Positions 1-32,696 of a stretch of 32,696 bases of DNA are shown piece by piece. Source of the stretch: a virus; the IMG/VR virus record IMGVR_UViG_3300047440_000162, positions 1 to 32,696 of that record. One strand, written 5' to 3'. Under the pieces are notes generated by a model. The model saw only the letters and a list, made by a program, of their open reading frames with translations. It was not told where the DNA came from and ran no database searches. Positions within the stretch are counted from its first letter, which is position 1. Every line of letters starts with the position of its first letter. Position numbers and translations under genes: made by a program.

Positions 1-60
1 ACGAGTTTCGACTGGTTGGTGCCTTTGGTTGTCCACTAGGACGAAATAGAAAGGGAGACA
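1..60 (+). promoter_or_regulatory. Left-truncated intercistronic element
   Basis: The window opens inside a copy of the element that recurs across the first 7.4 kb. The right half is present: the 3' arm GGTGCC of an apical stem, TTTGGTTGTCC, the GTCC-ACTA-GGAC hairpin, and GAAATAGAAAGGGAGACA directly before the ATG at 61. The array therefore continues to the left of this window. Confidence 0.8.
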
Positions 61-270
61 ATGAGAACGAAAAGAATTTGCGCTGGCCTGTACGAAATCA
101 CAACGGACCTAGGCGTTTTCGGCTTGCATAGCGTCAAGCCTTACGAAGATGTCGGTTATGGTCTCGAAACTCGTTGGTACTTAGTACAACCGGGTTGCAG
201 CTATCCCGATGACGTGTTCTGCACGAAAAGGGATGCACTGCTTGCGATTTCGGACATGCTCGCAGCCTAG
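61..270 (+). CDS. Small array protein, unknown function (69 aa)
   Basis: Start is ATG at 61, placed directly after the conserved AAAGGGAGACA ribosome-binding segment. It encodes 69 residues with alternating hydrophobic and aromatic positions (LYEITTDLGVFGLHSV, RWYLVQPG), which suggests a small beta-rich domain, and a C-terminal amphipathic helix (KRDALLAISDML). I recognise no family. The TAG stop lies inside the outer stem of the following intercistronic element. Early accessory function in takeover or counter-defence is typical of such arrays, but that is inference. Confidence 0.85.
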   Translation: MRTKRICAGLYEITTDLGVFGLHSVKPYEDVGYGLETRWYLVQPGCSYPDDVFCTKRDALLAISDMLAA

Positions 271-370
271 CCGATTGCCTTGGGCACCAACCAGTTTGGT
301 GCCTTTGGTTGTCTACTAGGACAAGCGGTTCGGGGACCGTACAAAACCTCGAAACAGAAAGGGAGACACC
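266..370 (+). promoter_or_regulatory. Intercistronic covarying element E1
   Basis: Outer stem CCTAG/CTAGG includes the TAG stop of the upstream gene. Apical stem is GGCACCAA/TTGGTGCC. The competing hairpin is GTCT/GGAC. An insert of about 30 nt separates it from GAAACAGAAAGGGAGACACC before the ATG at 371. Confidence 0.8.
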
Positions 371-592
371 ATGATTGAGACCGAATTCCCCGGAATTGAC
401 GACACCGCTACCCTCGGAGTCGAAACATTCGATGATGCGATTCGGTTCCGTGTTCAACTTGACGAAAACACATGGGCGATAAGCGATTTGAGCCTGGAAC
501 AAGTCAAGCACATGATCGGAAACCTTCAAGAATGGATTGAATGGCAAGCGGCACAAGCGGTTTCGGCCGATCGTGACCCCGGGCACTTCTAG
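371..592 (+). CDS. Small array protein, unknown function (73 aa)
   Basis: ATG at 371 follows AAAGGGAGACACC. The 73-residue product is acidic in its first half and ends in a predicted helix rich in Gln, Glu and Trp (LEQVKHMIGNLQEWIEWQ). There are no cysteines and no recognisable motif. The TAG stop at 590-592 is part of the outer stem of the next element, so gene and downstream element overlap. Confidence 0.85.
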   Translation: MIETEFPGIDDTATLGVETFDDAIRFRVQLDENTWAISDLSLEQVKHMIGNLQEWIEWQAAQAVSADRDPGHF

Positions 593-668
593 TCCGATTG
601 CCTTGCCCTGCAACACAACTGGTTGCAGGGTTTGGTTGTCCGACTAGGACGAAACAGAAAGGGAGACA
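589..668 (+). promoter_or_regulatory. Intercistronic covarying element E2
   Basis: Outer stem is CTAGTC/GACTAG, including the upstream TAG stop. Apical stem is CCCTGCAAC/GTTGCAGGG. Competing hairpin is GTCC/GGAC. GAAACAGAAAGGGAGACA abuts the ATG at 669. Confidence 0.82.
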
Positions 669-968
669 ATGGAATTGACCGAGGTACAAGCGGTCGTTGA
701 CAACATGCTCAATGCTACCTCCGCGGTAGTCGGGACGGGCGGCGGTTGTCAAGCAGTGCAAGCTGTTTGGGGCGATTGGGAAATCCTCGTCACGGATGGT
801 GATGCAGGAGTTGACTTTTCGGATTACTTCGTAGTCGGAACGTACAACTCCGAAGGCGACAATCAGCACTACGTCGAAAAGCGTTGCCCGGCAGGGATTT
901 CCGAGCGCGAACTAAGGTTCGCCCTTATCAAGCTGATCTACCTCGCGACGGGACGAGAAACGGGCTAG
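669..968 (+). CDS. Small array protein, unknown function (99 aa)
   Basis: ATG at 669 immediately follows AAAGGGAGACA. The 99-residue acidic protein has a helical N-terminus (ELTEVQAVVDNMLNA), a Gly-rich turn (GTGGGC), a central beta-rich segment and a C-terminal helix (SERELRFALIKLIYLATG). Two cysteines (one in GGGC, one in KRCPAG) are not arranged as a clear zinc site. No family recognised. Its stop is inside the next element's outer stem. Confidence 0.85.
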   Translation: MELTEVQAVVDNMLNATSAVVGTGGGCQAVQAVWGDWEILVTDGDAGVDFSDYFVVGTYNSEGDNQHYVEKRCPAGISERELRFALIKLIYLATGRETG

Positions 969-1040
969 GCCGATTGCCTTGGGCACCAACAAGTTTGGTG
1001 CCTTTGGTTGTCCACCTAGGACGAAACGGAAAGGGAGACA
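964..1040 (+). promoter_or_regulatory. Intercistronic covarying element E3
   Basis: Outer stem is CTAGG/CCTAG around the TAG stop. Apical stem is GGCACCAA/TTGGTGCC. Competing hairpin is GTCC/GGAC. GAAACGGAAAGGGAGACA precedes the ATG at 1041. Confidence 0.82.
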
Positions 1041-1418
1041 ATGAGAACCGAGCAAATCGAAGCTGCTGTCTACCAAGGCAAATGCCAGATTCGTGCCGAC
1101 ATAGCGGAAGGCCTTGTGCCGCCGTGTGTTTCGAGTTTCGAGGAGTTGCACAGTCACGTTGATGCGAACGAATACGGAAGCATCACGGAACTTGACTTCG
1201 AAACTGGCAATGCCGTTGCAGCGCAACTTGATTCGTGGCTGAAAGCGGGGCGACCTGCCCAAACGTCAAGCAGCGCAAGCGATTGCAAGCATGACCGTGA
1301 CGTATCGACCGTTTACAACGACAAAACGGGCGTATACAGATTCTGCTACGAATGTTCGAACTACATCGACGAGGTGAACCTTCCGAGGACGGAATACCCG
1401 ATCGACAAGATCAAGTGA
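1041..1418 (+). CDS. Array protein with C-terminal Cys-rich tail (125 aa)
   Basis: ATG at 1041 follows the conserved ribosome-binding segment. The 125-residue product has an N-terminal helical region (TEQIEAAVYQGKCQIRADIA), a middle acidic part and a Ser/Ala-rich linker (TSSSASD). A short C-terminal module has Cys-Lys-His upstream and CYECSNYI downstream, with spacing that could bind one zinc ion (C, H, C, C). Function unknown; the zinc site is inference from residue pattern. Confidence 0.85.
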   Translation: MRTEQIEAAVYQGKCQIRADIAEGLVPPCVSSFEELHSHVDANEYGSITELDFETGNAVAAQLDSWLKAGRPAQTSSSASDCKHDRDVSTVYNDKTGVYRFCYECSNYIDEVNLPRTEYPIDKIK

Positions 1419-1490
1419 ATTGCCTTGGGCACCAACACGTTTGGTGCCTTTGGTTGCTTACTTGATGTGAGCGAAACAGAAAGGGAGACA
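1410..1490 (+). promoter_or_regulatory. Intercistronic covarying element E4, diverged hairpin
   Basis: Outer stem is ATCAAGT/ACTTGAT. The second hairpin is not GTCC/GGAC here but GCTTAC/GTGAGC, so both alternative helices have changed sequence while keeping pairing. Apical stem is GGCACCAA/TTGGTGCC. The start segment GAAACAGAAAGGGAGACA places the start at ATG 1491 rather than at earlier in-frame codons. Confidence 0.85.
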
Positions 1491-1787
1491 ATGACAATCG
1501 AAATGACCTACCAGGATCAGGCGATCAAGCATCTAAATGACCTGCAGGACAAGCGGTTTCACTACTTAGCGCAACGGACCGAGGTCGGTGTTTGGCTGAC
1601 CGTTCTGACGACAAGCAACATCGGAAGGCTTTGCAACGCATCGCAAACCGTCGCCGAGGCAATCGGTGCCCGGACCGACGGGAAGCGAGTTTACTTGCGC
1701 GGCAAGGGAATTGCGTGGGATATGCAGCTGCTTCAGAAGTTGACCGCGGTTGATGTGATGGTCGAAGAAGTGATTCCGGTTTTCTAG
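1491..1787 (+). CDS. Small array protein, unknown function (98 aa)
   Basis: The reading frame is open further upstream, but the start is set at ATG 1491 because AAAGGGAGACA directly precedes it and the upstream part is the intercistronic element. The 98-residue protein reads as an alpha/beta domain: helix (QAIKHLNDLQ), strands (GVWLTVLTTS), helix (ASQTVAEAIGA), strand (KRVYLRGKG) and a C-terminal hydrophobic strand (VMVEEVIPVF). One cysteine only. No family recognised. Confidence 0.83.
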   Translation: MTIEMTYQDQAIKHLNDLQDKRFHYLAQRTEVGVWLTVLTTSNIGRLCNASQTVAEAIGARTDGKRVYLRGKGIAWDMQLLQKLTAVDVMVEEVIPVF

Positions 1788-1859
1788 TCCGATTGCCTTG
1801 GGCACCAACCAATTTGGTGCCTCTGGTTGTCCGACTAGGACGAAACAGAAAGGGAGACA
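1784..1859 (+). promoter_or_regulatory. Intercistronic covarying element E5
   Basis: Outer stem CTAGTC/GACTAG contains the upstream TAG. Apical stem is GGCACCAA/TTGGTGCC. Competing hairpin is GTCC/GGAC. GAAACAGAAAGGGAGACA abuts the ATG at 1860. Confidence 0.82.
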
Positions 1860-2072
1860 ATGACAATGAGGTTTGACGCGGTAGACCATGATGGTGACTC
1901 GCTTATGATCCGTGACAGCAACGAGGAGTTTATTCTCTTGCGCTGCAACGATTCTGACGGTGCAAGTTACCAATCGGTTCTCCTCGATCCTGCTCAGGCG
2001 GTGAAAGCTGCTACCGCCCTTCTCATTTGGGCAAACGAAAGGATCGACACAGCCGACGGGCTTTACCGATGA
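1860..2072 (+). CDS. Small array protein, unknown function (70 aa)
   Basis: ATG at 1860 follows the conserved segment; a second in-frame ATG two codons later is possible but less well spaced. The 70-residue acidic product shows beta-type N-terminal strands (DSLMIRD, EEFILLRC) and a C-terminal helix (PAQAVKAATALLIWANERI). This layout is common in small phage proteins, but I cannot assign a family. Confidence 0.84.
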   Translation: MTMRFDAVDHDGDSLMIRDSNEEFILLRCNDSDGASYQSVLLDPAQAVKAATALLIWANERIDTADGLYR

Positions 2073-2167
2073 TCGAATGAATTGCCTTGCCCGCCAACAC
2101 TTTTGGCGGGTTTGGTTGTTCTATTCGAACACCGACGAGGCGGTTCCTCGAAACAGAAAGGGAGACA
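2073..2167 (+). promoter_or_regulatory. Intercistronic covarying element E6, diverged hairpin
   Basis: Outer stem is TCGAAT/ATTCGA just past the TGA stop. The competing hairpin is GTTC/GAAC instead of GTCC/GGAC, a compensatory change. Apical stem is CCCGCCAA/TTGGCGGG. An extra leader hairpin (GAGGCGGTTCCTC) precedes GAAACAGAAAGGGAGACA and the ATG at 2168. Confidence 0.85.
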
Positions 2168-2509
2168 ATGAGTACCGAGGTCAAGGTTACAACCCTGCCC
2201 GATTGCGATATCTGCAAGGCGCAAAAGGCGGAGACAATCAACCGCGCCGAATATGACGGTGCCACAACGCACGGGCCGTGGGCTTACATGTGTCAAAGTC
2301 ATTTCCTCGCAATAGGTTTGGGACTGGGTACAGGGCGCGGACAGAAACTGATCCTCCGCGCCGAAAAGCCAAGCGAGGCAGCACCTTCGGGTGCCGACGA
2401 GCAGGCCGAGCGCATCAAGGAAAACCTGAAAGGTGTTGACTACGACAACCTTTCGCTCGCCGACTTCGAAGACCTTTTCGAGGACCGCGACCCGATGGAA
2501 TTCCTCTGA
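2168..2509 (+). CDS. Array zinc-ribbon-like protein (113 aa)
   Basis: Start is ATG 2168, after AAAGGGAGACA. N-terminal residues hold a CDICKAQ pair and a second pair CQSHF after YM, i.e. Cys-X2-Cys and Cys-X2-His about 30 residues apart. This is consistent with a single zinc-binding ribbon. The middle is Gly-rich (AIGLGLGTGRGQ) and the C-terminal third is very acidic (DYDNLSLADFEDLFEDRD). Small actinophage proteins of this build are common and mostly uncharacterised. Role unknown. Confidence 0.84.
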   Translation: MSTEVKVTTLPDCDICKAQKAETINRAEYDGATTHGPWAYMCQSHFLAIGLGLGTGRGQKLILRAEKPSEAAPSGADEQAERIKENLKGVDYDNLSLADFEDLFEDRDPMEFL

Positions 2510-2610
2510 CCTAGCCGATTGCCTTGCCCCGCAACCGAATTGGTTGCGGGGTTTGGTTGTCTGCTAAGGACACCGACGAGGCGGAACCTCGAAACAGAAA
2601 GGGAGACAGC
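2510..2610 (+). promoter_or_regulatory. Intercistronic covarying element E7
   Basis: Outer stem is CCTAGC/GCTA(A)GG with one bulge. Apical stem is CCCCGCAACC/GGTTGCGGGG. Competing hairpin is GTCT/GGAC. The optional leader hairpin CGAGG/CCTCG is present before GAAACAGAAAGGGAGACAGC and the ATG at 2611. Confidence 0.8.
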
Positions 2611-2793
2611 ATGACTGAGTACGGAATTTTTAACGACGAGGGCTGCATAGAAAATGGCATGTACTCGCTCGATGAAGCGAAATCCGTTGCGGCAGAACGT
2701 TATTCGGATGAACCAGATACCGTCATTCGCGAGATGTGCCCCGAGCACAACGAGCAGCCGCGAGACTCATGCGAGGATTGCTACGCCGAGTGA
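2611..2793 (+). CDS. Array mini zinc protein (60 aa)
   Basis: ATG 2611 follows AAAGGGAGACAGC; the upstream open frame is element sequence. The 60-residue acidic product has an N-terminal part (MTEYGIFNDEGCIENGMYSL), a helix (DEAKSVAAERYSDE) and a C-terminal cluster MCPEH...SCEDC, a Cys/His/Cys/Cys set suggestive of one zinc ion. No family assigned. The TGA stop overlaps the next element's outer stem. Confidence 0.83.
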   Translation: MTEYGIFNDEGCIENGMYSLDEAKSVAAERYSDEPDTVIREMCPEHNEQPRDSCEDCYAE

Positions 2794-2864
2794 ATTGCCT
2801 TGGGCACCAACCAGTTTGGATGGTGCCTTTGGTTGTCCACTAGGACGAAACAGAAAGGGAGACA
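2788..2864 (+). promoter_or_regulatory. Intercistronic covarying element E8
   Basis: Outer stem is AGTG/CACT across the TGA stop. Apical stem is GGCACCAA/TTGGTGCC with a slightly longer loop. Competing hairpin is GTCC/GGAC. GAAACAGAAAGGGAGACA abuts the ATG at 2865. Confidence 0.78.
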
Positions 2865-3149
2865 ATGAAACCGAGCATTACAATGGCCGAAGCTGTTGCC
2901 GTAGCGCAGATTATCGAAGTCGCAAAGGCAGGAGGCGCGGTGGCATGGATGCAGAACGGGAAGGTTCGACGCGGAGTAGCGCGCCACATCGTTTGCAGCG
3001 CAAGCGATTTCAACTTTCTCAACTCGTCAGAGAACGTGTTCGACGGATACCTCAGAGTCACGACCGACACGGGTTTCGATGCGGCACATGCCATTTCGGA
3101 TATCGTGCCGCGGCTCAACAAGGATTGGTTCATCATCAAGTCTAAGTGA
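2865..3149 (+). CDS. Small array protein, unknown function (94 aa)
   Basis: ATG 2865 is directly after AAAGGGAGACA. The 94-residue protein begins with an Ala-rich helix (MAEAVAVAQIIEVAKAGGAVA) resembling helices in two other array proteins. It then has a basic turn (NGKVRRGVARH) and alternating strands (GYLRVTTDTGF) and ends in a lysine-rich strand (WFIIKSK). No family recognised. Confidence 0.85.
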   Translation: MKPSITMAEAVAVAQIIEVAKAGGAVAWMQNGKVRRGVARHIVCSASDFNFLNSSENVFDGYLRVTTDTGFDAAHAISDIVPRLNKDWFIIKSK

Positions 3150-3267
3150 ATTGCCTTGCCCGTCAACAACTCTCGAGAGTTTCGAGAGTCTTGTTTGGCG
3201 GGTTTGGTTGTCCACTTAGGGCACCGCCGAGGGTCGGTTACCCGAGCACGAAAAGAAAAGGGAGACA
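3142..3267 (+). promoter_or_regulatory. Intercistronic covarying element E9
   Basis: Outer stem is CTAAGTG/CACTTAG across the TGA stop. The long apical hairpin carries an inner CTCTCGA/TCGAGAG extension. Competing hairpin is GTCC/GGGC (one wobble). The optional leader hairpin GGGT/ACCC precedes AAAAGAAAAGGGAGACA and the ATG at 3268. Positions 3148-3213 are identical to 7297-7362. Confidence 0.83.
3148..3213 (+). repeat. 66-bp exact direct repeat, copy 1
   Basis: This stretch, from the end of the outer stem through GGTTGTCC, is base-for-base identical to 7297-7362 although the neighbouring genes differ. It forms the apical arm of two intercistronic elements. Confidence 0.9.
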
Positions 3268-3819
3268 ATGGAATTGAGTCTTGCTCAGGAGAAGGTTCGT
3301 GTCGCCGCAGCCGAATACGGTTGGGAGACATACGAACTGGACGAGTACGACGAGCATGTCAGCGGTGAGAATTCCGTCGCAGTGTGGTACACGGCCAAAG
3401 GTCGGGTATCTCGTGCGGAGGTCTACGTCACCGAATCGGAAGACATGCTCGCAGACCCGATCGAACGGGCGACCCCCGACAAGATCACAGCCGTGATCGA
3501 ATGGCTCGAAACCTTTGGTACGCAAGAGGATTCGGGTGAAGAAGAAACCGGCCTTGACGTGTTCCACACGGAACACGTTGAGACCGAAGCCGAAGCTGTT
3601 GCAGCAGAGGAGATTACGGCTCAGCTCAAGGAGGTCGTTGTGGGCATCGACGGGCTTGCAATGCGGATCAACGATAAGGCCGAAGCTGTTGCAGCAGCGG
3701 CCATTTCGCTGACCGAGATTGCACCCGGACCCGAAAAGGTCGATGCTGCAATCAAACTCGCGGAGAAGGCGGATGACCTTTACACCTTGGTCCGACGTCA
3801 GCAGCGCGAGAACGAGTAA
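3268..3819 (+). CDS. Acidic, helical array protein (183 aa)
   Basis: ATG 3268 follows AAAGGGAGACA. The 183-residue protein has an N-terminal helix and strands (VSGENSVAVWYTAKGRV), an acidic linker and two Ala/Glu-rich helical repeats (EAEAVAAEEITAQLKE and KAEAVAAAAISLTEIA) that share near-identical DNA around GCCGAAGCTGTTGCAGCAG. The linker codons for VFHTEHVE contain one of the dispersed GTGTTCC/GGAACAC palindromes. There is no enzymatic motif. A coiled-coil or helical-bundle adaptor is plausible; function unknown. Confidence 0.86.
   Translation: MELSLAQEKVRVAAAEYGWETYELDEYDEHVSGENSVAVWYTAKGRVSRAEVYVTESEDMLADPIERATPDKITAVIEWLETFGTQEDSGEEETGLDVFHTEHVETEAEAVAAEEITAQLKEVVVGIDGLAMRINDKAEAVAAAAISLTEIAPGPEKVDAAIKLAEKADDLYTLVRRQQRENE
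3559..3576. promoter_or_regulatory. Dispersed palindrome site 1
   Basis: GTGTTCC-ACAC-GGAACAC, a perfect 7-bp inverted repeat (8 bp counting the flanking C/G), inside the 183-residue array gene. One of six copies in the window. Confidence 0.75.
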
Positions 3820-3821
3820 GC

Positions 3822-3919
3822 CCTAGCGAATTGCCTTGCCCGGCAACCTCATTGGTTGCCGGGTTTGGTTGTCCGCTAGGACACCGACGAGGCGGAACCT
3901 CGAAACAGAAAGGGAGACA
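3822..3919 (+). promoter_or_regulatory. Intercistronic covarying element E10
   Basis: Outer stem is CCTAGCG/CGCTAGG, three bases past the TAA stop. Apical stem is CCCGGCAACC/GGTTGCCGGG. Competing hairpin is GTCC/GGAC. Leader hairpin CGAGG/CCTCG is followed by GAAACAGAAAGGGAGACA and the ATG at 3920. Confidence 0.85.
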
Positions 3920-4282
3920 ATGAAACTGGAGGCTTACACGCTTGAGGTGATGATCGACCGATTCGCAGAATTGGTTGACGCCCTCAGAGAGCCTGACTCG
4001 AATACCGTTGCAGCGAGAGCGATTTCGCAGCTGCTCGGAGGGCTGACGCACGAGGCGCATTCTGTTGTGCGGCTAGTCAATTCGGTCAATGACGGCGACC
4101 TCGAAGGGGCGACCGAGGATATCGATGCGGTGAAAGCCTCGATTGAAAACCTCAACGGTCTATTCACGGAACACCCTGTCCTGCAAGAGAATCTGACCGA
4201 TCTGATTCTCAAGATCAACGATATGGGCACCATCGTGGACGAGTTGCAAGAGACGAAAGACCGTCTGCTGCAGTTCATGTGA
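3920..4282 (+). CDS. Helical array protein, unknown function (120 aa)
   Basis: Start is ATG 3920 after AAAGGGAGACA; the longer upstream frame is element sequence. The 120 residues are almost entirely helix-forming heptad-like sequence (TLEVMIDRFAELVDALRE, TLDLILKIND-type segments and TIVDELQETKDRLLQFM), with no cysteines. A coiled-coil or four-helix bundle protein is likely. Function unknown. Confidence 0.85.
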   Translation: MKLEAYTLEVMIDRFAELVDALREPDSNTVAARAISQLLGGLTHEAHSVVRLVNSVNDGDLEGATEDIDAVKASIENLNGLFTEHPVLQENLTDLILKINDMGTIVDELQETKDRLLQFM

Positions 4283-4385
4283 CCGAGTGAATTGCCTTGC
4301 CCGGCAGCCTAACTGGTTGCCGGGTTTGGTTGTCCACTCGGACAACGTAACCCGTCAGGGTTGCATCGAAATGGAAAGGGAGACA
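4283..4385 (+). promoter_or_regulatory. Intercistronic covarying element E11
   Basis: Outer stem is CCGAGTG/CACTCGG just past the TGA stop. Apical stem is CCCGGCAGCC/GGTTGCCGGG with one mismatch. Competing hairpin is GTCC/GGAC. A different leader hairpin, AACCC/GGGTT, precedes GGAAAGGGAGACA and the ATG at 4386. Confidence 0.83.
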
Positions 4386-4562
4386 ATGGAATTCATGACA
4401 ATGAGTGAAATGGCAGAATTTCTGCATCAGCCGCTCGCCAACGTAAAGTATTGGCGCGCAACGGGTTTACTCCCCGAACCTGATGCGAAAATAGGTCGGG
4501 CCGTAGGATGGTCCGCGGAGTCTGCTCTAAAGTTCGCTCACGACAAGGGAATTGCCGCCTAG
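4386..4562 (+). CDS. Small helix-turn-helix protein, MerR/AlpA/Xis-like (58 aa)
   Basis: Start is ATG 4386, directly after AAAGGGAGACA. The 58 residues form the compact winged-helix seen in AlpA/excisionase proteins: helix MSEMAEFLHQ, turn, recognition helix LANVKYWRATG, LLPEPDAKIGRAVGW wing, and helix SAESALKFAHDKG. Such proteins bind DNA as transcription regulators or recombination directionality factors. No integrase lies in this window, so a regulator is the safer guess. Fold confident, role inferred. Confidence 0.87.
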   Translation: MEFMTMSEMAEFLHQPLANVKYWRATGLLPEPDAKIGRAVGWSAESALKFAHDKGIAA

Positions 4563-4636
4563 TGAATTGCCTTGCCCTGCAACGAAACCCGTTGCAGGGT
4601 TTGGTTGTCCACTAGGACGAAACGGAAAGGGAGACA
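4558..4636 (+). promoter_or_regulatory. Intercistronic covarying element E12
   Basis: Outer stem is CCTAGTG/CACTAGG with the TAG stop inside. Apical stem is CCCTGCAAC/GTTGCAGGG. Competing hairpin is GTCC/GGAC. GAAACGGAAAGGGAGACA abuts the ATG at 4637. Confidence 0.85.
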
Positions 4637-4936
4637 ATGAGATTAGCACCCGAGTATCGGTGCAGGTACTGCGGTGAAGATTTGGTACCGCGGCACGATT
4701 GCGAGGCCCGTCCGAAGCCGACACGCTCGGATATCCTCGCAGCGTTGAAGGAGGTAACTCCGAAATACCTTGCAGCAGAACCGAATATAACGGAGGCGCC
4801 GAAAGGCCGCTTCTTCCTTGCGGTTTCGCCCGACCTACAGGCGCGAAACCGTCACTCTAAGCACAGGATTGGGATACCCCTCCTTGCTCGAGGGTATTAC
4901 CTGACGACCGTGACCGACGGTATCTACATCTACTGA
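4637..4936 (+). CDS. Array zinc-ribbon protein (99 aa)
   Basis: ATG 4637 follows AAAGGGAGACA. N-terminal residues 9-20 carry CRYCGEDLVPRHDC, a Cys-X2-Cys then His-X-Cys set typical of a zinc ribbon or knuckle. The rest of the 99 residues is basic then beta-rich, ending in YYLTTVTDGIYIY. A nucleic-acid or protein binding role is plausible. The TGA stop sits inside the next element's outer stem. Confidence 0.85.
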   Translation: MRLAPEYRCRYCGEDLVPRHDCEARPKPTRSDILAALKEVTPKYLAAEPNITEAPKGRFFLAVSPDLQARNRHSKHRIGIPLLARGYYLTTVTDGIYIY

Positions 4937-5054
4937 GTGAATTGCCTTGCCTGCCAACCAGTTTGGCCGGTTTGGTTGTCCACTCAGGACAGCAAGGGGC
5001 GCAGACTCGAAAGGGTTTGCGCCCCTTGTACTTTCGAAGAAAAGGGAGACAGAA
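4933..5054 (+). promoter_or_regulatory. Intercistronic covarying element E13 with long leader hairpin
   Basis: Outer stem is CTGAGTG/CACTCAG over the TGA stop. Apical stem is CCTGCCAA/TTGGCCGG with a mismatch. Competing hairpin is GTCC/GGAC. A 10-bp leader hairpin AAGGGGCGCA/TGCGCCCCTT lies at about 4985-5025, before AAAAGGGAGACAGAA and the ATG at 5055. Confidence 0.82.
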
Positions 5055-5390
5055 ATGGCAGAGATCAAGTTGCCCAACGGGGTTACCGTTGAAGTGTCGG
5101 AAGCATTCGCGGAAGACCTTGTGCGACAGGCACTTACGCCTGCGAGCAGCAACGGGCATGTACCGAAAACCGTTGACGTGCAACACATTTCCGCGGCGCT
5201 CACGAAGGCGCAGCGGGAAGCGTGGGAGGTTCTTCGTGAGTACCCGGAAGGGATGCATTGCGCAAGTGCTGCAACGCTTTTGGGTATCACGTCTTCCGCT
5301 GCATCGCAACGGTTTACGATTCTGATTACTGTCGGTCTTGCTAAGAGGGTCGGCGCGGGTAGGTATGCTCCCGCCGACGGGACACTCTAA
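5055..5390 (+). CDS. Winged-helix regulator-like array protein (111 aa)
   Basis: ATG 5055 follows AAAGGGAGACAGAA. After a short beta hairpin (IKLPNGVTVEVSEAF) and linker, residues about 50-105 match a winged helix-turn-helix: TKAQREAWEVLREYPEG, CASAATLLGIT, SSAASQRFTILITVGLAKRVGAGRYAP. This is the arrangement of MarR/IclR-type DNA-binding domains, with the wing at KRVGAGRYA. It is probably a small transcription regulator; target unknown. Confidence 0.85.
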   Translation: MAEIKLPNGVTVEVSEAFAEDLVRQALTPASSNGHVPKTVDVQHISAALTKAQREAWEVLREYPEGMHCASAATLLGITSSAASQRFTILITVGLAKRVGAGRYAPADGTL

Positions 5391-5484
5391 GCCGATTGCC
5401 TTGCCCTGCAACACTTCTTGTAGGGTTTGGTTGTCCGCTTAGGGCACCGCCGAGGTCGGTAACCTCGAAACAGAAAGGGAGACA
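5387..5484 (+). promoter_or_regulatory. Intercistronic covarying element E14
   Basis: Outer stem is CTAAGC/GCTTAG over the TAA stop. Apical stem is CCCTGCAA/TTGTAGGG with one wobble. Competing hairpin is GTCC/GGGC. Leader hairpin GAGG/CCTC is followed by GAAACAGAAAGGGAGACA and the ATG at 5485. Confidence 0.83.
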
Positions 5485-5910
5485 ATGGAATTCAGTGATT
5501 GGTTTGTGGTGCCCGTTTCGGGTGTCGCCTATCGTCACCCGTTCGTGGCAGGCGCGGATGCGAGATTGGCTGCGCTGCAAGACATTTGCTGCGGTTTTGT
5601 CGAAGCGGTCCCGCTGCTGCCGACAATCGAATTTTGGTGCAACGACACGGCGATGCTCAACGGTGAACCGCCAAATATGTTGGCTACCAAGATAATTGCG
5701 CTCGTCAGTGGCAAGCAGCTTCGCCAATTCCTACACGGCACAATCGTTTTCGTGCCCTCGGGGAACGAGCCTGACCTAGCAGCCGCGCAAGCGGTTTTCG
5801 ACGCTATCAGCTTGACCGACGAGGAACTTGACCTGCTACGGGAAATCGAAGCAGAGGAGTTGCGCCGCAACAAGATTCGCGAACAGTCCATGCGCGATAT
5901 GCTTGAATGA
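5485..5910 (+). CDS. Array protein, unknown function (141 aa)
   Basis: ATG 5485 is next to AAAGGGAGACA. The 141-residue protein has a beta-rich first half (WFVVPVSGVAYRHPF, TIEFWCNDTAMLNGE), a central segment (GTIVFVPSGNEPDLAAAQAVFDAI) and a charged C-terminal helix (DEELDLLREIEAEELRRNKIREQ). The middle resembles small phage proteins of the DUF3846 type only loosely, so I do not assign it. Function unknown. Confidence 0.85.
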   Translation: MEFSDWFVVPVSGVAYRHPFVAGADARLAALQDICCGFVEAVPLLPTIEFWCNDTAMLNGEPPNMLATKIIALVSGKQLRQFLHGTIVFVPSGNEPDLAAAQAVFDAISLTDEELDLLREIEAEELRRNKIREQSMRDMLE

Positions 5911-6009
5911 ATTGCCTTGCCCGCCAACCGGTTTGGCGGGTTTGGTTGTCCATTCAAGGACACCGCCGAGGGTCGGTTACCTTCAGCACGAAATGAAAAG
6001 GGAGACAGA
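5902..6009 (+). promoter_or_regulatory. Intercistronic covarying element E15, longest outer stem
   Basis: Outer stem CTTGAATG/CATTCAAG is a perfect 8 bp and contains the TGA stop. Apical stem is CCCGCCAA/TTGGCGGG. Competing hairpin is GTCC/GGAC with a 6-nt loop. Leader hairpin GGGT/TACC type precedes AAAAGGGAGACAGA and the ATG at 6010. Confidence 0.86.
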
Positions 6010-6720
6010 ATGATTGACCTGCCAATGTTGGACAAGGCCCTGGATCAGATCAAGATGCTCGCCGAAGCCGAAGCTGCTGCACGACAGTGCATTTCGCAGC
6101 AGAGCATCGACGGGGATCGGGTCGGATTCTCGGCGGACTGGAACCAATCCGCTTGGCGCACAATCGAAGTGGACGAGAAGCAGCACCGCTGCAACACGTC
6201 CATGTGCCTCGCAGGCTGGGTCGCAGAACTTGATCCTCAGGTCGATTGGAAAGTGAATGCCGTTGAGTACCTTCGACTTTCGAAGGCAACTCACGATGCG
6301 GAGGTCGCCTTCGAATCGATGGACGAGTTGCACAATCGGCATTACTCCTCGGCTTTGGCCGAAAAGTATTCCGAGGCAAGGACTTCGGCCCGGCAAGCCT
6401 ACGGCAAGATCAGCAATCTCTATCAGGACATGACGAACATGCTCAATCTCGTTGTGCCGGTTGGTAATACGGAGCATGTTGATGTTGAAACGTGGGCGAC
6501 GGATCGGCTCGGCTTGACGGGTACTCAAGCGAGCGAATTGTTCGTGGGGCACAACGACATTGAGCGCATCGAAAGGGTGCTCAATGCCCTCCGCGACGAT
6601 CCGAGCTGGAACGGTTTCGATGACTCCGACGAGGACGATGACGACGAGGATTACTCGTCGGATTCGCTTGCGGCGCAGTGCGATTGCGGTCCGTGCCGTC
6701 GGGACCGCGGCGAGGAGTAA
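6010..6720 (+). CDS. Array protein with CNTSMCLAGW motif and acidic Cys-rich tail (236 aa)
   Basis: ATG 6010 follows AAAGGGAGACAGA. It is the largest array product, 236 residues. Residues 56-70 read KQHRCNTSMCLAGW, a His/Cys-X4-Cys-X2-Gly-Trp signature I recognise from uncharacterised proteins of many tailed phages. A helical middle follows, then a run of Asp/Glu (about residues 203-218), and a final CDCGPCRRDRGEE with three closely spaced cysteines. Metal binding is likely at one or both Cys clusters. Function unknown; the acidic tail could mimic nucleic acid, which is speculation. Confidence 0.86.
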   Translation: MIDLPMLDKALDQIKMLAEAEAAARQCISQQSIDGDRVGFSADWNQSAWRTIEVDEKQHRCNTSMCLAGWVAELDPQVDWKVNAVEYLRLSKATHDAEVAFESMDELHNRHYSSALAEKYSEARTSARQAYGKISNLYQDMTNMLNLVVPVGNTEHVDVETWATDRLGLTGTQASELFVGHNDIERIERVLNALRDDPSWNGFDDSDEDDDDEDYSSDSLAAQCDCGPCRRDRGEE

Positions 6721-6725
6721 CCTCA

Positions 6726-6808
6726 CCGAGTGAATTGCCCGGCCCTGCAACGTATTTCGGTACGTTGCAGGGTGTGGGTTGTCCACTCGGACAAAAGGAA
6801 AGGGAGAC
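6726..6808 (+). promoter_or_regulatory. Intercistronic covarying element E16
   Basis: Outer stem is CCGAGTG/CACTCGG, 6 nt past the TAA stop. Extended apical stem is CCCTGCAACGTA/TACGTTGCAGGG. Inner flanks differ from the other copies (TTGCCCGG and TGTGGGTTG). Competing hairpin is GTCC/GGAC. GGAAAGGGAGAC abuts the ATG at 6809. Confidence 0.83.
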
Positions 6809-7030
6809 ATGAGAGAATTGAAATGCCTGGAACACGGCGAAAGCTGTTCCGGTACAGTCGAATACAGATATCCGCTCTCGTCAACGGGGAAAAACTTCGC
6901 TCGTTGCGACCTGCATTGGGCAATCGCCGTCAAGCGATGGGAAGAAAATCAACGTAAGTACGGAGGCTCTTGTCCGCCAAGCGATTTCGACCCGACCTAT
7001 GCAGGAGAAAGGTGGGACGAGGATGACTGA
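6809..7030 (+). CDS. Small Cys/His array protein (73 aa)
   Basis: ATG 6809 overlaps the end of AAAGGGAGACATG. The 73-residue product has CLEHGESC near its start and RCDLHW in the middle, i.e. C-X2-H and C-X2-H pairs compatible with zinc binding. An acidic C-terminus (YAGERWDEDD) follows. It overlaps the next gene by 8 bp, the only array junction without an intercistronic element, so these two genes form one translational unit. Confidence 0.84.
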   Translation: MRELKCLEHGESCSGTVEYRYPLSSTGKNFARCDLHWAIAVKRWEENQRKYGGSCPPSDFDPTYAGERWDEDD

Positions 7031-7295
7031 CCGAATCACCGCCGAAATCGAAGTTATCACAAGCGATTTCGAAGCCTACGTCAAACAGGACCCGGACGGG
7101 CGGTTCACCTTGTGGTGGGGCGATCATGTTGCGAATGTTTGGGAGGAGAAGTATCAGACGTTAGGCGCGGCGCTGATGCGACTCGCTGCACTCGAATTCT
7201 GTTGCAGCGCAGACAGATACTTTGCGCACGACTCGATAGACTTCGGGGAAGCCGCGGCGAGATTCGTTGTGGCAGAAACGATTGCGGTTCCCTAG
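7023..7295 (+). CDS. Small array protein, unknown function (90 aa)
   Basis: Start ATG 7023 lies inside the end of the previous gene, with GAGAAAGGTGGGACGAGG upstream acting as ribosome-binding site. An in-frame ATG at 6999 is possible but has no better signal. The 90-residue protein has beta strands (TAEIEVITSDFEAYV, GRFTLWWGDHVANVW) and helices (LGAALMRLAALEFCC, FGEAAARFVVAE). No family recognised. Confidence 0.82.
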   Translation: MTDRITAEIEVITSDFEAYVKQDPDGRFTLWWGDHVANVWEEKYQTLGAALMRLAALEFCCSADRYFAHDSIDFGEAAARFVVAETIAVP

Positions 7296-7412
7296 CGAAT
7301 TGCCTTGCCCGTCAACAACTCTCGAGAGTTTCGAGAGTCTTGTTTGGCGGGTTTGGTTGTCCGCTAGGACACGGCCCGAGGTCCGATACCTCGAAAAGGA
7401 AAGGGAGACAAC
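7291..7412 (+). promoter_or_regulatory. Intercistronic covarying element E18
   Basis: Outer stem is CCTAGCG/CGCTAGG containing the TAG stop. The apical arm is identical to element E9. Competing hairpin is GTCC/GGAC. Leader hairpin GAGGT/ACCTC precedes TCGAAAAGGAAAGGGAGACAAC and the ATG at 7413. Confidence 0.85.
7297..7362 (+). repeat. 66-bp exact direct repeat, copy 2
   Basis: Identical to 3148-3213. The outer stem on either side differs between the two copies yet still pairs in each. Confidence 0.9.
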
Positions 7413-7907
7413 ATGGTTCGCAAACTGGAAGGCTTCGAAGGCCCTTCGGTTTTCGTGTTCGGAAACGATGAGCTGCACGATTACTTTGTGGCGCAAGAGA
7501 ATTCGCGCACCGAAGAAGCCGACACCGAGGCCGCCCCTCCCGTCGAAAAGGAAAGGGAGGCAACAACTCTCGTGGTCGCACCCATCGAAATCGAATGCCC
7601 TGCATGCCAAGCGAAGCCGGGTGAGCCTTGCACTCAACCAAATGACAACGGGCGCAAGCCCGTTCGTTGGTTTCACTTGAGTCGCGAGGACCGCGCCCTC
7701 GGTTGGGAAGCCTCAGAAGATAAGCCCTGCAGGGGAATTGGGCAATCGTGGGGGATGATTCAGGGTCGGGCAATTTGCCCGGTCTGCTATCGGACCGCGG
7801 AGTCGATGGGTGAATTCCCTGAGAAAATGTGGGGAAAACTCGGACTGCGAGTGAAAAGCGTTCCGCGGCACGAACTTCGGATGTTCTCGGAGCGCCTCGG
7901 AACGTAA
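7413..7907 (+). CDS. Zinc-binding array protein, apparent two-cassette fusion (164 aa)
   Basis: ATG 7413 follows AAAGGGAGACAAC. Residues 1-45 are a short acidic domain (LEGFEGPSVFVFGNDELHDYF). Residues 60-95 hold CPACQAKPGEPC plus a downstream His, the zinc motif shared by many actinobacterial and actinophage small proteins. A CPVC pair follows near residue 130. Between the two parts, codons for VEKEREATT are an in-frame copy of the start-associated sequence (7543-7565), and an in-frame GTG at 7572 could start a shorter 111-residue zinc protein. This suggests two ancestral cassettes fused after loss of a junction. Confidence 0.85.
   Translation: MVRKLEGFEGPSVFVFGNDELHDYFVAQENSRTEEADTEAAPPVEKEREATTLVVAPIEIECPACQAKPGEPCTQPNDNGRKPVRWFHLSREDRALGWEASEDKPCRGIGQSWGMIQGRAICPVCYRTAESMGEFPEKMWGKLGLRVKSVPRHELRMFSERLGT
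7543..7574 (+). promoter_or_regulatory. Internal remnant start-associated sequence
   Basis: TCGAAAAGGAAAGGGAGGCA inside the 164-residue gene matches the gene's own leader TCGAAAAGGAAAGGGAGACA at all but one base. The ancestral ATG position now reads AAC, but an in-frame GTG follows 11 nt after the Shine-Dalgarno core. Confidence 0.6.
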
Positions 7908-7955
7908 GTAGCCCAACGTAATTCGGACCTGAGAGAGACACATTCAAAACCCAAG

Positions 7956-7992
7956 CCCCGCAACGACATTCGTGCCGTTGCGGGGTTTTTTT
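7956..7992 (+). terminator. Strong intrinsic terminator closing the array
   Basis: A perfect 10-bp stem CCCCGCAACG/CGTTGCGGGG with a 10-nt loop is followed by seven T residues. This is the best canonical Rho-independent terminator in the window. It separates the element array from the next gene. Confidence 0.9.
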
Positions 7993-8056
7993 GTGCCCAA
8001 AGTTGATCTTGATAGACTTGGTGTTCCCACACCCTCGAAAACGATTGGGAGACAAC

Positions 8057-8359
8057 ATGACCGACGACACCGACGCGGCCCTGCTAGCTCGAGCTATGGA
8101 ACTGGCCGCGGAACTGGTTGCAGCAGACCAAGATTCGATCGACTTCGATCACGCGAAAACCTGGTTTCATTCGCTATCGAACCAACGGCAATACGAGGTC
8201 GCCGAATTCCTCGAACCTTTTCTCGCACAAGGGGATTGGGAAGGCGCGAACCGTCAACTCATTGTCGAGTGGCGAAAAGCGTTGGCAGGGTACAAGACCG
8301 AGCAGACGAGAGGTGCTGCGGCACATGAGGTTAGAGCAGGCGACCCGCCGCAAGCCTAG
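8057..8359 (+). CDS. Small helical protein, unknown function (100 aa)
   Basis: ATG 8057 is preceded by TTGGGAGACAAC, a weakened version of the array ribosome-binding segment, and comes 65 nt after the terminator. The 100-residue protein is mostly helical (TDAALLARAMELAAELVAAD, RQYEVAEFLEPFLAQGDWEGANRQLI), with no cysteines or catalytic motif. It appears to be the last relative of the array, minus its intercistronic hairpin. Confidence 0.8.
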   Translation: MTDDTDAALLARAMELAAELVAADQDSIDFDHAKTWFHSLSNQRQYEVAEFLEPFLAQGDWEGANRQLIVEWRKALAGYKTEQTRGAAAHEVRAGDPPQA

Positions 8360-8531
8360 AAAGTTGGGAGACAAAAGAGGCTCGGGCAGGTCGCCTTCCC
8401 CATAATCCTAGCACGCCCTAAGGCCCTCTAAACGCAACGCTCACAGCCTTTTTCGGCCCTCCCTAGCAAGCAGCCTAGGGGCGCGGCCCGACCGCTTAGA
8501 ACGCTTGCGTCAGAGCTGTTTTCGTGCGCCA
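8360..8531 (+). other. Non-coding spacer between array and recombination genes
   Basis: I see no convincing gene on either strand in these 172 bases. AGTTGGGAGACAAAAG at about 8361 is a relic of the start-associated sequence with no ATG after it. Several short C-rich and TAGG repeats occur but no clean terminator. Confidence 0.5.
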
Positions 8532-8750
8532 ATGTCACTATCCCACAAGGAAATTCGCGAAAGTTTGGAGGGCATTCACAAGGTCGCCGCGCCTGCAGGC
8601 CAGAACCCCTCGGCTGCAACGCTTTTCGATGCTTTCGGTACGCATGTCCCGAAAAAAGGCGGGAGTAGGTTTCTACCTACAGCCCGCCGAGCGGGAACAG
8701 CAAGGAACAAGGGAGCAGAGGAAACAGGTGAAAGACCTTACAGCGCATGA
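8532..8750 (+). CDS. Possible small protein, low confidence (72 aa)
   Basis: ATG 8532 opens 72 codons. The first 40 residues (MSLSHKEIRESLEGIHKVAA...ATLFDAFGTHVP) look like a real helical domain. The remainder is Arg/Gly/Thr-rich and overlaps the next gene's ribosome-binding site and start. There is no clear Shine-Dalgarno. It may be a short gene, or a remnant whose 3' end was lost by frameshift near the AAAAAA run at about 8654. Confidence 0.4.
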   Translation: MSLSHKEIRESLEGIHKVAAPAGQNPSAATLFDAFGTHVPKKGGSRFLPTARRAGTARNKGAEETGERPYSA

Positions 8751-9006
8751 GAATTCGGTCCGCACCTATCTATGGGCGCTCGACCGACAGAAAGAAATGA
8801 AAGAAGTCGCAGACCGAGAACGGGCAGTGATCCTAGAAGCGTTGGGAGACAACGACACCGGATCACTCAACGGGGAACCGATCTTGACCCGGACATGGCA
8901 GAAGCGAAAGACGTTGGACACCAAAGCATTACAGCGAGAACGTCCCGAAATCGCCGAATTGTTCTCTCGCACAAGCGAAGTCGAAACCCTGCGACGGGTG
9001 AAGTGA
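8728..9006 (+). CDS. Exonuclease-associated small protein (92 aa)
   Basis: GTG 8728 is chosen because AGAGGAAACAG lies just upstream; an ATG at 8645 in the same frame lacks a ribosome-binding site. The 92 residues form a helical N-terminus (ENSVRTYLWALDRQKEMKEVADRERAVI-type sequence), a GDNDTGSLNGEPILTRTWQKRKTLDTKAL strand-turn region, and RPEIAELFSRTSEVETLRRVK. This last part resembles the conserved small protein found beside or fused to phage RecB/YqaJ-type exonucleases (P-E-I-A then R-R-x-x basic end). Its stop overlaps the exonuclease start by 4 bp, supporting a partner role. Confidence 0.75.
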   Translation: MKDLTAHENSVRTYLWALDRQKEMKEVADRERAVILEALGDNDTGSLNGEPILTRTWQKRKTLDTKALQRERPEIAELFSRTSEVETLRRVK

Positions 9007-9779
9007 CAGCCGAGGACATTCTATTTCCGTACACAACCGCCGAAAACCTCCGCGACCTTCTCCGCGACCTGATAGCGAAACAGGCTGCCGCAGAACCTCG
9101 TTCACTACAAAAGGCTATCGGGGCATCGGAAATAGGAATTCCGTGCGACCGCCAATTGGCTTACCGCATAACAGGAACCGCGCCCTCGGGCCGCTCAACG
9201 TCGGACCCGTTACCCTCGGTAATCGGAACCGCGGTACACGCCCTCCTGCACAGGTATGCGGAACAAGCGAATCTGATTGCGAGACAAGAAGTTCCACCGT
9301 ACATGATGGAAATGGAAGTCGAACCTGCCCGGGGAATCAAAGGGCATGCAGACCTTTACATTTCGGAATCCGAAACGGTGGTCGATTGGAAAGTGTTGGG
9401 TAACACCAGCATTCGCGCCTTGAAACAGAACGGGCCTCACGAACAGTACAGGACGCAAGTTCACCTGTACGCGAAAGGCTTTATCCTGCAAGGCTTTCCA
9501 GTCGAAAACGTCGCAATCGCTGCACTCCCTCGGTCGGGTTTCCTCCGCGATCTTTATGTGTGGACGGAGCCTTACTCGGAAGCATTGGCGGACAACGCAA
9601 TTCAAAGATTCAGAACGATCATTGAATTGTGCGACGAATTGCAGGTCGAAAACAACCCAAAGTTGTTCTGGGCCTTCGCAACTCACCCGGGCAAATGCGA
9701 ATGGTGCCCGTTCTTCTCACCGAACGCTTCAACTCCGGGGACTACCTGCCCCGGTGACTTCTCTCACGAAAGGTCCTGA
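9003..9779 (+). CDS. Cas4/RecB-like PD-(D/E)XK exonuclease with Fe-S cysteines (258 aa)
   Basis: GTG 9003 overlaps the previous TGA. The 258-residue protein carries the Cas4/RecB nuclease order: IGASEIGIPCDRQLAYR (Cys48), GTAVHALLHRY (His79), GHADLYISESETVVDWK (Asp117, Asp128-x-Lys130 catalytic core) and QYRTQVHLYA (the Q-x3-Y motif near residue 152). CEWC at 232-235 with Cys249 completes, with Cys48, the four-cysteine set that holds a 4Fe-4S cluster in Cas4 and AddB. It is probably a DNA end-resection exonuclease for phage recombination or replication. The catalytic set is complete. Confidence 0.92.
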   Translation: MTAEDILFPYTTAENLRDLLRDLIAKQAAAEPRSLQKAIGASEIGIPCDRQLAYRITGTAPSGRSTSDPLPSVIGTAVHALLHRYAEQANLIARQEVPPYMMEMEVEPARGIKGHADLYISESETVVDWKVLGNTSIRALKQNGPHEQYRTQVHLYAKGFILQGFPVENVAIAALPRSGFLRDLYVWTEPYSEALADNAIQRFRTIIELCDELQVENNPKLFWAFATHPGKCEWCPFFSPNASTPGTTCPGDFSHERS

Positions 9780-9781
9780 AA

Positions 9782-10378
9782 ATGACTGCCGCACAACAGA
9801 ATCCGGATCAAGTTGCCGACGACCTGCTCAGCGGATCTTCTTCTCACCCTTCGCTTTTCACGAAGGATGACGGACCGGGGACGCGCAAAGGTGGTGTCGT
9901 GCTTAGCCTTCCGCGCTCTCAGCAGCAGACCGACTTCGACACGGGCGAACCGTTGAATTGGTCGAACGGGCAACCGATGATGATGGCAGTCGTTGACCTG
10001 CAACATGATTCGTTCGTCAACGATGACAACCCGGAAGGTGTCCGATCCGCTTACCTCCGCTTCAACATTTTGAATGCGGTACGGAAGGCGCTCAAAGACT
10101 CTGGCGCACAAGGGGTTCGGCCCGGAGGTCAGCTGTACATCACCTACACGGGAAACGGTGTAGCACAAGGAAAGAAGAATCCGCCGAAACTGTATGCAGC
10201 GGAATACATTCCACCGTCGCAGGCCGACGCGACCGCGGATGCCCTTCTCTCGCAAGCGGATACGTCGCAAAGTTCAGCTGTTCCGAGTGGAACACCTCAG
10301 GCGTCGAACCTCGTTGACGTGAATTCGCTACCGCCCTCGGCACGCGCACTACTCGAGCAGTTGGGTAAGCAGGGCTAA
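9782..10378 (+). CDS. Possible single-stranded DNA-binding or annealing protein (198 aa)
   Basis: ATG 9782 comes two bases after the exonuclease stop, with GAAAGGTCCT upstream. The 198-residue protein has a disordered Ser/Gln-rich start and a central beta-rich region (GGVVLSLPRSQQQTDFDTGE, MMMAVVDLQHDS, GGQLYITYTGNGVAQGK, PKLYAAEYIPP) compatible with an OB fold. A low-complexity tail ends in a short helix (SARALLEQLGKQG). Position beside the exonuclease favours an SSB-like role. The acidic tip of bacterial SSB is absent. The codons for AVPSGTP contain palindrome site 2. Confidence 0.85.
   Translation: MTAAQQNPDQVADDLLSGSSSHPSLFTKDDGPGTRKGGVVLSLPRSQQQTDFDTGEPLNWSNGQPMMMAVVDLQHDSFVNDDNPEGVRSAYLRFNILNAVRKALKDSGAQGVRPGGQLYITYTGNGVAQGKKNPPKLYAAEYIPPSQADATADALLSQADTSQSSAVPSGTPQASNLVDVNSLPPSARALLEQLGKQG
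10279..10294. promoter_or_regulatory. Dispersed palindrome site 2
   Basis: TGTTCC-GAGT-GGAACA inside the SSB-like gene, read in a different codon phase from sites 1, 3, 4 and 5. Confidence 0.72.
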
Positions 10379-10379
10379 A

Positions 10380-10538
10380 GTGCCTGCGGCGCAACGCTTT
10401 TCCACAGGCCGGGCGAAATGCTCGGTCTGTGGGAAGCGAATTCCATTGGGAGACAGCGTAGGTCGAGAAGAAGGAACCTGCTTCGAATGCTGGGAATTCC
10501 TCGAGGCAGAACAGGAGTACCATGAACGAAATTCGTAG
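10380..10538 (+). CDS. Small zinc-ribbon protein (52 aa)
   Basis: A short gene: GTG 10380 two bases after the previous TAA, ending TAG 10536-10538. The 52 residues contain KCSVCGKRIP and TCFECWEF, two Cys-X2-Cys knuckles 17 residues apart with a Gly-Asp turn between them, the classical zinc-ribbon layout. A charged C-terminal helix (WEFLEAEQEYHERNS) follows. It overlaps the next gene by 17 bp. Ribosome-binding sequence is weak (GCAGGG), so coupling to the upstream gene is likely. Possible roles are DNA or RNA polymerase contacts or nucleic-acid binding. Confidence 0.72.
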   Translation: MPAAQRFSTGRAKCSVCGKRIPLGDSVGREEGTCFECWEFLEAEQEYHERNS

Positions 10539-10818
10539 CGGCTCCGTCGAATTCTCTTGCGAGGGAATCGATTTCGACCTCATGGAACGAGTCCTCGAAC
10601 GGGTGCAGGTTGCACTCCTCGAAATTGGGATAGGGGATGCAATGGTCGCAGAAGGCAAGCGAGACAACAGCTTTCCAGCCCTCTCGGGCTACTATCAATG
10701 CACCTTCGACGGGTGCGACAATCGGGCACCGTTCAAATCGTCTGTCGTGCCGCCTAATTGGATGGTGTGGAACGGGCAAGCCTTCTGTCACGAGCATTGG
10801 CCGACGGAGGCGGCATGA
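10522..10818 (+). CDS. Small Cys/His protein, unknown function (98 aa)
   Basis: ATG 10522 has AGGAG five bases upstream. The 98-residue protein has an amphipathic first half (FDLMERVLERVQVALLEIGIGDAMV) and a second half with CTFDGCDNRAP and FCHEHW, a C-X4-C plus C-X2-H set that could form one zinc site. It overlaps the next gene by ATGA. Function unknown. Confidence 0.85.
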   Translation: MNEIRSGSVEFSCEGIDFDLMERVLERVQVALLEIGIGDAMVAEGKRDNSFPALSGYYQCTFDGCDNRAPFKSSVVPPNWMVWNGQAFCHEHWPTEAA

Positions 10819-11144
10819 CGAAAAAGGTTGCAGCGCAAGAGGTTAAAGAGTCGGTTTCTGTTGGCGCACACTGTGATTGGGTCATCATCGGAGTCCGAGG
10901 AAACGATGGTGTCGTTGTATTCGCCTCCGACACCTTGACCGAAGCCGAATTGGCAACGGAGACAGAGAGAGTCGAATACTACGGAAGTTTCGACTCACGA
11001 ATCATCAACTCCTACCACACCTTTCGCGGAGAAATGCGAAGCTACGTCACCGCGACAGGACCGAATTATGGTGTGGCACTTGCCAATCTGTTCGGGGCAT
11101 GGCAACCCGCAGAACCCGTCGGCATCGAGGAAGCAAGACGATGA
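10815..11144 (+). CDS. Conserved-looking phage protein, unknown function (109 aa)
   Basis: ATG 10815 overlaps the previous TGA and has GGAGG upstream. The 109 residues include a beta-rich core (DWVIIGVRGNDGVVVFASDTL), a helix (EAELATETERVEYY) and RSYVTATGPNYGVALANLFGAW. The tail (GPNYGVALANLFGAW) resembles a phage-ABA-sandwich-type small domain, where a Leu/Ala helix follows a beta sheet, but the link is weak. Function unknown. Confidence 0.85.
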   Translation: MTKKVAAQEVKESVSVGAHCDWVIIGVRGNDGVVVFASDTLTEAELATETERVEYYGSFDSRIINSYHTFRGEMRSYVTATGPNYGVALANLFGAWQPAEPVGIEEARR

Positions 11145-11479
11145 CCGAATTGCGTTCCCTCGCAGAGTATTTCGCAGAGTCGGAACCGCGGAAACCTTTC
11201 GCCAACGCTTACAGAGCCGAAAGTTGGAGGGACGCAGTATGTTTCGGAGGAACCAACTCGCGAGGACGGAGATGCCGCTTCTATGTCGATCCTTGCCCGC
11301 TGCTTTCGATAGCAGCGGCAGGTCGGACACCCGCCCAATGGGAACCCGAAAGCTGTAGCGAGAGAGAGACTTTCGCTCAACAAGCGAGGCGTGAAAATGC
11401 CGAACGGGATCGCATGATAGCCGAAACCCATTGGGGCAGTTTGTTTCCCGACCTAGAGCATCGCCACGAACGAGATTGA
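11141..11479 (+). CDS. Small Arg/Cys-containing protein, unknown function (112 aa)
   Basis: ATG 11141 overlaps the previous gene's TGA by four bases, with GAGGAAG upstream. The 112-residue product contains FGGTNSRGRRCRFYVDPCPLL in the middle and a highly charged C-terminal helix (RETFAQQARRENAERDRMI). No motif recognised. It is the last of a tightly overlapping run beginning at 10380. Confidence 0.82.
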   Translation: MTELRSLAEYFAESEPRKPFANAYRAESWRDAVCFGGTNSRGRRCRFYVDPCPLLSIAAAGRTPAQWEPESCSERETFAQQARRENAERDRMIAETHWGSLFPDLEHRHERD

Positions 11480-11748
11480 CTGTCCTGCAACGATATTGGT
11501 CTGCTCGAAAGTGCTTGTGCGGTAATGGAATAGGCCCTTCTTGCCCTCTCATTGCCCACCTCGCGACCTACCGCCCGACGACCCGAAGGAGGCTGCGCTA
11601 GCGTTTCGTCACAGTGACGAAACGAGTTAAAACCGTTGCACCGCAACGACATTCACCGATCAGCAGACGAGGTTCCGGGCAGCTGCTAGGCTGCTCTGAC
11701 GGGCTAGACCCGTCGCCCTACGTCAACTCAATAAAGAGAGGTAACCTC
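11480..11748 (+). other. Regulatory-looking intergenic region before the HTH gene
   Basis: No convincing gene. It holds a 21-bp palindrome (11603-11623), a GACGGG/CCCGTC hairpin (11698-11714), and AAAGAGAGG just before a TTG start. An open frame runs back to GTG 11614, but its translation is Arg/Ser/Gly-rich and unlike the downstream protein. This is the likely promoter and operator region for the replication operon. Confidence 0.5.
11603..11623. promoter_or_regulatory. 21-bp palindrome, candidate operator
   Basis: GTTTCGTCAC-A-GTGACGAAAC is a perfect 10-bp inverted repeat with a one-base centre. No T tract follows, so an operator is more likely than a terminator. It lies 125 bp upstream of the HTH protein's TTG start, suggesting autoregulation. 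Confidence 0.6.
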
Positions 11749-12507
11749 TTGTCCACCACGGAGATTGAAACCATCCTCGAGTCGAATACCCTTGCGACGG
11801 AAGACCTTACGGCTTCCATCCTCGAATTGCCTATCGCCACAGTCGAACAGGCGCAAGCGATTCGGGACGCGCACCGAGCAGCCGCAGGCAACTCGCAGCT
11901 CATCGCCTCGGTCGCACTCGTCACCGAAACCTGGAAGGTCCTCGAATACGATTCCTTCCAATCGTATGCGACCGACGTAATGCCCGAATATCAGGTTTCG
12001 TTGCTGCCCGATGTTCGCAAGGAAATCGTGAAAAGGCTTCGGGGAGAATCGAATTCGATTCGCGTAATCGCCGCGACCGTCGGTGTCGGTGTCGGTACGG
12101 TGCACCGCGATATTGAAGCAATCGAGGACGAAGAACCGCCCTTCGACGTTGACGGCGAAATCCTAAGCGAGACAGGCGAATTCGATGAGGACACGCCCGA
12201 ACCGACCGTAACGGGCGCGGACGGGAAGACGTATCCGCAGAAGAAGAAGGCTTCCGTTTCGTCCGACAAGGATTCGGCGAAGATCAAGGAAGCACTCGCA
12301 CGCCTCAAGAACGCGCAACGTCTTGTCACGCAAGGCATTTCGGAATACGACAAGATCATGGGGCTGCAAGCGTACAAGAAGAATGCTCAAGCGGTGGCGT
12401 CGAAGTTTTTCGACCAAAACGCTTGGGACACAATCGAACAGCGGCTCGGAGTGATCGGAACAACCCTACAGACCGACGCCGAACCCGACGACGGAACCGA
12501 GGGCTAG
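11749..12507 (+). CDS. Helix-turn-helix DNA-binding regulator, ParB/replication-regulator-like (252 aa)
   Basis: TTG 11749 is chosen because AAAGAGAGG lies just upstream; GTG 11614 in the same frame would add 45 unlikely residues. The 252-residue acidic protein has helical N-terminal sequence, then a helix-turn-helix at about residues 98-120 (RGESNSIRVIAATVGVGVGTVHRDIEAI). GADGKTYPQ and a lysine patch follow. The HTH plus D-G-K-x-Y-P combination occurs in actinobacterial regulators and ParB-like proteins. The C-terminal helices end in a very acidic tail (DAEPDDGTEG). It is a candidate binder of the nearby palindrome or of the dispersed sites. Confidence 0.86.
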   Translation: MSTTEIETILESNTLATEDLTASILELPIATVEQAQAIRDAHRAAAGNSQLIASVALVTETWKVLEYDSFQSYATDVMPEYQVSLLPDVRKEIVKRLRGESNSIRVIAATVGVGVGTVHRDIEAIEDEEPPFDVDGEILSETGEFDEDTPEPTVTGADGKTYPQKKKASVSSDKDSAKIKEALARLKNAQRLVTQGISEYDKIMGLQAYKKNAQAVASKFFDQNAWDTIEQRLGVIGTTLQTDAEPDDGTEG

Positions 12508-12521
12508 AAGTCTCGAAAACG

Positions 12522-12566
12522 AAAGGCCCGCAACCGATTTCGCATATCGGCTGCGGGCCTTTCTTC
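12522..12566 (+). terminator. Intrinsic terminator after the HTH gene
   Basis: Stem AAAGGCCCGCA-a-CCGAT / ATCGG-c-TGCGGGCCTTT with a 7-nt loop, followed by CTTC. The A-rich 5' flank makes it potentially bidirectional. Confidence 0.82.
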
Positions 12567-12626
12567 ACCCTACAAGGTAGCGGGCGGGAGAAAGGTTAGA
12601 ACCGCCCACCAACAACGATTCTAGCA

Positions 12627-12675
12627 TGTCGCACCAATCCCCATGCGCGACAAGCACTTTCCCATTCTGTATTCT
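12627..12675 (+). promoter_or_regulatory. Candidate promoter with inverted repeat over -35
   Basis: GCGACA (12647-12652), 17-bp spacer and TATTCT (12670-12675) give a plausible sigma-70-type promoter for the PrimPol-helicase gene. TGTCGC at 12627-12632 pairs with the -35 hexamer GCGACA, a possible operator. By-eye match only. Confidence 0.35.
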
Positions 12676-12713
12676 CCCATCATTTCGATGACTCGCAGGA
12701 GAGCAACGAAACA

Positions 12714-15092
12714 ATGAGTTACGCAACAGATTTCCCACGATACATCACAAACGGATGGCGCGCAATACTACCCTTGCCGCCCGGACAAAAAAACCCGCCC
12801 CCTGCGAATTGCACTGGCAGACATAGCGATCCGAGCATCGCGGACATGTACGCATGGGCCGAAGATCACCCGAACGGGAACCTCGGACTTCGCTTGCCCG
12901 ACAACGTAATTGGAATCGACATAGACAATTACGGAAACAAGAAAGGCGCGGCGATACTAGCCGAAGCCGAAAAGCGTTGGGGCACACTACCTTCCACATG
13001 GATTTCCTCGGCTCGAGACTTCATCCCCAACGGGACACGACTCTATCGAATCCCCGAAGGATACCGCGCCATCGACCGAATCACGTTCCCCGACAAGAAC
13101 TTACACGACGGAATCGACATAATTCAGCACGAGCATAGATATATGGTCGTCGCGCCCTCCGTGCATCCCGACCTCGCACGACAATATCAATGGGTAGATA
13201 CGTCGGGCCTCGTGACCGACGAATTACCTTCTCCTGCAACGCTTCCCGAACTACCGCGAATGTGGTTGGAAGGCTTGAAGATCCTCGGACCCGGACGGGA
13301 ACGAGCCGACATAGACCTACGAAAAGCGTTGCAGGACATGCAATTCAGTTCGAACGGGCACATCGCACCCGAACTGATCGAACGAACCGAAGCAGCCGCG
13401 CTCGCACTCTACGAGCCGAACGCTAAACGACACGAAATCGTAAGGGCCGCAATACTTTCCATCGTTTCCGAAGCCCAAAAGGCCGGGCTACCAGGAGCTT
13501 TGGAATCGCTAAACACGTTGCAAGGCTTATACGTTCAGGCCAAAGCCGACCCGAGATTCGGACGAACCACACCAGAAGACGTGGTACGCAACGACTTTCG
13601 CCGAATGCTCAAAGGCGCAATCGAAATCGTCGAAGCCGAACGATCCGACGGGCTAGAGCACCTGTTCCACACGGAACACGTAGAGGTCACCGCCGAAAAG
13701 GTAAGCAAGACAGACGAATACAGCGGTCTCACGAAAAACGAGGATGACGAATTCTGGTCTGCCCGTTCATCTTTGATGACGATACGAGAATGGGCCGCGC
13801 ACAAACTCATATCACCGTGGGCACTACTCGGAGCAGCATCAGCACACGTAATCACTTGCGTACCAACAGGAATCGACATTCCCGGCCTGACAGGCCGACC
13901 CGTTTCGCTGAACTTCTTCCTCTCAATGGTCGGAGCATCAGGAGCAGGAAAAGGATCAGCGTCGGGCACCGCAGGATTAATGCTCGACACCTTCGACCCG
14001 TCCGACGTGGGCGGCCTAAAGCGTTACATCACAAGAGAATTGGGGACGGGAGAAGGGTTGCAGCAAGCGTACTTTGACCGCGTGCCCGTCAAACAACCCG
14101 GAAAACGAGGAAGGCCCGAAATACAAAACGTATTCCGCACACCCGGCCGAATCCTGTTCCACGTCAGCGAGATTGGGAGTTACGAACAACAAGTCAACCG
14201 AAAAGGGAACACCCTACCGCACGTTCTCGCGCAAGCATTTATGGGCGACCAAATCGACCCGTCCTATGCAGGCGTAGACAAATACCGCGCACTCGAAAAG
14301 CTTTCTTACAGAGCATGTTTGATAATGGAAGTGCAACCCGGAATGTCGCGAGTCTTATTCGGGCAATCGGATTCTGGTCTGCCGCAACGCTTTCTGTGGA
14401 TGCCCGCCCATTACTCTTTCGACCTTGAACGGGTGGACAATCAACCGGGCGTAATCGAAATACCTATGGGACACGAATTCGTCGGTGCCGCGAATATCGA
14501 AGTGCCGCAAGAGGTCCGAGAACAACTCTTTACCGAGCGCCGAAATGCTATGCGCGGCATCAACTTAGAAGCCCTCGACGGGCACGCGAATCTCGTGCAA
14601 ATCAAACTGGCCTACTCACTCGCTGTAATGGACGGCCGCACAACAGGTTTCACAATGGAAGATTGGGCACTCGCAAAAGTCGTAATGCGAGTCTCCAAAC
14701 ACGTCCGAGGATGGACAGAAAAGCAGCTACTCATAAGCGAAGCGAAAGAGGCTGCGCGACAAGGTGATTTGGACGGAGTAAGAAAAGCTGCGACGGGAAC
14801 GGTTCTCTCAGAAGCGAATACGAAACGAATCGCCGCAACCCTCTGCCGCTATGCTGTCCGCGCACACAAGGCGAGTGACGATGCGCCGCTTACCCTTTCG
14901 GCGCTGAAACGATACCTCTCGTCAAAGGATAAAGAGGCGGCGAATACCGCATTCGAATTCGCCTTGAACACAGGCTATTTCGAGCCGACGAATAGTGAAG
15001 CACCGCAAGGTGTTCCGACCGCGAAAGCAATCGCCTTCGATTGGGAAACGAAGAAAGGTCAGCGGGGTAATTTCCCGTCGGATTGGGCGTGA
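12714..15092 (+). CDS. PrimPol-helicase replication protein (792 aa)
   Basis: ATG 12714 has CAGGAGAGC upstream. Residues 1-165 are an archaeo-eukaryotic-type primase/polymerase domain: an N-terminal KNPP segment, a GNLGLRLPDNVIGIDIDNYG strand with the Asp69-x-Asp71 metal site, GTRLYRIPEG, and a GIDII...HRYMVVAPSVHP strand-His motif. A helical linker follows. The C-terminal part has a P-loop GASGAGKGS at about 407-415, in the context of DUF3987/RepA-like primase-helicases. It should prime and unwind DNA at the phage origin. Palindrome site 3 is in codons for LFHTEHVE. The putative origin lies directly downstream. Confidence 0.92.
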   Translation: MSYATDFPRYITNGWRAILPLPPGQKNPPPANCTGRHSDPSIADMYAWAEDHPNGNLGLRLPDNVIGIDIDNYGNKKGAAILAEAEKRWGTLPSTWISSARDFIPNGTRLYRIPEGYRAIDRITFPDKNLHDGIDIIQHEHRYMVVAPSVHPDLARQYQWVDTSGLVTDELPSPATLPELPRMWLEGLKILGPGRERADIDLRKALQDMQFSSNGHIAPELIERTEAAALALYEPNAKRHEIVRAAILSIVSEAQKAGLPGALESLNTLQGLYVQAKADPRFGRTTPEDVVRNDFRRMLKGAIEIVEAERSDGLEHLFHTEHVEVTAEKVSKTDEYSGLTKNEDDEFWSARSSLMTIREWAAHKLISPWALLGAASAHVITCVPTGIDIPGLTGRPVSLNFFLSMVGASGAGKGSASGTAGLMLDTFDPSDVGGLKRYITRELGTGEGLQQAYFDRVPVKQPGKRGRPEIQNVFRTPGRILFHVSEIGSYEQQVNRKGNTLPHVLAQAFMGDQIDPSYAGVDKYRALEKLSYRACLIMEVQPGMSRVLFGQSDSGLPQRFLWMPAHYSFDLERVDNQPGVIEIPMGHEFVGAANIEVPQEVREQLFTERRNAMRGINLEALDGHANLVQIKLAYSLAVMDGRTTGFTMEDWALAKVVMRVSKHVRGWTEKQLLISEAKEAARQGDLDGVRKAATGTVLSEANTKRIAATLCRYAVRAHKASDDAPLTLSALKRYLSSKDKEAANTAFEFALNTGYFEPTNSEAPQGVPTAKAIAFDWETKKGQRGNFPSDWA
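13663..13678. promoter_or_regulatory. Dispersed palindrome site 3
   Basis: TGTTCC-ACAC-GGAACA within the PrimPol-helicase gene. Same centre sequence and same codon phase (FHTEHVE) as site 1, although the host proteins are unrelated. Confidence 0.75.
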
Positions 15093-15107
15093 AAAGCCTT
15101 GCAAGGC

Positions 15108-15430
15108 AATGAGGAAGGAGGAAGGGGCTGAGGAAGGGCAAAGGAGGAAGGATTAAACTGCATTTCCGCTGGTAATGCATTTATTGGTTGCAACCTTCCT
15201 CATGAGGAAGAGGAAGGGGGGGCCTCTATAAGAGAATTAATTAATTCGAACACACGAGGAGTCTCTATATGTGAAAGGGCTAAAGGCCAATGGTAATACT
15301 TATAAAGGTAATTAAACAATTCTTTTATAGAGGGGGGGCCTTCCTCATCCTCATCGATCGAAATGCCTTCTGACGTCGCCTTTTACGTCCGAAAAGGTCT
15401 TTCCTCAGGCTTTCCTCCTTCCTCATCCTA
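15108..15430. other. Candidate replication origin: opposed iterons flanking AT-rich core
   Basis: GAGGAAGG occurs at 15111, 15118, 15130, 15144 and 15210. The complement CCTTCCTC occurs at 15194, 15339 and 15417, with near copies at 15400 and 15411. They bracket an AT-rich core (15221-15335) that has CCTCTATAAGAGAATT on one side and the inverted AATTCTTTTATAGAGG on the other. A 16-bp palindrome CTTCCTCATGAGGAAG sits at 15195-15210. No gene fits. Position directly after the PrimPol-helicase supports an origin. Confidence 0.62.
15195..15210. repeat. 16-bp palindrome in the putative origin
   Basis: CTTCCTCATGAGGAAG is a perfect palindrome made of two iteron units head to head. Confidence 0.8.
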
Positions 15431-15441
15431 CGAAGGTGAAA

Positions 15442-15786
15442 ATGGCTAGACAGCAACGACTTTCGAGCAAGTTCAAAGTCTCAGTGTGCCTGTCATGTAG
15501 AGGCGCGGTAATCAAAGGTGAATACGACTGCATCACAAGGATTTTGGATGCCCGTCCACTATCGATGCTCGGAGAATTGCAAGCAGTCCTAGAAGGCGCG
15601 GCTACCTTCTGCTATCGATACGGGAATATCAGGAGGCGCGGACCGATGTTCATTTCCGAAGAACCGGAATTGAGGTCGGGATTCGTTGTCCGAGTACACA
15701 ATTGCGAATGGCACCCGTCCGCAGACGAATTGTTCGACATGACGAAAAGGGTTGCCGTAGAAGAACCTTCGGAGTGCCCATTCTAG
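15442..15786 (+). CDS. Small zinc-binding protein, unknown function (114 aa)
   Basis: ATG 15442 with GAAGGTGAAA just upstream (GTG 15436 is an alternative). The 114-residue basic protein has CLSCRGAVIKGEYDC near residue 16 and HNCEWH near 85, a C-X2-C plus C-X2-H arrangement typical of a zinc-binding fold. Its first Cys pair is followed by the I-K-G-E/D-x-C-x-x-x-R sequence seen in small DNA- or RNA-binding proteins. It is the first gene after the putative origin. Function unknown. Confidence 0.82.
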   Translation: MARQQRLSSKFKVSVCLSCRGAVIKGEYDCITRILDARPLSMLGELQAVLEGAATFCYRYGNIRRRGPMFISEEPELRSGFVVRVHNCEWHPSADELFDMTKRVAVEEPSECPF

Positions 15787-15811
15787 GGGCCTAGATGGGA
15801 CGCTGAGCGCC

Positions 15812-15854
15812 CGAAAGGCCTTGTCCTATAGGTGAACTAGGGCAAGGCCTTTCG
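15812..15854 (+). terminator. Long hairpin, possible non-canonical terminator
   Basis: A 17-bp stem (CGAAAGGCCTTG... / ...CAAGGCCTTTCG, one wobble) with a 9-nt loop follows the previous gene by 25 nt. No T tract follows, so it may instead be an mRNA processing or stability element. Confidence 0.6.
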
Positions 15855-15926
15855 AGGGCTTAGAAACGGTCGGAATGCCTTGGAACACCTGCTTTTTCGT
15901 TGACTCGAAAGGTGTTCTCAGGTAAC

Positions 15927-15944
15927 GTGTTCCGCATGGAACAC
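15927..15944. promoter_or_regulatory. Dispersed palindrome site 4, over a start codon
   Basis: GTGTTCC-GCAT-GGAACAC contains in its centre the ATG (15936) proposed as the start of the endonuclease VII-like gene, so a bound protein could block expression of that gene. Confidence 0.75.
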
Positions 15945-16385
15945 CTCGACGGGAAAGGTCGAAAAGTGAAGTGCTGCAAAGACTGCGAAGCAGAAGGAAT
16001 CACCTCGAATCGAATCGCCCCATATGCCGGGCCTCGATGCTATTCGCATCACAAGGCGCGGCTACGAGAAGTGCGCTCACGCAACCACTCTCGAGCAATC
16101 GAAACAACCTACGGCATAACGCTTTCCGAGTATCAAGAAATCAAGGAATTCCAGAATGGCAAATGCGCTATCTGCCAAAAGGCCACGGGGGCATCGAGAA
16201 ATTTGTCGGTCGATCATTCGCATTCCACGAATTTGATAAGGGGCCTATTGTGCAGGCCCTGTAATACGTTGCTAGGCAGGGCAGGTGACGATCCGATGTA
16301 CTTTGCTCGAGCAATCGAATACCTGACAAATCCGCCCACAACGAAAATGGGATTGAAAATCGTTGTGGCAGAAGACGATAAGTAA
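15936..16385 (+). CDS. Endonuclease VII-like HNH nuclease (149 aa)
   Basis: Start ATG 15936 is uncertain; the frame is open back to TTG 15900 with GTG options at 15912 and 15927, none with a strong ribosome-binding site. The protein has a Cys-rich front (CCKDCEAEG, CYSHHKARL), then the recombination endonuclease VII pattern: YGITLSEYQEIKEFQNGKCAIC, LSVDHSHSTNLIRGLLCRPCN and the trailing LLGRAGDDP-x-AIEYL. The C-X2-C/C-X2-C zinc site and the D-H-S-H catalytic part are intact. It likely resolves branched replication or packaging intermediates, or acts as a free-standing homing-type nuclease. Confidence 0.88.
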   Translation: MEHLDGKGRKVKCCKDCEAEGITSNRIAPYAGPRCYSHHKARLREVRSRNHSRAIETTYGITLSEYQEIKEFQNGKCAICQKATGASRNLSVDHSHSTNLIRGLLCRPCNTLLGRAGDDPMYFARAIEYLTNPPTTKMGLKIVVAEDDK

Positions 16386-16572
16386 TAATCGCCTATTACT
16401 AATAGAGAGCCTATATATGGCGCATATAGGGCCCCTATATAAATCGGTATATGGCCTTAATTCAGAAGGCCCTAAACACCTACTCTCACATACGAATAGG
16501 TGTGATACCCAAAGATGTAGTGAGAGATAGAGAATAGACCTATCGAATAGTGTTGCAGCATAATGGTTTATC
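16386..16572. other. AT-rich spacer with nested inverted repeats
   Basis: No gene. CCTATAT (16410-16416) pairs with ATATAGG (16424-16430), which in turn pairs with CCTATAT (16434-16440). GGCCTT/AAGGCC (16453-16470) and ACACCTA/TAGGTGT (16476-16503) follow. The base composition is clearly lower in GC than the flanking genes. It could be a promoter/operator cluster or a secondary replication element. Confidence 0.5.
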
Positions 16573-16866
16573 GTGGCCCCGATATACAGGAACAAAGCAG
16601 AGTACAACGAGTATCATGCTCGTCGAAAAGCTTTGCGCCGCAACGCAATCCCCATCTGTTGGCTATGTAATGAATGGATAGACCTAGAACTGGACTACCG
16701 TGACCCTTGGGCATGGACTGCGGATCACGTTGTACCGATAGCAGAAGGTGGCAGCTACACCGGGGAAATCCGACCTGCGCACCGAGGCTGCAATTCTTCC
16801 CGAGGCAGGCGAATCCACAAGCCTCCCACCAACTTTGAGCTATACCCGACGAGCAAACAATGGTGA
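16573..16866 (+). CDS. HNH endonuclease, terminase-associated (97 aa)
   Basis: GTG 16573 start; no ATG fits better. The 97-residue protein has a basic N-terminus, CWLCNEWIDLELDYRDPWAWTADHVVPIAEGG, then H-R-G-C-N-S-S-R-G-R: the C-X2-C, D-H-V-x-P, G-G and H-x-x-C-N hallmarks of phage HNH nucleases. In many long-tailed phages an HNH protein is encoded next to the terminase and helps the large subunit cut DNA at packaging. The small terminase starts 309 bp downstream. Confidence 0.88.
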   Translation: MAPIYRNKAEYNEYHARRKALRRNAIPICWLCNEWIDLELDYRDPWAWTADHVVPIAEGGSYTGEIRPAHRGCNSSRGRRIHKPPTNFELYPTSKQW

Positions 16867-17144
16867 CGAAACCCATTGCGCCGCAAGGCCTTTCAAACAC
16901 GAAAAGGCCCGAAAAGCCTTGCCCGGCACCAAAATCCGCCAAAAACCGAAAAACGAGACAAAAGTACAAAAAAACTTCAAGATCAACACGAAAAGGCCTG
17001 CGGGGCAACCCCTTTCACGCTAACGGCCGCCGCCTTCGGCACAGGGCGATCCTCTCTCCCTCTCCTTCATCTCCCTTGCGCTGCAACGTGTTTCGGGTGA
17101 CTGTCGAATCTTGTCTTGCTGCAATGTGTTTGAGGCTAGGATAA
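16860..17144 (+). CDS. Possible small Lys/Arg-rich protein, low confidence (94 aa)
   Basis: ATG 16860 overlaps the HNH stop. The first 55 residues are strongly basic (NTKRPEKPCPAPKSAKNRK), while the rest is Pro/Ser-rich and looks less like a protein. There is no recognised family. It may be a real DNA-binding peptide or a chance frame across a spacer that also holds a candidate promoter (TAGGAT at 17137-17142) for the packaging operon. Confidence 0.3.
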   Translation: MVTKPIAPQGLSNTKRPEKPCPAPKSAKNRKTRQKYKKTSRSTRKGLRGNPFHANGRRLRHRAILSPSPSSPLRCNVFRVTVESCLAAMCLRLG

Positions 17145-17175
17145 CGGGCATCGACAATGAGGAAGGCGCGGCGTC

Positions 17176-17607
17176 ATGACTTTGCGTAGTGTGCGGCGGA
17201 CGAGGGTCCGTGATTTGGAGAAGGTTAAGGGGTGGCTCGAAACCGCTTTGTACTCAGGCGATTTGACTGCTCGGGATACGGTGGGTGTCGTTTCGCGTTA
17301 TCAGTCGATTATGGAAGAGATTGAGGGAGTTGCCTTTTCGCAATCCGAGGAAGGCCAGTTGAAAGACAAACTGGCAGATACGGTTTCGGAAAATAAATCC
17401 CTTGCGCGGCAACTTCTTTCGGCTGAGAAGGATTACGACAACGAGCGGACGAAGAAGGAATTGGCTTTGTTCCAAATCGATTCTCTGCGAACAGAATTGG
17501 AGGCTGTTCGTTCGGAGTTGGAGTTGTTGCGGACTGTCGGCTCGGGGAACACTCCTCTTGACGAATTCAATAAGAAACGAGCCGAGAAAATGGGTGTCGT
17601 GTCGTGA
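17176..17607 (+). CDS. Terminase small subunit, putative (143 aa)
   Basis: ATG 17176 has AGGAAGG upstream. The 143-residue protein has a basic N-terminal helix (LRSVRRTRVRDLEKVKGWLETAL) and a long coiled coil (about residues 60-115, LKDKLADTVSENKSLARQLLSAEKDYDNE), ending with a short linker. Position directly ahead of and overlapping the large subunit by GTGA, and the DNA-binding-plus-coiled-coil build, support the small terminase that recognises phage DNA for packaging. Sequence itself is not diagnostic. Confidence 0.78.
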   Translation: MTLRSVRRTRVRDLEKVKGWLETALYSGDLTARDTVGVVSRYQSIMEEIEGVAFSQSEEGQLKDKLADTVSENKSLARQLLSAEKDYDNERTKKELALFQIDSLRTELEAVRSELELLRTVGSGNTPLDEFNKKRAEKMGVVS

Positions 17608-19082
17608 CCGCGCAACCCTTGCCGAATATCGTTGAGGGCAGCCAAAACCCTACATGGTCAACTATTGTCCCGTTCGATTGGACCGATGTTGACGATGCTG
17701 TTTTCCTCGCGAAAGGCTATGGGCTGCAAGCCGATCCGTGGCAGAAGGAAGTTCTGCAAATCATGTTGGCCTGCAACGGTTCTCGTGAGAAACCGAAATG
17801 GGCGAGTCGTCAAGTGTGCGTTAGTGTTCCGAGGCAGAACGGGAAGAATGGCGCGGTAGAGATTCGGGAATTGTTCGGGCTTGTCGAATTAGGTGAACGA
17901 ATTCTTCATACAGCGCATACGGTTTCGACTGCGAGGAAAGCTTTTCTGCGAATGCTGCATTTCCTCGAGAATGATCGGTTCCCTGAGTTGAAAAGCCTTG
18001 TCGTGCATATCCGTCGGGCGAACGGGCAAGAGGCTATTAAAATGGCCAATGGTGGGTCGATCGAATTCTGTGCTCGCGCAACGAATTCGGGGCGCGGCTT
18101 TTCTGTGGACACGATCATTTTCGATGAGGCACAACACATTTCGGAAGAAGGGCATGAGGCTCTGTTGCCGACAATTTCGGCTTCCCCGAATGCGCAGACA
18201 ATTTATATCGGGACTCCGCCCGGTCCAATGGTGAAGGGAGACATATTCTCTCGTTTGCGGCAGGCGGCGAAAGACCGTGTGAATCCACAACTTTCGTGGC
18301 TCGAGTGGGGCGTGCCCGAAAAGGGGAATCATAGTCTCGATGATCCGAAGGTGTGGGCGGTCGCGAATCCTGCTCTGGGATATAGGATTACGGTCGATGC
18401 CATTCTTGCGGAACGGGCAGCCTTCTCGGATGAGGGTTTCGAACGGGAGAGGCTCGGAGTTTGGCACGATTATGCAAGCAGGCTAACGGTTCTCGATATG
18501 GATAAGTGGAATGCGTTGGCGGACAAGCGTTCCGGGATTGAATCGGAAAACGATATTGTCATTGCGATGGATATGACTCCGCACCGGGATGCTGTTTCGG
18601 TTGCGTTGTGCGGCAAGGCTTTACGAAGTAAATTGCCGCATTGCGAGGTCGTGCCTGCGCCGACAATGAACCGCGGTACGAGTTGGGCATTGCCGTGGGT
18701 CGCTGAACGGGCAAAGAAGTGGCGGGCAACGGTTGTTATCGATTCCGCTTCTCCTGCAAGCGTTTACATAGAGCCGCTTCGGCAGCGTGGCGTGAAAGTG
18801 CTTGTGACTGGGATGAAAGAAATGGGGCAGGCCTGCGGATTGCTTTGGGACACAGTGGAATCCGGTAATTTGCGTCATTACGGTCAGCCCGGAATGGATA
18901 GTGCCCTAATGGGTGCTCGCAGAAGGGATTTGGGCGACGGGTCATGGGGATGGCATCGCCGTAAATCGGAGTTGGATATTAGTCCGCTCGTTTCGTTTAC
19001 TCTCGCGCATTATGGGTGGACAATCCAAAGGGACACAAGAGAATTCGCCGGGAAACGAAAGACGTTGGTGGCCTTGACATGA
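17604..19082 (+). CDS. terL: Terminase large subunit (492 aa)
   Basis: GTG 17604 overlaps the previous TGA. This is the DNA-packaging motor. ATPase domain: QADPWQKEVL adenine-binding motif (residues 42-51), Walker A-like VPRQNGKN (75-82), Walker B IIFDEAQH (171-178), and the IYIGTPPGP coupling motif near 200. RNase H-like nuclease domain: IAMDMTPHRDA (Asp323) and VVIDSASPA (Asp380), with a later DSALMGARRRDLGDG acidic strand. Length 492 is typical. It feeds DNA through the portal encoded next. Confidence 0.95.
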   Translation: MTAQPLPNIVEGSQNPTWSTIVPFDWTDVDDAVFLAKGYGLQADPWQKEVLQIMLACNGSREKPKWASRQVCVSVPRQNGKNGAVEIRELFGLVELGERILHTAHTVSTARKAFLRMLHFLENDRFPELKSLVVHIRRANGQEAIKMANGGSIEFCARATNSGRGFSVDTIIFDEAQHISEEGHEALLPTISASPNAQTIYIGTPPGPMVKGDIFSRLRQAAKDRVNPQLSWLEWGVPEKGNHSLDDPKVWAVANPALGYRITVDAILAERAAFSDEGFERERLGVWHDYASRLTVLDMDKWNALADKRSGIESENDIVIAMDMTPHRDAVSVALCGKALRSKLPHCEVVPAPTMNRGTSWALPWVAERAKKWRATVVIDSASPASVYIEPLRQRGVKVLVTGMKEMGQACGLLWDTVESGNLRHYGQPGMDSALMGARRRDLGDGSWGWHRRKSELDISPLVSFTLAHYGWTIQRDTREFAGKRKTLVALT

Positions 19083-20488
19083 CAATCACCGTGCAGGACA
19101 GTGCAATTGAGTCTCCGCTTTGGTGGCTCGAAAGATTGGCCGACGAATTGGCATTGCGCCGCTCGAATTACGAGACTTACCGTGATTACGTTGACGGTGA
19201 GCAGGCGATGCCGAAAGGTGAACAGTCGCAACGCTTTCGGGAGTTGGCAGGGCTTGCGACTACGAACCTGACGGGTCTGACGGTCGAGGCTACCGCAGAA
19301 CGTATGCATATCAACGGTATTCGCGAGCATGACCAAACGGAGATGCACGAAAAGGCTTGGGAGATATGGCGAAACAGCAATTTCGATGAATGGTCGCAGC
19401 ATGCGATTACGTCGGCACTGATTTACGGTCGCTGCATGATCGGGGTAGACCCGAAGGGTTTCAAAAACGAATCCCCTTCTCTCACATACGAATCCCCCGA
19501 GCAGGTCGTTATTGCCTATGACCCGGTGAATGGGAATTCGCGTGCGGCACTTAAGGTTTGGACCGACGAATGGACGTACCAAACTTTCGGCACACTTTAT
19601 CTGCCCGACTATATTATCAAGTTTATCGACAACGCAATCGACGGTGACCCTCGCGATTGGTCGGTTCGGGATACTATGCGAAACCCGTTGGGACGCATAC
19701 CTTTTTTCGAAATGCAGAATCGTCCGCTCGGTAAAGTCAGGTCCGAAATTGCTCCGCTGATTGTTCCGCAGGATGCGTTGAATCGCACCATGTTTAACCT
19801 GCAAGCGATTTCGGATTACGGCGCCTTCCGTCAAAAGTGGGCGACGGGAATTGAAGTGCCGCGTGACCCGATTACTTCGAAACCGCTCGAGCCTTTTAAT
19901 TCGAATATCACGAAAATGTTTTTGTCGGAAAGTAGCGATTCGAAATTCGGTGACTTCAATGCGACCGACTTGAAACCGCATATCGAATTGGCACGCGAAA
20001 TCGCTTGGCACATAGCAAGAATCAGCCGCCTTCCCGTCAGCTACTTTCTCACCGACGTTTCGAACATTTCGACAGACACTCTCGCACTTCTCATTTCGGG
20101 TCTCGTATCTAAGTGTCAGAGAAGGGTTTTGGGATACGAACCGGGTTTTCAGGATGCGATTACTTTCGCACTCGAATTGTCGGGCGAAAAGCCAACGGGC
20201 ACAATCGAAGTCATGTGGGCCGAAATGGAAACCCGTTCAATGGCACAAGGCGCGGATGCGGCCGTAAAGCTAACTGCTGGAACGAATCCCGTTATTTCGA
20301 CTCGACTAGCCGCCGAGAAATTCGTTGGATTGTCACCCGAGGAAATCGCGAGGGATGAACAATACCGGGCAGAGCAGCAGGCTCAATTGGATATTGACGC
20401 CATTCTTGCGAGCGTCAATCCGCAAGCAGGACAACAGAATCCACAGCAAGAGCAGCCGAATAACGAAGAGCCGCAAGAGGTTCCGTAG
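19079..20488 (+). CDS. Portal protein, SPP1 gp6-like (469 aa)
   Basis: ATG 19079 overlaps the terminase stop by four bases. The 469-residue protein forms the dodecameric DNA channel at one capsid vertex. It shows the gp6-type pattern: RRSNYETYRDYVDGEQAMP near the N-terminus, LTVEATAERMHINGI, the conserved GRIPFFEMQNRP and IAPLIVPQDALNRTMFNL core, and a Gln/Asn-rich tail. Genomic position between the large terminase and the MuF-like protein is standard. Confidence 0.93.
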   Translation: MTITVQDSAIESPLWWLERLADELALRRSNYETYRDYVDGEQAMPKGEQSQRFRELAGLATTNLTGLTVEATAERMHINGIREHDQTEMHEKAWEIWRNSNFDEWSQHAITSALIYGRCMIGVDPKGFKNESPSLTYESPEQVVIAYDPVNGNSRAALKVWTDEWTYQTFGTLYLPDYIIKFIDNAIDGDPRDWSVRDTMRNPLGRIPFFEMQNRPLGKVRSEIAPLIVPQDALNRTMFNLQAISDYGAFRQKWATGIEVPRDPITSKPLEPFNSNITKMFLSESSDSKFGDFNATDLKPHIELAREIAWHIARISRLPVSYFLTDVSNISTDTLALLISGLVSKCQRRVLGYEPGFQDAITFALELSGEKPTGTIEVMWAEMETRSMAQGADAAVKLTAGTNPVISTRLAAEKFVGLSPEEIARDEQYRAEQQAQLDIDAILASVNPQAGQQNPQQEQPNNEEPQEVP

Positions 20489-21204
20489 TGAGCAGGTATA
20501 CCGACGCATTGGTTGCGCGGCGACGGGCGGAATCGCTTCTCCTGCGCCAAGATTCGGCGAACAAAATCGCGAGTGTGTTCAACGTGTTCCACCCGGAACA
20601 CCTTGACTCAACTTTCAGCAACCTTGCCGACATAACTTCGAAAGTTGTTCGGCGGCAACGTGTTACGTCATCGGGCCTTGCGTCGAACTGGACTCGCGAT
20701 TACCGTGCAGCACATGGCCTTTCGGGTGAACCGCCCATCGATTGGTCGGTGACCGAATTCGATGAAGCACATTGGACGAAAAACCTTCACGCGCAAACGG
20801 TTGCGAGCGTGAAAAACAATGTGGCGAAAGGACTTTCGATTGACGGGGCAATGACCCGAGCCTTGACGAATGTGCAGGGAATGGCGATTAAATGGACACT
20901 CGACTCGGGCCGAGATTTAATTCTCGATTCTGTTGCGAGAGATAAGCATTCGCAAGGATGGCGACGGGTTATATCAGGTTCGAAAGGTTGCTCGTTCTGT
21001 ACGATGCTCGCGAATAGACCGCAGAATTATTCGAAGGAGACCGCGCATTTCGCGAGTCACGATCATTGCTCTTGCAGTTGCGTTCCCGTCTACGGCGGCA
21101 AGGCAATTGAGGTCGATAAAAAATTCGAGCAGACAAAGCGTAAGATCACCGATAATCAGCGCGAACAAATTCGCGAGTATTTGAAAACTCACCCCACAGG
21201 TTGA
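20488..21204 (+). CDS. MuF-like capsid morphogenesis protein (238 aa)
   Basis: GTG 20488 shares one base with the portal stop. The 238-residue protein has helical N-terminal sequence, then the signature RRVISGSKGCSFCTMLANR (residues about 162-179) and FASHDHCSCSCVPVY (188-201), the Cys/His pattern of VG15/MuF minor head proteins in actinophages, probably metal-binding. It is packaged in the head and may be ejected. The codons for VFHPEHLD include palindrome site 5. Confidence 0.88.
   Translation: MSRYTDALVARRRAESLLLRQDSANKIASVFNVFHPEHLDSTFSNLADITSKVVRRQRVTSSGLASNWTRDYRAAHGLSGEPPIDWSVTEFDEAHWTKNLHAQTVASVKNNVAKGLSIDGAMTRALTNVQGMAIKWTLDSGRDLILDSVARDKHSQGWRRVISGSKGCSFCTMLANRPQNYSKETAHFASHDHCSCSCVPVYGGKAIEVDKKFEQTKRKITDNQREQIREYLKTHPTG
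20584..20601. promoter_or_regulatory. Dispersed palindrome site 5
   Basis: GTGTTCC-ACCC-GGAACAC in the MuF-like gene, same codon phase as sites 1, 3 and 4. Confidence 0.75.
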
Positions 21205-21241
21205 CAAATGGTTTACTATTCAGAAAGGGAAATCAGCCGCG

Positions 21242-21760
21242 ATGACTGAGAATGAAGGCTCGAAAGGCGAAGGGTCCGCGAAGGATTCGGAAGAAGTTCT
21301 CGGAGAGAACGGGATAAAGGCTCTTGCTTCGGAGCGCGAGGCTCGCAAGTCGGCCGAAAAAGAAATCCGAGAATTGCGAAAGTCGTTGGCAGACAAGGAT
21401 TCCCAATTCGAACAGACGTTGGCCGAAGCCGTGACCGCTGCGAAGCGAGAAGTTGCGACGACATTCGGATCACGTTTGGCGACAGCAGAATTCGCGAAGC
21501 TAGCGAGCAAGCGTAACAACACCTTTGACGTTGACCCCGTTCTGAAACTTCTCCCAATGTCCGATTACATGGACGAGGCTGGAGAGTTGGTGCAGGACAG
21601 GCTAATTGAAGCTGTGAATACGCTTGTGCCAGAAGCGAAGTCGGATCAGCAGCAGGGCATCGACCTCGATATGGGATTCAAAAATAACGGGACCAACGGA
21701 AAGCGTTCCAACGCAGAGGTTTTCGCGAAGTTTGCGGAAGAACGCCTTAATAGAGGTTAG
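21242..21760 (+). CDS. Capsid scaffolding protein (172 aa)
   Basis: ATG 21242 with GAAAGGGAAATC upstream. The 172-residue acidic protein is a long charged coiled coil (ASEREARKSAEKEIRELRKS) with a C-terminal part AEVFAKFAEERLNRG that would contact the capsid protein. Placement directly before the major capsid gene and the helical composition are diagnostic of scaffolds, which guide prohead assembly and then leave. There is no sign of a protease domain. Confidence 0.9.
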   Translation: MTENEGSKGEGSAKDSEEVLGENGIKALASEREARKSAEKEIRELRKSLADKDSQFEQTLAEAVTAAKREVATTFGSRLATAEFAKLASKRNNTFDVDPVLKLLPMSDYMDEAGELVQDRLIEAVNTLVPEAKSDQQQGIDLDMGFKNNGTNGKRSNAEVFAKFAEERLNRG

Positions 21761-21769
21761 GTGAAATAA

Positions 21770-22741
21770 ATGGCCATCGATATGAGTCGAGAAACCGCAG
21801 GGGCCGGGGAACTTCTTCCTCCGCAATTGGCGGCCGAAATTTGGCAGACAACCCAACAGGCAAGTGCCGTAATGCAATTGGGGACGCAGGTACCACTGCC
21901 CGCGGCAGGCAAGACAATCCCGATTATCACAGGCGACCCGACCGCTGATTGGGTAGCTGAGACCGACGAAAAGCCTGTCAGCAGAAGCACTTTGGGAACG
22001 AAGTCGATGACGCCGTATAAGTTGGCGGTTATCGAACCTTTCTCCGAGGAATTCCGTCGCGACCTCCCTGCTGTATATCGCGAACTTGCAAGGCGCCTCC
22101 CGAATTCGCTTGCAGTCAAGATTGATTCGACCGTTTTCGGCGTCACCGCACCGGGCAGCAATTTCGATACTCTCGGAGGCGCGGAGGCAATTAATATCGG
22201 GCCGCAGGCAGGTGTCATTACGAATGGCACTTATGCAGGTTTGATCGAAGCGGATGCGAAGATCGCGAATGCCGATGGGACACTTAACGGTTGGGCGATT
22301 GCGCCGCGAGGACGCGGTTTGCTTCTCTCGCAAGTAGATACGACCGGGCGGCCGTTGATTTCTTACGACATTCAAAAGGACGGGACCGTGCGGCAATTGC
22401 TCGGTTCCCCGGTGTCGGAAATCAAACGGCTGCAAGACCTTTCGGTTGACATTGCAGGATATGCAGGTGATTGGTCTTCGGCGATGTGGGGAACGGTCGA
22501 GGGAATTAAAATCGACCTTTCGAATACGGCGTCGATTACGGACGGGACTACTTCGGTCGATGTGGGCGGCACGCCCGTTGAGATTCCGAATGTCCTAAAC
22601 CTGTGGCAGCGCAATATGTTTGCGATTCGTGTCGAGGTCGAATTCGGTTTCATCACAAGGGATTTGGCGCATTTCAAGAAGTTGCTGACGACCGCTCGGA
22701 CGGGAACCGTTGAGGACGAGCCGCTTTCAAACCCTCGGTGA
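21770..22741 (+). CDS. Major capsid protein, HK97 fold (323 aa)
   Basis: ATG 21770 comes 9 bp after the scaffold gene. The 323-residue protein has the HK97-type pattern: LLPPQLAAEIWQTTQQASAVMQLG, VPLPAAGKTIPIITGDPTADWVAETDEKP, MTPYKLAVIEPFSEEFRRDL, and the late RVEVEFGFITRDLAHFKKL strand. The final codons TCA AAC CCT CGG TGA contain the slippery heptamer AAACCCT, and the -1 frame continues for 312 codons. Both a 323-residue and a 634-residue form are expected. Confidence 0.95.
   Translation: MAIDMSRETAGAGELLPPQLAAEIWQTTQQASAVMQLGTQVPLPAAGKTIPIITGDPTADWVAETDEKPVSRSTLGTKSMTPYKLAVIEPFSEEFRRDLPAVYRELARRLPNSLAVKIDSTVFGVTAPGSNFDTLGGAEAINIGPQAGVITNGTYAGLIEADAKIANADGTLNGWAIAPRGRGLLLSQVDTTGRPLISYDIQKDGTVRQLLGSPVSEIKRLQDLSVDIAGYAGDWSSAMWGTVEGIKIDLSNTASITDGTTSVDVGGTPVEIPNVLNLWQRNMFAIRVEVEFGFITRDLAHFKKLLTTARTGTVEDEPLSNPR
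22729..22735 (+). other. Slippery heptamer in the capsid gene, -1 frameshift
   Basis: A-AAC-CCT in the capsid frame becomes AAA-CCC after a one-base backward slip, a canonical X-XXY-YYZ site, two codons before the TGA. Confidence 0.82.
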
Positions 22742-23673
22742 CCCCAACAGCAACTTTCGATAGCGTTACGCTGACTTGGGGAGATGTACCCAACGCTAGT
22801 GGTTACGACGTGACATTCAATGAAACGGATGTTAGGCCGGGAGTAACTGCGCCGCAGGCGGTTTCGGGTATTGCTCCCGAGACTGTGGTTCCGTGGGCGG
22901 TGAGAGCTGTTGCAGGAGAAGGATATTCGGATTCTGTGACCGAAGGCGAAACATCAACTCTCGCAGCACTTCCCGCCGCGCCGCCTATTCATACAATTTC
23001 CGATATCGAACAAACGGGTGCGCGAGTTAATTGGACACCGGCAGGTATTCGGGATATTGAAGTTGACGGAGTAATTGTCAAAACCGTTGCAACGGGCCAA
23101 TTTATAACGGGCCTAATTCCGGGAACGGCATATTCAACGCGAACACGGTTGGATAATCCGGAATCGGAATGGACTGCGGCAGTACCCTTTTCGACTCTCG
23201 CACCTGCGGTTCCTATCGTAATGACATTGGCGGCCGATGCTGTATTCCCCGATAAGACGTCCGCGACAGGGGCACCGTATTCATGGTCGAAAGATGGTGC
23301 GGCAGCGTCGAATTCGCAATGGGTGCTACCTGCTGGCACCTATGATGTTCTGTGCAATTGGGTATTTGAATCGACAGGCACAGCAATACCCGCTTCCGAT
23401 AATGTGTATCCGGTCGGTAGCAGTACGGGGTCTGCATTAACGCCAAAGCCTGCTTGGGTCGATGACCTTGACGGAACCTTCTCTGCCACAGCAGTTTCCG
23501 CAGGGCGAGTGACGTATTCGGTTCCGTGGGACGTTCGCTATTATCCTCCGAGTAGTCAACCGACTATGCACCCAATGACCCTAAAGGCAGGCAGCACAGT
23601 AACTTTGACGCCCGTCGCGGCGACCGCGACCGTTGAAGAAAAAAAGCCGCCGCGTCGTAGTCGAAAGAAATAA
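22738..23673 (+). CDS. Frameshift-encoded Ig/FN3-like extension of the major capsid protein
   Basis: The -1 frame gives about 312 residues after the slip at 22735. Domain 1 (SVTLTWGDVPNASGYDVTFN through VRPGVTAPQ) is FN3/Ig-like and homologous to the major tail extension. Domain 2 (INTISDIEQ-type start, VNWTPAGIRDIEVDG, TGLIPGTAYSTRTRLDN) is a second FN3-like unit. The end is a beta-rich module with a lysine/arginine tail (KKPPRRSRKK). Independent translation from GTG 22738 is an alternative because it overlaps the TGA, but the shared slippery site favours fusion. Such domains decorate capsids and may bind host-surface sugars. Confidence 0.85.
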   Translation: MTPTATFDSVTLTWGDVPNASGYDVTFNETDVRPGVTAPQAVSGIAPETVVPWAVRAVAGEGYSDSVTEGETSTLAALPAAPPIHTISDIEQTGARVNWTPAGIRDIEVDGVIVKTVATGQFITGLIPGTAYSTRTRLDNPESEWTAAVPFSTLAPAVPIVMTLAADAVFPDKTSATGAPYSWSKDGAAASNSQWVLPAGTYDVLCNWVFESTGTAIPASDNVYPVGSSTGSALTPKPAWVDDLDGTFSATAVSAGRVTYSVPWDVRYYPPSSQPTMHPMTLKAGSTVTLTPVAATATVEEKKPPRRSRKK

Positions 23674-23687
23674 CGAAAGGTGTTGCA

Positions 23688-24128
23688 GTGGAACCGTTTC
23701 TGATCCCGGACGATTTATACGGGTTCGTTGACTCGGACTCCGATCCTGCTGTGCTGCAACAAATGATAAATGACGCTACCGCTTTGGCGGTCGTTGTCGC
23801 CCCCTGCCTTGCCGACGAAGAATTTCTTTATCGTGATGCGGTGAAAGCTATTCTGCGAGGGATACTTTCGCGATGGGCAACGGGTGCAGGACCGTCAACA
23901 GCGATTTCGTCAACATCAGCAGGGCCTTTCATAACGAATTTCGATAACAAGTCAGAGCGCCGAGGAGCGTTGTGGCCCAGCGAAATTCAACAATTGCAGT
24001 CACTGTGCCGAGCATTCGGAATGTCCGTCGGCACAACAGATATGGTCCCGTTGGAAGATGAACTGCGGCAAGGCTTTTGGAATGCCCCGGATCATTGGCA
24101 ACCGATAGGGCGGAAGGAACGGGCATGA
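23688..24128 (+). CDS. Head-tail connector, adaptor type (146 aa)
   Basis: GTG 23688 with GAAAGGTG upstream. The 146-residue protein is helical at the N-terminus (DPAVLQQMINDATALAVVVAPCL, RDAVKAILRGILSRWATG) and has a loop with GPFITNFDNKSERRGALWPSE, the layout of gp15/gp6-type adaptor proteins that sit under the portal. It overlaps the next gene by ATGA. Confidence 0.82.
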   Translation: MEPFLIPDDLYGFVDSDSDPAVLQQMINDATALAVVVAPCLADEEFLYRDAVKAILRGILSRWATGAGPSTAISSTSAGPFITNFDNKSERRGALWPSEIQQLQSLCRAFGMSVGTTDMVPLEDELRQGFWNAPDHWQPIGRKERA

Positions 24129-24493
24129 CTTCGGTTCCTATCCACGCGAGTATCCCTCTGCGACATACGATTTCGCATTTGAAATACGAATCCACACAAA
24201 AGGATTCGCACGGAAATGCGATGCCGACTTTCGCTGCGGGAGTTGATGTTCCGTGTCTCTGGTATATCCCGACGAGTGACGAGCGCCAAGGCGGCGAACG
24301 CGGCGGCGCACGTGTTCAAATCGATTGCATCGCATACGTTCCGAGCGAACTGAAAGTATCGCCGCGTGATCGATTCGAAGTGTCGGGTTATCTATTCGAA
24401 ATGGTCGGTGTTGCAGGCGATTACAACCACGGACCTTGGCTCGACACGGGATTGCTCGTTCTCGACCTTCACCGAATCGAGGACATTGGATGA
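24125..24493 (+). CDS. Head closure/stopper protein (122 aa)
   Basis: ATG 24125 overlaps the previous TGA. The 122-residue beta-rich protein (DVPCLWYIPT, ARVQIDCIAYVP, KVSPRDRFEVSGYLFEMVGVAGDYNHGPW) fits the gp16-like head completion family, including the D-R-F-x-V-x-G-x-x-F/Y strand seen in those proteins. It closes the head after DNA is packed. Assignment is by fold pattern and gene order. Confidence 0.8.
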   Translation: MTSVPIHASIPLRHTISHLKYESTQKDSHGNAMPTFAAGVDVPCLWYIPTSDERQGGERGGARVQIDCIAYVPSELKVSPRDRFEVSGYLFEMVGVAGDYNHGPWLDTGLLVLDLHRIEDIG

Positions 24494-24750
24494 AGAAAAC
24501 GAAAGTTGTTCATCACCAAAAGGCTTACTACGCTTTGCGTTCCGAGCCTGGAATTGTTCGATTCGTTGAAGGGGAAGGAAAGAAAACTCTCGAAGCCTGC
24601 GGCGGCGAAAGTGCAGGCTACGCAATGTCTTCCACGCAAGGCCGACGTAACCCGTTCGGTCGTTGGCGAGTCGGTGTTTATACTCGCGAATATAAAGCGA
24701 TCCGAGACAATGCGAAAAACAATACGCTGCTAAGGGCATTGGGAACATGA
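24490..24750 (+). CDS. Tail completion/connector protein, HK97 gp10-like position (86 aa)
   Basis: ATG 24490 overlaps the previous stop. The 86-residue basic protein (RFVEGEGKKTLEACGGESAG, then RRNPFGRWRVGVYT and IRDNAKNNTLLRALG) is in the slot of gp10-type tail completion proteins. It has the small alpha/beta build and the conserved-looking RWRVGVYTRE strand. It overlaps the next gene by ATGA. Exact family is uncertain. Confidence 0.8.
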   Translation: MKKTKVVHHQKAYYALRSEPGIVRFVEGEGKKTLEACGGESAGYAMSSTQGRRNPFGRWRVGVYTREYKAIRDNAKNNTLLRALGT

Positions 24751-25172
24751 CCGAGGTAATTGTTTTCCCGGACACGGATGCTGTTGTCGTGCAATGGCTT
24801 TCGCAGCAAATGCCAGAGGTGCGAGTCTCAACCAAGCGAGTTGGTGGGGCGGAAGATCAGACCGAGCAAATTACCGTAACCACAACTGCCACAAGCGGTT
24901 TCGTGAATATGGTAACGGACGAGGTTGTCGTCATCCTTCGTTCTTACGCGAAAGACGAAGGCGCGGCGGCGAATCTATGTCAGTTAGCGAGGGCCTTCAC
25001 AAAGGCTCTCGCACAACAGGATTCGGCTGAAATCGAGGTCTACGAAATTCGCGGTGACACAAGCGTTTACAGATTCAATGATCCCGACGCCAATATTCCG
25101 AGTTATCAGTGCTCGGTCCAATTGCTTATCGGGTACGAATTCATAACTGAGACAAGGAGTTTGGTGAAATGA
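24747..25172 (+). CDS. Tail terminator protein (141 aa)
   Basis: ATG 24747 overlaps the upstream TGA. The 141-residue alpha/beta protein has an N-terminal helix (DAVVVQWLSQQMPEVRVSTK), a central sheet (DEVVVILRSYAKDEGAAANL), a helix (LARAFTKALAQQ) and strands ending SYQCSVQLLIGYE. This is the gpU/gp17-like terminator order found just before the major tail gene; it caps the tail tube. It overlaps the major tail gene by ATGA. Confidence 0.85.
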   Translation: MTEVIVFPDTDAVVVQWLSQQMPEVRVSTKRVGGAEDQTEQITVTTTATSGFVNMVTDEVVVILRSYAKDEGAAANLCQLARAFTKALAQQDSAEIEVYEIRGDTSVYRFNDPDANIPSYQCSVQLLIGYEFITETRSLVK

Positions 25173-25777
25173 GCGCACCTATTGGTCCGACCGTTGCTGT
25201 TATTGGCAATGCCAAGCCTGTCGCAACGGGCGGAATTCTCGTTGCGCCGCTCGGTACCGTGCCTCCGACCGATACCGAAACTGCCGTAACAGGTTTCGTC
25301 GGATTGGGATATGTTTCCGAGGACGGGCTAAAGCCCGAAGGCGAAAGGAACATTGAAACAGTTCGCGATTGGGCAGGCGATATTATCGCTCAATTGCAGA
25401 CCGAGCATTCTTCTCGATTCACCTTTGCGCTATACGGTGTTTTCGATGTTGAAGTATTGAAGGTCGTATTTGGTGAGGGCAACGTAAGCGGTACTGCCCC
25501 AAGCATTTCCGTAGTCGAGGACGGCGAGGAATTGCCGCACCTCTCATGGGTTTTCGATATTCGATCCTCGAATGGCAAGAAGGTTCGGATCGTAATTCCC
25601 GACGGACAGGTCACGACCGTGACCGAGGCTCCGCTTGTCGCAGGAGCATTGCAGAGTTTCGAATTGACGGTTGAAGCATTCAAGGATCCGACGGGCAATA
25701 AGGTGTACCGCTACTACGAGGGCGAAACCGTAACTCCCCCAACGGCTCTCGCAAACCCTCAGTCACCCCAGCAGTAA
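25169..25777 (+). CDS. Major tail protein (202 aa)
   Basis: ATG 25169 overlaps the terminator stop. The 202-residue protein forms the tail tube. It has N-terminal VAPLGTVPPTDTETAVTGFVGLGYVS, a beta-rich core (SSRFTFALYGVFDVEVLKVVFGEGN, HLSWVFDIRSSNGKKVRIVIPD, LQSFELTVEAFKD) and a C-terminal ALANPQSPQQ. AAACCCT near its end allows a -1 frameshift to a 272-residue form with an Ig-like domain. Confidence 0.93.
   Translation: MSAPIGPTVAVIGNAKPVATGGILVAPLGTVPPTDTETAVTGFVGLGYVSEDGLKPEGERNIETVRDWAGDIIAQLQTEHSSRFTFALYGVFDVEVLKVVFGEGNVSGTAPSISVVEDGEELPHLSWVFDIRSSNGKKVRIVIPDGQVTTVTEAPLVAGALQSFELTVEAFKDPTGNKVYRYYEGETVTPPTALANPQSPQQ
25753..25759 (+). other. Slippery heptamer in the major tail gene, -1 frameshift
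   Basis: GCA-AAC-CCT in frame 0 gives A-AAC-CCT, the same X-XXY-YYZ heptamer as in the capsid gene, six codons before the TAA. Confidence 0.83.
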
Positions 25778-25986
25778 CGGGTTTGGTTGTCTCGCTGACC
25801 TGGGGTGATGTGCAAAATGCGACAACGTATGACGTTGATTTCAACGGCACCGATATTCGTCCGGGAGTTACTGCGCCGCAGGACTTTACGGGCACCGCGC
25901 CCGGCGAGGTGGTGAATTGGACCGTGACGGCTAATGCTGCCGGTTATACGTCCAGTTCCGCGACCGGACAATCCACAACGGCGTAA
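25759..25986 (+). CDS. Frameshift-encoded Ig-like extension of the major tail protein
   Basis: The -1 frame adds 75 residues (SLTWGDVQNATTYDVDFN, DIRPGVTAPQDF, WTVTANAAGYTSSSATG), an FN3/Ig-like domain closely matching domain 1 of the capsid extension (TWGDV, YDV, RPGVTAPQ). No good start codon with a ribosome-binding site exists within it; the TTG at 25783 is inside the domain. Frameshifting is therefore the best explanation. The extension would stud the tail tube. Confidence 0.85.
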   Translation, partial: SVTPAVTGLVVSLTWGDVQNATTYDVDFNGTDIRPGVTAPQDFTGTAPGEVVNWTVTANAAGYTSSSATGQSTTA

Positions 25987-26010
25987 ATCGTTGTGGGGCA
26001 GTAAGTTCGA

Positions 26011-26060
26011 AGGAGGCTCGTTACTATGGTTCCTAGCCTGCCCATAGTAACGGGCCTCCT
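26011..26060 (+). terminator. 19-bp hairpin between tail tube and chaperone genes
   Basis: AGGAGGC-t-CGTTACTATGG pairs with CCATAGTAACG-g-GCCTCCT around a 12-nt loop. There is no T tract. It may be a partial terminator or an mRNA processing site that sets the high major-tail to chaperone ratio. Confidence 0.65.
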
Positions 26061-26096
26061 GACCCGAAAAGTGTTGTTAGAGAAAGGTATTCACAA

Positions 26097-26405
26097 ATGA
26101 CTGCTCCCCGTCCGAAGGCTGTGAAAGCTGTTGAGCCGCAGGATCATTCGGAAAAGAAGGTGAAAGACCCGTTCCACTTCACGACAAAGGCAGGCGCGGA
26201 AATCGTTCTGCCTGCGTTCAATTCGGTGAAGCCCGGAGTTGTTCGTAAGGTCCGCCGCCTTCCTCCCGTCGATCAATTCTTTACTACTCTCGAAATGATT
26301 GTGGGAGAAGATGTTCTGGAATTGATCGATGATTTGGACTCCGAGGAATTCGAAGAATTGCAGACTGAATGGTTCAAGCATTCGGGTGTCGATATGGGGG
26401 AATAA
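26097..26405 (+). CDS. Tail assembly chaperone, short form (102 aa)
   Basis: ATG 26097 with GAGAAAGG upstream. The 102-residue protein is the counterpart of lambda gpG: a basic N-terminus, FHFTTKAGAEIVLPAFNSVKPGVVRKVRRLPP, and an acidic helical C-terminus (MIVGEDVLELIDDLDSEEFEELQTEWFKHS). The final codons ATG GGG GAA TAA provide a run of five G for slippage into the -1 frame. Confidence 0.9.
   Translation: MTAPRPKAVKAVEPQDHSEKKVKDPFHFTTKAGAEIVLPAFNSVKPGVVRKVRRLPPVDQFFTTLEMIVGEDVLELIDDLDSEEFEELQTEWFKHSGVDMGE
26396..26402 (+). other. Slippery GGGGGAA site for tail chaperone frameshift
   Basis: Reading G-GGG-GAA, a -1 slip re-pairs GGG perfectly and GAA to GGA, just before the TAA. This is the usual way to make the longer gpGT-type chaperone. 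Confidence 0.75.
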
Positions 26406-26836
26406 ATTCCCTCCTTGACATGCTCGATGACGAAACTACTTGCACTGCAATCGAATACGATTTGATCGCCCTCGGATTGCGGCTGCGGTGGTTGGGCACC
26501 GAGCAATTGACTTGGAGGGACTTGAAAGTGGTTGTCACGCATAGCGATTCGCGGAGCGCACAATTCCGCGCCGCTTATCCCGACCTCGAGGTGTGGGGCG
26601 TGCCCGAACAATTGCTTGCCCGTGCGGTCGAAGCGTTAGAGCGTTTATGGTGGGCGAAAACAAAAGATGCCAAACACGGTCGCAATAAGCCCGAACCGAT
26701 TTATCGGCCGGGAGTTGCACGCGCACAAGAGGATTCGAATATCGGTTCGCCCGAAACCGCTTTGACGATAGAAGAAATGGATGCTTGGCTAGGGTGGTCA
26801 CCTGTTCCAAACGGAACACCTGCCGAAAAGGGTTGA
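26402..26836 (+). CDS. Tail assembly chaperone, frameshift extension (GT form)
   Basis: The -1 frame gives about 144 residues after the slip (INSLLDMLDDETTCTAIEYDLIALGLRLRWLG, then TWRDLKVVVTHSD and VPEQLLARAVEALERLWWAK). The fusion is about 246 residues. It lacks its own ribosome-binding site, ends just before the tape measure gene and matches the gpT-type domain that binds the tape measure. The codons near its end for PVPNGTP hold palindrome site 6. Confidence 0.87.
   Translation: MNSLLDMLDDETTCTAIEYDLIALGLRLRWLGTEQLTWRDLKVVVTHSDSRSAQFRAAYPDLEVWGVPEQLLARAVEALERLWWAKTKDAKHGRNKPEPIYRPGVARAQEDSNIGSPETALTIEEMDAWLGWSPVPNGTPAEKG
26803..26818. promoter_or_regulatory. Dispersed palindrome site 6
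   Basis: TGTTCC-AAAC-GGAACA at the end of the chaperone gene, 25 bp before the tape measure start. Same codon phase as site 2. Confidence 0.72.
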
Positions 26837-26842
26837 TAGACA

Positions 26843-29800
26843 ATGGCTTTGGAACTGGCTACCGCATACGTTTCGATTGTCCCCGAAACGAGTAAGGTCA
26901 AGCCTGGAATTGACAAAGCCTTGCAGGGTGTCGGAAGTTCGGCCGACACGGCAGGTCAGAGCATGGGTTCGAAACTTGCTGCAGGACTTGGCAGTACGCT
27001 CAAGGTAGGTGCCCTCGGTGCAGGCGCGGTAGCGGGAGGCCTTCTCGCCAAAGCCTTTTCGAGTGGTATGGGACGCTTGACGGCAATCGACAATGCCAAA
27101 GCGAAAATGGAAGGCTTGAAGTATTCGACCGAAGAAGTCGATGCTGCAATGACTTCGGCGCTTAATTCTGTTAAGGGGACGGCCTTTTCGATGGCCGATG
27201 CCGCAGGTCTTGCAGGCGTCATCATGGCGTCGGGTGTAAAACCCGGACAAGACCTTGAACGGGTTTTGAAACTCGTCGCAGACTCCGCAACGATTTCGGG
27301 AAAATCGTTGGGAGACATGGGTTTAATTTGGGGTGAAATCGCTGCTAAAGGAAAAGTGCAAGGCGGCGATGTTCGACAATTGTTGGCGAACCAAATTCCT
27401 ATTCTCGATATTCTTGCCGAAAAGTACGGCGTCACAGCCGAAGCCGTTTCCGATATGGTGTTGGACGGGAAAGTCTCATTTGACGATTTCGCTTCGGCAA
27501 TGGAAAACCGATTGGGCGGCGCTGCACTGAAATCGGGCGATACCTTTAGCGGCGCAATGGAAAACATGAAAGCCGCCTTTACCCGTTTCGGTGCGAAACT
27601 CGCGGAGCCTGTATTCGGTTTCCTCGAAAACACTTTCCGCAATGTCACTCCGATGATCGACACAATGACGGAAAGCCTTGGGCCACTTACGGATAAGTTC
27701 GGTGCCCTGTTCTCGCTGTTCACGTCGGGTAATTTCACCGCCGACATTGGGAAAGCCCTTGGCGTAGACGAAGATTCGGACCTCGTTAATAAAGTATTGA
27801 CCATGCGCGACACGGTGATTGGGGCATTCACCGGGATAAAGGATTCAGTCACCGAAATATTCGGGAACGTCAAGGATGGCGCAATCGCCTTCTGGGACAA
27901 CGTAACTGGGAAAACGGGTGGGTCCAATGATCTTTCGGGCGTGGCAGGCCTATTCCAAGATTTCGGTACAATACTCCGAGGCGTCGGGGATATATTCATT
28001 TGGCTATGGCCTTTTATCCAAAACGTATGGCAAATTCTCAGTGACCTTACAGGACTTATCTTTTCGAGTGTTAGCCCGGTACTCAACGGTTTGGCGTCAG
28101 CCATCTCGGGAGTTTATGACTTCATCGTCAAATTCCACGAAGCACTAGGAATTGCAGCGGGAATTATCACCCTCGTATTTCTCCCGGCAATCATTGCACA
28201 TACGACCGCGGTAATTACGAATACCACTGCGACCATTATCAATACGGTCACGTCAAAAGCCGCAGGCGCATGGCAATTAATAATGACGGGTTACACATGG
28301 CTCGCAGTCACCGCTATTGACGCGCAAACAGCCGCATTGAAATGGTCAACAATAGGCACTCGAGTTTGGTCGGGAATTGTCAAGACTGCCACGGCAATTC
28401 AAATCGCATTCAATAACGCTTGGCTTTTCTCTCCAATTGGCTTGATAGTCTTGGGAATTGCGGCGGCAATCGCTGCACTCGTCGCGGTGTTCGTAATCCT
28501 TTGGAAGAAATGCGATTGGTTCCGCAATTTCTGGAAGGGCCTTTGGAACGGAATTAAATCCGTATTCGGCAAAGTCTGGGATTGGCTTAAAGTCGGATTC
28601 GATTGGATGATGGATATATTCGCCAAAGTGGGACAATGGTTTTCGGATGTTTGGAACAATACCCTCAAACCTATTTGGGACACCATTGTCAAGGTCATTA
28701 CAATCGCGATCAAGGTATATATAGGCGCGGCTTTCCTTCTGCTCAAGGGTTATTGGTTCGTCATTTCGAATATGTTTATGCTCGCGTGGAATACTCTTAT
28801 CAAGCCTGCTTGGGATTTAATTTCCGCAGGAATCAAACTGGTAATCGATGCGGTCCTAATCGTTTGGGACGCAATGAAAGTCGCGTGGGAAGCGGTCGCG
28901 AATTTCTTTGGCATGGTATGGGAATCGATAATTAAACCTGCATGGGATGCGCTCGGTCAGGGAATTCAATGGGTAGTCGATAATCTAATTGTACCTGCAT
29001 TCGAGGGGATAAAAGCAGGGCTATCCGCGGTCGGGGATTTCTTCAATTGGATATGGGAAAACGTAATCCAACCTGCTTGGAACGCACTAGGTGTCGGCAT
29101 TCAATGGGTAATCGATAATATCGTAATGCCCGCATGGAATGCGATGACGGGTGCGCTCGGTGCCCTCGGTGATTTCTTTAACATGGTGTGGCACACGGTA
29201 ATTGAGCCTGTTTGGAAAGCCCTCGGCGACGGAATTAATTGGGTATGGGAAAACGTAATCAAGGTCGCATTCGAAGCAATTAAATCCGGGCTAGATACCC
29301 TCGGCGAATGGTTCGACAAGACAGTCGGTTTCATAGGTAAAGTCTGGGACAAGATCAAGGAAACCATTGCAGCACCGATCAATTGGGTGATCGAACACGT
29401 CTACAACGGCGGCATCAAAAAAGCTTGGGACCAAATCGCGAAATTCATTGGGGCAGACGACCTTCCAGCCGCCGAACCGATCAAACTGGCCTACGGCGGA
29501 TACGTGCGCGGCGCAGGCGGTCCTCGAGATGATCGAATTCCTGCGATGCTTTCCAACGGTGAATACGTTCTACCTGCGAATACCGTTGCAGCCATTGGTG
29601 TTCCGACACTCGACAGGCTAAGGAAGGGAAACCTTTCGAAAAAGCCGAAGGAACAATATAAGCAATCCGATAATCGAGCGCATTATGCCGAGGGCGGTTT
29701 AGTCGAGGCGATGACCGCGGTTGTCCAAAAAGAATTCCCTGCTATGCAAATGACCTCGGGACTTCGCTTCACGGACAACGGTTTTCACTCAAAAGGTCAG

Positions 29801-31102
29801 GCCGCGGATTTCTCGGACGGATATGATTCGACTCCAACAATGCGAACACTCGCAGGTTGGATTGCCGACAATTACGCGCCTATAACTCTCGAATTGATTC
29901 ATCAACCTTTCGATAGGAATATCGGATCAACGGGTGACGTCGGTGACGGATTAGGTTATTACGGCGCAGGCACAATGGCAGAGCATAGAAACCATGTACA
30001 TTGGGCTGTCGGCAATTATCCGGGCGAAGCAGGTATTAGTCCTGTATTCTCAGGCAGCGCAAGCACTTCGGGAGGCGGCGGTTCTCGATTCTCACCTGCC
30101 GCAATTGCTAAAGGTATTTGGAATAAGGCAATGGATTTATTGCCCGACCCTCCCGAATTCGGTGGCAAACTCGCTGAATGGCCCGGCAAATTCTTGACGA
30201 AAATGAAAGACACTGTTTGGAATTGGATCAAGGATAAATTGCCCGGTGGTAGTTCGGGCGGAGGCGATGCAGGTAATACGCCTTTCGATATTTCCGCAGG
30301 TGCCGAACAATGGCGGTCGAATGTTATTGCGGCACTTGAACGGGAGGGTTTCCCTGCGACCGAAAGAAATGTGAATCTTACTCTCTCGCAGATAAGTTCG
30401 GAGTCGGGCGGTAATCCGAATATCGTTCAGGGTGTTCAGGACGTTAATTCGGGAGGCAATGAAGGCGTTGGCCTTTTGCAAATCATTCCCCGAACATTCG
30501 CTTCGAATAGGAATCCGGACCTGCCGAATGACAGGACAAATCCGGACGCGAATATCAGTGCGGCACTTAGGTATTACCGAAATACCTATGGCGATGACCT
30601 TTCGCAAATGTGGGGGCAAGGTCACGGATACGACGAGGGCGGCATATTCCCGAATAACACTGTGGGAGTTAATACTTCGGGCAAGCCCGAAGCTGTCCTG
30701 ACAAATGACCAATGGAAATTGCTTGACGAATTCGGGCAGAAGCTTTCCGAATGGGGGCCTGTCCTCGCAGAAGAAATGCGGGGAATAGGTGAGAAAGCCG
30801 CAATCGAAACCTTCGGTCTCTCAGGCACTTTGGCCGATCCGCAGCATCGGTATTGGAAAGCAGCACAAGACATTCAGAAGTCGGCCGAAGAATATCGGAC
30901 GAAACAAGAAGAGGCAGACAAGAAGGCTGCCGAAAAGAACGAAACCACCGTTGCTGCAACAGAACCCGCGACCGTAATCAACAACAATGATTACTCCGTG
31001 AATATTAACGATCCGCAATTCTCCGATGGAACGGCGGCGGTCGATGAAGCTACCGACATTCAAAATCGTCAGATTATGCGGAACGCAGGTAGGCCACAAT
31101 GA
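26843..31102 (+). CDS. Tape measure protein with M15-like peptidase and lytic transglycosylase domains (1419 aa)
   Basis: ATG 26843. The 1419-residue protein sets tail length. Order: N-terminal helical region with a Gly/Ala segment (VGALGAGAVAGGLLA), a tape measure core with TVSG-type sequence (SGVKPGQDLERVLKLVADSA), hydrophobic membrane-like segments near residues 435-470 and 530-560, and Trp-rich repeats of about 50 residues (PAWDALGQGIQWVVDNLIVP and relatives). Residues about 955-1060 have H-S-K-G-Q-A-A-D-F-S and HRNHVHWAV, a peptidase M15-like zinc site. Residues about 1150-1265 have SESGGNPNIVQ and GLLQIIPRTF, an SLT lytic transglycosylase. These would open the host cell wall during infection. 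Confidence 0.95.
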   Translation: MALELATAYVSIVPETSKVKPGIDKALQGVGSSADTAGQSMGSKLAAGLGSTLKVGALGAGAVAGGLLAKAFSSGMGRLTAIDNAKAKMEGLKYSTEEVDAAMTSALNSVKGTAFSMADAAGLAGVIMASGVKPGQDLERVLKLVADSATISGKSLGDMGLIWGEIAAKGKVQGGDVRQLLANQIPILDILAEKYGVTAEAVSDMVLDGKVSFDDFASAMENRLGGAALKSGDTFSGAMENMKAAFTRFGAKLAEPVFGFLENTFRNVTPMIDTMTESLGPLTDKFGALFSLFTSGNFTADIGKALGVDEDSDLVNKVLTMRDTVIGAFTGIKDSVTEIFGNVKDGAIAFWDNVTGKTGGSNDLSGVAGLFQDFGTILRGVGDIFIWLWPFIQNVWQILSDLTGLIFSSVSPVLNGLASAISGVYDFIVKFHEALGIAAGIITLVFLPAIIAHTTAVITNTTATIINTVTSKAAGAWQLIMTGYTWLAVTAIDAQTAALKWSTIGTRVWSGIVKTATAIQIAFNNAWLFSPIGLIVLGIAAAIAALVAVFVILWKKCDWFRNFWKGLWNGIKSVFGKVWDWLKVGFDWMMDIFAKVGQWFSDVWNNTLKPIWDTIVKVITIAIKVYIGAAFLLLKGYWFVISNMFMLAWNTLIKPAWDLISAGIKLVIDAVLIVWDAMKVAWEAVANFFGMVWESIIKPAWDALGQGIQWVVDNLIVPAFEGIKAGLSAVGDFFNWIWENVIQPAWNALGVGIQWVIDNIVMPAWNAMTGALGALGDFFNMVWHTVIEPVWKALGDGINWVWENVIKVAFEAIKSGLDTLGEWFDKTVGFIGKVWDKIKETIAAPINWVIEHVYNGGIKKAWDQIAKFIGADDLPAAEPIKLAYGGYVRGAGGPRDDRIPAMLSNGEYVLPANTVAAIGVPTLDRLRKGNLSKKPKEQYKQSDNRAHYAEGGLVEAMTAVVQKEFPAMQMTSGLRFTDNGFHSKGQAADFSDGYDSTPTMRTLAGWIADNYAPITLELIHQPFDRNIGSTGDVGDGLGYYGAGTMAEHRNHVHWAVGNYPGEAGISPVFSGSASTSGGGGSRFSPAAIAKGIWNKAMDLLPDPPEFGGKLAEWPGKFLTKMKDTVWNWIKDKLPGGSSGGGDAGNTPFDISAGAEQWRSNVIAALEREGFPATERNVNLTLSQISSESGGNPNIVQGVQDVNSGGNEGVGLLQIIPRTFASNRNPDLPNDRTNPDANISAALRYYRNTYGDDLSQMWGQGHGYDEGGIFPNNTVGVNTSGKPEAVLTNDQWKLLDEFGQKLSEWGPVLAEEMRGIGEKAAIETFGLSGTLADPQHRYWKAAQDIQKSAEEYRTKQEEADKKAAEKNETTVAATEPATVINNNDYSVNINDPQFSDGTAAVDEATDIQNRQIMRNAGRPQ

Positions 31103-32040
31103 GTGACGAAATGACCATTGAAATATATGGTACCGACGGATCTTATTGGCCCGTCTACGGTCGCAATTCTTCGAATTGTCAAGTGCGACTAGGTGATTCA
31201 CAAGTTCAAGGATTATTCGAGGCGCCTGTCACAACCGAATGGTCGCAGTCGAATTTGCAAATCGGTGGCACAATGCGCGGAAGGTCTTGGGAGGTAAGGA
31301 ATATCAGCCTCGGTTTTCACATTGTCGAATCCCAAACACGTTGGGCACAAGTGTATTCCGAGTTTCGTCAAGCCTTCGATTACCGCGAGGACGACTGGGA
31401 CCATGACGCGCAACTAGCGAGAATCGTTGTGACAACACAACATTCGGGCACGCGGTGGTTGCGTGTCCAATTGCACGAGCAACCCGACTTCAACCCTGCC
31501 CGTGACCCGATCCGACGCAAACACGGAAACCCTATTATCGCTCTCCGTGCAGGACAACCCTTTTGGGAACAAAAGAACATTATCAACTCCCTCGAATTCA
31601 CCGCGGTCGGTACGCAATATATCGAGGTCGAAAACAAAACGAATCTTCCAATGATGCACAAATACGTTGGGACGCTTGGCACTTGGACGATGCCCGACCC
31701 TTCATGGGAAGGTAAGCCGGGCAAGCGAATTCCGGGCACCGATAAACGAACGGGCCGAAACGATGCAGGCAGAATGATCGCCTTGCCCGAAATCACAAGC
31801 AACGAAGGAGGTTTCGTTGTCGACCTCGACCCGATGGAATTGAATGTCCGTGACGCGCACGGCACGAACCTCGTCGGCCGATTGCCCGTTCCCGGAAGGT
31901 ATTTCACCTACCTCATTCCTCCGCACACACCGAAAACCCTTGTCGCAGTTACCAATTCGAAGTTGCCCGGAAACGGCGGAATGGTGCAAGTAGTTATGCC
32001 GCAGCGGTGGCGCGAACCTGTTGGAGGCGAAAGACTTTGA
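31099..32040 (+). CDS. Distal tail protein, Dit-like (313 aa)
   Basis: ATG 31099 overlaps the tape measure stop. The 313-residue beta-rich protein (GLFEAPVTTEWSQSNLQIGG, VRNISLGFHIVESQTRWAQV, WLRVQLHEQPDFNPARDP, FWEQKNIINSLEFTAVG) matches actinophage minor tail proteins that follow the tape measure and form the distal ring. It ends in a Pro/Arg-rich tail (MPQRWREPVGG). It overlaps the next gene by TTGA. Confidence 0.86.
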   Translation: MSDEMTIEIYGTDGSYWPVYGRNSSNCQVRLGDSQVQGLFEAPVTTEWSQSNLQIGGTMRGRSWEVRNISLGFHIVESQTRWAQVYSEFRQAFDYREDDWDHDAQLARIVVTTQHSGTRWLRVQLHEQPDFNPARDPIRRKHGNPIIALRAGQPFWEQKNIINSLEFTAVGTQYIEVENKTNLPMMHKYVGTLGTWTMPDPSWEGKPGKRIPGTDKRTGRNDAGRMIALPEITSNEGGFVVDLDPMELNVRDAHGTNLVGRLPVPGRYFTYLIPPHTPKTLVAVTNSKLPGNGGMVQVVMPQRWREPVGGERL

Positions 32041-32696
32041 TAGACACACAACTACCGCTGCTCGAGCAGTGCGAAGCGATTTGGGAAGAAACAATTGCGC
32101 GCACCGAAAAGCAATGGCGCGCAAGGAGTGTCGAACCCGTCATCCGATTGTGGGATGGCGACTGGAAATTGCAGCACATAACGAGAGGCGCGGAAGAAAG
32201 TTATTCGGTCGATTGGATCGACAACGATAGCGGTCCGGGCGAAATACGTTTCCCGTTCGATCACCCTGCCGCGCAATGGCTTTGGGACGTTCAATCCCGA
32301 CTCGATGCAGGTCAGCACAGAAATGTGCATATGTCGATCGATCATGCTGGAATGCGTTGGGGCGGAAGGCTTGAGGAGGTCGACCTCGAACGGGACAACC
32401 TCGGAAAGCAAATAATCGTTGCGCGGTTCTTGAACGATTACGAAGAATTGAAATGGTACCAAATATGGTGCAACCCTTACCTTCTCGCAGGCTTTCAAAT
32501 GCCGCGAGTTTTTTTGCTAGCAGGCCCGATCGGATGGGTACTTTCGACAACCCTTTTAATGCAATTGCAGCGAGAGAATCTTTCGCTTTGGAGTTTGCCT
32601 GACGAACCGTTCAACCCGGAATCGTATGGCGCACTTGACATGTCGAATTGGAATGTCGTTATCGCGCCGCACACATTCACGGAATGCCTTACGCAG
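32037..32696 (+). CDS. Minor tail protein, ReqiPepy6 Gp37-like, cut by window end
   Basis: TTG 32037 overlaps the previous TGA, which fixes this start; an ATG further in would discard conserved sequence. 220 codons are visible and the frame is still open at 32696. The visible part (VIRLWDGDWKLQHITRGAEE, EIRFPFDHPAAQWLWDVQSRL, GRLEEVDLERDNLGKQIIVARFLNDYEEL, NPYLLAGFQMPRVFLLAGPI) resembles the siphovirus ReqiPepy6 Gp37-like family of tail hub/baseplate proteins. Confidence 0.86.
   Translation, partial: MIDTQLPLLEQCEAIWEETIARTEKQWRARSVEPVIRLWDGDWKLQHITRGAEESYSVDWIDNDSGPGEIRFPFDHPAAQWLWDVQSRLDAGQHRNVHMSIDHAGMRWGGRLEEVDLERDNLGKQIIVARFLNDYEELKWYQIWCNPYLLAGFQMPRVFLLAGPIGWVLSTTLLMQLQRENLSLWSLPDEPFNPESYGALDMSNWNVVIAPHTFTECLTQ

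Follow-up and report, generated by a model that had tools for sequence, protein, structure and literature searches.

In this study, we asked what the repeated elements are that separate the genes of an actinobacterial virus small-gene early array, and what they might do there. The array occupies positions 61–7907 of the window, by which we mean the whole 32,696 nt stretch of viral DNA that was analysed. The first-pass annotation had described 17 covarying intercistronic RNA elements in this region, and all 17 were found where it had placed them. They fill 17 of the 18 junctions with complete copies, the sole exception being the junction at 7023/7030, where the genes overlap; one more copy, cut by the contig start, lies at 1–44 on the plus strand and retains the apical 3' half, GGTTGTCC and the 3' arm (28.3 bits with the covariance model R1). 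The order outer arm, ATTGCC, TT, apical stem–loop, TTTGGTTGTCC, outer 3' arm, GGAC, GAAACAGAAAGGGAGACA and ATG was likewise borne out, with minor departures in the copies at 1419, 1792, 2081, 2518 and 6734. After GGAC, sequence and folds place an optional second hairpin in 10 of the 17 copies, all on the plus strand (321–350, 2128–2149, 2569–2590, 3220–3249, 3881–3901, 4342–4367, 4988–5043, 5443–5466, 5958–5989 and 7369–7392). The leader GAAACAGAAAGGGAGACA, with a Shine–Dalgarno-like GGGAG, occurs once per junction between 43 and 7410, abutting the start codon (for example 351–368, plus strand); its word is strongly conserved and it is unpaired in most folds.

The elements, which we call rods, were delimited from folds, stop positions, pairing statistics and covariance model matches, and all lie on the plus strand. 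The stop codon falls within the outer stem in 12 of the 17, the same count as had been claimed: rods 1 (266–320, TAG 268–270), 2 (589–647, TAG 590–592), 3 (965–1019, TAG 966–968), 4 (1411–1465, TGA 1416–1418), 5 (1784–1838, TAG 1785–1787), 8 (2786–2844, TGA 2791–2793), 9 (3142–3219, TGA 3147–3149), 12 (4558–4616, TAG 4560–4562), 13 (4933–4987, TGA 4934–4936), 14 (5387–5442, TAA 5388–5390), 15 (5903–5957, TGA 5908–5910) and 17 (7291–7368, TAG 7293–7295). In the other five the stop lies 0–5 nt upstream: rods 6 (2073–2127, TGA 2070–2072), 7 (2510–2568, TGA 2507–2509), 10 (3822–3880, TAA 3817–3819), 11 (4283–4341, TGA 4280–4282) and 16 (6726–6790, TAA 6718–6720). Rods are always in the sense orientation between stop and start; model scores are 64–83 bits for the coding strand and do not exceed 33 for the opposite one.

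Folding gave a single extended rod for every one of the 17 copies. The AATTGCC-TT strand pairs with the TTTGGTTGTCC strand (A-U, U-G, U.U, G-U, C-G, C-G, followed by a 2×2 UU/UU loop), and the structure is therefore a single rod, not a pair of stems enclosing loops. Its near-invariant parts are the U.U mismatch with UG/UG flanks and a 1×1 mismatch found at one or the other of two neighbouring positions; most copies have UUGUCC on the 3' side. The claim that the outer arms vary from copy to copy and still pair, and that the apical stems pair as well, was upheld by shuffling and by arm swaps, which show that both helices covary. In the 17 window rods 93.3% of cells are paired versus 77.7% after shuffling, and double-change cells number 59 versus 19.6, neither value being reached in any of 500 shuffles; when 3' arms were swapped among copies, the observed pairing was reached in 0 of 100,000 trials, for outer and apical arms alike.

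These copies are not wholly independent of one another. Rods 9 and 17 carry identical long apical inserts on different outer stems, apical families are clustered locally, and within a single genome the copies share descent through local copying; the independent evidence is therefore recurrence in other phages. Gene duplication was rejected as an origin of the rod copies: the encoded proteins, 20 in all, are neither alike nor paralogues. A covariance-model search of related phages, which the first-pass annotation had proposed, was run with R1, built from the window copies, and R2, built without window sequences, and placed rods in at least two other lineages. R1 detected the rod in an almost unrelated phage contig of 71 kb, which has 12 copies, and in Rhodococcus phage RGL3; folding together with R2 added other cultured cluster CA Rhodococcus phages, and R2 in turn recovers 13 of the 17 window rods, rod 10 among them. 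In the 71-kb contig the helices keep the register that the window copies predict, and 0 of 20,000 arm swaps there reached the observed pairing in either helix. Across 19 rods of the two other lineages, 90% of cells are paired versus 66.6% after shuffling and 32–42% in slid controls, and 18 of 21 pairs show double changes; the MAFFT alignment that combined all lineages (A3) placed the upper stems incorrectly and did not enter the counts. Outer and upper sequences differ completely between lineages and the mismatch block is kept. This recurrence strengthens the claim of a covarying intercistronic element and makes the rod a real, conserved phage RNA family, and we regard its RNA structure as near certain.

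The distribution of the family is restricted. Within 1,259 kb searched with R2, no lineage beyond the three yielded a rod, so that the need for a rod is not general. Rods were also absent from capsid relatives (46–60% identical), from TinyDot, ReqiPine5 and Firecracker, and from the part searched of Finch, which had been picked for its large small-gene array. A near-identity search of phage records returned no match to the window, and relatives sought through the primase, terminase and exonuclease yielded none that was close. Single, scattered matches to the rod pattern in viral contigs (7) and genomes (16) were dismissed as chance, as were the remaining contig matches to GTTGTCCRCTAGGACA beyond G020 and RGL3.

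The rods also contain DNA sites. A degenerate 29-bp palindrome, CGAAA-N4-TTGC-N3-GCAA-N4-TTTCG, occurs every ~100 bp across the whole window and at a fixed place in every rod of the window and of the 71-kb contig. Scored with a matrix whose training set excluded the array, all 17 window rods reach 15.6–23.7 bits, the palindrome starting three bases before ATTGCC (in rod 10, by matrix score, at 3827–3855, no strand being assigned); it coincides with the conserved 5' strand of the rod and with the leader word, most leaders scoring 7–18 bits. As an RNA hairpin the dispersed palindrome was rejected, its symmetric positions showing no covariation. The enclosure of this dispersed DNA site by the rod is observed as a coincidence of position. 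The register differs, lying in the 5' half of the rod in the window and in the apical loop in the 71-kb contig, and the coupling of palindrome and rod may therefore be an economy of space. The helix–turn–helix protein encoded at 5055–5390 is a candidate binder of the palindrome, though only a lead. In cluster CA, several rods hold a stoperator, that is, a repressor site, in the loop: the 14-bp TGTCTATTGTCAAG is present in two of the three model-detected rods of RER2 and likewise in two of three in Rasputin, the remaining rod of each phage keeping its structure without one. The rods of RER2 include those at 39298–39359, 40424–40485 and 38382–38440. The palindromic site of the window rods is different from TGTCTATTGTCAAG.

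Our favoured reading, to which we give a probability of roughly 0.4, is that the rod is an intercistronic RNA processing or insulation hairpin in which a DNA site of the repressor type is embedded. The rod would form once a transcript runs across the junction, and a dsRNA-specific protein, for which a host enzyme of the RNase III type is the most likely candidate, could recognize the ~25-layer rod through the mismatch block, that is, the 1×1 mismatch, two to three pairs and the U.U, where the cut is predicted. This would split the polycistronic message into separate units, each of which would begin with the open leader GAAACAGAAAGGGAGACA-ATG and end within or next to a hairpin located at its own stop. 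In the 71-kb contig, AUUGC through GUUGU spans 41 nt in 11 of 12 copies with variable sequence; such near-constant length is as expected for a length-measuring dsRNA binder. The right-arm genes of the cluster CA phage WC1 are transcribed by 5 min (PMC10986025), which we count in favour of an early-operon context for the rods. The conserved bases around U.U could equally be the contact for a different RNA-binding protein. On repressed DNA, elongation might halt at the gene end, while during lytic transcription the read-through RNA would fold. A wider proposal, which we put forward tentatively and with less confidence, is that several actinobacteriophage lineages possess a two-layer gene-end element, in which a DNA site for a protein able to stop elongation is combined with a read-through RNA rod around the stop codon that partitions the operon into individual messages, the DNA layer having expanded here to a palindrome per ~100 bp.

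The same structure might serve as a translation insulator without any cleavage, refolding behind the terminating ribosome, blocking coupling or run-on and keeping the Shine–Dalgarno leader open for independent translation. The position of the stop in or just before the stem in all 17 copies and the mostly unpaired, strongly conserved leader agree with such a role; it leaves the mismatch block and its survival across lineages unexplained, and we consider it unlikely. The internal position of the conserved motif, away from the loop, the confinement of rods to small-gene operons and their co-location with repressor-type sites would suit a cis-acting antitermination or polymerase-binding RNA of the put/nut type, enabling polymerase to get past the many dispersed sites occupied by protein, and past Rho where small genes are poorly translated. 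However, one or two copies of known antitermination elements suffice, as against 12–17 rod copies here, and there is no Rfam match; this explanation therefore appears quite improbable.

Leaky or conditional intrinsic terminators or attenuators would be suggested by the GC-rich apical stem followed by UUUGGUUGU. Of the 27 terminator-like matches returned by a consensus scan, against 15 expected overall, 11 are rod apical stems, and the canonical terminator that ends the array (7955–7990, plus strand) has a rod-like apical stem, sharing apical sequence with the rods, with TTTTTTT (U7 in the RNA) replacing TTTGGTTGT. Yet the outer 3' arm, which would be missing from terminated RNA, covaries with the 5' arm, so that selection has acted on transcripts extending past the U-tract. 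This stretch is itself paired and interrupted by GG, base pairs replace it in the 71-kb contig, and the operon would be silent unless each of seventeen consecutive signals leaked heavily. Accordingly, a plain terminator as the sole function of the rod is unlikely, and the leaky or conditional form seems to us very unlikely too. The least probable possibility is that the DNA element came first, the rod being a by-product of a stoperator-like carpet of repressor-type sites and of copying between junctions, that is, recombination seams. The fixed palindrome in every rod, the shared inserts of rods 9 and 17 and the local clustering of apical families would fit, but the dispersed palindrome halves lack the covariation that is strong in rods, also outside the palindrome, and the stoperator-free rods of RER2 and Rasputin keep their structure. 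A promoter was sought in the rod and none was found.

A covariation-backed RNA family is thus kept at phage gene boundaries in small-gene operons, the least-understood part of these genomes. Since rods occur in cultured Rhodococcus erythropolis phages, the expression and silencing of dozens of tiny adjacent genes become directly testable, and the stoperator link offers a concrete starting point for relating repressor sites at gene ends to messenger RNA.

The rod family is apparently undescribed, being absent from Rfam (no match in the whole window at gathering score) and from the literature searched. The first-pass annotation had named the start-associated sequences of cluster K, SAS and ESAS, as the nearest parallel, and we found no support for kinship. 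There is a likeness in the repeated start-proximal word with a Shine–Dalgarno core, in the non-structural genes and in the upstream inverted repeat of about half the copies. However, the 17-bp inverted repeats of ESAS reportedly do not allow pairing as RNA (PMC3203893), whereas rod arms pair and covary; the SAS word, the 13-bp GGGATAGGAGCCC sited 3–7 bp before starts, has five matches in the window at up to three mismatches, where 6.4 would be expected, and the array contains none of them. Intrinsic terminators share the GC-rich apical stem–loop and the U-rich stretch that follows, but in the rod this stretch is interrupted and paired with AUUGCC, and covarying pairs run well beyond it. Stoperators of clusters A and CA, which are 13–14 bp asymmetric, repressor-bound DNA sites (PMC9283540, PMC13313380), resemble the rods as single-orientation sites at gene ends and lie inside the loops of several cluster CA rods, although some rods have none; the passages searched in the stoperator papers make no mention of a covarying RNA rod around them. 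A further likeness is to R1.1 and related RNase III sites of phage T7, which are intercistronic hairpins of about 60 nt with an internal loop in an early polycistronic message. R1.1 itself is a 60-nt hairpin with a 4/5-nt asymmetric internal loop (PMC6121014), whereas the internal loops of rods are small and symmetric, the likeness resting on folds and lengths; the description of R1.1 includes neither pairing of the stop codon nor an embedded repressor site, both of which are features of the rods.

The window, the entire linear 32,696-bp IMG/VR contig, carries actinobacterial siphophage genes (terminase, portal, capsid, tape measure and primase-polymerase), and its proteins share about 30% identity with records of Gordonia, Mycobacterium, Rhodococcus and other actinophages. 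About 20 small genes, the majority without a family, form an array at the left end of the contig, and comparison of the array proteins with one another revealed no paralogy. It had been proposed in the first-pass annotation that 17 RNA elements tile this array, and we located 17 complete copies. They occupy all but one of the 18 junctions in the stretch that runs from the gene starting at 61 to the one starting at 7413, and an 18th copy is cut by the contig start. The sole junction without an element (7023/7030) is also the sole overlapping gene pair of the array, which is closed by an ordinary terminator at 7955. A capsid relative (IMGVR_UViG_3300021399_000539, 1-3000) shows a different solution to the same problem: there, each of several small genes is provided with a copy of a repeated promoter-like block (TGTGTAGGTATAGACATATA...) and with a terminator-like hairpin of its own. 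Elsewhere in the window, an ORF at 25777-25986, directly 3' of the major tail protein stop and in another frame, is a possible programmed frameshift extension.

Every window copy folds into a single extended hairpin, or rod, of rigid register. From the base upwards, an outer stem with 5-7 pairs leads through a single 1x1 mismatch, AU/GU pairs, the U.U mismatch, GCC/GGU and a 2x2 UU/UU loop to an apical stem with about 8-11 pairs. Directly beneath the inner motif, two columns are of a GA type (an A.C mismatch followed by G-C) or a CG type (G-C followed by a C.C or C.U mismatch); most copies keep exactly one mismatch here, shifted by one position between types, and two have a 2x2 loop. Among the window copies alone, which as copies in one genome are not independent of each other, 93.3% of cells are paired and 59 are double changes, compared with 77.7% and 19.6 in shuffles that preserve column content and not relatedness. 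None of 100,000 arm swaps equalled the observed pairing, in keeping with the earlier claim that the differing arms always pair. The stop codon lies within the outer stem in 12 of the 17 copies, the same count as obtained before; in the other five it precedes the stem by 0-5 nt and the arm nevertheless has a stop triplet, as read from the sequence. Rods 9 and 17 have different yet complementary outer arms and an identical apical insert, which makes local copying evident. An optional second hairpin is seen at 321-350, 2128-2149, 2569-2590, 3220-3249, 5443-5466 and 7369-7392; its arms are often interleaved (ACCG, GAGG, CGGT, CCTC; first pair flipped to CGGT, ACCG in 321-350), an arrangement that would permit a small pseudoknot or, alternatively, two mutually exclusive hairpins.

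A degenerate 29-bp palindrome, CGAAA-N4-TTGC-N3-GCAA-N4-TTTCG, tiles the window (1-32696) in all reading frames, with 31 sites of at most three mismatches (0.02 expected) and 326 non-overlapping sites of at least 9 bits (about 7 expected) at a mean spacing of 100 bp. A matrix trained on either half and applied to the other half gave 139 and 185 sites versus 2.9 and 3.3. The spacing optimum is sharp, as are the ends at 29 bp, and no covariation was found between the palindrome halves, so that the motif behaves as a candidate dsDNA protein site. Scanning with the window matrix gave 361, 163 and 60 sites for the contigs G020 (IMGVR_UViG_3300009826_000003, 71,237 bp), G021 and G022, against 11, 10 and 5 in reversed controls; enrichment is weaker in RER2, Rasputin, Finch and Gordonia phage SheckWes. 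An HTH-like array protein (5055-5390), a candidate DNA-binding protein, is matched by homologues in G020 (42%) and in G021 (49%), which, apart from the window, are the contigs richest in palindromes; that it might bind the palindrome is only a lead. Near-perfect copies (up to 18/18) are clustered in IMGVR_UViG_3300025601_000035 (30254-35513) and likewise in IMGVR_UViG_3300001336_000002 (44927-52854), where they may form an array of a more typical kind, such as that of an operator, origin or partition site.

Direct pattern searches for rod relatives found none, and it was the dispersed palindrome that led to G020. A covariance model from the window rods matches 12 places there, ten within one small-gene array at 17,242-23,602, and the G020 rods number 12, two recognised by eye and fold. 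Their outer stem is alike, usually with the stop codon, and the toggling mismatch, the U.U position and the constant UUGUCC are all kept, whereas a continuous upper stem replaces the UU/UU loop. The pair above U.U is G-C rather than C-G in three copies, and for each helix none of 20,000 arm swaps equalled the observed pairing. Protein matches between the two phages are only a handful, at 31-42%. With GTTGTCCRCTAGGACA as query, Rhodococcus phage RGL3 was matched, and in the cluster CA phages RGL3, RER2, Hiro, Partridge and Rasputin model detection gives two to four rods per genome, at homologous right-arm junctions; the base of the inner motif is U-A in RER2 versus A-U in RGL3.

A second set of 19 rods from G020, RGL3 and RER2, with no window sequence in it, has 90.0% of cells paired (66.6% shuffled), both sides changed in 18 of 21 pairs and a covariation score of 0.641 versus 0.222. 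Slid controls fall to 32-42% pairing, a comparison in which the structure string of alignment A4, written after the folds of its members had been seen, is favoured over slid versions, the rod register having been fixed first on the window copies. The model from this set detects, on the coding strand, 13 of the 17 window rods; its remaining matches in the 1.26 Mb searched, with rough E-values, are confined to known rods, their opposite-strand echoes and a few that score 15-17 bits. We regard the RNA structure of the rod as established computationally. All results are sequence-derived. Most relatives, like the window and G020, are contigs of environmental origin, and the host, judged by RGL3 and its kin, is perhaps Rhodococcus or a near relative.

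With a matrix trained outside the array only, all 17 window rods have a palindrome at exactly the same position (15.6-23.7 bits), and most leaders, the stretches with a Shine-Dalgarno-like GGGAG before the start codons, have a further site (7-18 bits). In all 12 G020 rods a site (9.5-24.9 bits) has its centre at the apical loop, and the loop of several cluster CA rods contains CTTGACAATAGAC, the reverse complement of the published stoperator, or repressor site (PMC13313380). These embedded DNA sites account for some of the sequence conservation seen in the element, but not for its covariation. It is suggested that in repressed DNA they would serve to halt elongation where genes end, in the way that cluster A repressors act at stoperators (PMC9283540).

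As to the RNA itself, covariation extends to the outer 3' arm, which is situated past the would-be U-tract; this indicates that the selected RNA is the read-through transcript and argues against a plain terminator. In its near-constant length, conserved mismatch block and intercistronic position, the rod resembles the R sites of T7 (PMC6121014), and because of this likeness our first choice, held tentatively at a probability of roughly 0.4, is that the rods are processed by a dsRNA-specific enzyme; translational insulation without cleavage ranks next. What we claim as new is the RNA family and the way in which it is combined with embedded DNA sites; if RNase III cleavage were shown, the rods would belong, as a variant, to an already known kind.
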